Positions 1 to 64,000 of a DNA stretch of 64,000 nt are shown piece by piece. The notes under the pieces were generated by a model, which had not been told where the DNA came from, ran no database searches, and saw only the letters and a list, made by a program, of their open reading frames with translations. The stretch lies in assembly GCF_013410875.1 (NCBI RefSeq), contig NZ_JACCCU010000001.1, forward strand, positions 930,001 to 994,000, read 5' to 3'. Source of the DNA: Tunturiibacter empetritectus (GTDB lineage Bacteria > Acidobacteriota > Terriglobia > Terriglobales > Acidobacteriaceae). Position 1 is the stretch's first letter, and each line of letters begins with the position of its first letter. A program made the translations under genes and the position numbers.

Positions 1-1
1 C

Positions 2-1234
2 GACGCCATGGAGCGGCTGGCTGAATTGAGCTTTGCCGGGATGGAACGGTGGCGGCGAAGCGACGGCAGGTGGAGCGGGAGCTACTACATTACGAAGAAT
101 CACTTCGATCCGGCGCTTCGGGTGGGGTATCAGAATGCGTCGCAGTACTCGAACTACAGCGGTTCGCTGATGTTTCATCTGGCCGAGATGTACCGGCTGC
201 GGAGCAAGCTTGCGATCAAGCCGGTGAGCGTGCCTTCCCCAGCAGAGATTGGTGGGTATGCTGTGCAGCTCGATCCGGCTTTTGCGGCGTCGTTTGCCAA
301 CGCGGGGGGACTTCAACTCGAGTTCAATCTGCGCGGGGAGACGAAGGAGACCAACGACAACTGGTGGACGCCGCTGGGCGTTGTCCGGATCGCTCGGGCA
401 GCGTGGGAGACCCGGTTGGGACCTTCGGACGGAGCGCAGACCGCGTCGGCTGCGGCGAGTTTTGCACCGGAGATTGAACGAAACGGTGAGTGGGTCAGGC
501 TATCGGCGATTCCCGAGGCCTATGAGGCGAGTTGGAGCGTGCAGATGGTCAATCCTGCGATCGTACGCTGCACGATGGAGTACCACCCGACCGCAGGGCA
601 CGATGGCCCCAGCTTACGCGACCGGTTCGCGATTACTCCGGATGGGGTGCTTTCGACCGTTGAAGAGATCGCGCAGGAGCATGAGAGCTGGGGCGTTACC
701 TGGCCGCTTTTGGTCGATGATGGGCAGCCGTTGCGTACACGGATCGATGGCCGCATCGCGGAGACAAGCTTTACTGCTGGAGCCGACACTGAGAGCTTTC
801 TGGCGGTCGATGGTGATGCCACTCTGGATGCTAAGATGAAGCCGGTTCGCTCGACCTTTGGCGATCTGCTTCCGGTACGCATGAGAATTGCCGGCGCAAC
901 CTCGCATACCTTTGTCTATCCGCATGACGCGGGACAACCTGATGCGGATGCCGTCCTGAAGAGCTTTCGGATTACGGAGCGAGGTTTCGTGTCGGCGCTC
1001 GGGCGGGTCGAAGGGGATATCTATATAAGTCCGACGTTCGCTGGCGGGCGGGGCAGCGAGGTCGCTCTGAAGGAAGGCGGAAGAGCCGATCTCCGGTTCA
1101 ACCGCGAGTGCGGCTTCGTCGTTCAGATCAGTCACGGAGCAGTCACGGCGATCGAGGTGGATCGTGCGGTGACGGCTCGACTTCGGGGACATACCTACCA
1201 ACTAAATGCCTATCGCCCTTTATTCCTTCCCTGA
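2..1234 (+). CDS. Hypothetical secreted carbohydrate-enzyme-like protein, C-terminal part (5' partial)
   Basis: The frame is open to the left edge of the window, so the gene probably begins upstream. The first ATG is at 8 but has no visible ribosome-binding site. About 408 residues are visible. The N-terminal 60 residues are rich in Trp and Tyr (motifs YYITKNHFDP and YQNASQYSNYSGS) and resemble the last helices of an alpha/alpha-toroid polysaccharide enzyme. The rest looks like beta-sandwich sequence of the kind that follows such domains in heparinase-like lyases and related hydrolases. I do not recognise a specific family, and no catalytic motif can be assigned. It is followed by about 340 bp without a gene and then a TonB receptor in the same direction, which fits a glycan-use neighbourhood but does not prove one. 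Confidence 0.6.
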   Translation, partial: DAMERLAELSFAGMERWRRSDGRWSGSYYITKNHFDPALRVGYQNASQYSNYSGSLMFHLAEMYRLRSKLAIKPVSVPSPAEIGGYAVQLDPAFAASFANAGGLQLEFNLRGETKETNDNWWTPLGVVRIARAAWETRLGPSDGAQTASAAASFAPEIERNGEWVRLSAIPEAYEASWSVQMVNPAIVRCTMEYHPTAGHDGPSLRDRFAITPDGVLSTVEEIAQEHESWGVTWPLLVDDGQPLRTRIDGRIAETSFTAGADTESFLAVDGDATLDAKMKPVRSTFGDLLPVRMRIAGATSHTFVYPHDAGQPDADAVLKSFRITERGFVSALGRVEGDIYISPTFAGGRGSEVALKEGGRADLRFNRECGFVVQISHGAVTAIEVDRAVTARLRGHTYQLNAYRPLFLP

Positions 1235-1577
1235 CCATTGCAAGAGTCGGACGATTGGAGCGTAAGCCTTGCAACACACCAATCCTTGGGAATGCCGACT
1301 AGCATTGGAAGCAGAACCAAGGTCGATACGCTTCGCGGAAGTTAGCCCTTAGGGTATAGAAGTTATCTGCTGCTTGGCGCTTGCTCAATCAACCGCTTTG
1401 TCTACCATCACTTCCTCCTTACGGAGGAGAGGGCAGTAGAACCCGCGAAACGTAATGTCATTTTGTTAAGAGAGGCGTTAACAGCCTTCGTTTGCAGTAA
1501 AAGCCTTGCCAATAACTTTACTGTCTTCTTTTCGGCGAAATAGACTCAGCACGCTTTTACTTCGGAGGCTTCACTGT
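1235..1577. other. Intergenic region upstream of the TonB receptor
   Basis: About 340 bp with no convincing coding signal on either strand. It is more AT-rich than the flanking genes (for example around 1430-1500), so it presumably holds the receptor promoter. I see no clear operator or terminator. Confidence 0.4.
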
Positions 1578-4500
1578 ATGCAAAAGATTCTTATAAGAGA
1601 TAAAAGGATGGGAGCGTTCCGGTGGGTTCTGCTTCTAATTCTTCAGGTTGCGGCTTGCCGTCTGGTGGCACAGGTCAACTCTTCGACTGTGACCGGGACT
1701 GTGACGGACTCGTCGGGTGCCAGAGTTGCGGGGGCCAAGGTCCTCATTACGAATCAGGCTACGGGTGTTTCGGTGTCCACGGTGACGACCGGGACGGGCG
1801 AGTATACGGCTCCGTACCTGATCGCAGGCACCTACAGGGTGCAGGTTATTGCGGCCGGATTTGCGTCCCAGTTGGCGGAGAACGCGCCGGTAGGCAACAA
1901 CGCGACGGTGCATGTCGACGTGGTTTTGAAGACGGGCGGCACGGAGACGATCGTGCAGGTAGACGCGGGCGCGGCTGCGCTGCAGACCGACGACACGACG
2001 GTGAAGACGACGATCGACGCCCTGCAGATCGATGCCCTGCCGAATATCAATCAGAATCCGCTGCTCTATGCCACGCTGCAGCCGGGGGTTGCGGCGGAGA
2101 AATCGGCGCACCAGACTCAGAGTACGGACTCGTTCGGGATCGGACCTCATGCCCGCCGTGTTGAGTCGCTGATCAGCGTCAACGGCGGTCTCGGATTCAC
2201 GACCGACATCCAGCTTGACGGTATTCCGATCCTGGCCAGCGACTACAACGAAGAGGGCATCACTCCCAACCAGGAGAGCATCCAGGAGGTCCAGGTCCAG
2301 TCAAATACCTTCTCGTCGGAGTATGGCCGCGGCACTGGGATTGTCGAATACTTCTCAAAGAGCGGGACCAACGCGCTTCATGGCGAGGTCGTCTATCGCA
2401 ACCGTAACGAAGCCTTCAATGCGAACGGTTATGGAAACAACTTCAACCATTTTGTCTCTGCGCAGACCAATCCAGCGACCCAGACCGGTGTACGCGGACC
2501 TTTCAAGATTAACTACTTCGGCGGTTCACTCGGCGGCCCCATTATCAAGGACAAGCTCTTCTTCTTCGCCAGCTATGAGGGTTTGAAGCACGTCGCACCC
2601 ATCAACAAGAACATCACCGTACCCACGATGCTCGAGCGGAACGGCGATTTTTCCTGCACGAAGATTCAGGACAACAATGGTAACCCGGTCCCGGTCACGA
2701 TCTATAACCCCTACACGGCGACCCAGGTAGCACCAAACGTTTATGAACGGGCCTTGTTTGCCCCAGGCTCGGCAAATTGCGCCGGGTCTGGCAACTTTGG
2801 CGGCGGCGGGAGCACGGTGGGTGGTGGTTCCGCCATCCCAGCAGGCAACCTGGATGCGGTGGGCGTCAAGGTGTACTCGAACTACCCGCTGCCGAACCAG
2901 GCGGCCTCCGACGTCTACGGAAATAACAACTACAACGTCAATACTACGCAGAACTTCCTCCGCAATACGGGCCAGATCCGCGTCGATTACAAGCTGAACA
3001 GCCGCAACAGCATCTATGCGACCGGCGGTATCTCAGAGGGTTCGGTGATTGTTCCGAACTTCCTGGGTCCCAACAACCCGTTCTATCCCAATATCACCTG
3101 GGGTCAGACCATCACAGACAACAACCCGTACGCAGCCATCGGCGACACGGTGATCTTCAGCCCGACGCTGGTGCTTGATGTTCGCTATGGAGTCAACCGG
3201 ATGCAGAGCATCGAAGGATATGGGCCGAAGTCAGGCACCTTCGACAACTCTCCTTATCAACAGCCAGCTGCGGTGCAGTCGCTGGTCAACGACCCAAGCC
3301 AGCCCTTCGACTTCTGTCCGGGTTCGAGCACCCAGTACACCTGCCTGAACTACACAGTGGGCCAGCACATCAACGAGCACCAGACCAACCACAGCGCGGT
3401 AGCCAGCATCACGAAGACGCACGGCAGCTTTACCTTCAAGGTAGGCGGCGAGTATCGTGTCGGCCTGTTGAACACGGCCAATCCGGTTCATGCGAACTTC
3501 GAGGTCGGCAACTACTACTCCGATCAGAACTATACGTCGCAGTATACGGATGCGAACGGCAATAACGTGGGCTCATACAACACCACAAATGTGCAGCAAG
3601 GTTTTCCAGCGGCACAGTGGCTGACCGGAGCCGGGTACGAGGTGGCGGCAAGCTCGGTCGCCTCGGCGCTGGCGATGAAGTATGGTGCGTTCTACGAACA
3701 GACGACCTGGAAGGCTACGCCGAAGCTGACGCTGAACTTCGGGCTGCGATTTGAGTTGCAGCCGGGGCCGACAGAGCGCCACAACCAGCAGTCGGCGTTC
3801 GATACGGAGGGCACCAACCCGTATGGCAAGGGCTCCTATGTGTTCTCGGGCACCAACGGCTACTCCCGCAACCTTTATCTGTCTCACTACAATGACTACG
3901 GCCCGCGATTTGGGGTGGCCTACAACCTCGACAGCACTACGGTGATTCGCGGCGGCTTCGGGATCGCGTACCTTCCTACCAACTCCGGCTTCGGCTTTAC
4001 GTCCCAGAACAATACAGCCTTCACGACGCACAATGTCGCGAGCTCGAGTGCCGTCTTTGGAGCGAACCCGAACGGAATTCCGATCGGCAAGTTCTACGAT
4101 GGGCAGGTGTCCGGCAACATCGTTCCTGCGCTGGGGTCCGACACTACCAATCCGCTGCAGTATGGCGGCTCAAACTCCTATCTGCAGGACTACCGCAGCA
4201 CGTACGACGGCCGGTTGCTGCAGTGGAACGTCTTCTTCGAGAAGAGCTTTACGCCGTCGACGATCTTCTCGCTGGGTTATTCGGCTTCGAACGGAGACAG
4301 GCTGCCGTTTTCCAACGTCCCGGTCAATGGTCTTGGCGCTAACGGCACGGGAACATTTTCGCCTCCGGGCTTCCAGACCATCTCGCCGGCGCTGCTTGCT
4401 TCGTGGAGACAGTCTTACATCTCCTCCAATGGCACCAATCCCGGCACACTGCCTATTGCCAACCCTTACCACGGCAATGGGTTTCAAGGGGGCGCGCTCT

Positions 4501-5486
4501 CTGCGGCTACGGTTCCGGCGTGGCGGCTGCAGGTTCCGTATCCGGAGTTTCCGGATTTGAATCTGTTGGAGCAGAAGGCACACTCCAACTACCAGTCCTT
4601 GATAGCGGAGGTTCGACACACGTTGTCGAAGGGCATTCAGTTCGATGCAAGCTATGTATGGTCCAAGGAGATCGACGACACGCAGAACATCGGGCAGAGC
4701 AACGACGCGTTCAACAATGCGGGCGAACAGAATACCGGCTACCTGCTAAACCTGAATGACCCTTACGAGAATCGGCACGTCGGCTACAACGACATACCGA
4801 ACCGCGTGGTGGTCACGGCGCTGTTTGAATCGCCCTTTGGCCGGAACAGACAGTTCCTGGCGAATAGCAAGGCTGCGGATCTGCTACTCGGGGGCTGGCG
4901 ACTGGGCACGTCTTTCCAGGCGCAGACAGGAACGCCGATCGAGATCAGCTCCTCGATGGGCAGCCTGAATAATCGCCCGAACCGCGTTCCGGGAGTCAAT
5001 CCGATCCTGCCGAAGTCGGAGCGCCACTTCTTCTACAACCCTAAAGGCGGCCAGACGATCCAGTTACCCGGACTGGATGGCGGCGGCACAGCGAACGTGA
5101 CCTGCACGGGCTGCATGCCTTACCTGAATCCGCTTGCTTTCGCAGGTCCAACGGTGACGACGCCAAACGGCAAGATCGAGCCGGATATCTTCTGGTACGG
5201 CAACTCGCGAGTTGCCTTTGACGATATCCGCAGTCCGAACAACATATTCTTCGACGCGCAACTGCAGCGCGACTTCCGCATCACGGAGCGCGTCCACTTT
5301 TCGGTGGCGGCGAACGCCTTCAACGTGCTGAACTTGACGCAGTTCACGCCAATCCAGGCTATTGGCGTGGGCGGCATCAACACCAGCTCCACCTCAAGAC
5401 CAATCGGAACGTCCTCGCTTCAGACGGAGCCGCTGAACTTCTACGATCCGCGACAGCTTGAACTGCAAGGGAGGATTACCTTCTAA
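1578..5486 (+). CDS. TonB-dependent receptor, Oar-like, with carboxypeptidase-regulatory-like domain
   Basis: Giant outer-membrane receptor of about 1300 residues, the type that is expanded in Acidobacteria and resembles myxobacterial Oar. I prefer the ATG at 1578 because CGGAGG lies at 1563-1568. A longer TTG start at 1506 and a shorter ATG at 1608 are possible. After a signal peptide ending near RLVAQ comes a beta-sandwich carboxypeptidase-regulatory-like domain (VTGTVTDSSGARVAGAKV), then a plug-like region (QIDALPNINQNPLLYATLQPG), and then a long porin-like barrel ending in ...QLELQGRITF with the C-terminal Phe typical of outer-membrane barrels. It probably takes up a large glycan or peptide using TonB energy. 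The substrate cannot be read from the sequence. An intrinsic terminator follows at 5505-5547. Confidence 0.93.
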   Translation: MQKILIRDKRMGAFRWVLLLILQVAACRLVAQVNSSTVTGTVTDSSGARVAGAKVLITNQATGVSVSTVTTGTGEYTAPYLIAGTYRVQVIAAGFASQLAENAPVGNNATVHVDVVLKTGGTETIVQVDAGAAALQTDDTTVKTTIDALQIDALPNINQNPLLYATLQPGVAAEKSAHQTQSTDSFGIGPHARRVESLISVNGGLGFTTDIQLDGIPILASDYNEEGITPNQESIQEVQVQSNTFSSEYGRGTGIVEYFSKSGTNALHGEVVYRNRNEAFNANGYGNNFNHFVSAQTNPATQTGVRGPFKINYFGGSLGGPIIKDKLFFFASYEGLKHVAPINKNITVPTMLERNGDFSCTKIQDNNGNPVPVTIYNPYTATQVAPNVYERALFAPGSANCAGSGNFGGGGSTVGGGSAIPAGNLDAVGVKVYSNYPLPNQAASDVYGNNNYNVNTTQNFLRNTGQIRVDYKLNSRNSIYATGGISEGSVIVPNFLGPNNPFYPNITWGQTITDNNPYAAIGDTVIFSPTLVLDVRYGVNRMQSIEGYGPKSGTFDNSPYQQPAAVQSLVNDPSQPFDFCPGSSTQYTCLNYTVGQHINEHQTNHSAVASITKTHGSFTFKVGGEYRVGLLNTANPVHANFEVGNYYSDQNYTSQYTDANGNNVGSYNTTNVQQGFPAAQWLTGAGYEVAASSVASALAMKYGAFYEQTTWKATPKLTLNFGLRFELQPGPTERHNQQSAFDTEGTNPYGKGSYVFSGTNGYSRNLYLSHYNDYGPRFGVAYNLDSTTVIRGGFGIAYLPTNSGFGFTSQNNTAFTTHNVASSSAVFGANPNGIPIGKFYDGQVSGNIVPALGSDTTNPLQYGGSNSYLQDYRSTYDGRLLQWNVFFEKSFTPSTIFSLGYSASNGDRLPFSNVPVNGLGANGTGTFSPPGFQTISPALLASWRQSYISSNGTNPGTLPIANPYHGNGFQGGALSAATVPAWRLQVPYPEFPDLNLLEQKAHSNYQSLIAEVRHTLSKGIQFDASYVWSKEIDDTQNIGQSNDAFNNAGEQNTGYLLNLNDPYENRHVGYNDIPNRVVVTALFESPFGRNRQFLANSKAADLLLGGWRLGTSFQAQTGTPIEISSSMGSLNNRPNRVPGVNPILPKSERHFFYNPKGGQTIQLPGLDGGGTANVTCTGCMPYLNPLAFAGPTVTTPNGKIEPDIFWYGNSRVAFDDIRSPNNIFFDAQLQRDFRITERVHFSVAANAFNVLNLTQFTPIQAIGVGGINTSSTSRPIGTSSLQTEPLNFYDPRQLELQGRITF

Positions 5487-5504
5487 GCGGTGCTTTTTGG
5501 CCAA

Positions 5505-5547
5505 CGAGGGCGGTCACAGTCTTTGTGGCGGCCCTCGCCTCTTTTTT
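5505..5547 (+). terminator. Rho-independent terminator after the TonB receptor
   Basis: Inverted repeat CGAGGGC (5505-5511) / GCCCTCG (5531-5537), with further partial pairing in the loop, followed by CCTC and a run of six T (5542-5547). It lies 19 bp after the receptor stop codon. Confidence 0.8.
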
Positions 5548-5613
5548 GTGGGTCGGCTTTGTGGATCGGACAGAAAAGTTGAACGAGTAGAATGACCATC
5601 AGGAAACTTTGCT

Positions 5614-6819
5614 TTGCAAAATGTTTGGGCGCAGGTCGTGAAGTTCCGTGAAGAGGCAGGCGCCTGTTGGTGGAGACATGCTCGCTGCAAGAGAACATGC
5701 GGCGCTGTTGTGACGCTTCTTCTATTGTTGGCTGAGGGATTTCCCGCGGCTCTCTCGCAAGTTCCAGGGAACGTTGTAGGTACTGAACCGGCGCCTAAAC
5801 CGGCGTCTAAGGCGTCAGAGACCATCACGCCTGTTGAGTTTGCGGTATTGAAGCGACGCGCGGCGGCGGGCAATGTGGCAGCAGAAGCGAAGCTTGGCTC
5901 GGTGTACCTCAGTGGTGCTGCCGGGGAGACGCCGAATCCCGCGATGGGATTTCCGTGGGTGTTGAAGGCGGCGGAGCGACACGATCTGAGGGCGCAGTTC
6001 TTAGTGGGCGCAATGTATGCGCAGGGGATTGGGACAACGCAGGACTATGCCATGGCGGCAAAGTGGTTCACGACCTGCGCAGAGCGCGATGATGCGGCGT
6101 GCGCGCTCGATCTCGGTCTGCTATACGGCCGTGGCTCGGGCGTGACGCGGGACTACTCCACGGCGGTGAAGTGGTATAAAGTTGCCGCGGCGCACAACCA
6201 GGGCGATGCCGAAAAGCTGTTGGCGTTCCACTACGAACAGGGACTTGGCGTGGAGAAGAACGACACACTCGCCTCGCAATACTGGCAGCAGGCGGCTGAG
6301 CAGGGGGATGCTTCGGCGCAGCTTGCGACGGGCAAGCGCTATCTGCTCGGCCAGGGGGTTGCGCGTGATCCAAAGGCAGCCGTGATGTGGCTGCGCAAGG
6401 CTGCTGAACAGGGGCAGGTGGATGCGCAGTACAGTCTCGCAATTCTGCTGCTACAGGGGGAAGGCGTCGACGCAGATTCGGCAGCAGCGCTTAAACTTTT
6501 GCGAGACGCTGCGATGCAGAACAACGGGCCGGCGCAGATGGAGTTGGGTACGTTGTATCTGGAAGGCAGAGCGGTGAACCGTGATCCGAAGGAGGCGCTG
6601 AAGTGGCTGCAGCAGGCTGCCAGGAACAAGGTTGTCGCGGCCCAGTATCGGCTCGGCATGCTTCTGCGGGACGGCGATCTAGGAGTCGAGATAAATCCTG
6701 TTCAGGCGGATCGATGGCTGCAGGCGGCGGCCGCTGCCGGCAGTGACGAAGCAAAGGCAGCGCTTGCACAGACCAGCAACCTTGGCCGTCCACAGACTGT
6801 CATCCCAGGGCCGCAGTGA
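5614..6819 (+). CDS. Sel1-repeat (SLR/TPR-like) secreted protein
   Basis: About 400 residues. A hydrophobic segment near residues 30-45 (VVTLLLLLAEGFPAALSQ) is a signal peptide or anchor. A Pro/Ala linker follows, then roughly eight Sel1-like repeats of about 36 residues with the pattern A-x2-LG-x2-Y-x2-G-x-G-V-x-D-x3-A-x2-W-x2-AA. Sel1 repeats form alpha-solenoids that scaffold protein complexes, usually in the envelope. The start is uncertain: the TTG at 5614 follows AGGAAA, and a GTG at 5638 is an alternative. The stop codon overlaps the GTG start of the CRTAC1 gene by 4 bp, so the two are translationally coupled. Partner identity is inferred from this coupling only. Confidence 0.85.
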   Translation: MQNVWAQVVKFREEAGACWWRHARCKRTCGAVVTLLLLLAEGFPAALSQVPGNVVGTEPAPKPASKASETITPVEFAVLKRRAAAGNVAAEAKLGSVYLSGAAGETPNPAMGFPWVLKAAERHDLRAQFLVGAMYAQGIGTTQDYAMAAKWFTTCAERDDAACALDLGLLYGRGSGVTRDYSTAVKWYKVAAAHNQGDAEKLLAFHYEQGLGVEKNDTLASQYWQQAAEQGDASAQLATGKRYLLGQGVARDPKAAVMWLRKAAEQGQVDAQYSLAILLLQGEGVDADSAAALKLLRDAAMQNNGPAQMELGTLYLEGRAVNRDPKEALKWLQQAARNKVVAAQYRLGMLLRDGDLGVEINPVQADRWLQAAAAAGSDEAKAALAQTSNLGRPQTVIPGPQ

Positions 6820-8501
6820 GGTTTACTCGCCGTAATTTTATTGCGGGGGCATGTGCCGGCGCTGCTTCACCCTATCTCTCAGCCGTGTTGCCGTCGATAG
6901 CTTCTTCGCCGCTGTTCCGGAGCGTTCCCGCTTCGCAGAGCGGACTCACCTGGGTGCATGACAATGGCAAGAGCTCGATGCGATGGTTGCCGGAGAGTAT
7001 GTGCTCTGGTTGCGCGTTCTTTGACTTTGACAACGACGGGTGGATGGATATCTTTCTCGTCAACACAGGCCCGAGCGATTTCTACAAACCGCAAAAGCCG
7101 ACCCGTTGCGCGCTTTACAAGAACAATCGCGACGGCACCTTCACCGATGTCACCGAGAAGGCAGGACTGCAAGGCAATGTGTGGGGCGAGGGTGTTGCTA
7201 TTGGTGACTACGACGGGGATGGGTGGCCCGATCTTTATCTGACGGCCTATGGAGCGAACAAGCTGTACAAGAACAATCGCGATGGAACGTTTACGGATGT
7301 CACTAAGCAGGCGGGAGTCGCGGCAGAGGGATGGTCTACCTCGGCGGTGTGGTTCGACTACGACAACGATGGCAGGCTGGACCTGTTCGTGTGCAGCTTC
7401 GTAGAGTACTCGCGGGATACCAAGGTAAGTTGCGGCAATAATGCCCTGGGGGTGCGCTACTACTGCACACCACGCATCTTTTCGCCGCGGCCAAGCCTAC
7501 TGTTTCATAACAACGGCGATGGCACGTTCACAGAGGTGGGGCACAGCAGTGCGATTGGAGAAAACCCGACCAAGGCTCATGGCGTTGTGGCGGCGGATCT
7601 GAATGGCGACGGCAGGATGGACCTGTTCGTTGCGAACGACACGGCGGCGAACTACCTCTTCATGAATCGCGGAGGCGGTAAGTGGGAGGAGGTCGGATTC
7701 AACGCCGGGGTCTCGTTCAGCGAAGGAGGGCAGGCGCGCTCCGGGATGGGAGTGGATGCGGGGGACTACGATAACGACGGCAAGATCGATTTATTCGTGG
7801 CCAACATCGACCGCGAACAGTTTGCGCTTTATCACAATGACGGCAACGAGACTTACACGGACCTTGCGGGGAAGACCGGCATCGGTTTTGCGACTGCGAC
7901 ATTGAGCGGCTGGGGCTTAAAGTTCTTTGACTATGACAACGATGGCGACCTCGACCTCATTCTTTCGAACGGACACCCGGACGATATGGTGGACCAGTAC
8001 TCGCCGAACGTCACCTGGAAAGAGCCGCTGCTGTTGTTCCACGGAGACGGTAAAGGCGCATTTGAGAACGTGAGCAAGCTGGCTGGCCCGGAGTTTGCCA
8101 TGCAGTGGGGAGCGCGGGGACTTGCTCTTGGCGACTTCAACAACGATGGCGGCGTGGATGTGTTGATCAATAACAATGGAGGCGCGCCGCTGCTGCTTGA
8201 GAATCGCACGGGAAAGAAGAATCACTGGCTGGGTCTGAAGCTGGTCGGCACGAAGGCGAATGTTGATGCGGTAGGTACGGTGGTCACCTGGAGCTTTGCC
8301 GGTACGACACGCACACGGCAGAAGGTGGGCGGCGGAAGTTATCTGTCTTCGCACGATCCGCGGATGGTGCTTGGGATTGGGCAGGCTGCGAAGATCGATG
8401 CGATTGAGATTAAGTGGCCACTGCCTTCGGGCAAGACCGAGAGGTTCGACAAGCTGCCGATCGATCGTTACATCACGATCGTCGAAGGCAAGGGGATTTA
8501 G
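6816..8501 (+). CDS. CRTAC1-family FG-GAP/VCBS repeat protein with ASPIC/UnbV domain, Tat-exported
   Basis: 561 residues starting at GTG 6816, inside the stop codon of the Sel1 gene. The N terminus reads TRRNFIAGACAGAA, a twin-arginine signal. Residues about 60-440 hold repeated calcium-loop motifs (FDFDNDGWMD, GDYDGDGWPD, FDYDNDGRLD, GDYDNDGKID, FDYDNDGDLD, GDFNNDGGVD) separated by KNNRDGTFTDVT-type strands, which is a seven-bladed FG-GAP/VCBS propeller. The last 80 residues are the ASPIC/UnbV domain (VGGGSYLSSHDPRMVLGIG). Such proteins are secreted and calcium-binding; their biochemical role is mostly unknown. It sits between the Sel1 protein and a seven-heme cytochrome, which suggests a periplasmic or cell-surface complex (inference). 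Confidence 0.93.
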   Translation: MRFTRRNFIAGACAGAASPYLSAVLPSIASSPLFRSVPASQSGLTWVHDNGKSSMRWLPESMCSGCAFFDFDNDGWMDIFLVNTGPSDFYKPQKPTRCALYKNNRDGTFTDVTEKAGLQGNVWGEGVAIGDYDGDGWPDLYLTAYGANKLYKNNRDGTFTDVTKQAGVAAEGWSTSAVWFDYDNDGRLDLFVCSFVEYSRDTKVSCGNNALGVRYYCTPRIFSPRPSLLFHNNGDGTFTEVGHSSAIGENPTKAHGVVAADLNGDGRMDLFVANDTAANYLFMNRGGGKWEEVGFNAGVSFSEGGQARSGMGVDAGDYDNDGKIDLFVANIDREQFALYHNDGNETYTDLAGKTGIGFATATLSGWGLKFFDYDNDGDLDLILSNGHPDDMVDQYSPNVTWKEPLLLFHGDGKGAFENVSKLAGPEFAMQWGARGLALGDFNNDGGVDVLINNNGGAPLLLENRTGKKNHWLGLKLVGTKANVDAVGTVVTWSFAGTTRTRQKVGGGSYLSSHDPRMVLGIGQAAKIDAIEIKWPLPSGKTERFDKLPIDRYITIVEGKGI

Positions 8502-8514
8502 GAGAAGTAGCCGA

Positions 8515-9774
8515 ATGGGCGTCAGCTTTTCTTTCTCCACTCGAAGACGTCGCGCCAGCCTGCTTGGCGTTCTTTTGATTACTTTGTGTGTGGCTGCTAA
8601 TGTTTTTTGTATTGGGAGCGCACGCGTGAGAGCTTCGGAACGTGCGGTAGATCAGACGGCGTCCTCTGCTTTGCATACTCCTCTAGCGCTATCGGCTTAT
8701 GCGGGTGATGCCGCGTGCCTCGCCTGCCATCAACAGATCTCTGAAAGCTATGTGCATACTGCGCATCATTTGACGTCGCAGGTTGCATCTGCGGAGTCGA
8801 TTCACGGCAGTTTCAGCGCCGGGGCGAATGCGCTGAAGACCGCTAATCCTGGATTGACGTTTGAGATGCAGGCGATGCCGGATGGCAGCTTCACGCAGAC
8901 TGCCAACTATGTCACGCGGACGGGCACGCTACAGACCTTGACTCAGCCGATCGATCTTGTTACGGGGTCTGGGCGGAAGGGGCAGACATATCTCTACTGG
9001 GCAGGAGAGCTGCTGTTCGAGTTGCCGGTCTCGTATTGGACTGTCGGCAAGGAGTGGATCAACAGCCCGGGATATCAGGATGGCACGGCGCATTTTGACC
9101 GCCCCATTGCGCCACAGTGCCTGGAGTGTCATGCCTCTTACTTCGAGTCTCTCGCTCCGCCGGTGAATCGATTTGACCGGACGAAGCTGGTGCTGGGTAT
9201 TGGCTGCGAGCGCTGCCATGGGCCGGGTGCAGAGCATGTGCGCCGCGAGCGGTTGAGTCCGCAGCCGCGTCCGGGCTCCTCGGAAGAAGCGATTGTGAAT
9301 CCGGCGCGGCTTGATCGTGAGAGGCAGATCGACGTCTGTGCGTTGTGCCATGCGGGAGCGGGAGAGGCATTGGCACAGCCGCTTTCTTTTAAGCCGGGCG
9401 ATGTGCTGGCGGAGTATGTTCGATCTCCTGCCGTACTTCCGGGTGCGCCGTTGGACGTTCACACCAACCAGGTGCAACTGCTTCGTGAGAGCAAGTGTTT
9501 TCTGTCGAGCAATATGACTTGTTCTACCTGCCACGACACGCATGAGGAGCAGCGGGATGTAGCGGCACTCTCGTCAAAGTGCCTTGGGTGCCATACACAA
9601 AAGGCGTGCCCGAAGTATAAGACGCTGCCTGCGGCCATCAAAACTCGCTGCGTCGAGTGTCATATGCCTCTGCAGCATTCGAACACGCTGTTCTCGGACA
9701 ACTCGGGAGAACGCCTCACGCCCAAGGTTCGCAATCACCGCATTGCTGTTTATGCGGAGTTCACGGCGAAGTGA
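8515..9774 (+). CDS. Multiheme c-type cytochrome (seven CxxCH motifs), secreted
   Basis: The ATG at 8515 lies 13 bp after the CRTAC1 stop and is preceded by GGAGAAG. It gives 419 residues with a signal peptide (RRRRASLLGVLLITLCVAANVFC). The frame is open further upstream, but that part overlaps the previous gene. Seven heme-attachment motifs are visible in order: CLACH, CLECH, CERCH, CALCH, CSTCH, CLGCH, CVECH. The spacing resembles periplasmic cytochrome c554/NrfA-like families, but I cannot assign it to one. It probably carries electrons in the periplasm as the last gene of a three-gene operon with the Sel1 and CRTAC1 proteins. The electron donor and acceptor are unknown. Confidence 0.9.
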   Translation: MGVSFSFSTRRRRASLLGVLLITLCVAANVFCIGSARVRASERAVDQTASSALHTPLALSAYAGDAACLACHQQISESYVHTAHHLTSQVASAESIHGSFSAGANALKTANPGLTFEMQAMPDGSFTQTANYVTRTGTLQTLTQPIDLVTGSGRKGQTYLYWAGELLFELPVSYWTVGKEWINSPGYQDGTAHFDRPIAPQCLECHASYFESLAPPVNRFDRTKLVLGIGCERCHGPGAEHVRRERLSPQPRPGSSEEAIVNPARLDRERQIDVCALCHAGAGEALAQPLSFKPGDVLAEYVRSPAVLPGAPLDVHTNQVQLLRESKCFLSSNMTCSTCHDTHEEQRDVAALSSKCLGCHTQKACPKYKTLPAAIKTRCVECHMPLQHSNTLFSDNSGERLTPKVRNHRIAVYAEFTAK

Positions 9775-9804
9775 GGTGGGGAGCAGGAGCTTCGGTCTGC
9801 TTGG

Positions 9805-12561
9805 CTAAGTTAAATTTGGGGCCGCATATCTGATCCGCAGGGATTGTTGCGGGGTCAGGCTTATCTCTTTTTTAAATTGAAGAGTGCAGCTATCTGTATT
9901 CCTGCGAGATGCTGCAGTTATCTTTTCTTCGCCAAGTTTCATCGTTTGTACGCCGCACTCAGGCGGGAGCACGAGCGAATCGAAGTTTAGCTCACCCGCA
10001 ATCACTGTGAGCGTCAGCGTATTGGCCTCAAACCGCAGCTCTCCCCAGCCAGTGTTGGAGGTCCATGGAGAACGAAAGAGTTGTTTCGTTGACATCTTTG
10101 GCTGTACGGTGAGCTGTTGCAGTACGGCGTCGTGGCGAAAGCCCGAGAGTGCGGGGATCAAGGCCCAGCTTGCCATCGATCGAGCGTAGTGGTGGCCCCA
10201 CTCCAGCTCGTCCATCGGATTTCTACTTTCGCCGTCGTGGCGCGCGCGTACGTCTGTAACATGCTGGATGGCTTCGTCGATCAGGCCGTACTGGATCATG
10301 GTGGCGGAGACGGCGTGTTCCAACCCGCACCAGTTTTCGCTGGAGTAGGCCATCGGATTCACGGGAATGTCTTCAGGCTTTTTGTAAGCGCAGATGCGCA
10401 GCGCCGGTTCGTCGTTAACGGCATACATGCGATGCGTTCCCAGCATCGCGTAGGGTCCCATGCGCTGGTTGTAGCGATGAATCGATCTCAACGCGGTGCG
10501 CATATTGTCTGCGGAAAGCAGATCGCCAAGACCGGCCATCCCTGCCATGTACTGACCGATGATCTGGTCGATGTGGCAGGCGGGACCTAGTTGAGAGTGA
10601 GGGTCGGCGGTGTTGATCTCGCCGCTGAGCAGCGCGGGGTCCACGTCGGCCAGAGGCACAGGGCGTATCTGCTGGATGTAGAACTCGCCTTGGAAGAGAT
10701 GCTTGTCGGTCCACTCTCTTCCGGCTTGTTCGATGCGTTCGCACTCTGCAGCGAACTCGTTGTCGTTCGCGGCTTTTGCCATTGCGGCAGAGGCTCGCAG
10801 AGCCGCGAGGTACCAGCTTTGCATCATCCCCGTTGGGCCGAGAAATTGGATGTCGTAGGTGTTGTGTTGCGCACCTTCCATCACGCCGTCTCGATTGGCA
10901 TCCCATCCGCCCTTGATCCAGGCATAGGCGAGCGCACGCTTCGCGGCCGGCCGATACTTCAACATCCACGGCGTGTCTCCGCTGATGCGCCAGTCGAGAT
11001 AGAGCCGTACGATCTGCCCCATCTGCCCATCGGCGGCGGCCTGATGGTCCGGCTCAGTGAGCGTGAAGTGCTCATAGCCCAGCGGCAGCTTGTGGCGAAA
11101 GTCCATGTGGCCGCTGGCCTGAGTGGCATAGCCGAAACTGGTCTCGCGCATAGAACGGGAGAGCGCCGGAAAGACGTAGCTGGTCGCTACTTCATAGTTC
11201 CAGACATGAGTACAAGAGCCGGGACCTTGTCCTCCTGTGCTGTTGCTGCATCCTTCATAGCCGTGGAAGCTGCCGTCGGCGATGCGGAAGCTGGTATTCG
11301 AGACCAGGGTGGAGAGATTCGAGGCGGCCGCATCCTTCACCGAGGCGGGCAGGGTAGCGTCGCGCATGGTGGCGGCGAAGGCGTGTGTCCTACGTTCCAG
11401 TTCCGGAAGGTTTTTGATCGTGTACTCGGCCACCTCCCATGCATTGTGGAAGCGAGTCGCATAGAAGTTGCCGAGGTTTACCTTTTCCATTCCTTTGGGC
11501 GCGCCCCAACCGATGCCCTCCGGGGTGCGGTTGGGATAGTGCCAGGCCAGTAGAAAGCGGAACCTCGCGGTGCTGCCCGCTGCGATTGTCGTGCGGATTG
11601 AAGCCGAGCCGATCGGGTCCTTCTCCTTCTCCGATGCAAAGTCCTTCGGGATGCTGCCATCCGCCGCGAAGGACTTCCAGATTTTTTCCAGAGAGTAGAT
11701 GCCCTGGTTCGGCCAGGCCTCGGTCAGTTGCAGTGAGGAGCCTTCCTCCGGTAGCGCAAGCAGAGCGAAGCTGCCGCTCTTCGGCGCGTCCACTGCCAAC
11801 GTGGGATTGGTCATGAAGACGCCTGTCGGAAGAGTGCTGCCTGGGATCGACCGCAATACATTGGTGCCCCACTTTGCGCCGTGGCATGGGTTCTCGATGG
11901 AAAGCGCAATCGCCACTGTTGCTGGGGTCTGTGAAGTGTTCTTGACGTTGTATTCGAAGACGCCGATGGGCAGACCGGAGTCGTCCGCGTCAACTGGGTA
12001 GAACGGCGAGAAGGCCGTCAGTGAGACGTCCACCGGGCAGTGCGGATCGGAGAAGTTGATCTTTGCGACGGGGAAGCTCGAAGAGAAGACAGCCTCCGTC
12101 ATGCGCGGCATATCGAGTGCGCCGACTCCGCGGATGCCCTCGCGGTAGTCCCACTGATCGTAGGGCGGTAACAACTTGCGCTCGAGGATGGAGGTGAACG
12201 GCGCTGCCCCCGCGCCCTCTACGTGGATGGCGGCGAAGGTGTAGCGGAGAAGGTCGCCGCTCTCGGGCCGGTTAAATATCTGCCATAAGCGAAGATCGCC
12301 CCGGCCGCCAAGCTCCACTCCGCCTGTGCCGATGCCGCCAACGGGAAACGCGATGCGGGCCAGGTTGCGTCCAGTAAAGGTGCGCGGGAAGTTAAGTTCA
12401 GGCGTCGGCGTTGCGTTGGAGGAAGAAGGCGTTGCTGCCGGAGAGTCTTTTTCGTTACTGACTCCATGTGACGCAAGCAGATTTGTATCCAGCTTCGGTA
12501 GTAGCACGGCTCCCAATGCAGCCTGCTTAACAAAGGTTCTGCGGCTTGTTCTTTCTTTCAC
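9805..12561 (-). CDS. GH116-type glycoside hydrolase (bile-acid beta-glucosidase/glucosylceramidase-like), Tat-exported
   Basis: The GTG at 12561, preceded by AAGGGTGGG, fits best because it places a twin-arginine signal (SRRTFVKQAALGAVLL) at the N terminus. The frame is open to 12636. About 918 residues. The N-terminal beta-sandwich carries the family motif GGIGTGGVELGGRGDLRLW. The C-terminal half is the (alpha/alpha)6 barrel with CTHVWNYE (Glu near residue 457, the likely nucleophile) and NTYDIQFLGPTG (Asp near residue 570, the likely acid/base). Residue roles are inferred by analogy with GH116 enzymes. Family members cleave beta-glucosides or beta-xylosides, or glucosylceramide. It stands alone on the minus strand and converges on the cytochrome gene with only 30 bp between. 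Confidence 0.85.
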   Translation of the reverse strand: MKERTSRRTFVKQAALGAVLLPKLDTNLLASHGVSNEKDSPAATPSSSNATPTPELNFPRTFTGRNLARIAFPVGGIGTGGVELGGRGDLRLWQIFNRPESGDLLRYTFAAIHVEGAGAAPFTSILERKLLPPYDQWDYREGIRGVGALDMPRMTEAVFSSSFPVAKINFSDPHCPVDVSLTAFSPFYPVDADDSGLPIGVFEYNVKNTSQTPATVAIALSIENPCHGAKWGTNVLRSIPGSTLPTGVFMTNPTLAVDAPKSGSFALLALPEEGSSLQLTEAWPNQGIYSLEKIWKSFAADGSIPKDFASEKEKDPIGSASIRTTIAAGSTARFRFLLAWHYPNRTPEGIGWGAPKGMEKVNLGNFYATRFHNAWEVAEYTIKNLPELERRTHAFAATMRDATLPASVKDAAASNLSTLVSNTSFRIADGSFHGYEGCSNSTGGQGPGSCTHVWNYEVATSYVFPALSRSMRETSFGYATQASGHMDFRHKLPLGYEHFTLTEPDHQAAADGQMGQIVRLYLDWRISGDTPWMLKYRPAAKRALAYAWIKGGWDANRDGVMEGAQHNTYDIQFLGPTGMMQSWYLAALRASAAMAKAANDNEFAAECERIEQAGREWTDKHLFQGEFYIQQIRPVPLADVDPALLSGEINTADPHSQLGPACHIDQIIGQYMAGMAGLGDLLSADNMRTALRSIHRYNQRMGPYAMLGTHRMYAVNDEPALRICAYKKPEDIPVNPMAYSSENWCGLEHAVSATMIQYGLIDEAIQHVTDVRARHDGESRNPMDELEWGHHYARSMASWALIPALSGFRHDAVLQQLTVQPKMSTKQLFRSPWTSNTGWGELRFEANTLTLTVIAGELNFDSLVLPPECGVQTMKLGEEKITAASRRNTDSCTLQFKKEISLTPQQSLRIRYAAPNLT

Positions 12562-13201
12562 TAGCCCACCCTTTAAGCAAGTGTCGTGTAGGAACGTGTC
12601 AGCGTTGCAGTTGTGGATGCATGACCAATAACCCAAGCCGGCCTGTCTCGAGCGCAGGGCGACAACGACTATTTTATGCTAACTGTCTTCTGAAAGCCTG
12701 GCACTACACTGATGAAAGATGGAAGAGTTCAGTGAGAAATCTTTGCCTAGTGTTGGTGTAGCTCACTGCCCGCGCCGCCATCGCTAGCCCTGCACCAATC
12801 CAAGCATCTGCAGACTAGCGTTCTTCGGATGATGACGATGCGTCCTCGTCGATTCTGCTCGGTAGATCGCGTCTACTCTTAGCGCTATGCGTACTTAACG
12901 CTGTTATGACGCTCGATTGGCCGCCTTTCAGGCTGCTTTTGCGTGGGGACTGAGGTGTTGGCTGTTTTAGCACCGATCGGCTGGACAAGGCATTATGCCT
13001 CAGTAAATTGCTCGATCTGCGCGGGGCGCTTGTAGGACAAAGACCGCCCGTCGTAAATCGTTTCAGAGGCATGCGCGTGGGCCTGCTGCAACACATTAAC
13101 AGGCTTTCACTGCAGATTAACGACTCTTAACTATTCATTATCGGCACTTTTCAAGAATAACTTCACGAGTCAAAAACGATGACCCAAGGAGAATTGAAAA
13201 T
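12562..13201. other. Divergent intergenic region
   Basis: About 640 bp between the divergent GH116 and GH16 genes. The small open frames here have no family resemblance and no plausible codon bias, so I treat it as non-coding. It should hold both promoters. AAGGAGAATTGAAAAT just before 13202 is the GH16 ribosome-binding site. Confidence 0.45.
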
Positions 13202-14629
13202 ATGCCCTCCCCAACGCCGCCTTCTTCGAGATCAGCGCCGCTTACACTGCTCTGCACTTCACTTTTGTTGCTCGCACTTGTTCTAGCGGCCAAACCGGTC
13301 GCTGCTCAGGGGACCTACACTCCGCAGGTGTTCAACGCCGCCACCGATACCGGGCAGGACTTCACCACTGTTCCTGTCAACACCGCATGGAACGCGTCCA
13401 ACGGCATCAATCAGACGGTGTGGAACCACATCTTCTGGGACGGAGGCACCAATAATCCCGGTCCACAGTTTTATTTCGCGGGCAGCACCGGACTGTGGAT
13501 TACCAGCTCTTCCGCGCTTGGCTGGCCGAATACAGGGATGATGCAGGAGGATACCGTCTGCTCGGCCGGCTTCGGCTACGGCGACTTTCATTGGCGCAGC
13601 GCCGAGGGGCAGAGTGCCGCCGGTCCTGGCTCCAACCAGATCATGTGGCCGGCGGACGGAGATCCGGGCTGGCCCGGCATCATCAAGGGGTCGAGCGATA
13701 ACCACATCGGGGAAGTGGATATCAGCGAGGTGAACTACGCCTCGAACGATACTCTGTTTTCGACCTTCCACTACTTCGACGCAAACGCTTCGGGCAATAA
13801 CGGCCAGATCATGAACGTTCCGGATACCTTTCCAGCCGGCTCGGGAGACATGACTGCGATGCACGACTTCGATGCGATCTGGGGACCGGGCTCACTGGTA
13901 ATCAAGATCGACGGCGTCGTGCAGATGTCTGCGCCAACTGCGCAGGTTCGCGCCGACTATGCGCATGGCGGCTGCAACTACACGCTGGGCGCGCAGATGG
14001 CGATGCAGGCAACCGGGTATGACAAGACTCCTGACAACTGGATCGAGATCGCCAATATGTGGTGGTCGGCCAAGGACGGGACTACTCAGCCAGTCACCAA
14101 CTCCATGTCGATCTCCGCGCCCTCCGGACTGGTTGCCGGCAGCAACGCGACCTTATCGATTGCCAGCAACTACGCGGTCAGCAAGAACGTTACAGTCACG
14201 GTGGGTGGCGCTTCTTACACCTTACCTGTGACCGGATCTGGAACTAGTTACACTGTAACGATTCCTGGTACGGATACTGTCGCCGGCACTTACCAGGTGC
14301 AGGTGACCGACGGTGCGACCAAGAGCAATGCAATCAGCGTGACGTTCAGCGCATCGAATCCGGGCGGAGCGTTGCAGATTGAATCGCTGACCTATACGTC
14401 TTCGTCGCTGACGCTTTTAGGGACCGTCTACCAGTCTGTGGCAGGTGGTATTCGCTTTCTGATCGACGGCAAGTATGTGGGAGTTCTGCGCGACAGCTCG
14501 CCGGTTGGCACACATAACTTAACTTATGTCTTCCCAACGGCTCCTTCCTCGGGCAGTCACACCGTCACCTACTATATTAACGGGGAACAGAGTACGACCT
14601 CCGTCACTGGTACGTTCACGGCTCCATAA
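13202..14629 (+). CDS. Secreted GH16-like endoglucanase with C-terminal Ig-like domains
   Basis: 475 residues from an ATG with a strong ribosome-binding site (AAGGAG, 11 bp upstream). The signal peptide is LLLLALVLAAKPVAAQ. Residues about 35-300 resemble a concanavalin-like jelly roll. GEVDISE supplies Glu171-x-Asp173-x-x-Glu176, the ExDxxE catalytic signature of GH16 (nucleophile, helper Asp, acid/base). Trp-rich strands (NQTVWNHIFWDGG, NWIEIANMWWSAKDG) fit the glucan-binding cleft. Residues about 305-390 and 390-475 look like two Ig-like beta-sandwich modules. GH16 enzymes hydrolyse beta-1,3 or mixed-linkage glucans, or galactans; substrate cannot be settled here. The family assignment rests on the motif and overall look. 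Confidence 0.72.
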   Translation: MPSPTPPSSRSAPLTLLCTSLLLLALVLAAKPVAAQGTYTPQVFNAATDTGQDFTTVPVNTAWNASNGINQTVWNHIFWDGGTNNPGPQFYFAGSTGLWITSSSALGWPNTGMMQEDTVCSAGFGYGDFHWRSAEGQSAAGPGSNQIMWPADGDPGWPGIIKGSSDNHIGEVDISEVNYASNDTLFSTFHYFDANASGNNGQIMNVPDTFPAGSGDMTAMHDFDAIWGPGSLVIKIDGVVQMSAPTAQVRADYAHGGCNYTLGAQMAMQATGYDKTPDNWIEIANMWWSAKDGTTQPVTNSMSISAPSGLVAGSNATLSIASNYAVSKNVTVTVGGASYTLPVTGSGTSYTVTIPGTDTVAGTYQVQVTDGATKSNAISVTFSASNPGGALQIESLTYTSSSLTLLGTVYQSVAGGIRFLIDGKYVGVLRDSSPVGTHNLTYVFPTAPSSGSHTVTYYINGEQSTTSVTGTFTAP

Positions 14630-14688
14630 CGGCTAAATGGCTTCGGCAGCGCTAGTAGTCGACTGGAGTCGATAAAGCAAACAAGGCA

Positions 14689-14719
14689 CCCCTGCCTGTC
14701 CCAGTCTGGGCGGCAGGGG
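14689..14719 (+). terminator. GC-rich hairpin downstream of the GH16 gene
   Basis: Eight-bp stem CCCCTGCC (14689-14696) / GGCAGGGG (14712-14719), with a second short stem CCC/GGG inside the loop. It lies 60 bp after the GH16 stop. There is no clean T run, so it may be a weak or Rho-assisted terminator. Confidence 0.5.
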
Positions 14720-15072
14720 CCGTGTTGTTCCTGGCTTTGCATGAGTTTGTGTGGCTTAGTGTGGAGCATCTAGTGCAAACATGAAAGAAACGTATTTCGC
14801 AAAATGTAATACCAAGGTCCTAAGGCGGATTGTCTGCGCGTTGAATAGCTGTCCGCGATGCTAGTTCCGTCGAAACCACATTCTTAGATCGTTTCGCAAC
14901 GGCTGCCAAGATTTGTCTCCCTGTGAGCAGGCATGGCTTCTTTCGCTTACTCTCAGCTCGGTGTGTTCTCTGTCCCAAGATAGATAATGGACAAACTTTA
15001 AAGGACCTAGAGTTAAGCTACTCGTCGGGAAGGAAGACCGAAGAAGTAAGAATGCATTTAAAGTTGGCTCGA
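14720..15072. other. Intergenic region, nothing recognised
   Basis: About 350 bp between the hairpin after the GH16 gene and the 3' end of the TetR gene. It is comparatively AT-rich. I see no RNA gene or credible coding frame in it. Confidence 0.35.
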
Positions 15073-15759
15073 TCAGTCTTTCTGTCCGTAGGCTCGCAAG
15101 AATATCTCGACTGCATCGCGGCAGCGCTTCGCCTGCTCCTCGGGGGTCGGCTTGCCTAAAAGCCCGAGGGACCTCAGCATCATCATGTCTGATGTAAGCA
15201 GACCCACGAAGTGGGAGGCGGCGAGTTTGGAGTCCATTCTACGCAAAGCCCCTTTTTTGGCTTGGGCATCGAAATACTCCGCCAATACAGCAAGCGTCCG
15301 GCTAGGACCTAGCTCGTAGAAGATTGAGGCGATTTCAGGAAACCGCCGGGATTCCATGAATACGATATTTTGAAGCCCTATTCCTTCATCTGAGAGCAAG
15401 CGCCCCAGAAGAATGGCGCCAAATGCCGAAAGAGCTTGCCGAGGTTCCTGATTCTTTCCCAGCGCTAAGCCAATGTCGCTGGCAAAACGATCTGTGAGCC
15501 GGTGGATCACCGCTCGGAACAACTCGTTCTTATTTGTGAACTTATTGTAGAAAGTCTCTTTGGAGGCATGGGCGCGATGGGCAATTTCGCCCACACTTGT
15601 AGCTTCGAAGCCCTTCTGAAGAAACAACTCCGCTGCGCTATCTAGAAGAAAATTGGATCGTGAGTCCGAGGTTGGCGGCACTGGCGGGACGGATGCGCCG
15701 CAATCCTTCGGGCGCCTTGAGGCTGAGACTTCGGACGATTTGTGAACTTTTCTTTGCAT
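15073..15759 (-). CDS. TetR/AcrR-family transcriptional repressor
   Basis: 228 residues. After a Ser/Pro-rich N-terminal extension of about 30 residues, residues 35-85 form the TetR helix-turn-helix domain (LLDSAAELFLQKGFEATSVG then IAHRAHASKETFYNKFTNKN). The C-terminal ligand-binding part, with GLLTSDMMMLRSLGLLG, resembles the AefR-like subgroup. It diverges from a drug-efflux operon, with a perfect 20-bp palindrome between the two starts, so it most likely represses both directions and is released by a toxic ligand exported by the pump. This is the classic arrangement for local TetR repressors; the ligand is unknown. Confidence 0.93.
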   Translation of the reverse strand: MQRKVHKSSEVSASRRPKDCGASVPPVPPTSDSRSNFLLDSAAELFLQKGFEATSVGEIAHRAHASKETFYNKFTNKNELFRAVIHRLTDRFASDIGLALGKNQEPRQALSAFGAILLGRLLSDEGIGLQNIVFMESRRFPEIASIFYELGPSRTLAVLAEYFDAQAKKGALRRMDSKLAASHFVGLLTSDMMMLRSLGLLGKPTPEEQAKRCRDAVEIFLRAYGQKD

Positions 15760-15792
15760 CCTTCCTCACTTTACCTCCATCCTATATTAAAG

Positions 15793-15812
15793 ACCGTACC
15801 GTACGGTACGGT
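15793..15812. promoter_or_regulatory. Perfect 20-bp palindromic operator, probable TetR site
   Basis: ACCGTACCGT at 15793-15802 is followed directly by its exact reverse complement ACGGTACGGT at 15803-15812. The site is 34 bp upstream of the TetR start and 63 bp upstream of the first efflux-operon gene. Nested repeats of ACCGT also make two overlapping half-palindromes, which would allow two repressor dimers to bind on opposite faces of the DNA. Confidence 0.85.
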
Positions 15813-15874
15813 TAGATGTAGTAGCTGACGCAGTCTCAGGTGCAACGGACGCAAAGTCGACAAGAGTTGGAGGC

Positions 15875-16252
15875 ATGACCGTGAAATCAAACGTGAAGCG
15901 TCACCGGGAGTTCAGCACGAGTTTGCTCTTTCAGATCGAACAGTGGATTGTTCTACTCCTTGGGATTGCCTGTCTCGCGGTTTTCTTGTGGGCAGCCTTG
16001 GATGGGCACAAAGCATTCTCCATTCGGCACTTATCACACTTCAGCACGACGACGATTGTTTTTACTGGTTGGCTTCTGACGATCGCCGTCGGACTTATTG
16101 GAGTTACGTTGATGCGATTTGCATTCTACAAACGTAGCGAATCGGAGCCTGACGCAAAGTCGATGAGTAAAAGAGTTCGAACGGCATCTGGTGGCTCAAC
16201 CAAGAATTCTAGTCGCTTGATGTCAATCACTGCAGACAAGCGGAGGCGGTGA
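15875..16252 (+). CDS. Small two-helix membrane protein, first gene of efflux operon
   Basis: 125 residues from an ATG preceded by TTGGAGGC. Two hydrophobic segments are visible: about residues 24-44 (IVLLLGIACLAVFLWAAL) and about 60-82 (TTIVFTGWLLTIAVGLIGVT). A basic, Ser-rich cytoplasmic tail ends in DKRRR. I do not recognise the family. Its TGA overlaps the ATG of the MFS transporter by one base, and it is the first gene after the TetR operator, so it is co-expressed with and translationally linked to the pump. It could be a small accessory subunit of the transporter (inference only). Confidence 0.7.
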   Translation: MTVKSNVKRHREFSTSLLFQIEQWIVLLLGIACLAVFLWAALDGHKAFSIRHLSHFSTTTIVFTGWLLTIAVGLIGVTLMRFAFYKRSESEPDAKSMSKRVRTASGGSTKNSSRLMSITADKRRR

Positions 16253-17841
16253 TGGCAGAGCAACGTTGGGTACCAAAGCACAACCCATGGCTGATTGCGC
16301 TTGTCGTCAGCATGGCGACCTTTATGGAGGTGCTGGACACCTCGGTCGCGAATGTGGCGTTGCCCCACATCGCTGGCTCTTTAGGTGCCAGTCAGAATGA
16401 ATCGACCTGGGTGCTCACGTGCTATCTGGTGTCAAACGCTGTCGTTCTGCCGCTTGCCTCCTATATCTCGACGTTGATCGGACGCAAGCGCTTTTACATG
16501 TCCTGCGTTGCTCTGTTCGGCATCAGCTCTTTGCTTTGCGGTCTTGCGCCCACGCTTCCGCTCTTGTTGTTTTTCAGAGTGCTGCAAGGGGTCGGCGGTG
16601 GCGGGCTCGGTCCGTCGGAGCAGTCCATTCTCACAGACACCTTTGAGCCGGCTAAGCGTGGGCAGGCGTTTGCCCTATACGGAATGGCGGTGATCCTGGC
16701 ACCGACAGTAGGCCCCACGATCGGCGGCTGGCTGACGGACAACTTTGACTGGCGGTGGATCTTCTTCATCAACCTGCCCGTGGTTGTTCTCTCCCTCTTC
16801 TTGACGCACAAACTAGTCGAAGACCCACCTGCGATCCAGAAGGAAGTGAAAGAGGCTAGAAGCAGCCATTTCCGGGTGGACTACATCGGATTTAGCTTGC
16901 TGGCGCTCACCTTTGGAACCTTGGAGGTAGTGCTCGACAAGGGCCAGGAGGACGACTGGTTCAGCTCGCACTTGATCACTGCTTTTGTCGTCGTATCGGC
17001 GGCTGCCTTCCTCGCGGTAATTCTCTGGGAGCTTTACCTGGCTCAGAAGAAGCAACGACCGATCCTCGACCTGATGCTCTTTTCCAATCGAAACTTTGCT
17101 TTGTCCATGGGGATGATGTTTGTTCTCGGCGCGTCACTCTATGCGGTCAATACACTGTTCAACCAGTTTCTGCAAAACCTGATGGGATACACAGCCGAGC
17201 AATCGGGACTGGCGCTGGCGAGCGGCGGTCTCGCCACCATGATCTGCATGACCATTGTCGGGGCGATCTCATCCAAGGTTGATCCAAGAAAGCTTGTCGC
17301 TTTTGGCTTTGCCGTTACTGCCGCAAGCCTCTTTTACATGAGCGGGATGGATCTACAGATGAGTTTCGCCCATGTGAGCTTGCTGAAGTTTTTCCAGGGT
17401 TTCGGTATCGCGTTTTTATTCATCCCCATAAGCACCATGTCTTACATCGGTGTCTCCGAGAACAAAAACAATGATGTTTCAGGCATGACGAATCTTGCCA
17501 GAAACATAGGAGGTTCCTGTGGAACTTCTTATCTCACAACCGTGTATGCGCGTCATCAGCAGTTGCATGAACATGCGCTGATCAAGAACGCGACAAACGG
17601 GAATGTCTTCTATCTCAACCGTATCAACACCATGACACAGCAGCACATGGCGAGCGGAATGTCGCGTATGGCTGCGAAACAGCAGGCCATTCAGCAGTTC
17701 TATCAACAGTTGCAGGCGCAGGCGGGCGTTATGTCGTACATCGACATCATCCTGTTCTTCGCGGGTGCCTGTCTCTTGATGATTCCCGTTGCGTTCTTCA
17801 TGAAGAGGGGCGTTGCCAGCAGTACTGCAGTCATGCATTGA
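16252..17841 (+). CDS. emrB: MFS drug-efflux transporter, DHA2 family (EmrB/QacA type)
   Basis: 529 residues with about 14 hydrophobic segments, the DHA2 topology. The N-terminal motif LDTSVANVALPHIAGSLGA is diagnostic for EmrB. The motif A-like loop contains IGRKRFYM, and the antiporter-type motif C is AVILAPTVGPTIGG. I use the ATG at 16252, which overlaps the stop of the small membrane protein; a GTG lies three bases earlier. EmrB works with an EmrA adaptor and a TolC channel to export hydrophobic toxins by proton antiport, and both partners follow here. The gene symbol marks the family role, not proven orthology. Confidence 0.93.
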   Translation: MAEQRWVPKHNPWLIALVVSMATFMEVLDTSVANVALPHIAGSLGASQNESTWVLTCYLVSNAVVLPLASYISTLIGRKRFYMSCVALFGISSLLCGLAPTLPLLLFFRVLQGVGGGGLGPSEQSILTDTFEPAKRGQAFALYGMAVILAPTVGPTIGGWLTDNFDWRWIFFINLPVVVLSLFLTHKLVEDPPAIQKEVKEARSSHFRVDYIGFSLLALTFGTLEVVLDKGQEDDWFSSHLITAFVVVSAAAFLAVILWELYLAQKKQRPILDLMLFSNRNFALSMGMMFVLGASLYAVNTLFNQFLQNLMGYTAEQSGLALASGGLATMICMTIVGAISSKVDPRKLVAFGFAVTAASLFYMSGMDLQMSFAHVSLLKFFQGFGIAFLFIPISTMSYIGVSENKNNDVSGMTNLARNIGGSCGTSYLTTVYARHQQLHEHALIKNATNGNVFYLNRINTMTQQHMASGMSRMAAKQQAIQQFYQQLQAQAGVMSYIDIILFFAGACLLMIPVAFFMKRGVASSTAVMH

Positions 17842-17851
17842 GGATCCTTTC

Positions 17852-19423
17852 ATGAAAAGCCCCAAGTTTATAACTCTTTTACATCCGATCTTCGCAGCGA
17901 TTGCTCTAGTGTCTTTCACTGCGGTGATTGCGCAGGCACAAGGAGGATCTTCCTCTGGCGCTCAGAGTTCGAAAGCGCAGCAGGTGCAGCTATCGGGTCG
18001 AAGCCAGGGTGGCGCCAGCGTTTCGGTGCAGCAGTCAGGCTCCAGCAGTACAAGCTCGAGCGTCAACACGATCAACTCGACGGTGCAGGTACAAGGAAAT
18101 TACGCCGGCAGCGTCAATGCTCCAATGGATGGAACCGGGCCTGTCGATCTGACCTTTGCTCAGGCAATCCAGTTGGGCCTTCACTATAACCTCGGTGGTA
18201 TCGCGTCGGACGCCTCTTCGAGACAACTACGCGCGCAACGGCTCAGCGCATTGAGCAATCTGCTTCCGAACATCTACGCCACCCTGGCGGAGAGTGCGGC
18301 TAAGACTGATCTTCAGACATCGGGAATTTCCTCCTCGACTTTCAGCAGCGGCAGCGCCGGTGGATTATCCATACCATCGGTCGTTGGGCCATATCACTAT
18401 TACAGTCTTGAAGGAAACCTATCGGAGCAGCTAAGCCTCACCGATTTGCATAATCTTAGGTCTGCGAATGCTGCACATGCGGCAGCAGTGCTGAATATGC
18501 GTGACGCTCGCGAACTCGTGATTGTTGCTGTAGGGGGATCGTATCTTCGTATTCTCGCCTCGATCGCGCTGGTCGAGTCACAGGAGATTCAGGTCCAATA
18601 TGCGCAGGCCAGCTATCAGCAGACCGCAGCACAGCTCCAGTCCGGAACCAAGGCCGAGATCGATGCCAATAAGAGTCTCGTTGAGTTACAGACAGAGCAG
18701 CAGCGCCTCTCTTCGCAAAAGGGCGATCTGATCAAACAGAAGATGCAATTGGCCCGCATCATCGGCATCAATCCAGGCCGGGACATTCACTTGGCGGAAA
18801 AGCTTTCGACAGACATCCCCGTTTCTGATGGTGCTGATGCTTCGATCGGGTACGCGTTGAAGCATCGGGTGGACCTGCAGGCAGCCGGACAGCAACTTCA
18901 GGCCGCAGAGGAGGCGTATCGAGCCTCGAAGTCGGAGTATCTTCCTTCCTTCGCCGTTAGCGGCTACTACGGCCTGCAAGGCACCAACCCTAACAAGGGC
19001 GCCGGGGTATTCTCCGCGTCGGCAACGCTGACGGTTCCTATCTTCAACAGCGGCAAGACTAAGTCCGATGTGCAGCAGGCCGATGCCGCGGTAATGCAAC
19101 GGAAGGCTGAGGCGACCGATCAGCGCGGTGCGGTGGAAGACGATGTGCGCAGCGCGTTGGTCGATCTCCAGGTAGCGTCGCATCAAGTGCAGGTTGCGCA
19201 GAGTAATCGCACCTTGGCAAAGAGCACGTTGCAGCAGTCTTTGGACCGGTATGCAGCAGGCGTCACCAACTCTGTTGAAGTCGTTCAGTCGCAGGAGACC
19301 CTGGCCTCGGCAGAGCACGACTACATCAGCAGCCTTTACTCGCTCAATCTCAGCAAGATCAGCCTGGCCCGTGCCATGGGCAACGCAGAAGAAACTATCC
19401 CCGACATGCTGAAAGGAAACTAA
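17852..19423 (+). CDS. TolC-family outer-membrane efflux protein
   Basis: 523 residues from the ATG at 17852, with GAGGATC just upstream and 10 bp after the MFS stop. The open frame extends back into the MFS gene but has no start signal there. The signal peptide ends near AVIAQAQ. It is followed by an unusual Ser/Gln-rich low-complexity stretch (about residues 27-85) before the first TolC repeat (VDLTFAQAIQLGLHYNLGGI). Two outer-membrane-efflux-protein repeats with long Gln/Ala-rich coiled-coil helices follow (for example EAYRASKSEYLPSFAVSGYY). It should form the trimeric channel of a tripartite pump with the EmrA- and EmrB-type neighbours. Confidence 0.93.
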   Translation: MKSPKFITLLHPIFAAIALVSFTAVIAQAQGGSSSGAQSSKAQQVQLSGRSQGGASVSVQQSGSSSTSSSVNTINSTVQVQGNYAGSVNAPMDGTGPVDLTFAQAIQLGLHYNLGGIASDASSRQLRAQRLSALSNLLPNIYATLAESAAKTDLQTSGISSSTFSSGSAGGLSIPSVVGPYHYYSLEGNLSEQLSLTDLHNLRSANAAHAAAVLNMRDARELVIVAVGGSYLRILASIALVESQEIQVQYAQASYQQTAAQLQSGTKAEIDANKSLVELQTEQQRLSSQKGDLIKQKMQLARIIGINPGRDIHLAEKLSTDIPVSDGADASIGYALKHRVDLQAAGQQLQAAEEAYRASKSEYLPSFAVSGYYGLQGTNPNKGAGVFSASATLTVPIFNSGKTKSDVQQADAAVMQRKAEATDQRGAVEDDVRSALVDLQVASHQVQVAQSNRTLAKSTLQQSLDRYAAGVTNSVEVVQSQETLASAEHDYISSLYSLNLSKISLARAMGNAEETIPDMLKGN

Positions 19424-19426
19424 GTC

Positions 19427-20716
19427 ATGCCAACGCAAATTGAAGACGACAAGAGTCAAGCTTCTATCTCTCTAGGAGACTTTGAGCAAAACGGTGAAGA
19501 GAGCAAGGAACAGAAGGCGACTAAAGAACAAAAAGCTCCCTTCGACCCGGGAAAGCATCGACGGAACATCATCCTTGGTGTCGTCGTCGTTGCAATTCTT
19601 CTCATCGGAAGTATTGTCTGGTGGCTCTACTCAGGTACGTACGAGTCCACCGATGATGCCCAGGTTGACGGCCATCTGAACCCCATCGCAGCTCGTGTCG
19701 ATGGAACCATTCGCGCCGTTTATATCGAAGACAATCAAACTGTCCATGCCGGCCAGCCTCTTCTTGATCTGGATACGAAAGATGCCGAGGTCAGCGTGGC
19801 TCAGGCTCAGGCCGACTACGACCAGGCGCTCGAGCAGCGCAGCGCCGAAACTCCCAACCTCCCAATTCAGCAGGTCAGCAACGAAACCGACGTTGCGAAT
19901 GCCGACTCAGAGGTAGTCAATGCCGAAGCCGCGCTCGCAGGGGCACAGCACGACTACGACTCCGACGTTGCGAAGTTGCACCAGGCGGAGGCAACCAACG
20001 AAAAGGCGCAATCCGATTTGCATCGCTACAAACAGCTCGTCGAGAAGAGAGAGTTGGCGCAATCGGACTACGACCAGTATCTCGCCAGCGCGAAATCCGA
20101 TGCGGCCAACGTCGATGCGTCTGCGGCCGCGGCCGCATCGCAGGGAAAGTTGATCGATCAGCGTCGCGCGCAACTCAAAGAGCAGGAAGCCAAAAGAACC
20201 CAGACACTCCGCAATGCGCCTAGGCAAGTTGCGATCAAGAATGCTGACAATCGCATGCGAGAAGCAAGCCTGGAGTCATACGGAGCGAAGCTCGAACAAG
20301 CTAAATTGAACCTCACCTACTGTCACGTCGTGGCTCCTGTCGACGGTATCGTCCTACAGCGAAGCGCGGAGGTCGGGGGCAGAATCACCGGCGGCCAACA
20401 GCTTCTTATGATTGCTCAGATCGACCATCCTTGGATAGTCGCGAACTTCAAAGAGACGCAGCTGCACAAGATGCATCCTGGCCAACGAGTGGACATCAAG
20501 GTAGATGCTCTGAGCAAATCTTTTATTGGCGAAGTTGAAGCAATGGCCGCGACGACCGGGGATCGCGCCAGCACGTTGCCTGCGGAAAATGCAACTGGCA
20601 ACTACGTCAAAGTGATTCAGCGTCTGCCTGTTCGCATCCGTTTCAAAGACGGCCAGGATGGGCTCGACGAACTGAGGGCGGGCATGTCGGTTGAACCAAA
20701 GGTTCATATCGAATGA
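19427..20716 (+). CDS. emrA: HlyD/EmrA-family membrane-fusion protein
   Basis: 429 residues from an ATG three bases after the TolC stop. A charged cytoplasmic N terminus (about 40 residues) is followed by one transmembrane helix (IILGVVVVAILLIGSIVWWL). Then comes the EmrA hallmark YESTDDAQVDGHLNPIAARV, the first lipoyl half (VDGTIRAVYIEDNQTVHAG), a long alpha-helical hairpin (about residues 130-300), the second lipoyl half (VVAPVDGIVLQRSAEVGG) and a beta-barrel (VVANFKETQLHKMHPGQRV). It bridges the inner-membrane MFS pump to the TolC channel. Confidence 0.94.
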   Translation: MPTQIEDDKSQASISLGDFEQNGEESKEQKATKEQKAPFDPGKHRRNIILGVVVVAILLIGSIVWWLYSGTYESTDDAQVDGHLNPIAARVDGTIRAVYIEDNQTVHAGQPLLDLDTKDAEVSVAQAQADYDQALEQRSAETPNLPIQQVSNETDVANADSEVVNAEAALAGAQHDYDSDVAKLHQAEATNEKAQSDLHRYKQLVEKRELAQSDYDQYLASAKSDAANVDASAAAAASQGKLIDQRRAQLKEQEAKRTQTLRNAPRQVAIKNADNRMREASLESYGAKLEQAKLNLTYCHVVAPVDGIVLQRSAEVGGRITGGQQLLMIAQIDHPWIVANFKETQLHKMHPGQRVDIKVDALSKSFIGEVEAMAATTGDRASTLPAENATGNYVKVIQRLPVRIRFKDGQDGLDELRAGMSVEPKVHIE

Positions 20717-20812
20717 CTTGTCCCCGAGGTTCAGCACGACCCAGTCATGAAGTGCCGCAAACGGAAGTAAGCGGCCTCTAAGTTCTTCTAACCCGCACGG
20801 TCCGGAGACCAA

Positions 20813-21829
20813 ATGATATTTCGTTGCAAAACGCACTTCTCTAAGTTCAACAGGTTTGCGAGTGCGCTCTGCACACTCGCGGTGATCGGTGTCATCGTTC
20901 CTTTGCAGGCTCAACAGCCGGACGGCTCTGCTTTGCCGTCCCATGAAAGTGCCCCGTCCGGTGCTTACGAAGAATGGCACTCGGGTGAGACGGTACATCT
21001 GATCGGCCTTCCTGAGATAAAGGAAAAAGAAAAGGGATTGCTTTCCATCTCGCCAACTGCACTGACGTTTGCTTCGCCCGGAGGGCGCGCTTCCGTGCAA
21101 CGGGCGGAGATATCAAATGTTTCAACAGGCGACGTGAACGTAGAGACGGGTGGCACTGCAGGAAAGATCACCAGAGCCATCATTCCGTTTGGCGGCGGTT
21201 CTGCGTTAGCCACAGTAACTCACAAACAATTAGGCCTTCTCACAATAGAGTTTCGTGATCAGCGCAATGCTCTCCATGGAGCCGTGTTTCTGCTGCCAAA
21301 GGATGAGGCATTACAGGCGCAGCAGCAGCTGGGAGAACAGACGTCGCCGCATTCGACGGAACCTCCACAGGGACGATGCGAAACGAACGGCGGCGTTTTA
21401 CCCGACTCAATCAAAGTAGCGGTCATCACTACACCGGGTGACCCTGTGCCCGCCGAATATAGGATGTTGATCTATGAGCAGCTCGTGCGCCGCCTTCGCG
21501 AAGAAGGGAGATTTACCGCCGTCTATCGCGACAGTGACGACGAACCCGAGGCGGCCTGTCCCAAGTACCACCTCGTTTTGACACTGGATGCTTTCAAAAA
21601 GGGTAATGCGGCGGTGAGAGCTTCCACTGGCCCAGTTGGTTTCTTCGTTGGGGCAACCAAGCTGAAGTTCCACGTCCAAGTGCAGGCTCTCAACGGAAGG
21701 ATGCTAATTGACAAGGACCTAAAAGCCTCGCAGCGTGGCGACACTGACAGTCTCAATATTGCTGATAAGATTACGAAGTCGCTGACCAAGGAGCTCGAGA
21801 AAGCCAGCATGCACGCTGCGCGATCTTAG
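20813..21829 (+). CDS. Hypothetical secreted protein at the end of the efflux operon
   Basis: 338 residues with a signal peptide (FASALCTLAVIGVIVPLQAQ). I do not recognise a defined family in the N-terminal half, which looks all-beta (GLLSISPTALTFASPGGRAS). The C-terminal half (SIKVAVITTPGDPVPAEYRM then VQALNGRMLIDKDLKASQRG) has the look of DUF4410-type envelope proteins, but this is weak. It lies 96 bp after the EmrA-type gene in the same direction and before a hairpin, so it may be a late operon member. The ATG at 20813 has no strong ribosome-binding site. Confidence 0.7.
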   Translation: MIFRCKTHFSKFNRFASALCTLAVIGVIVPLQAQQPDGSALPSHESAPSGAYEEWHSGETVHLIGLPEIKEKEKGLLSISPTALTFASPGGRASVQRAEISNVSTGDVNVETGGTAGKITRAIIPFGGGSALATVTHKQLGLLTIEFRDQRNALHGAVFLLPKDEALQAQQQLGEQTSPHSTEPPQGRCETNGGVLPDSIKVAVITTPGDPVPAEYRMLIYEQLVRRLREEGRFTAVYRDSDDEPEAACPKYHLVLTLDAFKKGNAAVRASTGPVGFFVGATKLKFHVQVQALNGRMLIDKDLKASQRGDTDSLNIADKITKSLTKELEKASMHAARS

Positions 21830-21846
21830 GGAAGTGGTTTTGTTCA

Positions 21847-21872
21847 GCTATCTCTTTTTGAAGGGAGATAGC
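21847..21872. terminator. Hairpin after the efflux locus
   Basis: GCTATCTC (21847-21854) pairs exactly with GAGATAGC (21865-21872) across a T-rich loop, 17 bp after the last gene stop. A U tract after the stem is lacking, so the terminator function is tentative. Confidence 0.45.
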
Positions 21873-21875
21873 CTA

Positions 21876-22004
21876 CGATCTACGGAATACGCTCGCGATA
21901 TCGAGTCCAGACTAAATCCGAAACAGTTTGCGCGGATCCACCGCCCACTCTTGCGCACGTTGCCGAAGTCCTTGATTTCACGGTCACAAGGTTATCCTTC
22001 ATAA
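21876..22004 (+). pseudogene. LytTR DNA-binding domain remnant
   Basis: A 42-codon open stretch without a start codon reads in part ESRLNPKQFARIHRPLLRTL and ends at TAA 22002-22004. The FxRIHR core is the signature of the LytTR domain of response regulators, where the usual continuation is S-x-I/L-V-N. Here the Ser is replaced by Pro and the conserved Asn is lost. No receiver domain is present. It is a decayed C-terminal scrap of a LytR/AlgR-type regulator, lying just outside the left end of the genomic island. Confidence 0.5.
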
Positions 22005-22110
22005 CGGCAATGAACTTCTTAAGAGCTGCTGCCAGAGGGAAAGTGCGAAACCCCTCCTCGGTTGACGGCACACTAGCTCTTGAGCAAAGGTGATGGAACA
22101 GTGGTACTCC

Positions 22111-22190
22111 GAAGGCTCTAGCAATTTAATAACGTGGGATTTAAATGGTCTGGGCGAGAGAATTCGAACCTCCGACCCCCTGGTCCCGAA
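22111..22190. repeat. Left direct repeat (attL-like), with tRNA-Pro 3' fragment at 22146-22190
   Basis: It aligns without gaps to 44541-44620, with six mismatches. Bases 22146-22190 equal the tRNA-Pro 3' part on the minus strand: CCA, discriminator, acceptor 3' strand, T arm, variable region and anticodon 3' stem. Similarity stops at the anticodon loop (TTCGGGA), a usual crossover point for tyrosine integrases. The 5' half of the tRNA is absent, so this is not a functional tRNA. The upstream part (22109-22132) resembles the 3' end of the integrase gene seen at the right end. Confidence 0.85.
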
Positions 22191-22708
22191 ACTGAAGCCG
22201 GTATTCTAACGTATTGATTCTTCTGGTCCGGTGTTGCGTCGTAGTACACCGTCTTATCTCGTATTAGGAGTGATTGGACCCACGTTTGGACCCAACTTGG
22301 AGCATTGTTCGGACGTCACTGCCTCTACTGCGGATTGGAAGGATGGGCGGGTGTAGTACAAACAACGGCGCCGTTCCAATCGGTCGCGGGAGTATTCACA
22401 GCACGATGAACTTTTCCAACCTTACTGGGCGTCGATCTTCGCCCCTTTTCACAGTGCTAGAACTGTACTAACTGATTAATACGTTGTGCGGCCTATCAAC
22501 ACTGGGATGTTTTTTTCATGAAACTTTCCTCCTTTCAATCCAAGCTCGCTTGACAGCATTTGCGTCGAAGCTTGAATGTTTAACCACTACCTAAAAGTCA
22601 TTTGAGGTTGCACGCGAACGTTCCAGAAGACATGAAACCTGGATTCGAACCATCGCTAATCCTTCACAAATCGTATTTTTCAATCGGTGTTTTCAGGAGC
22701 CAGTGCAT
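22191..22708. other. Island left-end non-coding region
   Basis: About 520 bp with no recognised gene. It contains two closely spaced copies of TTGGACCCA (22274-22282 and 22286-22294), which resemble the GGACCCAAA repeats inside the integrase 3' end at 44500-44516. The ribosome-binding site AGGAG of the TonB receptor is at 22695-22699. Confidence 0.4.
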
Positions 22709-25700
22709 ATGAAACTTTCACCCGCGTCCAACGGCTTCCTCACGTGTGCCGCAGCAGTACTCCTCGTCGCGTCCTTTGGCTATCCCATTGCCGCCCAGAC
22801 CGCCGCAGTCGGCAACATCGCCGGCACAGTCACCGACACCTCAGGAGCCGCCGTTCCTGGCGCTGCCGTCGTCGTCACCAATACCGACACAAGCGTCTCC
22901 CGCACCCTCGCCACCGGCTCCGACGGCTCCTATAGCGCCACCTTCCTCCAGCCGGGCCACTATGAAGTCCTCCTCGGCGGCGGCGGCTTCGGCAAGATCG
23001 ATCGCCAGAATCTCACCGTCACCGTGGGGCAGGTCCTCACCGTCGACGCGGCTCTGCCCACCGCTTCGGTCTCCACAGAGGTTCAGGTCTCGACCGAATC
23101 CCCGATCATCGACACCGACAAAAACCAGATCTCGCAGACCATCGACCAGCACCTTATCTCCAATTTGCCAGTCAACGGCCGCCGTTGGGATAACTTTGTG
23201 CTCTCCACCCCCAACGTTGCTCCCGACGGCAACACCGGCCTTATTAGCTACCGCGGCGTCTCCGGCCTCTACAACACCAACCTCGTCGACGGCGCCAACA
23301 ACCAGCAGGCTTTCTTCTCGGAAGCACGCGGTCGCTCCATCGGAGCGCCTTACGTCTATCCGCTCGAATCCATTCAGGAGTTCCAGTCCAGCGTCAGCGG
23401 CTATTCGGCTGAGCTAGGCCAGGCCGCTGGCGGCATCGTCAACGCCATCACAAAATCTGGAACCAATCAGTTTCACGGCGATGTCTTCGAGTACTACCGC
23501 ACCCCCGGCTGGAACGCCCTCGACCCACTGAACAAGTACAATGGAAACCTCACCCGCAATCCCTTCCTCCTCAACCAGCCTGTAAAGACGCAGAACCAGT
23601 TCGGTGTCTCGATAGGCGGACCCATTCTCAAGGACAAGCTCTTCTTCCACTTTACCTACGATGGCTACCGCAAGGTCAATCCCATCACCTATCTCTCTAC
23701 CTACAACGCCGCGACTACCAGTGTGGCAAATCTCGCTCATCTCTGCGACGGCGGCACCACCTACGTCTCGGACGCTGGAAACATCTACCCCACCACCATC
23801 ACCGGCGTCAGCCCGACCCAGTGTTCGCAGGCGGTAGACTTCATCCAGACCAAGCTGCTCGGCTCCTTCGCGCGTAACACCACTCAGGACATCTACTTCC
23901 CGCGCCTGGACTACCAGCTCAACTCCAAGACCCATCTCTCGGCCAGCTTCCTCTTCGAAAACTTCAAGCAGCCCAACGGCTACAACACCTCCACCACCGT
24001 CAACAACGGCTCGGTCACGCAGAACGGCGGCGTCAACTTCCATCAGCGCTACGTCGTGGCCAACGCCGAGACTGCACTCACCACCAACTCGGCCAACGTG
24101 GTCCACTTCCAATGGTCGCGCGACCTTGAGACCGCCAGCACAAACTCCGGTGGTCCTGCTATGAACATCGGTAGCTCCACCGTCGGCGTCGCAGCCTATG
24201 GCGAAACCTCCGCCCTCCCCCGCGGAGCCTTCCCCGACGAGCACCGCATCCAGATCACCGACATCTACTCCACCATCTTCGGCAAGCACTCCGTCAAACT
24301 CGGCGTAGACGTCAATCTCATCCACGAGCAGATCGCCAACCTCTTCGGAGGCGACGGCAGCTTCACCTACTCCACCGGTACCGTCGAGGCCGAGTTCGCC
24401 AACTGGATCCAGGACGTATATCAGGTCAACGGCGGCCGCCACTACAGCTCCTTCTCTCAGACCACCGACCCCATCACCGGCATCGGTGCAGACGACTTCT
24501 GGAACAAGAACCTCGATATCTTCGTCGAAGACGACTGGAAGGTCACACCTAAACTCCTGCTATCGCTCGGTGCGCGTTACGACGTCCAACTCGTTCCCCA
24601 GCCCGACCGTCCCAACACGACCAGCACCCCGGCCTTCAACGCCACTTCGGTCATCAACACCAACTACCACATGGCCGCGCCCCGCATCGGCTTCGCCTGG
24701 AGCCCCCACGAGGGAACCGTCGTCCGCGGCGGATACGGGCTCTTCTTCGGCTTGACCTCCAACTCCACCTGGTACACCCTGCGCCGCGAGAATGGCGTCT
24801 ACCAACAGCAGTTCAGCACTCGCACCTATAGCCCCAGCGGCACCTACAGCGCCATCACCGGCGCTCCCACTGGTGGGCCCAATCGTAAGTTCAGCGGCAA
24901 CTCCGGCGCCGTCTACGACAGCTTCGCACCGCAGGGCGGCATCCCAGCCTTCACGCCTCCCGGCCCGGCTCCCATCAACCAGGTCACTGGAGCCCCAACG
25001 CCCGCCCTCAACCCGGGCCTCCCGGCGTCCACACTCAACATCCGTGGGGCCGCCCCTAACTTCCTCAACCCCTTCACCCACTCCTACGACCTCGCAGTCG
25101 AGCAACAGCTTCCGCTCCACTCCACCCTCTCCATCGGCTACGTCGGAACCCGCGGCATGCGTCTTCCCATCTTCGTTGACACCAACGTAGATCCCGTCAA
25201 CGGCGTCATCTCGAACCGCCCCTACTACTCCTCCAGCGCATCCGGCATCACCCCCATCATCGTCCCCATCTACACCAAACGCCTCTCCACCGCCACCGGG
25301 TCCATCCTCACCGGCCAATCGGACGTCAATAGCTGGTACCACTCCATGGCCGTTTCCGTCCGCAAGCCCCTCAGCTACGGCGTCGAGGTCCTCGCCAACT
25401 ACACCTGGGCCAAGACCATGGACGGCGGCCAGTCCGGCGCACCTAACGGTACCTTCAACGGCACCGACGCTCCTCTGATTCCGTTCGCCGAAGGTCACCG
25501 TCAGGGTCGCGGCGCAGAGTACGCCCGCTCCGACATCGATCAGCGCGGCCGCTTCGTCGGCTCCATCGTTGCAACCTCGAAGCTCCCTATCGCCAACCGC
25601 TACGCCGCCTACGCCGCCAATGGCTGGCAGCTCTCCGGAAGCTACACCGCCCAGACAGGATTCCCCGTCACCGGCTTCATCAACGGAACTATCTCCTCCG

Positions 25701-26098
25701 CGCTCGGTGGCGGCGACGGTGGTGTCACCGGCGCAGTCCTCACCTCCGGCACCGGAACCCGCGTTCCCGACCAGATCGCTCGCCGCAACTCCTTCACCGG
25801 TCCCGGCGTCCACAACCTCGACTCCCGCATCTCTCGCAGCTTCCCGGTGCACGAAGGCATGGCAATCGAAGTCGCAGCCGAGGCCTTCAACGTCCTCAAC
25901 CACCGCAACATCCTCTCGGTCAACAACTCGCTCGTCAACTACACAGCAGCCTCCACGCCGACCTCTCCCACCAGCTGCAACTTCCCAGGATCGTCAGGCT
26001 GTTTCACTCCCAACCCATCCTTTGGAGCCCCCACCAGCACCTCCAACATCCTTTACGGTCCCCGTCAAGTTCAACTCTTAGGAAGATTTGTCTTCTAA
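22709..26098 (+). CDS. TonB-dependent receptor, Oar-like (island copy)
   Basis: About 1129 residues. The ATG at 22709 is chosen because AGGAG sits 9 bp upstream; a GTG two codons earlier is too close to it. The signal peptide ends at YPIAAQ. Next are the carboxypeptidase-regulatory-like domain (NIAGTVTDTSGAAVPGAAVV), the plug (ISQTIDQHLISNLPVNGRRW) and a long barrel that ends in QLLGRFVF with terminal Phe. Codon use is strikingly C-ending (CTC, ACC, ATC, GGC runs), unlike the receptor at 1.6 kb, which fits acquisition from a different background. It is the first cargo gene of the island. Substrate unknown. Confidence 0.93.
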   Translation: MKLSPASNGFLTCAAAVLLVASFGYPIAAQTAAVGNIAGTVTDTSGAAVPGAAVVVTNTDTSVSRTLATGSDGSYSATFLQPGHYEVLLGGGGFGKIDRQNLTVTVGQVLTVDAALPTASVSTEVQVSTESPIIDTDKNQISQTIDQHLISNLPVNGRRWDNFVLSTPNVAPDGNTGLISYRGVSGLYNTNLVDGANNQQAFFSEARGRSIGAPYVYPLESIQEFQSSVSGYSAELGQAAGGIVNAITKSGTNQFHGDVFEYYRTPGWNALDPLNKYNGNLTRNPFLLNQPVKTQNQFGVSIGGPILKDKLFFHFTYDGYRKVNPITYLSTYNAATTSVANLAHLCDGGTTYVSDAGNIYPTTITGVSPTQCSQAVDFIQTKLLGSFARNTTQDIYFPRLDYQLNSKTHLSASFLFENFKQPNGYNTSTTVNNGSVTQNGGVNFHQRYVVANAETALTTNSANVVHFQWSRDLETASTNSGGPAMNIGSSTVGVAAYGETSALPRGAFPDEHRIQITDIYSTIFGKHSVKLGVDVNLIHEQIANLFGGDGSFTYSTGTVEAEFANWIQDVYQVNGGRHYSSFSQTTDPITGIGADDFWNKNLDIFVEDDWKVTPKLLLSLGARYDVQLVPQPDRPNTTSTPAFNATSVINTNYHMAAPRIGFAWSPHEGTVVRGGYGLFFGLTSNSTWYTLRRENGVYQQQFSTRTYSPSGTYSAITGAPTGGPNRKFSGNSGAVYDSFAPQGGIPAFTPPGPAPINQVTGAPTPALNPGLPASTLNIRGAAPNFLNPFTHSYDLAVEQQLPLHSTLSIGYVGTRGMRLPIFVDTNVDPVNGVISNRPYYSSSASGITPIIVPIYTKRLSTATGSILTGQSDVNSWYHSMAVSVRKPLSYGVEVLANYTWAKTMDGGQSGAPNGTFNGTDAPLIPFAEGHRQGRGAEYARSDIDQRGRFVGSIVATSKLPIANRYAAYAANGWQLSGSYTAQTGFPVTGFINGTISSALGGGDGGVTGAVLTSGTGTRVPDQIARRNSFTGPGVHNLDSRISRSFPVHEGMAIEVAAEAFNVLNHRNILSVNNSLVNYTAASTPTSPTSCNFPGSSGCFTPNPSFGAPTSTSNILYGPRQVQLLGRFVF

Positions 26099-26289
26099 CC
26101 GAATTTGAACTCTTGATCGAAGCGTTTCTGGGTTCAAGTACGGGCGAGAACGATCTCTTATGATCTGCGTCCGTTCCTACTGGATCGCCGTGGCCTCGCA
26201 AAGGCGATCAGGACCGCCGCGGGATCGCCGACTCTCTCGATTCCTCTCAGCAGTTGAAGAGTCTTGGTACAAAGGTGCTGGTAGGAGGA

Positions 26290-26799
26290 TCAATGATGCG
26301 CGGGACGCGAACGAAACAAGGTTCGATGGCGACGCATCAGGTGCACGAGTGCCCGTCGAAGATACACTGCAAGTAACGGCATCGCGATCGCAGCAATCAG
26401 ACCCCACACGACGAGTGCATGCCACTCCCATTGCCAGATGTTGTGAATGAGTCTCCAAGGATGATGGCTTAGATGCTCGATCTGCTGTCTACTTAGCGGA
26501 AGGCGGCTCGTATGAAAAAGATGTACTCCCAATTGAATGAATGGGATAAACAGGAGTAAGTGAATCGGTGTCATTGCATGTGCACCGATCTGCGACGCAA
26601 TCTGATTCAAGCCGAAGACCCAAGCGATCATAACCACCAGAATCGTGGTGATTCCCACTGAAGGATTGATCCCTACAACTATCCCCAACGCCAAGCTCCA
26701 CGCCAGACGGCGCGGTGTTACGCCTCCACGTAGTTGGCGCAGTAGAGGGCGCAGTATCTTACAACGAAAGAATTCGCGTATCGACTCAGGCACAAGCAC
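26290..26799 (-). CDS. DUF2062 domain membrane protein
   Basis: 169 residues. The core PRRLAWSLALGIVVGINPSVG and the following hydrophobic helices (ITTILVVMIAWVFGLNQIAS and PIHLLLFIPFIQLGVHLF) are the DUF2062 signature, with a third helix near residues 128-150. Family members are small inner-membrane proteins of unknown function, sometimes fused to or beside glycosyltransferases. No neighbour in the same direction suggests a partner. It lies about 190 bp after the TonB receptor, convergent with it. Confidence 0.8.
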   Translation of the reverse strand: MLVPESIREFFRCKILRPLLRQLRGGVTPRRLAWSLALGIVVGINPSVGITTILVVMIAWVFGLNQIASQIGAHAMTPIHLLLFIPFIQLGVHLFHTSRLPLSRQQIEHLSHHPWRLIHNIWQWEWHALVVWGLIAAIAMPLLAVYLRRALVHLMRRHRTLFRSRPAHH

Positions 26800-27055
26800 A
26801 ATGTGTGGGACGCCTTCTCACAGGTCTTTGGTTGTGAACGGTTGTTACGTTCGCCGAAGTATGCCCCGTCTGTAACTTGAGTATTGCCAACTATGGGTGA
26901 GTTGTGACGGTCCTACTTAAGCTCACAACTGTTAGAGAGCTTCCAAGTCTTATCTTCTGGATGATTCTAAAGTCCGGGGATCAATTCGACCATCTTCGTT
27001 GGGTGAATTGGTTTCAGGACCAGTGTGAAGTAGTAGCCTTGTCGGGATAGCGCCT

Positions 27056-27244
27056 CTAGGCCCGGACCTGTCGAGGAGAAAGCGATCTGGGCTTCGTATC
27101 GATGACGCACAGGGAGCCTAGCATGTGCCCGTTCGGGGCAACCAGAGGAGCCCCCGCATAAAAACGGATTCCCGGTTTGCCGAGCACCAGAGGATTACCG
27201 ATGGCACCTTGCGTTATCATCCACGAGCGAGCAGCGAGTATCAA
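27056..27244 (-). pseudogene. GAF-domain fragment of a sensor kinase or diguanylate cyclase
   Basis: About 60 residues containing [20 protein letters not shown] and [14 protein letters not shown], the last strands of a GAF domain as found at the N terminus of many GAF-PAS histidine kinases. There is no credible start codon or ribosome-binding site, the first part of the GAF fold is missing, and a stop follows directly. It is a remnant truncated at both ends. The flanks 26800-27055 and 27245-27294 hold nothing else I recognise. Confidence 0.55.
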
Positions 27245-27294
27245 GCAACAGGATCGCAGCTTAGTCTTAGTTAGTAACTCGGCATCTGTTGAGC

Positions 27295-29535
27295 TTAAGC
27301 CGTCATAATCTTGTCTGGCGTGATCGGGTATTCTCTTATTCTTTTGCCGGTTGCGTTGTAAATAGCGTTCGCGACCGCGGCAGCGGCTCCAGTGATCCCT
27401 ATCTCTCCAATACCGCGTGATCCAATCGGATTGAATTTGACATCCGGAATGTTCAGCACGGTCACGTCCAGCGTTCCTATATCAGCGTTCACTGGAACGT
27501 GATACTCGGCTAACGATTCGTTGACAACGCGCCCGTAGACCGGGTCGACATGGGCCTCCTCACATAGGGCAAAGGACACGCCCCATGTGATGCCACCCAT
27601 TAGTTGATTCAGACCTGTTTTGTCATTGAGCAGCGTCCCGATGTCGTACGTTGCAACAACTCGCCGCACTTTGACCATATAAGTATCTCTATCGACCGCG
27701 ACTTCAGCGAAGACCGCGCCCCACGAGTTTGAAGTCATAGCATCCCTAGACTCTGAGGGTTCGGCAGACCCCGTCGCTTCCACTGGCTTTCCCCCGTTCC
27801 GCGCTATCAGATCAACGAGGCTGTCGGTCTGCGATTGATTTTTCTTGTTGATGAGTTTGCCATCTTTAGCCTCGATGTCTAGCGTCTTAAGTCCATGTAA
27901 TGGAGACCCAGTGTCAGAGATAGCTAAGTCTGCCAGCTTTAATTTCAACTGAGTCGTTGCGTCCTGAATCGCTGGGAGTACAGAAGCCGAAGATTGCGAC
28001 CCTCCGGACACGGGCGCCTTCGGTAGGGTAGAGTCACCAAGCCTTACCTCAACCATTTTGGGGTCGATTCCGAGACCAGCCGCGGCCTGCTGGGCCATGA
28101 TCGTGTAGGTACCGGTGCCGAGATCTTGGGTTCCCGATCCTACAAACATTCTTCCGCCGGAGAGCATCCGCACAACCGCCTGCGCAGCGCTACGATTTGC
28201 CGGATAAGTCGCCGTTGCCATGCCGTACCCAATCAGCGCGTTGCCTTCGGTCTTGGCGCCAGGCGTGATACCTCGTTTTGACCATCCGAAACGTTCCGAC
28301 GCTTGCGTATAACATTCGCGCAGGTGTTTACTTGACCACGGCCGATCGTGGCTCGGATCTTTATCTGCGTAATTCACCAGTCGCAGCTCCACCGGGTCCA
28401 TTTTCAGCTTCTCTGCCAACTCATCCATGGCGATCTCGAGCACCGCAGTTCCAGGTGCCTCGCCCGGCGCACGCATGAAGGTCGAGACTCCGAGATTTAC
28501 CTCCACCACCTTCGCCGTGACCGAGTTTGCTTCGCTCATATAGAGGTTCTTCGTTGGACCTTCGGAGTGTTCGACAAAGTCTTCCATCACCGACGCATTC
28601 ATCACGACATCTTGCTGCATTGCCAACAGCTTTCCATCTGCGCTCGCACCGAGCTTGATCTTATTGACCGTGGAAGGGCGTCCACCTACGGGTCCAAACA
28701 TCTGCTCGCGATCAAGAACAAGCTTTACTGGCTTTCCGGTCACCTTCGCAGCAATGGCGCAAAGCGGAACGTGTGACCACATGGATCCCTTTGATCCAAA
28801 ACCTCCACCCACAACTGGATTCACTACGCGCACATAGTCGAAGGGGACGTTCAGTGTTTTTGCCAAGGACATGCGAACACCAGAGATGTACTGCGTTGCG
28901 TCATAAACATTGAGCTTCTCACCCTCCCACCACGCAATCGTTGCATGTGGTTCCATCGGATTGTGGTGCTGAATCGGGGTGACATAAGTGTTCTCTACAA
29001 TGACTGAGGATTTGGCGAACGCAGCCTGCAAGTCTCCGCGATGATTGCCGGCTGGCTCCTTGCCGGGGTTCTTCGGCCACCTTGCTTCGCTCAGGTTCTC
29101 TATGAAATTCACCCGCGAAACCTTTGATGAATACTTGATCTTCAGCCGGGCGGCTGCCGCCTTAGCTTCGTTCAGCGATCGCGCGACTACAACGGCCACT
29201 GGCTGCCCGTTGTAGTTCACATCGGCGTTCTGCAAAAGACTCAGATTTCTTCTTGCAGGTGGTTGCGGCGGTCCCGGATTCAGCTTCGGCGCGTTGAATG
29301 GTGTCAGAATCGCGATCACCCCGGGAGCTCGATCAGCAGCAACGCGGTCGATCGAAACAATGGTGCCACTTGGAATCGTAGACTGAACGATGTACGCATA
29401 CGTGAGGTCAGCCTTAGAAAACGGCTCCGAAAACTCAGCCGCATACTTTGCTCTCCCTGTTACCTTGGCGATTCCTTCATAACGGTGATCGAGTTGCTTG
29501 ACTGCCTTTGGTGCCGCTTCCGTATCCTGCATCAT
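27295..29535 (-). CDS. paoC: Aldehyde oxidoreductase molybdopterin-binding subunit (PaoC/YagR type)
   Basis: 746 residues of the xanthine-oxidase superfamily large subunit. The N-terminal a/b-hammerhead ([20 protein letters not shown]) is followed by Mo-cofactor domains with [53 protein letters not shown] and [15 protein letters not shown]. Near the C terminus is [20 protein letters not shown], where the Glu of GIGE is the catalytic base. In E. coli PaoABC is a periplasmic aldehyde dehydrogenase carrying molybdopterin cytosine dinucleotide. Its ATG overlaps the stop of the FAD subunit by 4 bp (29532-29535). A dedicated PaoD/XdhC maturation gene is missing beside it. Exact substrate unknown. 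Confidence 0.9.
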
Positions 29536-30557
29536 GCCTGTACTCCCTCGGTGGTGCCCTGAGAGGCAAGTATTAGTGCTCGCACCACACCGCGCTTTGC
29601 CAGTTGAATTTTGAAGGCATTATGCTCGTAGCCGATCGCCCCTTGAAGCAGAATGTCTGCGGCCTGACTGAACGTCTCCGCTCTTGCGGGTTTGCCTACC
29701 AGCACTTTTTCCGCCTCGGCTTTCCGCCAGGGCTTCAATGCAACGCCGCCAAGCGCGAGGCCTGCGGACCGAACGTGATCGCCATCCATCTCCAGCCCCG
29801 CTGCAACGGAGATCAGAGCAAAGGCATAGCTGTTTCGGTCACGAGCCTTCAAATAGTAAGCATTCTTCGCAAACTTAGGTGGCGGCAATGTCACGCCCAC
29901 AATTAACTCGTCTGCACGAAGTGCCGTCTCCACCCAAGGGGTCGTCCCCGGCAGTTTGTGAAATTCGGCAAATGGAATTATGCGTCTTCCTTTTGGCCCC
30001 TCAACCTCCACCTTCGCGTCCAGCGCTGCCATCGCGACGCACATGTCGGAGGGATGAGTCGCGATGCAGCTCTCTCCGCTGGTTGAGCCCTTATCACTCT
30101 GGCCGAGAATTGCGTGAATGCGGTTGTAGCCCTTAATCGCTGCACAACCAGATCCCGGCACACGCTTGTTGCAAGCAGGGAAATTGACATCGTTGAAGTA
30201 ATAGCAGCGAGTCCGCTGCAGCAGATTGCCTCCCGTCGTTGCCATATTGCGTAGTTGAGGAGAAGCGCCACTCAACAGCGCCTGCGAGAGCAACGGATAC
30301 TGACTCTTGATCAATGTATGATCTGCCAAATCGGAGTTTCTCACCAGCGCACCGATTGCTACGCCACCGTCGGCACTCTTGGTCACTTGGGCCAGTTCCA
30401 GATGGTTGATATCCACAAGGGTCGTCGGTGACTCAACTCCGTACTTCATCAGATCGACGAGGTTCGTTCCGCCCGCCAGAAACTTTGCCCCCCGCGCAGA
30501 CCCTGAGCGAATCGCTTTATCCGGTGCTAGTGCTCTCTCATAGCTGAAGGAGTTCAT
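29532..30557 (-). CDS. paoB: Aldehyde oxidoreductase FAD-binding subunit with extra Fe-S motif (PaoB/YagS type)
   Basis: The ATG at 30557 (MNSFSYERA) is preferred; a frame extension to 30617 overlaps the Fe-S gene too far. 341 residues. KFLAGGTNLVDLMKYGV is the FAD-binding motif of the CO-dehydrogenase medium subunit family, followed by ATTGGNLLQRTRCYYFNDVN. The Cys-containing insertion (RTRCYYF, FPACNKRVPGSGCAA) is characteristic of PaoB-type subunits, which bind an additional [4Fe-4S] cluster. The start overlaps the Fe-S subunit stop by 4 bp (30554-30557). It passes electrons from the Mo centre and Fe-S clusters to FAD and on to an acceptor. Confidence 0.9.
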   Translation of the reverse strand: MNSFSYERALAPDKAIRSGSARGAKFLAGGTNLVDLMKYGVESPTTLVDINHLELAQVTKSADGGVAIGALVRNSDLADHTLIKSQYPLLSQALLSGASPQLRNMATTGGNLLQRTRCYYFNDVNFPACNKRVPGSGCAAIKGYNRIHAILGQSDKGSTSGESCIATHPSDMCVAMAALDAKVEVEGPKGRRIIPFAEFHKLPGTTPWVETALRADELIVGVTLPPPKFAKNAYYLKARDRNSYAFALISVAAGLEMDGDHVRSAGLALGGVALKPWRKAEAEKVLVGKPARAETFSQAADILLQGAIGYEHNAFKIQLAKRGVVRALILASQGTTEGVQA

Positions 30558-31270
30558 GCCGACACCCCTCTCGACACTGCACGAACTGCGGCTACGATGT
30601 TTGGATAGGCCCCGCACCGACAGATATTGCCACTCATTCGCTCTCGAATTTCATCGTCTGTCATCTCCGGCTGATCGGTCTTGCCGGTATGAAAACTCAC
30701 GATTGATAAGGCTCCCCGTCTTTGCTCGTCGACTGCGGCCACCGCTGAGCAAATCTGGCCCGGTGTGCAATAGCCGCATTGATAACCGTCATGCTCGAGG
30801 AAAGCCGCCTGCATGGGGTGCAATTCGCTAACATCCTTTGGCTCGGAAGTCTTTGCTAGTCCCTCGATAGTGGTGATCTCGGCACCTTGAGCGGCGAATG
30901 CCAGAGTCAGACAGGAGTTCACGCGGCGGCTATTGATCAGAACCGTACATGCTCCGCACTGTCCATGGTCGCAACCCTTCTTGGTGCCTGTCAGCTCCAT
31001 ATGATCTCGCAGAGCATCGAGCAGCGAAGTACGACTGTCGAGAGAAAGCAGCTGAGATTTACCATTCACTTTCAGTGTCACTGGCAGAGTCGCTGAGGTC
31101 TCGGCAACAGCAATTCCCGGCAATCCAACTGCGACTGCCGCCGAAAGCACGCTTGCCGTCTGCATAAACCGCCGCCGCGTCAGCTCAAACTGCAACCCAT
31201 TATTTTCCAGTTCCCGCTCTTCCTGTTCGCAATCTTCGCGGCTGGGTTCCATACCAAGCAAATCTTTCAT
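30554..31270 (-). CDS. paoA: Aldehyde oxidoreductase [2Fe-2S] subunit, Tat-exported (PaoA/YagT type)
   Basis: 238 residues. A twin-arginine signal (LTRRRFMQTASVLSAAVAVG) about 30 residues in would export the folded complex to the periplasm, as known for E. coli PaoABC. The plant-type ferredoxin cluster is KKGCDHGQCGACTVLINSRR plus a downstream Cys. The second cluster is CGYCTPGQ plus GNICRCGAY. It is the first gene of the paoA-paoB-paoC order on the minus strand, with 4-bp overlaps throughout. The catalase gene lies upstream in the same direction, 279 bp away. Confidence 0.92.
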   Translation of the reverse strand: MKDLLGMEPSREDCEQEERELENNGLQFELTRRRFMQTASVLSAAVAVGLPGIAVAETSATLPVTLKVNGKSQLLSLDSRTSLLDALRDHMELTGTKKGCDHGQCGACTVLINSRRVNSCLTLAFAAQGAEITTIEGLAKTSEPKDVSELHPMQAAFLEHDGYQCGYCTPGQICSAVAAVDEQRRGALSIVSFHTGKTDQPEMTDDEIRERMSGNICRCGAYPNIVAAVRAVSRGVSA

Positions 31271-31549
31271 CTGTCTACTCCGGGTCGGTGTCCATCGAGA
31301 TGGATTACAGAGGTAGACGAAAAAATTGGCCTGAAAGATGCTCAGGGGTTCAATGAGTCCATAAGAGTTCCGGATCGGGCGATATTAGAACACGTAAGAC
31401 GGTTCTAGTTCGGAGTAGAGACCAGACATACAGCGGAGTCTTGAGTCGTTTATCAGAGACAAACAGCTGCCGTGCGGCTGTTGACGTGCCACAGCTGTCA
31501 GTCAGCCGATGCTCGAACGCTTCCTGCTGCTTCTGTCCCTCTCACACAA

Positions 31550-33640
31550 TTAGAAGACCGATCGAACGCTGGGTTCCCGGCTCCAAATTCTTCCTTTGCT
31601 TGCTTTATTCAAATAAGTTTTGTGGTCATCTCCGATGACGACACCGGCATCCCTAACAACGCCTGCAGCGTCAAGGAGCGGCTTCGCAGCAGCTGAGGCA
31701 CCCAAGACCTTTAGATGAACGAACGCATCGTGAACCCAAGCAATAGCAGCGCCCTCGGTAGAAAGCTTCGTTGCGCCTTCCTTCGAAAGCAAAACGTACA
31801 CGGCATCGAAGAGTACTGAAGAGCCACCGGCAAGCTGAAAGTCGGCCTCAATAATAGTTCCGTCCAAGGCGGCGGCGCCTCCTATCTTCGGGGCGACGAT
31901 CTTCAGGTTGGCCCCGGCCACAGTCACAGCTTTTCGTAGAGCGAGCACCGCCCTTGCATCGGAACCGTCCCCCACGAGACAGCCGACTACTTTAGTTTTG
32001 AGTCCCGGTTTCGACTTTTTATGAATGCTGAGTGCATCAGAGGCGGGAAGGTCCGTTCTAGCCGCGACTTTAGCCGGAATTGCTTTCGTTACGCCAAGCA
32101 TACCGAGCCCATTCGCCACCCTCTGCGAAATCTCTGAACTAACATTTGCAAGTTGCCCGAGCATTCTTGTTCTGACTGCTTTGGTTTCCACCTTGCTTAA
32201 TTCGAAGATGAACGCCGATATAATGTGGTTCTGCTCCGGTTCCGTTTGGGAGTTAAAAAACATCAGCGCCTGGGAGAAGTGATCGCTAAAAGATTCGGCT
32301 CGGACACGCAGTTTATCTCCGCTTTTGGAGGCATGGAATGATGTGAATCCGTTCTTCGGGTCTTGACGAGGGGAGTCTGCTTCAAGAGAGCTCGGCGAAT
32401 ACGAAACACGGCCCTTCTGCGGGATCATGGTCATGTGGCCGTCTCGCTGCATGTTGGCCATCGGGCAGCGGGGAGCATTGACGGGAATCTGCTCATAGTT
32501 TGGCCCACCGAGGCGGCTTAGCTGAGTATCGATGTAGGAAAGGTTGCGACCTTGGAGCAGTGGATCGTTCGTGAAGTCGATTCCGGGAACCACGTCGGTG
32601 GTTGCGAAGGCGACCTGCTCCGTCTCTGCGAAGTAGTTGTCGACATTTTGATCCAGTACTAATCGGCCAATGATCTTTAGAGGGAGCGTCTCTTCCGGAA
32701 TGAGTTTGGTCGCGTCAAGTACATCAAACTCGAATTTGTTCGCGAACTCCTCGTCGAAAAGCTGAACACCGAGCTCCCACTCTGGAAAGTTTCCTTCGTT
32801 GATCGCGTTCCACAGATCTCGACGATGGAAGTCAGGGTCGGCGCCCGAAATCTTTAGGGCTTCGTCCCAAATGATCGATGCCATGCCAAGCTTTGGACGC
32901 CAGTGAAATTTCACGTACGTCGAGTCACCAGCTTCATTGACAAGTCGGAAGGTATGCACGCCGAACCCTTCCATCATTCTGAAAGATCGAGGGATTGCGC
33001 GGTCAGACATGATCCACATAAGCATGTGCGTCGATTCGGGAACGAGTGACACGAAGTCCCAAAACGTATCGTGTGCCGTCTGTGCCTGCGGAAATCCGCG
33101 ATCTGGTTCCTGCTTGGCCGCATGGATGAGATCAGTGAACTTTATGGAGTCCTGAATGAAGAAGACAGGGATGTTGTTACCAACGATGTCCCAGTTACCC
33201 TCATCGGTATACATCTTGACGGCAAAGCCTCGAACATCGCGAGCCGTATCCGCTGAGCCCATATTGCCAGCAACAGTCGAAAACCGAGTAAATACCGGAG
33301 TTTTGACTCCAACCTTGGTCAGCACTCGCGCCTTGGTAATCCCGCCTAATGAGTGCGTCAGCTCAAAATAGCCTTTCGCACCGAATCCACGAGCATGAAC
33401 GATGCGCTCGGGAATACGCTCATGGTCGAAGTGCTGAGTCTTCTCAACGAGCAAATGATCTTCAATCAGGACAGGACCACGCTCTCCGAGCTTTAGGGAG
33501 TTTTCATCATCTCCGACTACAAGACCCCGTTGATTTGTTAGTTGAGGATGCGTACCACCTGCAGTTTGATGGAGTTCTCCACCGGCGCCTATTTGATATT
33601 CAGCCCCTAAGTTTTTAGCCGGCTTCTTCGTCTTAGACAT
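31550..33640 (-). CDS. katE: Large-subunit monofunctional catalase (KatE/HPII type)
   Basis: 696 residues, the length of clade-2 catalases with a C-terminal flavodoxin/DJ-1-like domain (the last 150 residues, [20 protein letters not shown]). Catalytic features are visible: [16 protein letters not shown] (distal His), [36 protein letters not shown] (distal Asn) and the proximal heme ligand in [17 protein letters not shown] (Tyr). It dismutates hydrogen peroxide to water and oxygen, usually in the cytoplasm and often in stationary phase. It lies upstream of paoABC in the same orientation and divergent from the PIG-L operon. Confidence 0.95.
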
Positions 33641-33924
33641 ATTTTTTGACCCTTTACGTAATGATTTTTGAACTTACTGCTATACCGGGGTCTGTCCTCG
33701 ACGGTCGTCGGTCTTGCAAGATGGGCGCTGGTATGGCTGCTGGATGTGGGATGCAAAATATGGCAGACATGGAATTTTTGACATTATGAATTTTCACAAA
33801 GTCTGCAGAACTTATCTGTCTACAAATTTCGAATCACAGGAACTTAGACCTATATGGGACGGCATCAGACATTAGGTATCGATGCTGTCTGTCTCTCATT
33901 TCTCCCTCAAGTGGTCCATAGACG
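33641..33924. promoter_or_regulatory. Divergent promoter region between katE and the PIG-L operon
   Basis: 284 bp, AT-richer than its surroundings around 33770-33850, with no credible coding frame. It must hold the promoters of katE (minus) and of the four-gene operon (plus). I see no clear palindrome. Confidence 0.4.
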
Positions 33925-34617
33925 ATGCCGACGATTGTCCCCTTAACTTCAGAAACGAAATGGCTTCCTAAATTACAGCATCTCCCCAATTGGGAGCCAC
34001 CCCTCATTCCGACGCTCGTGCTAGCCCCGCATCCCGATGATGAGACTCTCGGGGCGGGTGGTCTTATCGCCAGACTTTGCCGGCAAGGCGTAACGGTGAT
34101 AGTAGTGGCTGTTACGGATGGAGAGAACGCTTATTCCGACACACAAAATATGGGAGACATTCGAGTGCAGGAACAGGTTGAAGCCCTTCATCGGCTTGGC
34201 GTACCGGAATCCATGGTTCGCCGTCTCTGCCTGCCAGATCGAGATGTGTCGGCCTGCGAGGATCGGCTCGTAGATTTACTTTTGCCGATGATCAAAGGTG
34301 AGATGCACCTAGTCGCCCCGTGGAAACGCGACTTTCATACCGACCATGAGGCAGTTGGAAGAGCGGCAGCTCGAGTCGCCCAAATCAAAAGTGTCCCTCT
34401 TACTTCCTACCTCTTTTGGACATGGCATCGGGGAGTACCCGACATGCTTGAAGGACTATCGGTCGAAAAGGTCTCACTCACAGATGCGGAGCTCCAAATA
34501 AAACGTCATGCCTTGGAGGCTCATGCCTCTCAATTCGAGCATGCTGATGGCCAGCCTATCCTTTCGCCCGAGTTGTTGATGCCCACTCAACGTGCATATG
34601 AGGTCTACATCCGGTGA
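33925..34617 (+). CDS. PIG-L family deacetylase
   Basis: 230 residues. LVLAPHPDDETLGAGGLIAR carries the zinc-binding HPDDE motif (His36 to Glu40). RDFHTDHEAVGRAAA supplies the second HxDH metal site. PIG-L (LmbE-like) enzymes remove acetyl groups from N-acetylglucosamine-containing substrates, such as GlcNAc-PI, mycothiol precursors and some antibiotics. It is the first gene of a four-gene operon, and its stop overlaps the GTG start of a methyltransferase by 4 bp. The substrate is probably a sugar conjugate built by the downstream glycosyltransferase (inference). Confidence 0.92.
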   Translation: MPTIVPLTSETKWLPKLQHLPNWEPPLIPTLVLAPHPDDETLGAGGLIARLCRQGVTVIVVAVTDGENAYSDTQNMGDIRVQEQVEALHRLGVPESMVRRLCLPDRDVSACEDRLVDLLLPMIKGEMHLVAPWKRDFHTDHEAVGRAAARVAQIKSVPLTSYLFWTWHRGVPDMLEGLSVEKVSLTDAELQIKRHALEAHASQFEHADGQPILSPELLMPTQRAYEVYIR

Positions 34618-35198
34618 GTGTCGATACCAAATTCGAGTCGTCTCCTGATTTCTTTGAAGCGAAGTATCGGGAGAATGCTGACCCCTGGGACTTTTCGCGC
34701 AGTGCTTACGAACTAAGACGTTACGATTCAATCATCAATGCAATTTCTCACAGGACCTATCGCCGGGCATTTGAACCGGGTTGTTCCATCGGCGTTCTCA
34801 CAGAACGTCTAGCTGCATACTGTGACGCCGTTGATGCCATCGACTTTTCGCCGTCTGCAAGTATGCAGGCTCAAAGACGATGTGCTCATCTGCCGAATGT
34901 TGAAGTACGTTGCGCAGCGCTACCAGACGGAGTGCCAGTGAAGGATTTTGATCTCCTCGTTTTGAGCGAAATAGGCTATTACTTCTCCCCTCAAACTTGG
35001 CAGCAGATAACCTCCACATTTGTCGATTCGATTCCTCAAGGCGCTACCGTTCTGGCCGCGCATTGGCTAGGCCATTCCCAGGATCATTACATCTCGGGCG
35101 ATGAGGTCCACGAGATTCTGCTTGCCCACCCAGGGCTTCTGGTCGAGCACTCAGAACGCAACCAAAATATGAGACTTGATCGGTTGGTGCGTTTGTGA
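34614..35198 (+). CDS. SAM-dependent methyltransferase (NodS-like)
   Basis: 194 residues from a GTG overlapping the previous stop (GTGA). The N-terminal FEAKYRENADPWDFSRSAYE is shared with NodS-like and related class I methyltransferases. Motif I, FEPGCSIGVLTERLA (residues about 53-67), binds SAM. DLLVLSEIGYYFS is motif IV. NodS N-methylates a deacetylated amino sugar of Nod factor. Here a PIG-L deacetylase precedes it and a glycosyltransferase follows, so N-methylation of a freed amino group is plausible (inference). Confidence 0.9.
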   Translation: MSVDTKFESSPDFFEAKYRENADPWDFSRSAYELRRYDSIINAISHRTYRRAFEPGCSIGVLTERLAAYCDAVDAIDFSPSASMQAQRRCAHLPNVEVRCAALPDGVPVKDFDLLVLSEIGYYFSPQTWQQITSTFVDSIPQGATVLAAHWLGHSQDHYISGDEVHEILLAHPGLLVEHSERNQNMRLDRLVRL

Positions 35199-35905
35199 AA
35201 GCTAATTGGCATATTGCGATCGTCATTCCGGCTCGGGACGAACAAGACCTCCTTCCCAGATGCCTTCGGTCCGTACAAAGGGCTCGTCTGATGCTGCCCT
35301 CGCACGTAACAAGCGACCTGATCGTCGTGACCGACCAGTCAACAGATAATTCCTTCGGCATCGCTCAGGAGATCGTCCAGGAAAGCGGAACAGTCATCGG
35401 GATTGAAGCGGGCTGTGTGGGTACCGCGCGGGCACTAGGTGTGCAGCTGGCGTTAGAGCGCTATGAGGGACCAAGGAAAGTCTGCTGGCTGGCGAATACC
35501 GATGCCGACTGTGAAGTACCTGTCACCTGGCTCCAGGATCAAATGGAGTATGCGAAGACAGGAGTCGCTGCGGTTGCGGGCATTATCGATGTGGACTCCT
35601 TCATCGACCACGACTCCTCCGTCCCGGAGCGATTCCGTCTTTCTTATTTGATCCACCCGGACGGAACTCATCCCCACGTGCATGGAGCCAACTTTGGAGT
35701 GAGAGCGGATGTGTATCTTAAAGCCGGGGGCTGGCAAGATCTTTCAAGCGCAGAAGATCATGATCTGTGGCGGCGTCTGAATGTAGGAATACATCAACGC
35801 ATTTCAGACGCTAGCTTACGTGTCATAACCAGTGGAAGACGGATGGGGCGTGCGCCGCTCGGCTTCGCAGATGCTCTTGCCGCACACAATGGAGTTATAG
35901 GATGA
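35195..35905 (+). CDS. Family 2 glycosyltransferase
   Basis: 236 residues from a GTG overlapping the methyltransferase stop by 4 bp. The GT-A fold N terminus is IAIVIPARDEQDLLPRCLRS, with DLIVVTDQSTDNS. The nucleotide-sugar and metal motif is LANTDADCEVP (Asp103-x-Asp105). HVHGANFGVRADVYLKAGGW and SSAEDHDLWRRL are typical acceptor-site motifs. No membrane helices are evident, so it acts in the cytosol. It probably adds a sugar to the molecule modified by the neighbouring PIG-L deacetylase and methyltransferase. Confidence 0.9.
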   Translation: MKANWHIAIVIPARDEQDLLPRCLRSVQRARLMLPSHVTSDLIVVTDQSTDNSFGIAQEIVQESGTVIGIEAGCVGTARALGVQLALERYEGPRKVCWLANTDADCEVPVTWLQDQMEYAKTGVAAVAGIIDVDSFIDHDSSVPERFRLSYLIHPDGTHPHVHGANFGVRADVYLKAGGWQDLSSAEDHDLWRRLNVGIHQRISDASLRVITSGRRMGRAPLGFADALAAHNGVIG

Positions 35906-36831
35906 CAGCGGACGAACTGAAGTCCCGACTCTCCGACGTGGTTAAGCAGAAGCTGCCACTCCCGGGACGGGGTCATACAGCCGAGCGCCATCATCTGCTG
36001 GCCGAGATAGCGCGAGAGGATCTCAGCTTGGCGAAGCTCGCAGAAGCTCATTGGGATGCGGTGGCTATCCTCGCGGAGGCCGGACGCAGTGCTGAACCTA
36101 ATATGCTCTACGCGGTTTGGGCTTCCGAGATTCCAAATCACATAATTCGCCTAGAGCGAACCGCAGATGGTTTTCACATCAGCGGCGGAAAGCCGTTCTG
36201 CAGTGGGCTCGGAATAGTTGATCGAGCCCTGCTCACCATTGGACTTCCCGACGAGCGCCTCGTCGAGGTAGATTTAAGGAAAAATCCAAACCAGATCAGC
36301 TTGGATCTCGACGTTTGGAAGACGGACGCTTTTCGCAATACACAGACGGGGGCGATCAAATTCATGGAACTGCGGCTGTCACAGGACTCCTTGATTGGAG
36401 ATCCAGGTTGGTATCTTGAGAGACCGGGTTTCTGGCATGGTGCGTGCGGACCTGCGGCGTGCTGGGCAGGCGGCGTTGCGGGGCTATTAGATTTTGCACT
36501 CGCTAGTAAACGTGACGACCCTCATACCTTCGCTCATCTTGGCGCTATGAAGGCTAGTGTCTGGGGTATGTACGCGCTAATCAGGCAGGCAGGCGGGGAG
36601 ATCGATGCAGCACCATTCGATTCGAAGGCTGCACAGAGTCGCGCGTTACAGGTTCGTCATCTGATTGAACAGATGGGCACTAACACGCTCCAACGGTTCT
36701 CTCGAGCGTATGGTCCACATCCATTGTCCATGAACGAAGAGACGTCACGTCGTTATCAGGAAGCAGATCTCTATATGCGCCAATCGCATGGGGAGCGTGA
36801 CTTAGAGTCCTTAGGCCGTCTAATTAGATAA
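35902..36831 (+). CDS. Short acyl-CoA dehydrogenase-like protein
   Basis: 309 residues, shorter than the usual 380. It keeps the middle beta domain (GFHISGGKPFCSGLGIVDRA) and the C-terminal helical domain (GFWHGACGPAACWAGGVAGL), but I cannot find the canonical catalytic Glu motif with confidence. It may oxidise an acyl or amino-sugar-linked group, or have lost activity. Its ATG overlaps the glycosyltransferase stop by 4 bp (35902-35905), so all four genes are coupled. I recall similar PIG-L / methyltransferase / glycosyltransferase / ACAD clusters in other bacteria, whose product I do not know; I could not check this here. Confidence 0.82.
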   Translation: MTADELKSRLSDVVKQKLPLPGRGHTAERHHLLAEIAREDLSLAKLAEAHWDAVAILAEAGRSAEPNMLYAVWASEIPNHIIRLERTADGFHISGGKPFCSGLGIVDRALLTIGLPDERLVEVDLRKNPNQISLDLDVWKTDAFRNTQTGAIKFMELRLSQDSLIGDPGWYLERPGFWHGACGPAACWAGGVAGLLDFALASKRDDPHTFAHLGAMKASVWGMYALIRQAGGEIDAAPFDSKAAQSRALQVRHLIEQMGTNTLQRFSRAYGPHPLSMNEETSRRYQEADLYMRQSHGERDLESLGRLIR

Positions 36832-36989
36832 TCGAAAACACAGAGTTGTGATCGCGGCTTCTCGCCAACTTTGCTGTCCTAGTCGTTCACATCCCGATCA
36901 TTCTCGAGCTTTTTTACTCGGGCGTGTTTCACATTCTGCTTCTATCTTTTCGTATTTGGATTGAAGCACGCTCGTACATGTTCTGAGCC

Positions 36990-37136
36990 ATGCGTTCCCA
37001 CGTCCGGACCGCGCGCCTCCTTGTCACCCTACTCGCCTCATTCTCATTCCTGCCCGCGATAGCCCAGGAACCCAACATCAGGTACACCCTCAAATCCCCG
37101 ATGTATTCCGGATGGAGAGGGCAGCGGCGGCGGTAG
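36990..37136 (+). CDS. Possible truncated secreted protein
   Basis: 48 codons starting MRSHVRTARLLVTLLASFSF, with a clear signal-peptide cleavage site (LPAIAQE) and then about 20 residues to TAG. No ribosome-binding site is evident. It is either a tiny secreted protein or the start of a gene broken downstream. The region 37140-37360 has no continuous frame of good quality. I do not recognise a family. The stretch 36832-36989 holds nothing I can name. Confidence 0.3.
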   Translation: MRSHVRTARLLVTLLASFSFLPAIAQEPNIRYTLKSPMYSGWRGQRRR

Positions 37137-37384
37137 TTGCTAACTCCAAAAAATGTATCGTGAGGACGAGGAACTTCAATCGCAACCAACGGAATGCTGC
37201 AGTGACGATTACAACCGCAACAATCGGAGCGACATCATCTTCAAACTGGAACTCAATCACCAAATCGTCTCGTTCGACTCCAAGCTATTTCCGTGGCGAA
37301 GCAGAATAGGGGCAGGTTATGGCCAGAGCAAGCGGCGTACAACGTCTGCGATGAGCTTGGGATGCTGCCTACCCTGACAAATGT

Positions 37385-37405
37385 TTTATACGCCTTCCGT
37401 ATAAA
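37385..37405. promoter_or_regulatory. Inverted repeat upstream of the esterase gene, possible operator
   Basis: TTTATACG (37385-37392), five bases, then CGTATAAA (37398-37405), an exact inverted repeat. It lies about 120 bp upstream of the preferred esterase ATG, beside AT-rich sequence that could serve as a -10 region. The binding protein is unknown and no regulator gene is adjacent. Confidence 0.45.
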
Positions 37406-37525
37406 CTGATTAAAATGCAGAGACAACGGCCGCGACTTGCTGCGATCGACCCAGATAATGCCTTGGCGCTGATGACGGTGACGGGCGGCCGCACAGTCTA
37501 CGAGCAGCGCGGGATACAAGGCCGA

Positions 37526-38584
37526 ATGACTACACTCAGGAAGATAACTATTTATGGTGCGGCAACTTTAGCGACAGTCCCTGTCTTCGCTCAAGCAAAC
37601 ACCGCGCCCCTTGCGCCGCGGCAGATTCCGGCGATCACGCTGCCGGTTCCGACTGACGTTAGTCCGGGAATGCAGACGATTATAGGGGCCCCGCTCAATC
37701 CGGCGTGGAACATTCTGTGGAAGACGGGTGAAGAGTGGCGAGCGGCAGCGGATAAGCAAGCAGCACAGACCGTGGCTAATCTTCCCGCAATGCGGGAGCG
37801 GATGCATGTGAAGGTCGAAGCTGCCAGGATTGCGGGAGTGAAGGTATACATCGAGACGCCGGATGTGATCCCGCCGGAGCATAAGGACAAGGTGCTGATC
37901 CAGGTGCATGGCGGATGCTATGTTCTGTTTCCCGGTGAGTCCGGGACGTCAGAGGCGATCATGATGGCGGGGTTCGGGCACTATAAGGTGATCGCGGTCG
38001 ACTACAGGATGCCGCCCGAGGCTTACTTCCCAGCCGCACTCGATGATGCAATGAAGGTGTATGCGGAAGTCTTGAAGACCATGAAGCCGGAAAACCTTGG
38101 CGTGCTGGGGACATCGGCGGGTGGGGCGCTGGTGTTGGAGATGATGCTGCGGGCGAAGCAGCTTGGGCTGCCGATGCCGGGAGCGATCGCACCAAGTACG
38201 CCGATGTCCGACGTGACCAAGGTGGGTGACAGCTTCTACACGAATGAGAGGGTGGATAACGTGCTGGTGTCGCGGGATGGGTTCTGCGACGCGGCGACGA
38301 AGGTTTATGCGCAAGGGCATGATCTGAAAGATCCGCTGCTGTCGCCGGTGTATGGCGATATGAACGGATTTCCACCGACGATTCTGACGACGGGCACCCG
38401 CGATCTTCTGCTAAGCAATACGGTGCGAGTGCATCGCAAGCTGCGCAAGGCAGGCGTTGAGGCGGAGCTCGAAATCTATGAGGGACAGTCTCATGCGCAG
38501 TTCAGCAGGGACGACCGATTACCCGAAACGAAGGAAGCCTTTGGAGAGATTGCGGCTTTCTTCGACAAGCATTTAGGGCGTTGA
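37526..38584 (+). CDS. Secreted alpha/beta hydrolase (HSL-like carboxylesterase)
   Basis: 352 residues from the ATG at 37526, which yields a signal peptide (KITIYGAATLATVPVFAQA). The frame is open back to 37415, without a good start. The oxyanion motif is VHGGCYVLFPG, a variant of HGGG. The nucleophile elbow is GTSAGG (Ser near 197), followed by Asp near 293 (TGTRDLLLS) and His near 323 (GQSHAQF). These place it in alpha/beta-hydrolase fold 3, hormone-sensitive-lipase type, probably cleaving short acyl esters in the periplasm. A perfect inverted repeat lies upstream. Confidence 0.9.
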   Translation: MTTLRKITIYGAATLATVPVFAQANTAPLAPRQIPAITLPVPTDVSPGMQTIIGAPLNPAWNILWKTGEEWRAAADKQAAQTVANLPAMRERMHVKVEAARIAGVKVYIETPDVIPPEHKDKVLIQVHGGCYVLFPGESGTSEAIMMAGFGHYKVIAVDYRMPPEAYFPAALDDAMKVYAEVLKTMKPENLGVLGTSAGGALVLEMMLRAKQLGLPMPGAIAPSTPMSDVTKVGDSFYTNERVDNVLVSRDGFCDAATKVYAQGHDLKDPLLSPVYGDMNGFPPTILTTGTRDLLLSNTVRVHRKLRKAGVEAELEIYEGQSHAQFSRDDRLPETKEAFGEIAAFFDKHLGR

Positions 38585-39683
38585 AACGTCGTCAGCACGC
38601 GGAACAGAGGCGAGAAGCAGATCCTCCGCAGAGCGTTCCATTCCTACCCGGAGTTGCAGCACTCAAGGTGACGCGTATCATTCTGTTAGGGGCTTTGCAT
38701 CGTTGAAGCACGCACGGATTCAGGTGAGGTTTACCTAATGAAGATTAGTCTTCATGCCGGCCCAGCTGATCCGGCTCGAGGCCTCGGGTGTGCCGCCGCC
38801 CTTCCAGTGACCTTCAAGAGACTAACAGGAGGGTCAGAAGGCAACCTCGAAACTCATGCGTCTTATCTCTGCTGTCTATGACCCATAAACACTTGCCTTT
38901 CGCGAGCATTCCCAAAATGCCCACCAACTTTCTATGTGTTCCGATAAATGCGTGCGCGTTTTGGCCTTCATAAAATTGACCGAGAAATGGCAGCATCGAC
39001 TCACCTATCGGACCCCCAACTAGCACGGAGCTTGCATCATGACAGCTCCCAGAATACAAATACAAACCCGGTCAAAAGCAACGAAACCAAGAGCAATAAC
39101 AAAAAGCAAACCCTTTGAGGAAAAGCTAAGAACAAACCTTGACAACGTTAACTTGCTCATTCAAACACTTCTCGCAAGTTGGGGTATTCCAGTTACAAAC
39201 CATCGCTTGTCACCTTCTCCCCGTTCCAGAAAATCTCGGAAGCGTCGTCCAATGGAGGCACCAGGATCGCCAGGTTGGTTTTGTTGCGAAGTGAGGGATC
39301 TGAGTGGTCAGCGCTGTGAAGCCTAGCACACGTTGGCCCACAAGGGTTGCTCTTTTTGCCTGACCCTGCATAAGCGAACAGTACCCTTGGAGCCGGTTCT
39401 ACTTGTGGTGAATTGGGATCTTCTAGTCGTTGAGAAAAGTGCAGGTGCTTGCAGAACGTTGGCAACGAACTACGACGCCATCCGTCTACACTCTTCGCTC
39501 GAGCACCAGAGAAGTGGCGACTCTTGAGGCAGCATATCAAGAAGCGAATGGCAGACTACGCTGTCCATTTCAACACGCAGTCTCTACCGCCACGAGCTAC
39601 TTACAAAGTTCGTTGCGTACACTAAAACTCTAACCCGTACAGAATTGGGCAGTCCAGAACACCGAACAAAAAGTGCTTGGTAA
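38585..39683. other. 1.1-kb region without a supported gene; possible IS3-like transposase scrap near 39460-39530
   Basis: No frame here has family resemblance over its length. Near 39470-39530 the plus strand reads TNYDAIRLHSSLEHQRSGDS, similar to the YNxxRPHSSLGYxxP ending of IS3/IS481 transposases, but there is no upstream catalytic domain. A short hairpin ATGAAGA/TCTTCAT lies at 38738-38755. The region looks like decayed mobile DNA. Confidence 0.35.
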
Positions 39684-41981
39684 TTAGTGTCGGGTGAAGA
39701 TCCATTTCTGCCACGAAGTACCTTGGTATGGATATTGATCAATTGCTTCACCGACGGTTGTTCCTCCACCATCCACGTCGAGCGCTTGGCCGCTAGTGAC
39801 GTTGGTGAGTTCGAAGGCGCCAGCACCCACCGATATGACGTTCCACTCCTGGTTAGATTTGCCATTTGCGGGCATTTGATCGACAAGTGCGCTGTTCGCT
39901 TTGGATGCTCCAGTGACTTCGAGCAGTTGGCCGCTCGCCACATTGGTTATCGTAATTACATTGTTGCCTAGGTTGGTGACGTTCCATTGCTGGTTGGTAC
40001 CATTGTTTACGGTATATTGCTGCATGTCCTGGCCGCTCTTCATCGAGAATCCAGGATCGTCAATAGCCTGGCCGCTGTGAACGCTTGTGATCACAAACGT
40101 GCCATTCGGAATCAAACTGCCGCTGCCGCCCGTTACGGTGACGGCAAATGTCTGCGTGCTTTTGCTTCCGCAAGGATTTGTGTAAGCAGCAATGTAAGTG
40201 TTAGTGCCTGAGCTCAAGGGAATGCTATTGATCTGACGCGATGTGGAATTGAACCCATTGGGACCGGTCCAACTCCACGATCCGCCAGTCAGGGGCTGCG
40301 GACCAAGATTAACCGTCGATCCAGAGGCGACGGTTGCGCTGGCAACCTGTTGCCAAGCCGCTCCATTCACCTGCAGATAGGGAGTAATCACAGTCGCCGT
40401 GCAGCCGCCGCCCGGCAACAAACCATAAACTGCTACCTGTTCGGAATCGGTTCCGACATACACTTTGCCATCGGCGATGGTTGGCGCGACAAACTTGGCG
40501 TAACTTCCATAGCTGTCTCGCGATGAATTTTGTGCAGTGCTCCATAACAACGTTCCCAGGTTGGTAGCATCGTAGGCGTACATATTGCCGCCGACAGTGG
40601 AATGGTCGGGATCAGCAGTGGGAGCTGTCGCCCAGACAATCGCAGTACCAGCCGTAGTGCCGTTAGAGGATACGGAAACTGAGCCGCTGGTCGTGCCTCC
40701 AGGTGTCGAGTACGCGCTTTGCGAAGAGGGAGAGGTATTGAAGTGGCCGCCGGAAAACTGATAGGCCTTGAGCGGCTCGTTTACGCCCCAGATATACATG
40801 GTGTTGTTAAAGAACGCGGGCGACCCCCATAACCCATTGTCGGCCTGAAACTCTTGGACTACTTGATCGGACGACGTGTTCAACTTGCCCATGTTGTTGG
40901 TGTCGACCACATACAACATGCCAGACTTGCTTCCACCCGCGATGTAGCTGGTGCCGGGAATGGCAAATGCGCCGGTAGACCCCAAATCAGCGTCATTTGC
41001 GTTCAATCGGTCGTAGTCGTTTGGCTTGAAGTAATCGGCGACGCTCAAAGTGGTACCACTCGGGACGAGCTTCAGAAAACTCTCTCCATAATCGCCGGCG
41101 GCATTCTCGGAAGTTTGCGTGCTGTTGGCGCTTATCAAGTAGAGGTTGTTCGATGAGTCCGCCAGAAGACCCTGGCCTCCCATCCAGATCGCCCCCTCAC
41201 CACTGTTGGGCGTCACGTTATAGACCTGAACCTGTTGCAGATTGCTCGCCTTATATCCCAACAACCATCCGTGATAAGGAGAATAGTCTTCGTGAGAGGC
41301 GAATGCCAAGTAGACAATTCCATTCACCAGTGTGACAGCGGCGCGCTGGTTCTCCTGGGAGGCAACGAATGGAACCTGTCCTCCGCTGCTCTGTTGCCCG
41401 GATCCACTGACAGACGCTGCGATCTCGATAGGTCCGCCAAACTTTTCCGCACCGGTATCGATATCGAGGGCATGTAAGCGGAAGATTTGCACTTTGCTCT
41501 CATAGGTCTTCGCGACGACGTAAAGAGTGCCAGTAGAACTGTCAATCACTGGCGTGCTGATGATGCCAACCTCGACCAGGATGTTTTGCGTATTGATGAC
41601 AGAACTTGGAACCGGCGTTCCGAGGGAGACGTGCCAATACTCCGCCCCCGAATCCGCATCGAACGCATACACACTGTCGTGTGCCGTCGCAACATAAAGA
41701 ACATTGTGCGTGCCACCGGATATCGAAACGCCGCGATCATAGAGAGGCTGTGCATATGTGAAGCCGTCAATCGACAGGGAAAACAGCCTCCCGAACGAAC
41801 TCTCATTAACGTTGCTTGTTGTAAGAATTGTCTCGTTCGGATTGGCCCCCGATCGGCTCAGATCGTTGTGCTGCGTAAGCACGCTCTGCGCGATGCTGGT
41901 GCCTGGTTGCAACGACAACATCAGCGAGACAACACCTAGTAACGCGGTAGTATGACGGGCAAGCGCAGTAATTCGAAGCAT
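39684..41981 (-). CDS. Secreted PQQ-like beta-propeller protein with C-terminal ricin-type lectin domain
   Basis: 765 residues with a signal peptide (LLGVVSLMLSLQPGTSIAQ). Residues about 35-520 are a quinoprotein-like propeller (HNVLYVATAHDSVYAFDADS, ISTPVIDSSTGTLYVVAKTY, GMLYVVDTNNMGKL). No PQQ-dehydrogenase catalytic motif is evident, so it is probably structural or binding. Residues about 530-615 look like an Ig/PKD module (TPYLQVNGAAWQQV). The last 145 residues are a RICIN-like beta-trefoil with Q-x-W motifs (GTNQQWNVTNLGNNVITITN, NQEWNVISV, WQKWIF), which would bind sugars. It is the only gene of its direction here. Confidence 0.87.
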   Translation of the reverse strand: MLRITALARHTTALLGVVSLMLSLQPGTSIAQSVLTQHNDLSRSGANPNETILTTSNVNESSFGRLFSLSIDGFTYAQPLYDRGVSISGGTHNVLYVATAHDSVYAFDADSGAEYWHVSLGTPVPSSVINTQNILVEVGIISTPVIDSSTGTLYVVAKTYESKVQIFRLHALDIDTGAEKFGGPIEIAASVSGSGQQSSGGQVPFVASQENQRAAVTLVNGIVYLAFASHEDYSPYHGWLLGYKASNLQQVQVYNVTPNSGEGAIWMGGQGLLADSSNNLYLISANSTQTSENAAGDYGESFLKLVPSGTTLSVADYFKPNDYDRLNANDADLGSTGAFAIPGTSYIAGGSKSGMLYVVDTNNMGKLNTSSDQVVQEFQADNGLWGSPAFFNNTMYIWGVNEPLKAYQFSGGHFNTSPSSQSAYSTPGGTTSGSVSVSSNGTTAGTAIVWATAPTADPDHSTVGGNMYAYDATNLGTLLWSTAQNSSRDSYGSYAKFVAPTIADGKVYVGTDSEQVAVYGLLPGGGCTATVITPYLQVNGAAWQQVASATVASGSTVNLGPQPLTGGSWSWTGPNGFNSTSRQINSIPLSSGTNTYIAAYTNPCGSKSTQTFAVTVTGGSGSLIPNGTFVITSVHSGQAIDDPGFSMKSGQDMQQYTVNNGTNQQWNVTNLGNNVITITNVASGQLLEVTGASKANSALVDQMPANGKSNQEWNVISVGAGAFELTNVTSGQALDVDGGGTTVGEAIDQYPYQGTSWQKWIFTRH

Positions 41982-42355
41982 TGGGGACTACTCCTTTTTC
42001 ATCGCCTCCAAAGCATACTCCCGTTGATGTCGACCGCAAGATAACACGGGCGAAATTCTTCCCTGCGTTTGACGAGATCAATTTCATCTTCTTCCGGCTA
42101 CTTTGACTGCCACTCCCCTTCGAATGAGACTCTCAGCATCTCTCCATGGCCATGCTCTCCATAGCCCATGATGGCGATTACAGTCTATTGCTCGATAGTG
42201 ATTATGACGCAATTCAAACGAGCGACTGCTCTAAGAATGTTGTGCATACGTGATCGTTTTAGAATCAAAGCAGCGCTTTTGCACTCCTATGACGTGCTGC
42301 CTCATCAAGAGATGATGTCTTTCATCACGCAAAGACAATACGGTACCATCCCCCC
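41982..42355. other. Divergent intergenic region
   Basis: 374 bp between the propeller-lectin gene (minus) and the HAF-repeat gene (plus). It is relatively AT-rich around 42180-42320 and has no supported coding frame. It should contain both promoters. Confidence 0.35.
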
Positions 42356-43486
42356 ATGCCGGTCATCTCTTCCACCCAATCTTCCAGTATTCACTCCTCT
42401 CTATTCGCGACAGGGCCTATTCGGCTTTCTTTCATTCTTGTAACCTTCTCGTTGTTCGCATTTACGCGAGCCGAACATACACAGGCACACGCCGATCAAC
42501 CACCCAATACAGCGAACCCCGCTGTTGTAGAAACCTACAAACTCGAGGATCTCGGAGAATTGTCCCCGATTTCGCAAGATGTGACAGTATCCCTGAATCA
42601 GGATGGGACCGTAGCGTATTGGACCAGAACCAATGGCTCCGTGTATGCGATGCTCTGGCGAAGCGGCAAAGCTACAAGGATTGAACAGATGCCAGGCTAC
42701 CCAAACATGATCCCCCATGCGATCAATCGACAAGGCGACATCGCTGGCTGGATGAACACCAGCGGCAATCTTGTGGACAGCCTGTCGACCACTCGCGGCT
42801 TTGTTCGCCATCGGAAGCGCATTCGGATCGTTACTGGATTGGGCGGACGTGATAGTCGCATCTTCGGTCTGAACGACAAAGGCTCGGCTGTCGGTGCCGC
42901 GACTCTTGCCGATGGCACACGGCATGCATTTGTGATCTCGGGCTCCAAGATCGCCGACCTGGGCACCCTTCCTTTCGGCAAATCGAGCACGGCCTATGCC
43001 ATCAACAATAGTGGTCTGATCGCTGGCTCTTCCGACGTCGATGCCAAGGCCAATCACGCAGTTTCATGGTCAAACCTAAAGATTGTCGATCTCGGGACTC
43101 TCCCTAAAGGGATCGTTAGTAGCGCCCGTTCAGTGAACGACCGCGGGCAGATCGTCGGCTTCAGCGACACTCCCGATGGTGTTCATGCTTTTTTGTATTC
43201 TGACGGCGTAATGCAGGATCTCGGGACCTTGGGAAGCGATCCAAGCGAAGCCTCGGGAATAAATAACCATAGCGAAGTGGTAGGCGCCTCGAACATCACC
43301 GGTACCAGACGGCATGCCTTTCTATGGCGGGACGGACAGATCAAAGATCTAAATGTCTTCCTGCCAGGAGGTTCGAGCTGGATTCTGCTGGATGCGTTCA
43401 GCATCAACGATCGAGGACAGATCGCTTGTTCTGCTCGTCGCAAAGGCGAGCCGTCTCATCTACTCTTGCTCACGCCGCAACACTAG
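42356..43486 (+). CDS. Secreted HAF-repeat protein
   Basis: 376 residues. The signal peptide core lies at about residues 24-45 (RLSFILVTFSLFAFTRAEHT). From about residue 140 on there are five or so HAF repeats of about 45 residues, with the pattern G-x-R-HAF-x8-DLGTL-x5-S-x-AY-x-INN-x-G-x-I-x-G. Examples are GTRHAFVISGSKIADLGTLP and HAFLYSDGVMQDLGTLG. These are secreted beta-propeller-type repeats of unknown function. The ribosome-binding site is weak. The gene ends 95 bp before the left inverted repeat of the IS6-type element. Confidence 0.88.
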   Translation: MPVISSTQSSSIHSSLFATGPIRLSFILVTFSLFAFTRAEHTQAHADQPPNTANPAVVETYKLEDLGELSPISQDVTVSLNQDGTVAYWTRTNGSVYAMLWRSGKATRIEQMPGYPNMIPHAINRQGDIAGWMNTSGNLVDSLSTTRGFVRHRKRIRIVTGLGGRDSRIFGLNDKGSAVGAATLADGTRHAFVISGSKIADLGTLPFGKSSTAYAINNSGLIAGSSDVDAKANHAVSWSNLKIVDLGTLPKGIVSSARSVNDRGQIVGFSDTPDGVHAFLYSDGVMQDLGTLGSDPSEASGINNHSEVVGASNITGTRRHAFLWRDGQIKDLNVFLPGGSSWILLDAFSINDRGQIACSARRKGEPSHLLLLTPQH

Positions 43487-43581
43487 AGTGCAGAACTGAC
43501 TGGAGCAGTCCCATTGAAGCAAGTGGCTCTCACATCAGCTAGCCCAAGTGCGACCTTTGGGACGTCTAATTTGGTGTATAG

Positions 43582-44393
43582 GGCTCTGTTGCATTAACTA
43601 AGGCCGTGTATGGTGAGAGGTGAGTGGAGGAGTCCAGCAGAGGTCTATCTTCAAGCGCCGCCGATTTCCGGTTGAGATCATCCTGGTATGCGTGCGGTGG
43701 TATTGCAAGTACGGCATCACGTATCGCGATCTCGCGGAGATGATGCAAGAGCGCGGAGTTGAGGTCGATGCCTCGACGATCTTCCGGGTGGGTTCAGCGC
43801 TACGCACCTGAGCTCGAAAAGCGCATCCGCTGGTATCAAGGCTACCGCTCGAGCTCTTGGCGAGTGGACGAAACTTATGTCAAGGTCGGTGGACAGTGGA
43901 AGTACTTGTTCCGCGCCGTCGACAAGCATGGCCGTTGATCGACTTCATGCTGCTGGACCGCCGTAACACGTGCGCGGCACACCGCTTCTTGGGCAAGGCA
44001 CTGAAGAAGATGCGTAACTGGCCACCGCACTCGATCACAACCGATAAGCTGGGCTCCTATCCCAAGGCGATTCGCCGGCTGCAGCGCGAAGGCAAGTTGC
44101 CACAGGACACGAAGCACCGCACGTCGAAATATCTAAACAACATCATTGAGGCAGACCACGGTGGCCTTAAGCGGGTGATCCGTCCCACATGCGGTTTTAA
44201 AACGATGAGAACAGCGTCTGCCACCATCAAGGGATTCGAAGTCACGCGGATGATCCGCCGCCGCCATTGCCTCCTCTGCAAGCCCAAGGTCGCCGGCGAA
44301 GTTCAATTCATCAACAAGCTGTTCAATGTTGCCGCCTGATGTGCAACATCGGTAAAAGCGAGTTGCGTGTGTCCCAGTTAATGCAACAGAGCC
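43582..44393 (+). mobile_element. IS6-family insertion sequence, 812 bp
   Basis: Perfect 18-bp terminal inverted repeats: GGCTCTGTTGCATTAACT at 43582-43599, and its reverse complement at 44376-44393. Ends beginning GGCTCTGTTGCA and a length near 800 bp are typical of the IS6/IS26/IS6100 family. The flanking 8-mers differ (GTGTATAG on the left, GACCCTGC on the right), so there is no target duplication. This suggests an adjacent deletion or recombination after insertion. On the right it directly joins the integrase remnant. Confidence 0.9.
43620..44339 (+). pseudogene. IS6-family transposase with two frameshifts
   Basis: The frame starts RRFPVEIILVCVRWYCKYGI and continues to STIFR. One extra G near 43787-43789 then breaks it; the continuing frame reads WVQRYAPELEKRIRWYQGYR and SSSWRVDETYVKVGGQWKYL. 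A second shift near 43930-43935 returns to the first frame at PLIDFMLLDRRNTCAAHRFL. With both shifts corrected the DDE triad is present: Asp in WRVDETYVK, Asp in TTDKLGSYPKA, Glu in NNIIEADHGGLKR. So catalytic residues survive, but the protein as read cannot be made unless there is sequencing error or programmed frameshifting. Confidence 0.85.
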
Positions 44394-44540
44394 GACCCTG
44401 CTGGGGCATACCTCGTCCGGGGTGACGCGGGAGCCTTACATTCACGCGGTCCCCTCGGAGTCGCGAAATGCGGTGGGCCGGATCGAGGAATTGGCGATTG
44501 GACCCAAATGGACCCAAATCGGGCCAGAGGCCAAAAAGCC

Positions 44541-44559
<19 letters not shown>
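44394..44559 (+). pseudogene. C-terminal remnant of a tyrosine recombinase (integrase)
   Basis: In the frame from 44398 to the TGA at 44557-44559 the sequence reads LLGHTSSGVTREPYIHAVPS followed by a basic tail ending [14 protein letters not shown] is the second-His box and the Tyr in PYIH is the catalytic nucleophile of phage-type integrases. The 5' part of the gene is missing, replaced by the IS6-type element. It reads toward, and ends 17 bp before, the 3' end of tRNA-Pro, the expected place for an integrase that uses this tRNA as attachment site. Confidence 0.85.
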
Positions 44560-44652
<93 letters not shown>

Positions 44653-44948
44653 AATGTGCTGCGATGAGTGTCGATGAGGAGTGCGTTCCGTACGGCTCAA
44701 GCACACGGGCGGGCTTGGTGGATCGCTACCAACTCAGGTAGTTTAGCAGATCTCGCGGCGGTTGGCGAAGGAGCGGAAGCCCCGGGGAGATTCGGTTGTG
44801 GGGTTCGCCGCGACCTTTGAAGTATCAAAAATACGAAACGAGGGCGGCAACTGCTCGACTACGCGATGATGTGTTGATCTGCTTCGATCGCGATGATGAT
44901 GCTCTACTGTCCTCGCTCGAGATAGTTGTGCGTTGAGGGACGGTGCAA
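44653..44948. other. Intergenic region
   Basis: About 300 bp between tRNA-Pro and the terminator at 44949. No gene is supported. It should contain the tRNA promoter on the minus strand just above 44652. Confidence 0.35.
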
Positions 44949-44974
44949 AAGGGGAGTTCTCTCGAACTCCCCTT
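44949..44974 (-). terminator. Strong intrinsic terminator after the OmpA-like gene
   Basis: Perfect 11-bp stem AAGGGGAGTTC (44949-44959) / GAACTCCCCTT (44964-44974) with a 4-base loop. Read on the minus strand, the stem is followed by a run of T (complement of AAAA at 44947-44950). It lies 30 bp downstream of the minus-strand stop at 45005. Confidence 0.88.
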
Positions 44975-45004
44975 GAATCGCATGGTCGATCGAATCTGCT
45001 GGGG

Positions 45005-46645
45005 TTAGTGTTTCGGTGTGTCCTTTGGCTTAGCGTAAGGCTGGCCCTGCCGTTTCACGGAATCTGCGTCGAAGGTGGCAGTGTCTCCGGGGGTGAATGA
45101 GGCTCCGTCGGGAACGAGGGTGCTGTCGAGGATGCGGCCGGGCTGTCCGCTGGTGCGCATCGAGATGCGTGCCGGGTCGATTCCTTTCTCGTCGGTGAGG
45201 TACTGCTCTACGTTGAGGTCGCGCTGGGCTGCGGCATCAGGTGTCTCGTTGTCGGAGTGTCTGCCAACGATTACGAGTTTGGAAGTAGTGTCGCGGTTGA
45301 GAGTGAGAGCGATGTCATCGAGGCAGGCTTTGCCTTCGTTGTCGACGCGCACAGGACGCTTTACGTCGCGCTCAAACGAGATGCTGCAGAGGGGACGTAC
45401 CTTCGGGACCGGAGGTGGCGGAGGAGTGACGATGGTGACGGTGGTGTCGGCGGAGGCATGTTTGCCGAGATCGTCGACGACATTGCAGGTGACGGTGACG
45501 ACGCCTGAAGGAGCACCGCTTGTAACGAGTGTGGCAGTGGGGGTGGTTCCGGATATTTGGCCAGCGGTGGAAGAGTAGGAGTAACTCAGCGTGAGGCCTT
45601 CGAGACTGCTGGCAACGGCTGTGATGGTGGAAGGATCACCCGGCATGACCGTGCTGGGGTTGGCAGAGCAAGCGATGGTCGGTGGTGCGGGATTATGGAT
45701 GCGGAAGCCGGCTGTGCAGTTAGCGCTTTCGCCTGGGCGCTTGCCTTCGCTGACATGGCCGGACACGGTGTAGTCGCCGGGAGCCAGGCCCGCGGTGTTG
45801 ATGTTAGCGGTGGCTTCATTATTGGTGAGTTCGCCGCCGCTGGCGGTCCAGGTGTAGGAGAGCTTTTTCTTTGGTTCGAGATTGGTCGCGGTGGCGGTGG
45901 CGGTAACGGGGTCGCCTGGGAAGACGTTAGTGGGTTGAACTGTGCAGCCGAGCTGGACGGGTGGGGGAGGCGTCAGCTGGCCTAAGCGGAGAACTACGCC
46001 GGCTGAGAGTCGGTAGGCGGTGATGTCGCCGATGCCTCCGGTGACCTGGGCGGGATCGACTGGACCGTAGTCAACGTGGGAGTAGTTGAAGTCGGCCTGG
46101 ACTACGCGAAGGGCGACGTGATTATTGAAGATCGGCAGGACGAGATCAAGGCCCCCGCCGGCGGTGATTCCCCAACCCCAGGTGCAGGGTTGGAAAGCTG
46201 GACCACCTGCTCTGGCACCGCCGCCGAGAGCGTGGACGAACGGAATCAGTCGGCCTTTCTGGTAACGGAGTACAGGGCCGGCCTGGGCGGTGTAATAACA
46301 ATCGTTTGGACCGTCGGGGAAGAAGCTGCCTTCGGCTTGAACACCGAGGTAGCGATTAAAGTAGGCGGTGGCGTTGGCGACTGCCCCAACATTGATGGGC
46401 TGATAGACGAAGGGGGTGATTCCGCTGTTGAAGGGATGGAAGTAGGCGTAGCCGCCATAGAGGTCGAAGCGGGAAAAATCGGGAGGCGGAGTAGAACCGG
46501 TTTTGACAGCCTGCGCCACTGCGGACAATGGCGAAGCTGCGATGCAAAGGGCGACGAGGAGCCTGGTCCCGGAATGGAGAAGGGCGCCGGCGAGTCGCGC
46601 GGCACGGGAGCTCAATCTGACGGGGCTCACGGGACGAAGATGCAT
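45005..46645 (-). CDS. OmpA-like outer-membrane protein with Ig/PKD-type domains
   Basis: 546 residues from the ATG at 46645, preceded by GGAGG; the frame is open to 46843 without a start signal. The signal peptide is LLVALCIAASPLSAVAQ. Residues about 55-230 look like an eight-stranded outer-membrane barrel (FDLYGGYAYFHPFNS, YRLSAGVVLRLGQL). Residues about 245-430 contain two Ig-like modules, each starting with a CxxxPTxVxPGDPxT-type strand. The last 110 residues (ISFERDVKRPVRVDNEGKAC then KLVIVGRHSDNE) resemble an OmpA peptidoglycan-binding domain. It probably links the outer membrane to the wall. It follows the NHL-MBG gene by 87 bp, so they may share a transcript. Confidence 0.83.
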   Translation of the reverse strand: MHLRPVSPVRLSSRAARLAGALLHSGTRLLVALCIAASPLSAVAQAVKTGSTPPPDFSRFDLYGGYAYFHPFNSGITPFVYQPINVGAVANATAYFNRYLGVQAEGSFFPDGPNDCYYTAQAGPVLRYQKGRLIPFVHALGGGARAGGPAFQPCTWGWGITAGGGLDLVLPIFNNHVALRVVQADFNYSHVDYGPVDPAQVTGGIGDITAYRLSAGVVLRLGQLTPPPPVQLGCTVQPTNVFPGDPVTATATATNLEPKKKLSYTWTASGGELTNNEATANINTAGLAPGDYTVSGHVSEGKRPGESANCTAGFRIHNPAPPTIACSANPSTVMPGDPSTITAVASSLEGLTLSYSYSSTAGQISGTTPTATLVTSGAPSGVVTVTCNVVDDLGKHASADTTVTIVTPPPPPVPKVRPLCSISFERDVKRPVRVDNEGKACLDDIALTLNRDTTSKLVIVGRHSDNETPDAAAQRDLNVEQYLTDEKGIDPARISMRTSGQPGRILDSTLVPDGASFTPGDTATFDADSVKRQGQPYAKPKDTPKH

Positions 46646-46731
46646 AAGAATGAAACCTCCAACTGCGGTGCTTCCTGATTTTCTTCCCTGTATGTCCTGT
46701 GAGATTGGTAGGACATTACGGGACACTGCTG

Positions 46732-49700
46732 CTAATTTCCGACGGACAGAAAGACAGAGGTGGATTGAGCCAGCGCCGTGGAGCTCGCGCTGGTGCCGGT
46801 GACACTGACGGTGTAGGTCTGAAATGTGTTGTTGAAGCAGCAACCCGCCAGGCCAAGGATACCGAAAGAAAGGAGGATCACTGCGAGTAGGCGAATCTTT
46901 TGAGTACCTGGCTTTCTACGGCGTCGGAGGCCGGCGAAGAAGATGCCAAGGCCGGTGAGCTCGACCGGGAAGACGGCGGCAACGGTGATCGGCGCCAGAT
47001 CCCTCGGGCTCAGGCTGGGGATGAATGAATTGCGAAGCTGGGCATCGGCTGCGGTGGTGTTGATGGTCAGCGCAACGGTGGCTGTGCCTCCTGCGGTGAG
47101 CGTCGGGTTGCTGGCAAAGGTGCAGCTGGCGTCCGCAGGAAGGCCTGAGCAGGAGAGATTGATCTGGCCGGTGAAGCCTCCGACGGAAGTGACGATGACT
47201 TGATAGGTTGTCGCACCGGGGCCGCGAATGAGCTGAGTGGGAGGTGTGGCGGAGATTGTGAAGCTGCCCACCGGAGCATTGATGACCTGGGTGAGGGTCG
47301 CTGAGCTGGTGACGAAGTTGGTGTTGGCCAGAAAGGTGGCAATGATGGTGTGACTGCCTGCTATCAGCGAACTGGTGGAGAAGGTGGCGACACCGCTGCT
47401 GTTTATGGTCCCAGTACCGAGTAGGTTGGCGCCGTCAGTGAAGTTGACTGTGCCGGTGGGCGCACTGGTTGCGCTGGTGACCGTCGCGGTGAAGGTGATG
47501 TTAGTGCCAGCAGGTGCTGGCGAGCCGGAGCTTGTGACAGTGGTAAGGGTGCTGATGGGGCTGACGTCGAGTGTGCCCGGGTGGATGGTCGCGATGTAGT
47601 TGTCCGCGGAGGTTCCTGAGACGCTGGCGCCAATGGAATATTGGCCTGCGGGCGAGGCGGGAGTTGCCGTGGTGGTGTAGCTGACGACTACGTCGTCACC
47701 GGGGGCAATACCGGTGACTGCTCCGGAGAAGGCAGGGTTTGGTGCTCCGTAGAGACGGCTGGCGCTGTTGACGTTGATGACCAAGGCCGTCTGATTCTGG
47801 GTGATGGAGAGTGAGCCATTGACAAGGTTGACGGAGTAGTTGGAGAGAGCTGCGCCGGATACGGCGGGGATGATTGGATAAGTGCCCACAGGCGAACTGA
47901 GGACGGCGGAACTGCTGTAGGTTGTGGTGACCGAGTCGCCCTTGAGTAGACCTGTAGTCGTGCCGGTGAAGACGGGGTTCGCAGCGTCGTAGATGCGGGT
48001 GGCGTTGTTCGCGGTTACCGTAAGTGTGGCCGGGCTGATGGTGAGTGTTCCGTTGGTCGTTGTGATGGTGCTGTAGTTGGCGGCGGCGGGGCCGGAGATA
48101 GTGGGGACGATGGTGTAGGTGCCGATCGGCGAGGTCGGGGTGTCGTTGGTGGTGTAGGTAATGGTGAAGGTGTCGCCGTTGAGCGCGCCAGTGACTGTGC
48201 TGGTGAAGGTGGGATCGGCTGCGCCGTAGCTGCGCGTGGCATTGTTCGCCGTTACGTTCACGGCAACGGAGGCTTGAGTGATCGTGAGGGTTCCGGGAGT
48301 GACCTGAACGGTGTAGTTGGAGGCCGCGGGGCCCCCAATGATGTCGTTAATAGGATAGGAGCCGACTGGGGACGCGACGGTGGCAGTGGTCGAGTAAGAG
48401 TTTGTGAAGGTATCGCCATTGAGAGCGCCAGTAACCATGCTGGTAAAGGCGGGGTTGGCTGCGCCGTAGACCCGGGTTGCGTTGCCAACGGTGATGGTGA
48501 GTATGGCTTGAGTGACGGTAAGCGTTCCGGGGGTGACGGTGATGGCGTAGTTACCGACGTTTGCTCCGGCGACGGTCGCGTTGATGGGATAGGTCGCGGC
48601 GGGTGAGGTGGCGGTAGCTGGCGAGGAGTAGGCGATGGTTAGTACGTCGCCGTTGATGGTGCCGCCACTCACAGTATTGCCGTTCAGGACGCCGAGGGTT
48701 GTGCTGTTGAAGGGAGGATTGGATTGGCCGTATTGACGGCTCGTGCTGAGGACTGTGACGGTAATGGGAATCGCAGTGACGGTCAGAGTCCCGGGCGTGT
48801 TGGTGACGGTGTAGTTGGAGAGGCTTGTGGTTCCCGCCGTGGTGAGAGTAGCAATGATGGGGTAGGGGCCGACGGGAGAGCTGACAGTGGCGACGCTGGA
48901 GTAGGCGACGAGGATGGTGTCGCCCGAGGCAACTCCGGTAAGGGAGCCGGTGAAGGTGGGGTTCGACGCTCCATAGAGACGGCTGATGTTGTTGACTGTG
49001 ATGGTGAGTGGGGCTGGCGTAACGGTCAGGGTTGTGTTGCCAGTAGCTGGCAAGTAGTTGGTATCTCCGGAGTAGGTGAAGGTGATCCCGTAGGTGCCTA
49101 CGGCAAGGCCGGTATTGAGTGCGCTGCACGTAGAACCGACTCCCAGAGTCGCGGTGGCGGTGCACAGGATTCGTGCACCCAGACTAAAGGTGATGGTGCC
49201 AGTTGGAGCGGGACTGCCATTGGTTACGTTGACGGTCTGAGAAAGGGGCTGGCCGTAGACCTCTGTCTCCGTTGGCAGCGTGAACTGAAGCGGCGCGATG
49301 ACCTTTCCAGTTCCTGTGAGCGTAATCGTAAGAGGGCTGTTGTAGGCGTTGGAAATAATGGTAGCGGAAGCGGTCAGTTGGCCCTTAGCGGTAGGGGTAA
49401 AGACGAAACCCAGGTTGCACGTAGAACCCGCAATGATAGTAGTACCGCAAGTTGTTGTTCCGGGATCAACGGTAAAGTGCGGGTCGGAGGTGGTGATTGA
49501 ACCATTGAGTGTGAAAGGGGCCGAGCCAAAGTTGCTCAGGTTTTGCTGAAGGACAAACGAGGTTTGGCCGACCACCACGCTGCCGAAGGCTAGGGTGGGG
49601 TTGGGATATGTAATCTCCCGAACGGAGTTGTTGCCGTTATCCACCTCGAAGAGATCGCTATTGCCTTCAACGGCGATACTGACAGGATTGCTGATCTGGG

Positions 49701-51969
49701 CGAGGTTCGCAAAGCCACCATCGCCTGTATTTCCTGCGATGCCAGTGCCGAGAGTGGTTGAGATGTTACTGCCGGTGCTGGTGGTAGAGACGAAGACCGT
49801 ATAGACGAGATTGGCAGTGGCGTCGGCGATGTACAGGTCACCGGCTGCGTCGAAGGCGAGGGAAGAGGGAGCGAGGATAGCGGTACCGGTGGCTTGTCCG
49901 GGAACAGTGGTCGTTGCGGTCCCGTTGCCAGCGATCTGATGAATGATGCCAAATTTATCGACTGCATAGACGAGGTGGCCGCCAGTGTCAGCGATGTACA
50001 GGATGCCACTGGTGTCGAGGGTTAACCCGCCGGGGGAGATGAAGCTGGCCGTGGTCGCAAGAACGCTGTCGGCGGAGGCATTGCTGCCGCTTCCGGCGAT
50101 GGTACGACTGCCACCGCCCGCAAAGACCTCGATCACGTTATGGGCCGAGCCAGCCTGGGCGATGAAGAGGTTGTCGAAGCCGTCGACGTAGATAGATGTG
50201 GGGGCAATAAGTCCGGTGACGTAACTGGTGTTCAGGCTGCCGTCGACCCCGAAGCGGGCGACAGTGCCGTGGACGGCGTCGGTGATGAAGTAGTTGCCTG
50301 TGGAGTCGATTGCGATGGCCGAGGAGGTGAGGAGACCGGAGCCTCCTGGAATGATGGGGGAAGGTGGTCCACCGCCAACTAGAAGTTTAAGTAGGTTGCC
50401 GGTGCCGGGAGTTGCGCCTGACTCGAGGATGTACGCGTTGCCGGCGGGGTCAACTGTAACGGCAGAGGGCGCGGCGAGAGAGCTGACAACGGTTTTGACG
50501 ATACCAGGGGTGAAGACACCGAGCGAGCCGGTTGCCGTACCTTCGAGGCCCTGCGAGGTGCTGTTTCCGGAGATCGAGTCAGCGAGCTTGATGGGTGCGC
50601 TCCGCAGGCCGAGAAGAGTAGGTGTGAAGCGCACAAAGACCTGGCAGGTGACAGGCGGGGTGCCCGGCGCCGCGGGCGTAAGGACTCCTGTGCAGGTATT
50701 TGTAGTGATGTTGAAGTCTGGCCCTGACGTAACAGTAAGATTCACCTTTTGGTTGACGGTGAAGGTCACCGGGAGACCGGCGCTAAGACTGCCGACTGGC
50801 GTAGCCGGAAAGATGATATTGCCACTGAGTTTGCGCAGGATGCTGTTGGCGGAGTCGGCGAGAGAGAAGTTGCCAAGACTGTCGACAGCCATTCCTCGGG
50901 GACCGTTAAGAGGGAAGTTGAGGGCGGAGGTTCCGTCCTGAACAGGGCTGTAGGAGCCGGAGGCGCCATTAGGCAGACCAGCGACAATGGTCGCGCTATT
51001 GGAGCCCAGGACGTAACTGACGACGACGTCGGGACTGGTCTCGGTGATGTAGAGGGATTGGGTGGGCGAGAAGGCTAGACCGTATGGTTTATTTATTGCC
51101 GTGGCGATTGAGCCTGAGTTGTCATTGGAGCACTGGCCAACGGCTGTTTGGAACGTTGCGAGACCGACGACCTGGCGAACGCAGTTGTTGCCTGTGTCTG
51201 CGATGAAGAGATCTCCTGCGCCACTAATTGCGAGACCAGAGGGAGCATTCAGCGCGACGCTGCCGGTAATGCCTGTGCAGGTTGTAGGAACGAGTGCAGA
51301 GGGTGCGCCAGCGACGACGCAGAGGCCGGAGGAGGGAGCCTGAAGCAAGACCTGATAGTTGCTGAGAGTGGCAGGAACTTCAGTATCCTGGATAGCGATG
51401 TAGAGGTTATTGCTGGCGTCTAGAACGATACCGTTGGGGTTAGGAGTGGCGGAGACAGTGGAGCCGCAAGTGCCAGAGATGGTAGTAAGCGAGGCGACGC
51501 CTGAAGCTCCGGCAGCGAGTTTCCGGACGCAGTTGTGACTGCTATCTGCGATGTAGAGATTATTGGCGCTGTCTATGGCCAGGCCCGTGGGCTGATAGAG
51601 GCCTTGGACGGGTGTCGGGGTGCTGTTCGAGGCGGTGGAGCAGGTGTCGCCTTTACCTGATACGGCGAGTCCGACGAGGGTGCTCATGGAACCTGTGGTG
51701 TCGATCTTTCGAACGCAGTTATTCAGAGTATCCGAGAGGTATTGATTGCCGTTTGAATCGAAGACGATATACGACGGAGTGTTGAGACTGACTGTCGTCG
51801 CTGGTCCGAAGTCTCCGTTGAAACCTGGTGTGATGGTTCCGGCATATCGGGTTCCACTCTGCACCAAGGTCAGGGCCTGGGGGCGCGCTAGAGACGGAGT
51901 GATGGCGTATGCGACAAGAACAACCAGTGCAGAGAGAGTCTGTACACCAGAAAAACGTCTGAGATGCAT
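46732..51969 (-). CDS. Giant secreted NHL-repeat / MBG-domain protein
   Basis: 1745 residues with a signal peptide (VQTLSALVVLVAYAITPSLA). The start is supported by AGGAGCTTCACCCC upstream. Residues about 30-790 are NHL repeats (QPTGLAIDSANNLYIADSSH, APSGLAISGAGDLFIADTGN and similar). A choice-of-anchor-D type Ig domain starts near 793 (NPTLAFGSVVVGQTSFVLQQ), and an Ig-like repeat near 900 (EVYGQPLSQTVNVTNGSPAP). Six MBG-type modules follow at about 985-1480, each with a SRLYGASNPxF-like core; the fifth reads RIYDAANP. Two more Ig-like modules and a C-terminal pair of hydrophobic segments (AVILLSFGILGLAGCC) end it. It is likely a surface adhesin or filament exposed outside the cell. Confidence 0.87.
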   Translation of the reverse strand: MHLRRFSGVQTLSALVVLVAYAITPSLARPQALTLVQSGTRYAGTITPGFNGDFGPATTVSLNTPSYIVFDSNGNQYLSDTLNNCVRKIDTTGSMSTLVGLAVSGKGDTCSTASNSTPTPVQGLYQPTGLAIDSANNLYIADSSHNCVRKLAAGASGVASLTTISGTCGSTVSATPNPNGIVLDASNNLYIAIQDTEVPATLSNYQVLLQAPSSGLCVVAGAPSALVPTTCTGITGSVALNAPSGLAISGAGDLFIADTGNNCVRQVVGLATFQTAVGQCSNDNSGSIATAINKPYGLAFSPTQSLYITETSPDVVVSYVLGSNSATIVAGLPNGASGSYSPVQDGTSALNFPLNGPRGMAVDSLGNFSLADSANSILRKLSGNIIFPATPVGSLSAGLPVTFTVNQKVNLTVTSGPDFNITTNTCTGVLTPAAPGTPPVTCQVFVRFTPTLLGLRSAPIKLADSISGNSTSQGLEGTATGSLGVFTPGIVKTVVSSLAAPSAVTVDPAGNAYILESGATPGTGNLLKLLVGGGPPSPIIPGGSGLLTSSAIAIDSTGNYFITDAVHGTVARFGVDGSLNTSYVTGLIAPTSIYVDGFDNLFIAQAGSAHNVIEVFAGGGSRTIAGSGSNASADSVLATTASFISPGGLTLDTSGILYIADTGGHLVYAVDKFGIIHQIAGNGTATTTVPGQATGTAILAPSSLAFDAAGDLYIADATANLVYTVFVSTTSTGSNISTTLGTGIAGNTGDGGFANLAQISNPVSIAVEGNSDLFEVDNGNNSVREITYPNPTLAFGSVVVGQTSFVLQQNLSNFGSAPFTLNGSITTSDPHFTVDPGTTTCGTTIIAGSTCNLGFVFTPTAKGQLTASATIISNAYNSPLTITLTGTGKVIAPLQFTLPTETEVYGQPLSQTVNVTNGSPAPTGTITFSLGARILCTATATLGVGSTCSALNTGLAVGTYGITFTYSGDTNYLPATGNTTLTVTPAPLTITVNNISRLYGASNPTFTGSLTGVASGDTILVAYSSVATVSSPVGPYPIIATLTTAGTTSLSNYTVTNTPGTLTVTAIPITVTVLSTSRQYGQSNPPFNSTTLGVLNGNTVSGGTINGDVLTIAYSSPATATSPAATYPINATVAGANVGNYAITVTPGTLTVTQAILTITVGNATRVYGAANPAFTSMVTGALNGDTFTNSYSTTATVASPVGSYPINDIIGGPAASNYTVQVTPGTLTITQASVAVNVTANNATRSYGAADPTFTSTVTGALNGDTFTITYTTNDTPTSPIGTYTIVPTISGPAAANYSTITTTNGTLTISPATLTVTANNATRIYDAANPVFTGTTTGLLKGDSVTTTYSSSAVLSSPVGTYPIIPAVSGAALSNYSVNLVNGSLSITQNQTALVINVNSASRLYGAPNPAFSGAVTGIAPGDDVVVSYTTTATPASPAGQYSIGASVSGTSADNYIATIHPGTLDVSPISTLTTVTSSGSPAPAGTNITFTATVTSATSAPTGTVNFTDGANLLGTGTINSSGVATFSTSSLIAGSHTIIATFLANTNFVTSSATLTQVINAPVGSFTISATPPTQLIRGPGATTYQVIVTSVGGFTGQINLSCSGLPADASCTFASNPTLTAGGTATVALTINTTAADAQLRNSFIPSLSPRDLAPITVAAVFPVELTGLGIFFAGLRRRRKPGTQKIRLLAVILLSFGILGLAGCCFNNTFQTYTVSVTGTSASSTALAQSTSVFLSVGN

Positions 51970-52386
51970 GGGGTGAAGCTCCTAGGTTCGTGCTGCAAAA
52001 TGAATCAAAACAGCGCAAGTAGCAGGTAATGCGCTTCTTCGGAGCTACAGCCCCCTCCGATGAAGATCGAAAATCCGGTCTCCTGCGCCAAAAGTATTGC
52101 ATATAGAGGGTTTGGGGGAACTACCTATAAAGTGGCAGTTGCAGACGCCTCAGGATGGTTGAGTTTTTGGCGATATTGGAGCAGAGCTGTGGCAGGGTGC
52201 GAGTAGGGCTACGGTTTTTCGCGAGAGACTCCGATCTCTCCGCGTAGATCCCTTTGCAATAGCGGAACTATATCTCATGGTTTAATCGCTCATCGGGAGT
52301 GATCCTTGTTCCTCTTGTCTTGATAGACAGATGAGACTGTCCGCGTGGAGAATGGGAGTCAGAGCGATGGAAATAGGACTTCTGGC
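51970..52386. promoter_or_regulatory. Divergent promoter region between the NHL-MBG gene and xdhC
   Basis: About 420 bp with no supported gene. An AT-rich stretch around 52090-52130 and again at 52260-52330 could hold the two promoters. I saw no palindromic operator. Confidence 0.35.
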
Positions 52387-53511
52387 ATGAGAGAAGGTCG
52401 GCAGATCGTTCGGTTGTGGCGTCAGGGTGGAGCAACGGCTCTGGTGACGCTGGTGCGGACCGAGGGATCGAGTTATCGACGACCTGGAGCTCGCCTGCTG
52501 CTGGGCAGAGCAGGAGAATACGCCGGCACAATAAGCGGAGGGTGCCTGGAGGCCGAGGTAGTGCGCAAGGCAGCGTGGCTGATTCGCGAGGGTGCCGTCA
52601 TGGAGCGGTACTCGACGATGTTTGACGATACGGCCGAGATGCCGTTTGGGTTGGGGTGTGGCGGCGTTGTTGATCTGCTGATCGAACCGGTCGAGACTCC
52701 TGAATGCCGAGCTGTCCTTGCGGCATTGGACGGCGCGCTTGGTGGGGACGAGGTAACGGTGCTGACCTGGCTGCCACGGACAGGGAGGCGATTGGAACGT
52801 GCGGTGCTGGCTGCGAATGGGGACTTTACGTTTGCCAGCGAAGGACTGACCGAGCTTGAACTGGTTAAGGCAAGAGCTAATGTTCTACTGAAGGCTGACA
52901 TTGACAGTTCGGACTCGGGAGTTTTTGTGGAGCGAATCGTGGCTCCACAGAGGTTGTTTGTTCTGGGGGCGGGCGACGATGCAAAGCCGGTCGTGAGCAT
53001 GGCAGCGCTTCTCGGATGGAGCGTCTTGGTGATGGAGGGACGAGCGCAGATGGCTCGCGCGGACCGGTTCCCCGAGGCGGAGCGGGTGGTTGTAGCTTCT
53101 GCTGGGTCGAGTGAGATTCGGTCGATTCGTCATGACGATGCAGTGGTATTGATGACTCATAGTTACGAGCAGGATAGGGAATTGCTGGCGGCGGTGTTGC
53201 CGTTGCGCCCAAGGTACCTGGGTCTGCTGGGGGCGCGGCACCGGAGTTCGTTGCTCGTGAGCGAGGCTGCAGCGGTGTTGGGGTGGACGGTTGGTGCGTG
53301 CTGCGACCGAATCTACGCTCCGGTGGGATTGGATCTTGGTGGGGATGGACCCGAGGCTATTGCTCTCGCGGTTATTGCCGAAGTGCAAGCGTGCTGCATG
53401 GGGAAACTGGGGGCTTCGCGCAGGTTGTCGCCGCAGGATGTTGAGAGGAACCTGAGGGAGGGCGGCGCGGCGCGATACCTGCAAAAACAATGTGCGCTGG
53501 ATGTTGCGTGA
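52387..53511 (+). CDS. xdhC: XdhC/CoxI-family molybdenum-cofactor insertion protein
   Basis: 374 residues from the ATG at 52387, with ATAGGA upstream; a GTG at 52345 is possible. The N-terminal XdhC domain is TLVRTEGSSYRRPGARLLLG with GTISGGCLEAEVVRKAAWLI and FGLGCGGVVDLLIEP. The C-terminal Rossmann domain is RLFVLGAGDDAKPVVSMAAL with RYLGLLGARHRSSLLV. XdhC-type proteins bind, sulfurate and deliver the Mo cofactor to xanthine-oxidase-family enzymes. Its last codons overlap the MocA-like gene, and the Mo-hydroxylase subunits face it from the other strand. Confidence 0.92.
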   Translation: MREGRQIVRLWRQGGATALVTLVRTEGSSYRRPGARLLLGRAGEYAGTISGGCLEAEVVRKAAWLIREGAVMERYSTMFDDTAEMPFGLGCGGVVDLLIEPVETPECRAVLAALDGALGGDEVTVLTWLPRTGRRLERAVLAANGDFTFASEGLTELELVKARANVLLKADIDSSDSGVFVERIVAPQRLFVLGAGDDAKPVVSMAALLGWSVLVMEGRAQMARADRFPEAERVVVASAGSSEIRSIRHDDAVVLMTHSYEQDRELLAAVLPLRPRYLGLLGARHRSSLLVSEAAAVLGWTVGACCDRIYAPVGLDLGGDGPEAIALAVIAEVQACCMGKLGASRRLSPQDVERNLREGGAARYLQKQCALDVA

Positions 53512-54065
53512 GGCGAATTGGTGCGGTAATTCTCGCGGCTGGGGCTTCGAGGCGGTTGGGAGAGCCGAAGCAACTGGTAATGGTGGGCGCGGAAATTCTC
53601 TTGGAACGTTCGGTGAGAGTCGCTCACGAAGCTGGATTCTCGCCCGTAATCGTAGTGTTGGGGGCTTCGGCGGAATCGATTGAGGCGGTGTGTGCGTTGC
53701 GGGACGCTGAGGTATTGATAAATGACAACTGGAGCGAGGGGATGGGCGCTTCCGTGCGAGTCGGTGTGGGGGCTTTGCGAGACGTGGATGGCTGTGTGTT
53801 GACTACTTGCGATATGCCGGCGGTAACCGCTGCGCATCTGCGGAGTTTGGTAGTTTCGGGAGAGGTCACAGGATCGATGTATGCCGGGCGGCGAGGCGTG
53901 CCAGCGTATTTCCCCGCGACATCCTTTGAAGACCTTATGAAGTTGCAGGGCGATGCCGGCGCAAAGGATCTGTTGCGATCGGCGCGTTGTGTGGCGTTGG
54001 CTGACGGTGAGTTGGATGTGGATACAATTGAAGATCTGAAACGTGCGCGTGCGTTGTTTGGCTAG
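53508..54065 (+). CDS. mocA: Molybdenum cofactor cytidylyltransferase-like protein (MocA/MobA fold)
   Basis: 185 residues from the GTG at 53508, inside the xdhC stop (GTGA). The nucleotide-binding N terminus is GAVILAAGASRRLGEPKQL. CVLTTCDMPAVTAAHLRSL carries the metal-binding Asp, and AYFPATSFEDLMKLQGDAGA is the C-terminal family motif. MocA adds CMP to molybdopterin for hydroxylases of the XDH family, which pairs it with XdhC. It ends 19 bp before the 3' end of the FAD-subunit gene on the opposite strand. Confidence 0.9.
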   Translation: MRRIGAVILAAGASRRLGEPKQLVMVGAEILLERSVRVAHEAGFSPVIVVLGASAESIEAVCALRDAEVLINDNWSEGMGASVRVGVGALRDVDGCVLTTCDMPAVTAAHLRSLVVSGEVTGSMYAGRRGVPAYFPATSFEDLMKLQGDAGAKDLLRSARCVALADGELDVDTIEDLKRARALFG

Positions 54066-54084
54066 AGGTTCTCTTCGGACAGTG

Positions 54085-54942
54085 TTAGAGGGTGTGCAGG
54101 AACTCTTCGAGGAGGTTGGCGGCAACTGCAGCGCGGTATTTCGCAGTGCTGCGGATGTCATCGATGGGAAGGGTCTCGCTCAGTAAAGCGCTGCGGGCGG
54201 CGGCGATTGTGGCAGGTGTTACGGGCTGATTGAGGAGAGACCGTTCGGTAGCGATGAGGCGGGCAGGAGTCTCGCGCAGGCTTGCGGCTCCGATGCGGAT
54301 GCCTTCGATCACGCCATGGCTCGTGCGGGCGATTGCAGCGATGGCGACCTTGGAGATGGCCTGAGCGTTTCGAGTTCCTACTTTGCGGATGTAGGTCTTG
54401 TAACCGATCAAGTTACGTGAAAGGGTAATGCTGTAGAGGAGCTCATCTGGGGCGAGAGCAGTTTTTTTGTAGCTAAGGTGGAAGTTGCGATAGGGAATTG
54501 TGCGGCTGCCGCGAGTGGAGACGACGGTAACAGCGGCATCGTAGGCCAGAAGCGCAGGTGGAGAGTCGGCGGCAGGGCTGGCGTTGACGATGTTACCGCC
54601 GAGTGTGCCGCGGTTCTGGTTCGCAATCGAGCCGGTCCAGCTGGCGGCCTGCGACAGGAGGGAGAGTTCGCTAGTGATCACAGGATGACTGCGAAGATCT
54701 GTGAAGGTAGCGGCAGCGCCGATGTGGACGGCGTCGGGAGCGACTTCAATGAAGCGAAGCTCTTCGAGATTCCAGAGAGAGATAAGTTTTTTGGGCTGAA
54801 GACGTCCGGCGCCTAACGCTACCATCAACTCGGTACCACCGGCGATGGGCGTGTATCGATCGGGCGAGTCTGCGAGGATCTGAAGGATAGCGTCGAGCGA
54901 TTTTGGGGCGACGAGCTCGTATTGGGTGATGTTGGAGCGCAT
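54085..54942 (-). CDS. Xanthine dehydrogenase family FAD-binding subunit
   Basis: 285 residues. TPIAGGTELMVALGAGRLQP and NQNRGTLGGNIVNASPAADS are the FAD-binding motifs of the medium subunit. No extra Fe-S Cys motif is present, unlike the island PaoB-type subunit. Its start shares one base with the stop of the [2Fe-2S] gene (54942). It accepts electrons from the Fe-S subunit and passes them to NAD or another acceptor. Confidence 0.92.
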   Translation of the reverse strand: MRSNITQYELVAPKSLDAILQILADSPDRYTPIAGGTELMVALGAGRLQPKKLISLWNLEELRFIEVAPDAVHIGAAATFTDLRSHPVITSELSLLSQAASWTGSIANQNRGTLGGNIVNASPAADSPPALLAYDAAVTVVSTRGSRTIPYRNFHLSYKKTALAPDELLYSITLSRNLIGYKTYIRKVGTRNAQAISKVAIAAIARTSHGVIEGIRIGAASLRETPARLIATERSLLNQPVTPATIAAARSALLSETLPIDDIRSTAKYRAAVAANLLEEFLHTL

Positions 54943-55424
54943 TATTCGGCGACCCCGGTCAGAGCCGCGGCCTGCACAGCATTGAAGATACGAATGTAGC
55001 CAGTGCAGCGGCAGAGATTGCCGGAGAGGCCTTCTTGAATTTGTAACAGAGAGGGGTTCTTATATTTTTTGAGCAGGTGATGCGTGGCGAGGATCATGCC
55101 AGGAGTGCAGATGCCGCATTGTGCTCCCCCGTTTTCGAGAAAGCACTGCTGGATGGGGTGAAGCTGTTCGGTGATGGCGACGCCTTCGATAGTGGTAATT
55201 TGTGCCTCATTCGCTTGCAGAATAGGGATGAGGCAGGAGTTGACCAGATCGCCATTCATCAAAATCGAACAGGAGCCGCACTCTCCTTCGCCGCAGCCTT
55301 CTTTTGCTCCGGTGAGGTGAAGGTCTTCGCGGAGAACATCGAGGAGGCGTTTCATGGGCGGCGCTTTTAAAACTTTTGATTCGCCGTTGACAGTGAAGTG
55401 GATTTGGGTCACCAGGTCGCTCAT
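54942..55424 (-). CDS. Xanthine dehydrogenase family [2Fe-2S] subunit
   Basis: 160 residues, cytoplasmic, without a Tat signal. The first cluster is KEGCGEGECGSCSILMNGDL plus a downstream Cys; the second is CGICTPGMI plus GNLCRCTGY. The length is standard for the free-standing small subunit. Its start overlaps the Mo-subunit stop by 4 bp (55421-55424). It is the middle gene of a Mo / Fe-S / FAD operon on the minus strand. Confidence 0.94.
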   Translation of the reverse strand: MSDLVTQIHFTVNGESKVLKAPPMKRLLDVLREDLHLTGAKEGCGEGECGSCSILMNGDLVNSCLIPILQANEAQITTIEGVAITEQLHPIQQCFLENGGAQCGICTPGMILATHHLLKKYKNPSLLQIQEGLSGNLCRCTGYIRIFNAVQAAALTGVAE

Positions 55425-57787
55425 GCGGTGGCCTCGCTGAAGATGGGGCCGGCGGTGGCTGGATCGAAGGATTCACTGCCTGCTTCGGGAGTGCGGGTTA
55501 TCCGCTCGAAGATGTCTTCCGGGAGGAGCGGGATTTCGGTAAAGGCGAGGCCGGTGGCGTGCTCGATAGCGTTGAGGATGGCGGGTGCGGGCCCGTCCAT
55601 GGGGAGCTCGCCGATGCCTTTGGCACCGAAGGCTCCGTGGGGACTTGGGATCTCTTCGAAGGAGACGTGGATGGGCGGGATATCGGCGCTGGTGGGCATG
55701 ATGTAGTTCGTCATCTGGTTGTTGGCGAGATGGCCGTTGTTCCAGATGCATTTTTCGTAGAGCGCATAGCCGATGCCCTGGGCGACTCCGCCTTCGATCT
55801 GCCCCGCAGCGAGAATTGGGTGAAGGACCTTTCCTACTTCCTGGAGGGTGTAGAAGCTGGTCACGCTTGCCGAGTAGGTGGTGGTGTCGACGGCAACTTC
55901 GGCGACGTAGACGGCCCAGGCGTAGGCGGGATAGGCCTCACCTCGATAGTTCTCATCGTCCCAGAAGATGTCGCCGGGGGACTGGTAGCGGGCCTCGGTT
56001 TTGAGGGAGCCGTGTTCTGCGAGGTAGTAGAGCGCCGCGTGGCGGAAGTCTTCAGGGGAGTAGCTGTGAGGTATATCGGAGGTAGCAGCAGATCCCTCCA
56101 CTGCGCTGCGGGATGACAAAAGAGGAGCGAGGGTGGCGAGGAGGGATTGCGCGGCGCGCTCGATGAGTTTGCCGACGACCATGGCTGTGCGGCTAGCTAC
56201 GGTGGGGCCGGAGTTGGGGACGTGCCCGGTGTCGGGTTGGGCGATGAGGATCTGGTCGTAGGGGAGGTGGAGGGTCTGTGCGGCGATCTGGCAGAGGATG
56301 GTGTTGGTGCCCTGGCCAAATTCGGTGGAGGAGACCAGGAGGCGAGGTTGACCTTCGGGTGTGAGCTCAATCTCGACGAGGGAGTTGAGGCGGCGCTCGC
56401 CGGAGCCAGTGAAGCCCGCACCGTGGAAGAAGGTGGCGAAGCCCACTCCGCGCTTGATAGTGCTGGTCGGGTTCTCGCGGTCAAACTGCCCGCGTTTGGC
56501 GTGGTAGCTGGACTCTTCGAGTGCTCGGGTGAGCAGGTGCTGCATATCGACGGGGTCTTTGAGGAGCTGGCCGGTTGCGGTGTGGCCGCCTGTGCCTAGG
56601 AAGTTGCGGCGGCGGAGCTCTTCCGGTGTGAGTCCGACCACCTTTGCAATCTTGTCCATGTGGCGTTCGAGGGCGAAGATGCTTTGCGGCGCGCCGAAGC
56701 CGCGGAAGGCTCCGTGGGGCGGAATATTTGTTGCCATTGCTTTGGCGCGGACGGTGAGGTGGGGCCAGTGGTAGGGGCCGGGGGCGTGGATGGTGCCGCG
56801 GGAGAGGACTACGGGGGAGAGGGTGGCGTAGGCTCCGCCGTCGAGGGCGAAGTCTATCTCGCCGGCGAGGAGCTTGCCGTCTTTGCTGACGGCGGTGCGG
56901 TGGCGGGTGCGGCTGGGGTGGCGCTTGGTGGTGGCGGCCATGTCTTCGGCGCGGTCGTAGCAGAGCTTGACGGGGTGGCCTGACTTCATGGCGAGGAGAG
57001 CGGCATGGCTGCCGATGACGGAGGGGAAGTCCTCCTTGCCGCCGAAGGCACCGCCGGTCTCGGTCTGGATGACTCGGCACTTCTCGGCGGGGAGGTTGAA
57101 GACCAGCTCCAGGGCGTGGACGAGGTAGTACGGGCACTGCATCGAGCCTCTTACGGTCACTCCCTTTTCCGGGTCGTACTCGGCGATGACTCCATTGTTT
57201 TCGATGTAGAGCTGCTCCTGGGCTCCAGCGCGGTACTCGCCTTCGACGATGTAGTCGGCGGTCTGCCAGATCTCGTCGGGGATCGGCTTCAGGTCCTTCT
57301 GCATGAGGTAGGTCTTGAAGGTGTTGGCGTGTTCGCCTTCTCCCCAGATGACTTGCTCTTTTTTTTCGGAGTCTTCGATGGAGTAGATGGCCGGGAGTTC
57401 TTCGTAGGTGATGTGGACCGCGGCTACGGCGGCGGGGAGTGCGGAGCGGTTGGGGTGGGCGAGGAGGAAGATGGGCTCTTCGGCGTGGTTGACGTGGGAG
57501 ATGGCGAGGCAGGGGTGGTCTTTGGTGAGGTGGACGATGCAGTTTTCGCCGGGGATGTCGGCGGCGGAGACGATGGTGTATTCGTTCCAGGGGATGGCGG
57601 GGTCGAAGGCGATGGAGGTGATGCGGCCGCGGGGGATGGTGCTGCGGACGGTGGCTCCGAACCACATGCCGGGGAGGCTTATGTCGTCGACGTAGAGTGC
57701 ACGGCCCAAGACCTTGGCTGTTCCTTCCTTACGGATGGGGGAGCTGCCAACGATCTGGAGCTGGCTGGTCATGGAAAGGTGTTGCAT
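55421..57787 (-). CDS. Xanthine dehydrogenase family molybdopterin-binding subunit
   Basis: 788 residues (783 if ATG 57772 is used; neither has a ribosome-binding site). The N-terminal hammerhead is RKEGTAKVLGRALYVDDISL. Mo-binding motifs are TETGGAFGGKEDFPSVIGSH, PPHGAFRGFGAPQSIFALER, SSTEFGQGTNTILCQIAAQT and GPTVASRTAMVVG. The catalytic Glu is in FGAKGIGELPMDGPAPAILN. Substrate is unclear; the Arg in GAFRGFGAPQ is as in purine- or aromatic-oxidising members. A REP-like sequence is inserted in frame near residues 556-567 (SSRSAVEGSAA). It is the first gene of its operon, with its dedicated maturation genes on the facing strand. Confidence 0.92.
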   Translation of the reverse strand: MQHLSMTSQLQIVGSSPIRKEGTAKVLGRALYVDDISLPGMWFGATVRSTIPRGRITSIAFDPAIPWNEYTIVSAADIPGENCIVHLTKDHPCLAISHVNHAEEPIFLLAHPNRSALPAAVAAVHITYEELPAIYSIEDSEKKEQVIWGEGEHANTFKTYLMQKDLKPIPDEIWQTADYIVEGEYRAGAQEQLYIENNGVIAEYDPEKGVTVRGSMQCPYYLVHALELVFNLPAEKCRVIQTETGGAFGGKEDFPSVIGSHAALLAMKSGHPVKLCYDRAEDMAATTKRHPSRTRHRTAVSKDGKLLAGEIDFALDGGAYATLSPVVLSRGTIHAPGPYHWPHLTVRAKAMATNIPPHGAFRGFGAPQSIFALERHMDKIAKVVGLTPEELRRRNFLGTGGHTATGQLLKDPVDMQHLLTRALEESSYHAKRGQFDRENPTSTIKRGVGFATFFHGAGFTGSGERRLNSLVEIELTPEGQPRLLVSSTEFGQGTNTILCQIAAQTLHLPYDQILIAQPDTGHVPNSGPTVASRTAMVVGKLIERAAQSLLATLAPLLSSRSAVEGSAATSDIPHSYSPEDFRHAALYYLAEHGSLKTEARYQSPGDIFWDDENYRGEAYPAYAWAVYVAEVAVDTTTYSASVTSFYTLQEVGKVLHPILAAGQIEGGVAQGIGYALYEKCIWNNGHLANNQMTNYIMPTSADIPPIHVSFEEIPSPHGAFGAKGIGELPMDGPAPAILNAIEHATGLAFTEIPLLPEDIFERITRTPEAGSESFDPATAGPIFSEATA
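56087..56120. repeat. REP-like element inside the Mo-subunit gene
   Basis: The plus strand reads AGCAGATCCCTCCACTGCGC then TGCGGGATGACAAA. This matches the dispersed motif seen at 61946-61974 (AGCAGATCCCC...GGGATGACAA), and in looser form at 58791 and 63972. Here it is translated in frame on the minus strand as SSRSAVEGSAA, without a stop. Confidence 0.65.
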
Positions 57788-57841
57788 AAGGATAGACGAA
57801 GTTTTATGGATTGCGAGGAATCGTTAGGGACCCTGCACCCC

Positions 57842-57994
57842 CTCCCCCCTGAGGGGTATTTTGGGAGTAAATCCTTTGGTTGGAATGGCTTGCAGGGAGT
57901 TGATGGCTGCAAAGCATTCCAACCAAAGGGCTTGTGCGCAAAATACTTGTTTTCAGCAGGTTGCGTGCGACGTTGCTCGACCCTTTGGGGGGAG
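57842..57994. repeat. 153-bp imperfect palindrome, MITE-like
   Basis: Nested inverted arms share one centre near 57900: CTCCCCCC (57842-57849) / GGGGGGAG (57987-57994); GTATTTTG (57856-57863) / CAAAATAC (57939-57946); CCTTTGGTTGGAATG (57873-57887) / CATTCCAACCAAAGG (57915-57929), 15 bp perfect; and CTTGCAG / CTGCAAAG near the tip. It lies between the divergent Mo-subunit and AhpD-like genes and has no coding potential. It could be a mobile miniature element or a structured RNA. Confidence 0.7.
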
Positions 57995-58246
57995 CGCCGG
58001 GATGCCGTTGCCGTCTCCCGTTTTTTCGCTCTATATCCATCATAGAAGATGGAGAGGAACTGATACGCCACGTGATTTTGCTGGATTGGCGCGGGGTTTC
58101 GCGTTTTTGGGGCTTGACAGAGCTTTCGGGTGCCTAGGCCGGGGTTGACGGTGCGGCGTTGTGGGCCGAGACTGGCTGGGAATTGAGTGACTGTAGTGGG
58201 CCAGACTGCGGTCGTCAGATATCTCACACAGGATGGGAGAGATGCG

Positions 58247-58561
58247 ATGTATGACATGGCGAAGTTGAAGAAGTTGAGCGCGCTCGGAGAGGGGGCTTCG
58301 GAGGCCACGAAGGCTTTCTGGGCGTTCGATAAGGCGGCGATGGCTGAGGGGGCTATTCCCAAGAAGTACAAGGAGCTAATTGCGGTGGCCGTGGCATTGA
58401 CGACGCAGTGTCCGTACTGCCTGGAGCTGCATCGGGCGGGAGCGGTGACTGCGGGGGCGACTCAGGAGGAGCTGGCTGAGACGGCTTTGGTGGCTGCTGC
58501 GCTTCGCGCCGGGGCGGCGATTACGCATGCTGCTCATGTGATGGGTGAGGGGAAGAGTTAG
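58247..58561 (+). CDS. Carboxymuconolactone decarboxylase family / AhpD-like protein
   Basis: 104 residues from the ATG at 58247, with GGGAGA upstream; the frame is open to 58187. The AhpD core is KKYKELIAVAVALTTQCPYC followed by LELHRAGAVTAG, with a CxxC and nearby His that act as the redox or peroxidase site in AhpD-type proteins. The C terminus is AALRAGAAITHAAHVMGEG. It is probably a thiol peroxidase-like or decarboxylase-fold enzyme in the cytosol. No partner gene is adjacent. Confidence 0.9.
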   Translation: MYDMAKLKKLSALGEGASEATKAFWAFDKAAMAEGAIPKKYKELIAVAVALTTQCPYCLELHRAGAVTAGATQEELAETALVAAALRAGAAITHAAHVMGEGKS

Positions 58562-58750
58562 GTGCTCTTTGTGTGAGACGCGCGTCCTCGTGTGATAGTT
58601 CCAGAGGGTAAGCGGGTTTCTCCATTGCGTGGGCCACGATGAGACCGTGGCCCCTTGTCTCCGTTGCGCTGTTCACGATGAGGTTGTGAACGACTTCGGT
58701 CGAGGTGGTTGTGTTTGTGGGGGAAGAGCGGCAACTGTTGGAGCGTCTGG

Positions 58751-58819
58751 GTTGGAAGGTCCGAACGGTATGGGTGAGTGGAAGGTGTCGGGATCCTTCA
58801 CTCCGCTCAGGATGACGGC
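58751..58819. repeat. REP-like repeat, 69 bp, copy 1
   Basis: 62 of 69 positions match 63932-64000. The 3' half is GGGATCCTTCACTCCGCTCA followed by GGATGACGGC, a motif family dispersed in this window. It directly precedes the hexamer array. Confidence 0.75.
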
Positions 58820-58977
58820 AACGGCAAAGGCAACGACAACGACAAATGCAACGACAAATGCAACGACAAATGCAACGGCAAATGCAAATGCAACGGCAAC
58901 GGCAAATGCAATGGCCAAAGACAAATGCGACGGCCAAAGACAAATGCAACGGCAAATGCAACGGCAACGACAAATAC
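58817..58977. repeat. Degenerate hexamer/12-mer tandem array (AACGRC-AAATGC units)
   Basis: About 160 bp built from AACGGC, AACGAC and AAATGC hexamers, with three clean copies of AACGACAAATGC at about 58839-58874. It is bracketed by REP-like motifs on both sides. Apparent reading frames across it are low-complexity artefacts. Confidence 0.8.
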
Positions 58978-59007
58978 GGGGATTCTTCGCTGCGCTCAGA
59001 ATGACGG
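58978..59007. repeat. REP-like motif closing the hexamer array
   Basis: GGGATTCTTCGCTGCGCTCA followed by GAATGACGGC, a variant of the motif at 58789-58819. Together the two copies flank the AACGRC/AAATGC array. Confidence 0.65.
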
Positions 59008-59023
59008 CGCTTTTCGGTGAGTG

Positions 59024-59051
59024 GGTTAGTGGTTAGTGGTTAGTGGTTAGT
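59024..59051. repeat. Heptamer tandem repeat (GGTTAGT)x4
   Basis: Four exact head-to-tail copies of GGTTAGT. The array contains the minus-strand stop codon (59047-59049) of the neighbouring secreted protein. Confidence 0.85.
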
Positions 59052-59949
59052 GGTAGGTGACGGTTGCTTGGGCTTGGTGGGTGAAGTTGTCGTAGAAGAG
59101 TTTGTAGCCGGCTTCATTGCCTCCTTCGACCTGGAAGAGGATTTCGGAGCGGCCCTCGTTGGCGAAGTCGGCGGTGCCGGCGAGGTGCATGAGCCGGCCC
59201 AGATGATGAACTTCGCCCATGGGGGAGATGGCAAACCAGTGATTGACCCAGGCGTCGTCGGGTGGGCCGTCGCAGCGGTAGCCATTGAGGGTGAGCTCGA
59301 GGATGCGCCAGTTTTTGTTCGAGACGTAGGAGGAGCCGGAGGCGATCTGATCGTCGGTGATGGTGGAGTCGTGGTAGTTCGATGGTGAGTTGCTGGTGGT
59401 TTGTGTGCAGTTCTTTGGGTGAGGGTAGAGTTTGTGGAAGGCCTGACGGACATGGGTGACGTCGAGTGGGAACGGAGAGGCGGGTTGCCAGTTGTCGGGG
59501 TCTTTGAGGGTGGGGAGGGTGGTGGCGAGGACGGTATGGGGCGGGTCGGGGCGGTCGGGGGTGGGGCGGGGTTCGAGGTTGAGGACGGCGGCTGGGTTGG
59601 TGATGGCCTGAACGCCGATCTCGGAGTAGAAGTGGTAGGCGGCGGGGGTGGTTGCGGCTACCTTTGCAACGGGCTTGCCCTGTTTGACCAGGGTCCAGGT
59701 GGTGACGGATGGAAAGACGTGGACGATGGTTTTGAGACAGCTTTCGTCGTGCATCTCGTTTTGGCAGGTGGCGTTGTAGGAGCGCCAGAGGCGGCCGGAT
59801 TGGTGGAAGAGGACGCGGACGCCGGGTGCGCCAAGGTTGTCGCCTCGGCCGGAGGAGGTGTATTCGAAGATGCCGATGAGGGATGTGCGCTGCGCTTCGG
59901 CGAGGGGTGCCAGAAAAAGCGTCAGGAGAGCCAGGGCTGTGGTCTTCAT
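59047..59949 (-). CDS. Hypothetical secreted protein
   Basis: 300 residues with a signal peptide (TTALALLTLFLAPLAEAQ). I do not recognise a family. The body looks mainly beta, with several Cys (CQNEMHDESC, KNCTQT, YRCDGPP) that could form disulfides. The sequence HWFAISPMGEVHHLGRLMHL is the most distinctive part. The stop codon lies inside a heptamer array, so the C terminus (ATVTYH) could vary by slippage. The gene is alone on the minus strand. Confidence 0.75.
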   Translation of the reverse strand: MKTTALALLTLFLAPLAEAQRTSLIGIFEYTSSGRGDNLGAPGVRVLFHQSGRLWRSYNATCQNEMHDESCLKTIVHVFPSVTTWTLVKQGKPVAKVAATTPAAYHFYSEIGVQAITNPAAVLNLEPRPTPDRPDPPHTVLATTLPTLKDPDNWQPASPFPLDVTHVRQAFHKLYPHPKNCTQTTSNSPSNYHDSTITDDQIASGSSYVSNKNWRILELTLNGYRCDGPPDDAWVNHWFAISPMGEVHHLGRLMHLAGTADFANEGRSEILFQVEGGNEAGYKLFYDNFTHQAQATVTYH

Positions 59950-60239
59950 GGTGGGGTTAGTTTACTCACGCGCGAATGACTGGATGGACTACAGCAGTAG
60001 AGGAGCGGATTTCATGCGACGGGATTGTGCGGCTGCGGTCGAGATGACGATTTTGGGTGGGCATGGCCAAGCAGGCAGCACGTGCAAAGAGCGGCGAAAT
60101 TTGCACAATGTCGAAAGACTACACGAGTCACAAGAAATTCATCTGGCGGTGATGCGGTGCTGCATCCATCGGAGGAGTATTGCTTCGGATGTAGTCGTGT
60201 CCCCAACTCTTTCCCTCAATCGATTCAGGAGGTTTCACC

Positions 60240-61346
60240 ATGTCACTTGCGCTGTTTCCAATGACTTCGCGCAACGCTCTCGTTGCGTCCGCCGTCATGC
60301 TGTTTAGCGTTGCCCCGTTGTTTGGCCAGGCGAGCGCGCCGACGCCCGTGCAGGGCTATACGCTTAGCGTCTTCGCCACGGGTGTGGTGGGGAAGTACAC
60401 TGCGCCGGACTCGCTTGCGGTCTATCAGGACCATGTGTACATCGGCTATGGCGACGGCAATGATCCGGCGGGCGCTGACGGCAAGACAAACATGATTGTG
60501 GAGTACAACCGGGCTGGCCAGAAGGTTTACAGCTTTACCGTCAAGGGTCATAACGACGGGTTGAAGTTAAACCCTTATACCCACAAGCTGTGGGTGATGC
60601 AGAACGAGGATGCGAATCCCAGTCTGGTGGTGTTCGATCCTGAGACGCGGGAGAAGGTGGTGTACAAGTTTGCGGCTCCGCCGCAGGCTGGCGGAGGGTA
60701 CGACGATATTACGTTCCGGAACGGCAAGACTTATTTGAGCGCTTCGAACCCTGCGCATAACCCCAATGCATCTCCTGCCATTGTGGAGGCGAGGCTGGAT
60801 CGCGGGTACGTTGTGGTGAAGCCGATACTGGAGGGCAATGCGACGGCGACGAACATCCTGACGGGGCAGCAGGTGACTTTGAATCTGCAGGATCCGGACT
60901 CGATGACGACCTCGCCGAGCGGAGAGCTGGTGCTGGACAGCCAAGGCGACTCGGAGCTGGTGATGGTGCGCAAGCCGGGCGGGAAGCAGCAGAGCGTGCT
61001 GCAGATTCCACTGAGCTCGCCCTATGGCCAGCCGCAGGTGGACGACACGCTGTTCACGCCGGACGTCGATGGGTTCCTGCTGGTAAGCGATACGGCTGCA
61101 AACATTACCTACAAGATTGGCAAGAAGGTGTTTGTACCGGGTGTGGCCTATTCGGCGGGCGTTGCGGGGAGCAGCGCGGCTCCTGGATTCGTTGGCCGCT
61201 TGGATGTGGAGTTCGGTCAGTTGACGCCGATCGTCAGCGGAATGCTGAGCCCGCATGGACTCGCGTTCGTGAAGACGGGAGATGCCGACGATACGCTGGT
61301 GGAAGAGCTGAAGGATGCTTGCCAGACGCTGTTTCCGAATGAGTAG
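60240..61346 (+). CDS. Secreted beta-propeller-like protein of unknown function
   Basis: 368 residues from an ATG with CAGGAGG eight bases upstream. The signal peptide is ALVASAVMLFSVAPLFGQAS. The body has repeated strands typical of an NHL/SMP-30-like propeller (DSLAVYQDHVYIGYGDGNDP, YTHKLWVMQNEDANPSLVVF, DVDGFLLVSDTAANITYKIG, LSPHGLAFVKTG). No catalytic residues can be assigned. It probably acts in the periplasm or outside the cell. The 290 bp before it (59950-60239) hold no gene I recognise. Confidence 0.85.
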   Translation: MSLALFPMTSRNALVASAVMLFSVAPLFGQASAPTPVQGYTLSVFATGVVGKYTAPDSLAVYQDHVYIGYGDGNDPAGADGKTNMIVEYNRAGQKVYSFTVKGHNDGLKLNPYTHKLWVMQNEDANPSLVVFDPETREKVVYKFAAPPQAGGGYDDITFRNGKTYLSASNPAHNPNASPAIVEARLDRGYVVVKPILEGNATATNILTGQQVTLNLQDPDSMTTSPSGELVLDSQGDSELVMVRKPGGKQQSVLQIPLSSPYGQPQVDDTLFTPDVDGFLLVSDTAANITYKIGKKVFVPGVAYSAGVAGSSAAPGFVGRLDVEFGQLTPIVSGMLSPHGLAFVKTGDADDTLVEELKDACQTLFPNE

Positions 61347-61531
61347 TTGGAGGTGGGTGGTTGCAGGAGGAGAGGCCGCCTGGGGCTGCGATAAGGTCCT
61401 GGCGGTCTCGTCTCAGTGAAGAAGAATATAGGTCAGGAAAGAATATCGTCCGGATCCTGTTGAAGACAGCCATGCGGCAGTTGGCTTATGCTGGCGGGAC
61501 TGGAGTACGTTCAGAAAAAGGAGAAGTATTT

Positions 61532-61918
61532 ATGACGACGCAGACACAGACGATGACGACGAAGGAAGTGGCGGATAAGCTGGTTGGTCTTTGCCGAGAG
61601 GGCAAGTTCAAGGAGGCAACGGAGAGCTTGTACTCGGATGAGATTGTGAGCATGGAGGCGGGCGCGCCGCCGGGAGGGTCGCGCGAGGCCAAGGGGTTGA
61701 AGGCGGTGAAGGAGAAGGGCGAGTGGTGGGAGGCGAACCATGAGGTTCATTCGGCCACGGTGGAGGGACCGCTGGTGGCGGGGTCGCACTTTGCGTGCAC
61801 CTTCAAGCTGGATGTGACGTTCAAACCGCAGAACCGGCGATTTGTGATGGAAGAGGTTGCGGTGTACAAGGTTGTGGACGGCAAGGTGGTCTACGAAGAG
61901 TTCTTCTACAACATGTAG
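61532..61918 (+). CDS. NTF2-like / SnoaL-like small protein
   Basis: 128 residues from the ATG at 61532, with AAAAGGAGAAG upstream; the open frame to 61361 lacks a start signal. A helix (KEVADKLVGLCREGKFKEAT), EIVSMEAG, and the final beta strands (FACTFKLDVTF, FVMEEVAVYKVVDGKVVYEE) form the cone-shaped NTF2-like fold. Stand-alone members often bind small molecules or act as isomerases; no active-site residue is assignable. It converges with the sedolisin gene across a REP hairpin. Confidence 0.85.
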   Translation: MTTQTQTMTTKEVADKLVGLCREGKFKEATESLYSDEIVSMEAGAPPGGSREAKGLKAVKEKGEWWEANHEVHSATVEGPLVAGSHFACTFKLDVTFKPQNRRFVMEEVAVYKVVDGKVVYEEFFYNM

Positions 61919-61945
61919 CAGTAGTCCGCAACGGGAACTGTAAAT

Positions 61946-61974
61946 AGCAGATCCCCTTCGGGGATGACAACAAG
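61946..61974. terminator. REP-like hairpin with TTCG loop between convergent genes
   Basis: ATCCCCTTCGGGGAT (61951-61965) forms a compact stem with a C(TTCG)G-type loop, inside the REP-like motif AGCAGATCC...GGATGACAA. It lies between the stop at 61918 (plus) and the stop at 61990 (minus), a position where it could end transcription from both sides. No T run is present. Confidence 0.5.
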
Positions 61975-61989
61975 AACGGCAAAGGTGAA

Positions 61990-63801
61990 CTATCTGTGTT
62001 TGCCTGCAGAGGCCTTGCGCCGGTTGGCTCCGGCGTGAGGCTTCTGTGCGGGGCGCGTGCGGACGGGCTTTTTCTTGCTGCCCTTATTTTTTACGGCCTT
62101 GCTCTTTCCGGTCTTCGATGTGGCCTTCGATGCGCTGGTGGATGGGCTGACGACAGTGATGAGTTTTGTGCCGATGGGGGAGCCTAGGCCGGTGCAGGCG
62201 TCCCAGCCGGGGCCAGCGGTAAAGCCTACGGGAGTGCCGGAGTAGTTGGTGCCGGAGGTGATGTCGTTGAAGGCGGCTTTGCCTTTGGCAGCGTAGAGGG
62301 CGGGTTGAATGAATCCTGCGGAGGTTCCGTTTTGCGCATTGGCCAGAGCGATGAGGCCAGCCCAGAGGGGAGCGACAGCGCTGGTGCCGCCGATGGGGAG
62401 GGTCTGGCCGTCGACGCGGATGGTGTAGCCGGTGGAGGGGTCGGCGTTGCCGGCGACGTCGGGGACGCCGCGGCCGCCAGTTGATGTGGTGGGGGCGGCG
62501 ACGCCTGCGTTGGCCTGCCAGGTGGGCAGAGGGAAGAAGTTGCTGACGCCGCCGCCGGTTGCGCCTTCGTTGCTGGCGAGCTCGTTCCAGACGACCTCGG
62601 AGGTGATGGTGGAGCCGGTGGCGATGAGCTTGGTGCCTCCGCAGGCGAGGACGTGGGGGCTGGAGGCGGGGAAGTCGACGTGGTTCTGGCCGTCGGTGAC
62701 GGTGTCGGTGGAGCCGTTGTCTCCGGCGGCGACGGTGATGGTGATGCCGAGGGCGGCGGCGGACTGGCAGGCGGCGTCGAGGGCGTTGAGGGATTGGGTG
62801 GTCCAGGAGGATTCGGGGCCGCCCCAGCTGATGGAGATGACGCTGGGCTTGTTGGTGGTGTCGTGGACGGCGGTGGAGACGGCGTCGATGAAGCCCTGGT
62901 CGGTGTTGGGGGCGAAGTAGACGACGATGTTTGCGCCGGGGGCTACGGCGGCGGCGACTTCGATGTCGAGCATGACTTCGCCGTCGGCGCTGTTGACGTT
63001 GGTGGGGGTGTTCTTGCCGCCGTCGACGGAGATTGCGGTGACTTTGGGGGCCTTCTGGTTGAGGGTCTTGAAGTAGGCGGTGAGGTCAGCGGTTTTGTAG
63101 CCGCCGCCGAGTTCGATGAGGCCGATGGTTTGGCCGGCGGCAGAGGCGTTGGCGGGGAACTGGTAGAGTGCGGCGACCTGGGGTGGAGTGTAGGAGATGT
63201 TGGTGGCGGCGGCGTGGGCTACGGCGGAGTGGGGTTGGGCGAAGCCTCCGCCCTGGGCTAGCTTTGAGGCGAGGTCGCCGGTCTGGCCTGCGATGCGAAA
63301 GTGAGGCTGGGCCTGGGGGCGGTTGTCGAGTCCGAGGACAGCTTCGACGGGGCCGACGAGTTGTGAGGGAAGGGTGATGCTGCCCTCGCGGACGCGGTAG
63401 GTTGCGCCGTCGTAGGTCGTGTGGACGAGGGTGACGCCGAAGGCCTTTTGCATGGCGGCTGAGGTGCCGGAGAGCTTGATGGTGCGGCACTCGAGGCTGA
63501 GGGGGTCGGGCACGACGGTGAGGCCGAACTCTTTGGCGAAGGCGCGGACGAGTTTGACGGCGGCGTGGTCGGCGGCGTGGCTTTGCTTGTATTGGGCGCG
63601 GGTGAGGCGCTGCTTGCCGAGGCGGCTGGCGGCTTTGAGGGGGGTCTTGCGGCGGACGATGACTGAGACGGTGATCTTACCGCTGGAGGGTGCGGGCTTT
63701 TCGGTGGCAGGCTCAGCCGTAGAGGGTCGGAAGAGCTCTCTTTCGCTGCCGGGTAGGGTGGTTCGGGGGGACGCTGCGAGGGTTTTCTTTTGGGTTGCCA
63801 T
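61990..63801 (-). CDS. S53 family peptidase (sedolisin / kumamolisin type) with basic C-terminal tail
   Basis: 603 residues from the ATG at 63801, with GGAG upstream; a TTG at 63816 is less likely. Residues about 45-180 are the pro-kumamolisin activation domain (SRLGKQRLTRAQYKQSHAAD, MQKAFGVTLVHTTYDGATYR). The catalytic domain has Glu275 and Asp279 (DGEVMLDIEVAAAVAPGANI), the oxyanion Asp in VAAGDNGSTD and the nucleophile Ser474 in GGTSAVAPLWAGL. The calcium site is FNDITSGTN plus GPGWDACTGLGSP. A Lys/Ser/Ala-rich tail of about 50 residues (KTGKSKAVKNKGSKKKPVR) follows. No signal peptide is obvious at the N terminus. Sedolisins are acid-active endopeptidases, which suits an acidophilic soil bacterium. 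Confidence 0.93.
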   Translation of the reverse strand: MATQKKTLAASPRTTLPGSERELFRPSTAEPATEKPAPSSGKITVSVIVRRKTPLKAASRLGKQRLTRAQYKQSHAADHAAVKLVRAFAKEFGLTVVPDPLSLECRTIKLSGTSAAMQKAFGVTLVHTTYDGATYRVREGSITLPSQLVGPVEAVLGLDNRPQAQPHFRIAGQTGDLASKLAQGGGFAQPHSAVAHAAATNISYTPPQVAALYQFPANASAAGQTIGLIELGGGYKTADLTAYFKTLNQKAPKVTAISVDGGKNTPTNVNSADGEVMLDIEVAAAVAPGANIVVYFAPNTDQGFIDAVSTAVHDTTNKPSVISISWGGPESSWTTQSLNALDAACQSAAALGITITVAAGDNGSTDTVTDGQNHVDFPASSPHVLACGGTKLIATGSTITSEVVWNELASNEGATGGGVSNFFPLPTWQANAGVAAPTTSTGGRGVPDVAGNADPSTGYTIRVDGQTLPIGGTSAVAPLWAGLIALANAQNGTSAGFIQPALYAAKGKAAFNDITSGTNYSGTPVGFTAGPGWDACTGLGSPIGTKLITVVSPSTSASKATSKTGKSKAVKNKGSKKKPVRTRPAQKPHAGANRRKASAGKHR

Positions 63802-63931
63802 GTTTTGATTCTCCAAATTTGGGGATGAATTTGTGAGATGGGTCGGATTGGATGGCGAGTGGTCATCGAGATTTACGAGGACCTATAGTATGCCCGTGTT
63901 GGTTGAGAGGGAAGCTGGGTCGACTATTTGG

Positions 63932-64000
63932 TTTGGAAGGTTCGGATGGTATGGGTGGGTGGATGGTGTCGGGATCCTTCACTCCGTTCAGGATGACGGC
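63932..64000. repeat. REP-like repeat, 69 bp, copy 2 (runs to the window edge)
   Basis: Matches 58751-58819 at 62 of 69 positions and ends GGGATCCTTCACTCCGTTCA followed by GGATGACGGC. It may continue outside the window. Bases 63802-63931 hold the sedolisin promoter region and nothing else I recognise. Confidence 0.7.

Follow-up and report, generated by a model that had tools for sequence, protein, structure and literature searches.

Here we describe a four-gene cassette, found in a 64,000-nucleotide stretch of the Tunturiibacter empetritectus genome (the window), whose genes for a PIG-L family N-deacetylase, a NodS-like SAM methyltransferase (MT), a small GT2 glycosyltransferase and a flavoprotein of the acyl-CoA dehydrogenase (ACAD) fold are inherited together across several phyla. 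On balance, we lean towards reading the cassette as one biosynthetic unit, movable between genomes, for a soluble amino-sugar conjugate in the response to desiccation and oxidative stress. The usual explanation for how soil, plant-associated, radiation-resistant and hospital bacteria survive drying and oxidative stress invokes trehalose, catalase, protective proteins and DNA repair. If our reading is true, a pathway present in Acidobacteriota, Pseudomonadota, Actinomycetota, Deinococcota and a myxobacterial MAG adds a missing metabolite to that list, and the cassette often lies near just those known stress-survival genes (trehalose, catalase, DNA repair).

The cassette forms a single operon in the window (Table 1). 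As in the original prediction, the four families sit at these coordinates and each gene overlaps the next by 4 bp, at junctions reading GTGA, GTGA and ATGA, which both the open reading frames and the junction letters confirm. The same prediction took the overlaps as a sign of stoichiometric output. However, 4-bp overlaps are commonplace in bacterial operons, so they do not demonstrate equal production of the four proteins, and the annotated overlaps of relatives differ (11, 8 and 20 bp in locus L017; 13, 8 and 4 bp in L021).

Table 1. The cassette and its flanking features, in window coordinates.
Feature	Position	Strand	Description
PIG-L family N-deacetylase, gene 1	33925..34617	+	230 aa, ATG start; ORF and Pfam
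NodS-like SAM methyltransferase (MT), gene 2	34614..35198	+	194 aa, GTG start; ORF and Pfam
Small GT2 glycosyltransferase, gene 3	35195..35905	+	236 aa, GTG start; ORF and Pfam
ACAD-fold flavoprotein, gene 4	35902..36831	+	309 aa, ATG start; predicted structure
katE, monofunctional catalase	31550..33640	-	696 aa; named by sequence; linked gene, outside the enzyme set
katE-operon intergenic region	33641..33924	.	284 bp; flanking genes divergently transcribed

The grouping of the four genes is beyond chance. Across 90 loci, comprising 10 plasmid loci hand-picked from 48 matching records along with the 80 best of 510 or more relatives, 67 have the four genes strung together on one strand with every gap below 600 bp; this is not an unbiased rate, as all 90 loci were selected via a flavoprotein match, and near-duplicate plasmids (e.g., L021 and L026) are counted separately. 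The full loci include some from Acidobacteriota, Pseudomonadota, Actinomycetota and a myxobacterial MAG. Their gene order is ACAD-PIGL-MT-GT in 36 (plus one with an extra PIGL), GT-ACAD-PIGL-MT in 20, PIGL-MT-GT-ACAD in 9 and GT-PIGL-ACAD-MT in 1, the three common orders being cyclic permutations of each other. At least one gene is missing from the chain in 23 of the 90 loci, five of which have the flavoprotein alone; small flavoprotein fragments (L013-L016) were excluded from later counts.

Within the window's genus, flavoprotein and methyltransferase are almost always present together. Co-inheritance is evident among 61 genomes (the window's own and 60 relatives), where the methyltransferase is found in 13 (E 1e-10), the flavoprotein in 12 (E 1e-3) and both in 11, and where glycosyltransferase matches above 250 bits occur in exactly the 7 genomes with an unfused cassette. 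The glycosyltransferase alone is not specific, because the GT2 model at a looser E of 1e-15 matches 26 of the 61. An ACAD-MT fusion in four genomes of the window's genus is adjoined by GT2 and PIG-L genes in all four loci (L107-L110), and a PIGL-MT fusion occurs in one locus (L053). Furthermore, distance matrices computed for the proteins of each family are correlated between the four families (r of 0.83-0.89 across 66 loci), a level reached by 0 of 500 permutations. The original prediction would have fallen had the four families not occurred together elsewhere, and it read them as one pathway and not four separate ones; their adjacency in the 67 flavoprotein-selected loci passes that check and, with the fusions and the way genomes of the genus have or lack the genes jointly, supports the single pathway. 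It would be very unlikely, then, for the genes to serve separate processes and to be neighbours only because stress islands gather stress genes. Such gathering would fit the katE, ots, Ku, LigD and TopIB neighbours, which vary between loci, as well as the solitary methyltransferase of two genomes (G018 and G027), where no other cassette gene shares its contig of about 10 kb, but every island gene outside the four is near at most 24 of the 90 loci.

The methyltransferase occurs in at least 6 genomes (E 1e-25) of a phylum sample of 199 including the window's own, a lower bound given that 17 candidates were scored per genome. Carriage by phages was dismissed, as only 2 of 50,697 phage records match, both from Acinetobacter (232 and 306 kb) and possibly mis-filed.

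The deacetylase belongs to the PIG-L family (PF02585, E 1.8e-22, 80.6 bits against a gathering cut-off of 28.2) and keeps the motifs H36-P-D-D-E and H138-x-D140-H141. Residues H36, P37, D38, D39, H138, D140 and H141 are invariant across 42 PIG-L sequences, and we take them to be the metal and catalytic residues, as in MshB. By profile, its closest PDB structures of known function are diacetylchitobiose deacetylases; with these, MshB and BshB1 it shares the family and the conserved HPDD...H motif, but it stands in a different operon. Kinship with bacillithiol or mycothiol chemistry, the latter an analogy drawn in the original prediction, is not supported, since the protein falls far below the NCBIfam equivalog cut-offs for BshB1 (59.7 against 182.5 bits), BshB2 (44.8 against 195.25) and MshB (38.7 against 224.35), while another protein of the same genome is a BshB1 above the cut-off (223.5 bits) and a BshC lies on another contig. 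On these results we reject the bacillithiol and mycothiol pathways themselves. More broadly, a low-molecular-weight thiol pathway of similar type, or a thiol-conjugate detoxification set, would suit the stress setting and the fact that 42 of 42 PIG-L members match both BshB models (BshB1 and BshB2) with E values no worse than 1e-5, but it is highly improbable in view of the same cut-offs and genes, and no cysteine ligase is found among the annotated neighbours read.

A hint at the nature of the deacetylase step comes from Rubrobacter (L148), in which the gene immediately preceding ACAD-MT encodes a polysaccharide deacetylase of the CE4 class (PF01522, E 3.6e-26) and the 15.4 kb read gave no match to PIG-L. 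CE4 is the class of NodB, and its presence in PIG-L's stead suggests that the step is the removal of acetyl from a sugar; the replacement is a single case, with no other CE4-type cassette found by tblastn among the collected loci.

The methyltransferase matches the Pfam NodS family (PF05401, E 3.6e-14, 53.5 bits against a cut-off of 24), and NodS is its nearest solved structure of known function (3ofj/3ofk, E 2e-27), the profile match to 4isc (E 6e-66) being labelled only 'Methyltransferase'. All 44 scanned family members match NF041650, the NodS model, with E of 1e-5 or better, but the window protein reaches 59.4 bits of the 300 at its cut-off; it is not true NodS, and kinship with true NodS is not supported. 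Like the deacetylase and the glycosyltransferase, the methyltransferase has conserved motifs. The amino-sugar chemistry of the original prediction nevertheless stands in outline, given that NodS and diacetylchitobiose deacetylase are the nearest known structures and that a CE4 enzyme stands in for PIG-L in Rubrobacter. The glycosyltransferase is a member of Glycos_transf_2 (PF00535, E 1e-14, 55.2 bits against a cut-off of 23.3) with conserved TDAD and ED motifs, in which D103, D105, E187 and D188 are invariant across 41 sequences. Its predicted model (pLDDT 95.7) is one compact domain with GT-A-type structural matches, and membrane helices are unlikely because the protein has only 236 aa and a single compact domain in this model.

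The flavoprotein is less readily placed, with no Pfam match at E 0.01 and a weak match to NCBIfam SfnB (27.9 bits, where the cut-off is 430.9). Its AlphaFold model (pLDDT 96.5) has the ACAD fold, fitting many ACAD structures over about 300 residues (Z about 28-30, rmsd 2.2-2.8), with a shortened N-terminus. The acyl-CoA-dehydrogenase likeness first proposed therefore survives as a fold, but Gln294 stands at the site of the dehydrogenase catalytic Glu in the C-terminal YEG-type motif, a column that is not beyond doubt, as profile-profile alignment places a gap there. Gln occupies it in 20 of 21 cassette-type proteins aligned by MAFFT with four dehydrogenases (IYEG or IGEG) and in 47 of 48 proteins of a wider alignment; the flavoprotein of L039, whose chain holds no other cassette gene, has Glu. 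Because Gln replaces the catalytic Glu, an ordinary fatty-acid acyl-CoA dehydrogenase is unlikely. ACAD-fold proteins without this Glu include O2-using enzymes, and the profile matches of the flavoprotein include TdsC, DszC, the nitrososynthase 3mxl and DnmZ. It shares its fold with ACAD-fold flavin monooxygenases (DszC/TdsC, MsuC) and amino-sugar nitrososynthases (KijD3, DnmZ), with structural matches that include TdsC (Z 29.5) and KijD3 (Z 28.3), but its N-terminus is shorter than theirs, and ordinary dehydrogenases fit the fold equally, tying with the monooxygenases in Z. Among Pseudomonas proteins matching the SfnB model, none scores over its cut-off, and those aligned bear dehydrogenase-type motifs (IYEG, IGEG, IGAG or ILTG).

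We infer the substrates, the order of steps, the product and the physiological role as follows. The GT2 enzyme would use a nucleotide sugar to attach an N-acetylhexosamine, or another N-acylated sugar like it, to a small acceptor; the leading candidate for this acceptor, though unproven, is trehalose or one of its precursors. The PIG-L enzyme would then take off the N-acetyl group, and the NodS-like enzyme would methylate the freed amine from SAM. Finally, the flavoprotein may oxidise the product; our guess is that acyl-CoA dehydrogenation is less likely here than flavin/O2 chemistry at the nitrogen or beside it.

This scheme resembles the NodC-NodB-NodS steps of Nod-factor synthesis by family, with a GT2 enzyme, a sugar deacetylase family and a NodS-like methyltransferase, and the Rubrobacter cassette shares even the deacetylase class of NodB. 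Unlike that system, the window has a PIG-L and not a CE4 deacetylase, a short GT2 enzyme and a flavoprotein in the set. In the plasmid loci read, no neighbour is annotated as a NodA N-acyltransferase or a NodC-type synthase (L024 is without gene annotation). More tentatively, the multi-phylum cassette could make a stress metabolite of a class not yet described, an amino-sugar conjugate that is N-methylated, flavin-oxidised and perhaps linked to trehalose. It would act beside trehalose and catalase in drying survival and turn NodC-NodB-NodS logic to protection instead of symbiosis.

A diverged second form of the cassette occurs on plasmids of Deinococcus and alphaproteobacteria. Its GT2 and PIG-L members are diverged and its neighbours include UDP-galactopyranose mutase and extra glycosyltransferases, so its acceptors or products may be different ones, or larger glycans. 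That this form adjoins such genes, or sits among several glycosyltransferases, could also mean that the cassette tailors an envelope glycan or glycolipid against drying and makes no soluble solute, in which case LPS, capsule or a glycolipid would bear the N-methylated amino sugar; NodS and CE4 enzymes, as families, take oligosaccharides as substrates. We consider this unlikely, as the annotated neighbours read include no recurrent gene for a flippase, a polymerase, a lipid-carrier transferase or export, and the compact GT2 enzyme of the window is probably free of membrane helices.

The stress setting beside katE was already part of the original prediction and recurs outside the window. Near the cassette, katE is found in 19 of the 90 loci, LigD in 11, TopIB in 11, Ku in 9 and any trehalose-related gene in 13, a minority in every case; these are raw counts, uncorrected for background, obtained by tblastn, the neighbour gene caller being crude, with 24 queries taken from these same 90 loci (for katE, an Acinetobacter homologue). 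The counts for SDR, Zn-ADH and EEP nuclease, all large families, say little, and neither a transporter nor a gene for N-acyl-sugar supply is a constant neighbour of the cassette. The divergent katE-operon layout of the window is repeated in L027, L028, L029 and a same-species genome (L150). An alignment of five intergenic sequences, L150 included although practically identical to the window, has general similarity and no single convincing site for a conserved regulatory motif. Elsewhere katE adjoins the cassette (L111, L112), otsB-otsA lies immediately upstream of it (L096), and two Comamonas plasmids carry otsA-ACAD-PIGL-MT-GT-otsB. Such proximity to trehalose genes and katE is explained as well by shared regulation as by shared chemistry.

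The link to katE might be enzymatic and not only regulatory, were the flavoprotein an H2O2-making oxidase that finishes the product and the linked catalase to remove the H2O2. The O2-using relatives in its fold family would agree with this, as would katE lying between cassette genes in L037, the overlap in L041 between the katE match and the beginning of the ACAD match, and, in Sulfitobacter (L147), a same-strand catalase that immediately follows the cassette. With catalase near only those 19 loci and the oxidase activity itself putative, we find this doubtful, and it is a supplement to the soluble-conjugate pathway, not a full alternative to it.

The original prediction knew of no described product, and among the open-access papers searched we likewise found none that assigns the cassette a function, though one may exist within a full text or in another journal. 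The passages seen of PMC12029717 and PMC6599016 name no PIG-L gene, and those seen of PMC5660220 and PMC6240043 mention cassette genes and assign them no function, the latter noting the gene run briefly beside blsA, a photoreceptor gene. In Table 2 of PMC5660220, the Acinetobacter baumannii operon ACICU_02432-02435 (glycosyltransferase, methyltransferase, LmbE and ACAD-related), which we match to locus L024 by gene order and annotation only, is among 33 down-regulated entries. It has the same four annotations as the window in a different gene order, a likeness by annotation only. Its genes are down 31-62-fold in two colistin-dependent mutants, a comparison that is no stress experiment, and they fall together with otsA/otsB and a catalase.

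By running the neighbourhood comparison proposed in the original prediction, we found that its four families do occur together elsewhere: 67 of 90 loci, all chosen by flavoprotein match, hold a single same-strand chain of all four genes according to our own profile models. The models were run on 10 annotated plasmid loci and on the best 80 of at least 510 relatives confirmed in a one-genome-per-species scan, whose query, an alignment of 14 proteins, gave at least 596 pattern matches; tblastn with the flavoprotein returned 48 plasmid records. With ACAD for the flavoprotein, PIGL for the deacetylase, MT for the methyltransferase and GT for the GT2, the full chains read ACAD-PIGL-MT-GT (36), GT-ACAD-PIGL-MT (20) or, as in the window, PIGL-MT-GT-ACAD (nine, in acidobacteria, Legionella and Aquihabitans), three orders that are mutual cyclic permutations; ACAD-PIGL-MT-GT-PIGL and GT-PIGL-ACAD-MT occur once each. 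The other 23 loci have two or three families (18) or the flavoprotein alone in its chain (five). Four Pseudomonas cassettes (L066, L077, L093, L101) carry a second PIG-L gene, with GT2 absent from the chain in three and treY near all four.

Within the window, the predicted frames and their 4-bp overlap at every junction are correct, and Pfam returns the expected PIG-L deacetylase, NodS-type methyltransferase and GT2; at E 0.01 it gives nothing for the fourth gene, the flavoprotein, which weakly matches SfnB in NCBIfam. katE lies on the opposite strand, 284 bp upstream. Overlaps of this type are ordinary in bacterial operons, and in relatives with the same four genes they differ or give way to small gaps, so the overlaps say nothing about the stoichiometric production once read from them.

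The most economical account of the cassette is a four-step pathway to an N-methylated amino-sugar conjugate made under stress, a general reading to which we give slightly better than even chances, with much lower confidence in the specific chemistry. The GT2, which keeps its TDAD and ED motifs and has a confident structure model, would transfer a glycosyl group to an acceptor. PIG-L, also known by the older name LmbE, would then de-N-acetylate; its profile is nearest diacetylchitobiose deacetylases (E 3e-23), followed by TT1542, BshB and MshB entries. N-methylation would fall to the methyltransferase, whose profile matches chain 4isc, named only Methyltransferase, over its full length (E 6e-66) and NodS second (E 2e-27; next match 1.6e-14), and all 44 members scanned match the NodS model. 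These first three reaction types resemble those that build the Nod-factor core, as if NodC-NodB-NodS-like logic were at work in a small biosynthetic operon.

The last step would be a flavin oxidation. The flavoprotein, modelled at pLDDT 96.5, is probably a flavoenzyme, judging from sequence and model: the K-x-x-x-S/T-G stretch, which aligns with a flavin-proximal stretch of dehydrogenases, is mostly conserved, with K97 present in 44 of 48 proteins, S101 in 46 and G102 in all 48. The predicted acyl-CoA-dehydrogenase likeness holds for the fold, with dehydrogenases, TdsC/DszC, MsuC and the nitrososynthase KijD3 near ties at Z ~28-30 and monooxygenases ranking first by Foldseek E-value, but the protein is probably not a standard acyl-CoA dehydrogenase. 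In an alignment that includes four dehydrogenases, the catalytic Glu position is occupied by Gln in 20 of 21 cassette-type flavoproteins (11 of 12 in the window-like type A, nine of nine in the diverged type B); the exception, L039, has Glu, and its chain lacks all other cassette genes. Gln294 is found in 47 of 48 in a wider alignment, and profile-profile alignment places a gap at this column instead. Type A flavoproteins are missing ~20 to 40 N-terminal residues present in most of type B, as well as an inner stretch.

Fusions also join the families. Four relatives within the window's genus have a flavoprotein-methyltransferase fusion, adjoined by an opposite-strand GT2 and, at all four loci, by a PIG-L gene; at the three loci printed (L107, L109, L110) the PIG-L motif is SPHRDD and the next gene is a glycosyltransferase-UDP-galactopyranose mutase fusion. 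In Nesterenkonia (L053), deacetylase and methyltransferase share one frame. The fused protein matched 175 plasmid records by tblastn, the best 30 including Deinococcus, Nostoc and Methylobacterium (the latter two unannotated), Roseomonas, Novosphingobium, Sphingobium, Bradyrhizobium, Komagataeibacter, Rubrobacter, Paracoccus and Sulfitobacter. Type A profile models match this second form too, with lower scores, and its gene content was examined at seven plasmid loci, L143-L149 (table). No PIG-L match was seen in the Rubrobacter stretch, and this single exchange for a CE4 deacetylase is as expected if the PIG-L step de-N-acetylates a sugar. The second form's position beside glf keeps alive the alternative that the product is an envelope glycan, but membrane or export genes do not recur among the annotated loci examined, and we therefore favour a soluble solute.

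Coordinates and gene content of cassette-associated features
Locus	Position	Feature	Context
Window	33925-36831 (+)	cassette	
Window	27295-31270; 54085-57787	two three-subunit molybdenum-hydroxylase-like sets (xanthine dehydrogenase type; sequence look)	one adjoins katE
Window	43857-44652	short transposase-like frame (sequence look)	adjoins tRNA-Pro(cgg)
L038, mycobacterial	12367-13122	endonuclease/exonuclease/phosphatase family gene	directly after MT
L056, mycobacterial	11777-12538	endonuclease/exonuclease/phosphatase family gene	in MT's expected place
L111 (genome G036)	9254-9685	truncated flavoprotein frame	adjoins katE
L143, Deinococcus gobiensis		ACAD-PIGL-MT + GT2	glf and another glycosyltransferase adjoin
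L143	5564-7909	annotated flavoprotein, extra N-terminal ~400 residues	no Pfam match in the extra part
L144, Roseomonas		ACAD-PIGL-MT	no GT2 within stretch
L145, Sphingobium		ACAD-PIGL-MT + GT2	
L146, Bradyrhizobium		ACAD-PIGL-MT + GT2	ligase, Ku, LigD near
L146	589-1020	BLUF photoreceptor gene	~6 kb from cassette
L147, Sulfitobacter		ACAD-PIGL-MT + GT2	catalase next
L148, Rubrobacter		CE4 polysaccharide deacetylase, then ACAD-MT-oxidoreductase-GT2	
L149, Komagataeibacter		ACAD-PIGL-MT + GT2	

Neighbours were counted by tblastn with 24 queries drawn from the same 90 loci: EEP nuclease (24), SDR (24), katE (19), Zn-ADH (12), LigD, TopIB and an NAD-binding protein (11 each), Ku (9), an iron-containing redox enzyme (8), otsB (7), otsA (6) and treY (4). 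At least one trehalose-set gene, katE, LigD, Ku, TopIB, DUF421, ferritin-like or iron redox enzyme gene lies near 46 cassettes, and none of this set near the other 44. The window, L027, L028 and L029 have katE and cassette in divergent orientation; in L112 katE is just upstream on the same strand, in L037 it lies between cassette genes, and in L041 it overlaps the flavoprotein match. On two Comamonas plasmids the genes form a single run, otsA-ACAD-PIGL-MT-GT-otsB, a Delftia MAG has otsB-otsA immediately upstream of ACAD, and in Legionella lytica otsB and a GH65 gene immediately precede the window-type order. Trehalose or a precursor is a candidate acceptor, favoured only by gene neighbourhood: otsA, otsB, treY, glgE or GH65 is near in 13 of the 90 loci.

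Table 2 of PMC5660220 assigns A. baumannii ACICU_02432 to 02435 to a single operon, with the annotations glycosyltransferase, SAM-dependent methyltransferase, LmbE protein and acyl-CoA dehydrogenase-related protein; two colistin-dependent mutants show it reduced 31- to 62-fold. The 33 down-regulated genes also include otsA and otsB (12- to 50-fold) and a catalase gene, ACICU_01426 (22- and 31-fold). These data show co-regulation of operon, otsAB and catalase, not induction by drying. In PMC6240043 the A. baumannii genes are described as neighbours of blsA, a BLUF gene; we equate the genes of both papers with L024 by gene order and annotation alone. Given blsA and the BLUF gene of L146, the cassette may be under light control. 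All four protein families are already known individually under database names; in full-text searches of open-access literature we recognised no function assignment for the cassette and found no description of it as a system, its fusions, deacetylase exchange or product.

The cassette is inherited as a unit. Across 66 loci, protein distances of the four families are pairwise correlated (r 0.83 to 0.89), and for each pair none of 500 permutations reached the observed value; this shows shared descent and is not evidence of function. Among 61 genomes (the window's own and 60 relatives), 13 have a methyltransferase match (E 1e-10) and 12 a flavoprotein match (E 1e-3); the 11 with both all belong to one genus. 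On the methyltransferase contigs of G018 and G027 (10.8 and 10.2 kb) the other three genes were not found; the G018 match is partial, and the G027 match sits near the end of its contig, ~480 bases away. G036, where the methyltransferase was not found, has only the truncated flavoprotein frame, probably a decayed cassette. GT matches above 250 bits come from exactly the seven genomes with an unfused cassette, including G020, where the contig ends within the deacetylase gene; at E 1e-15 the model matches in 26 genomes, so the GT family alone is wider than the cassette. GC in the window is mostly lower at ~14-44 kb than outside, and an island may therefore end at tRNA-Pro(cgg).
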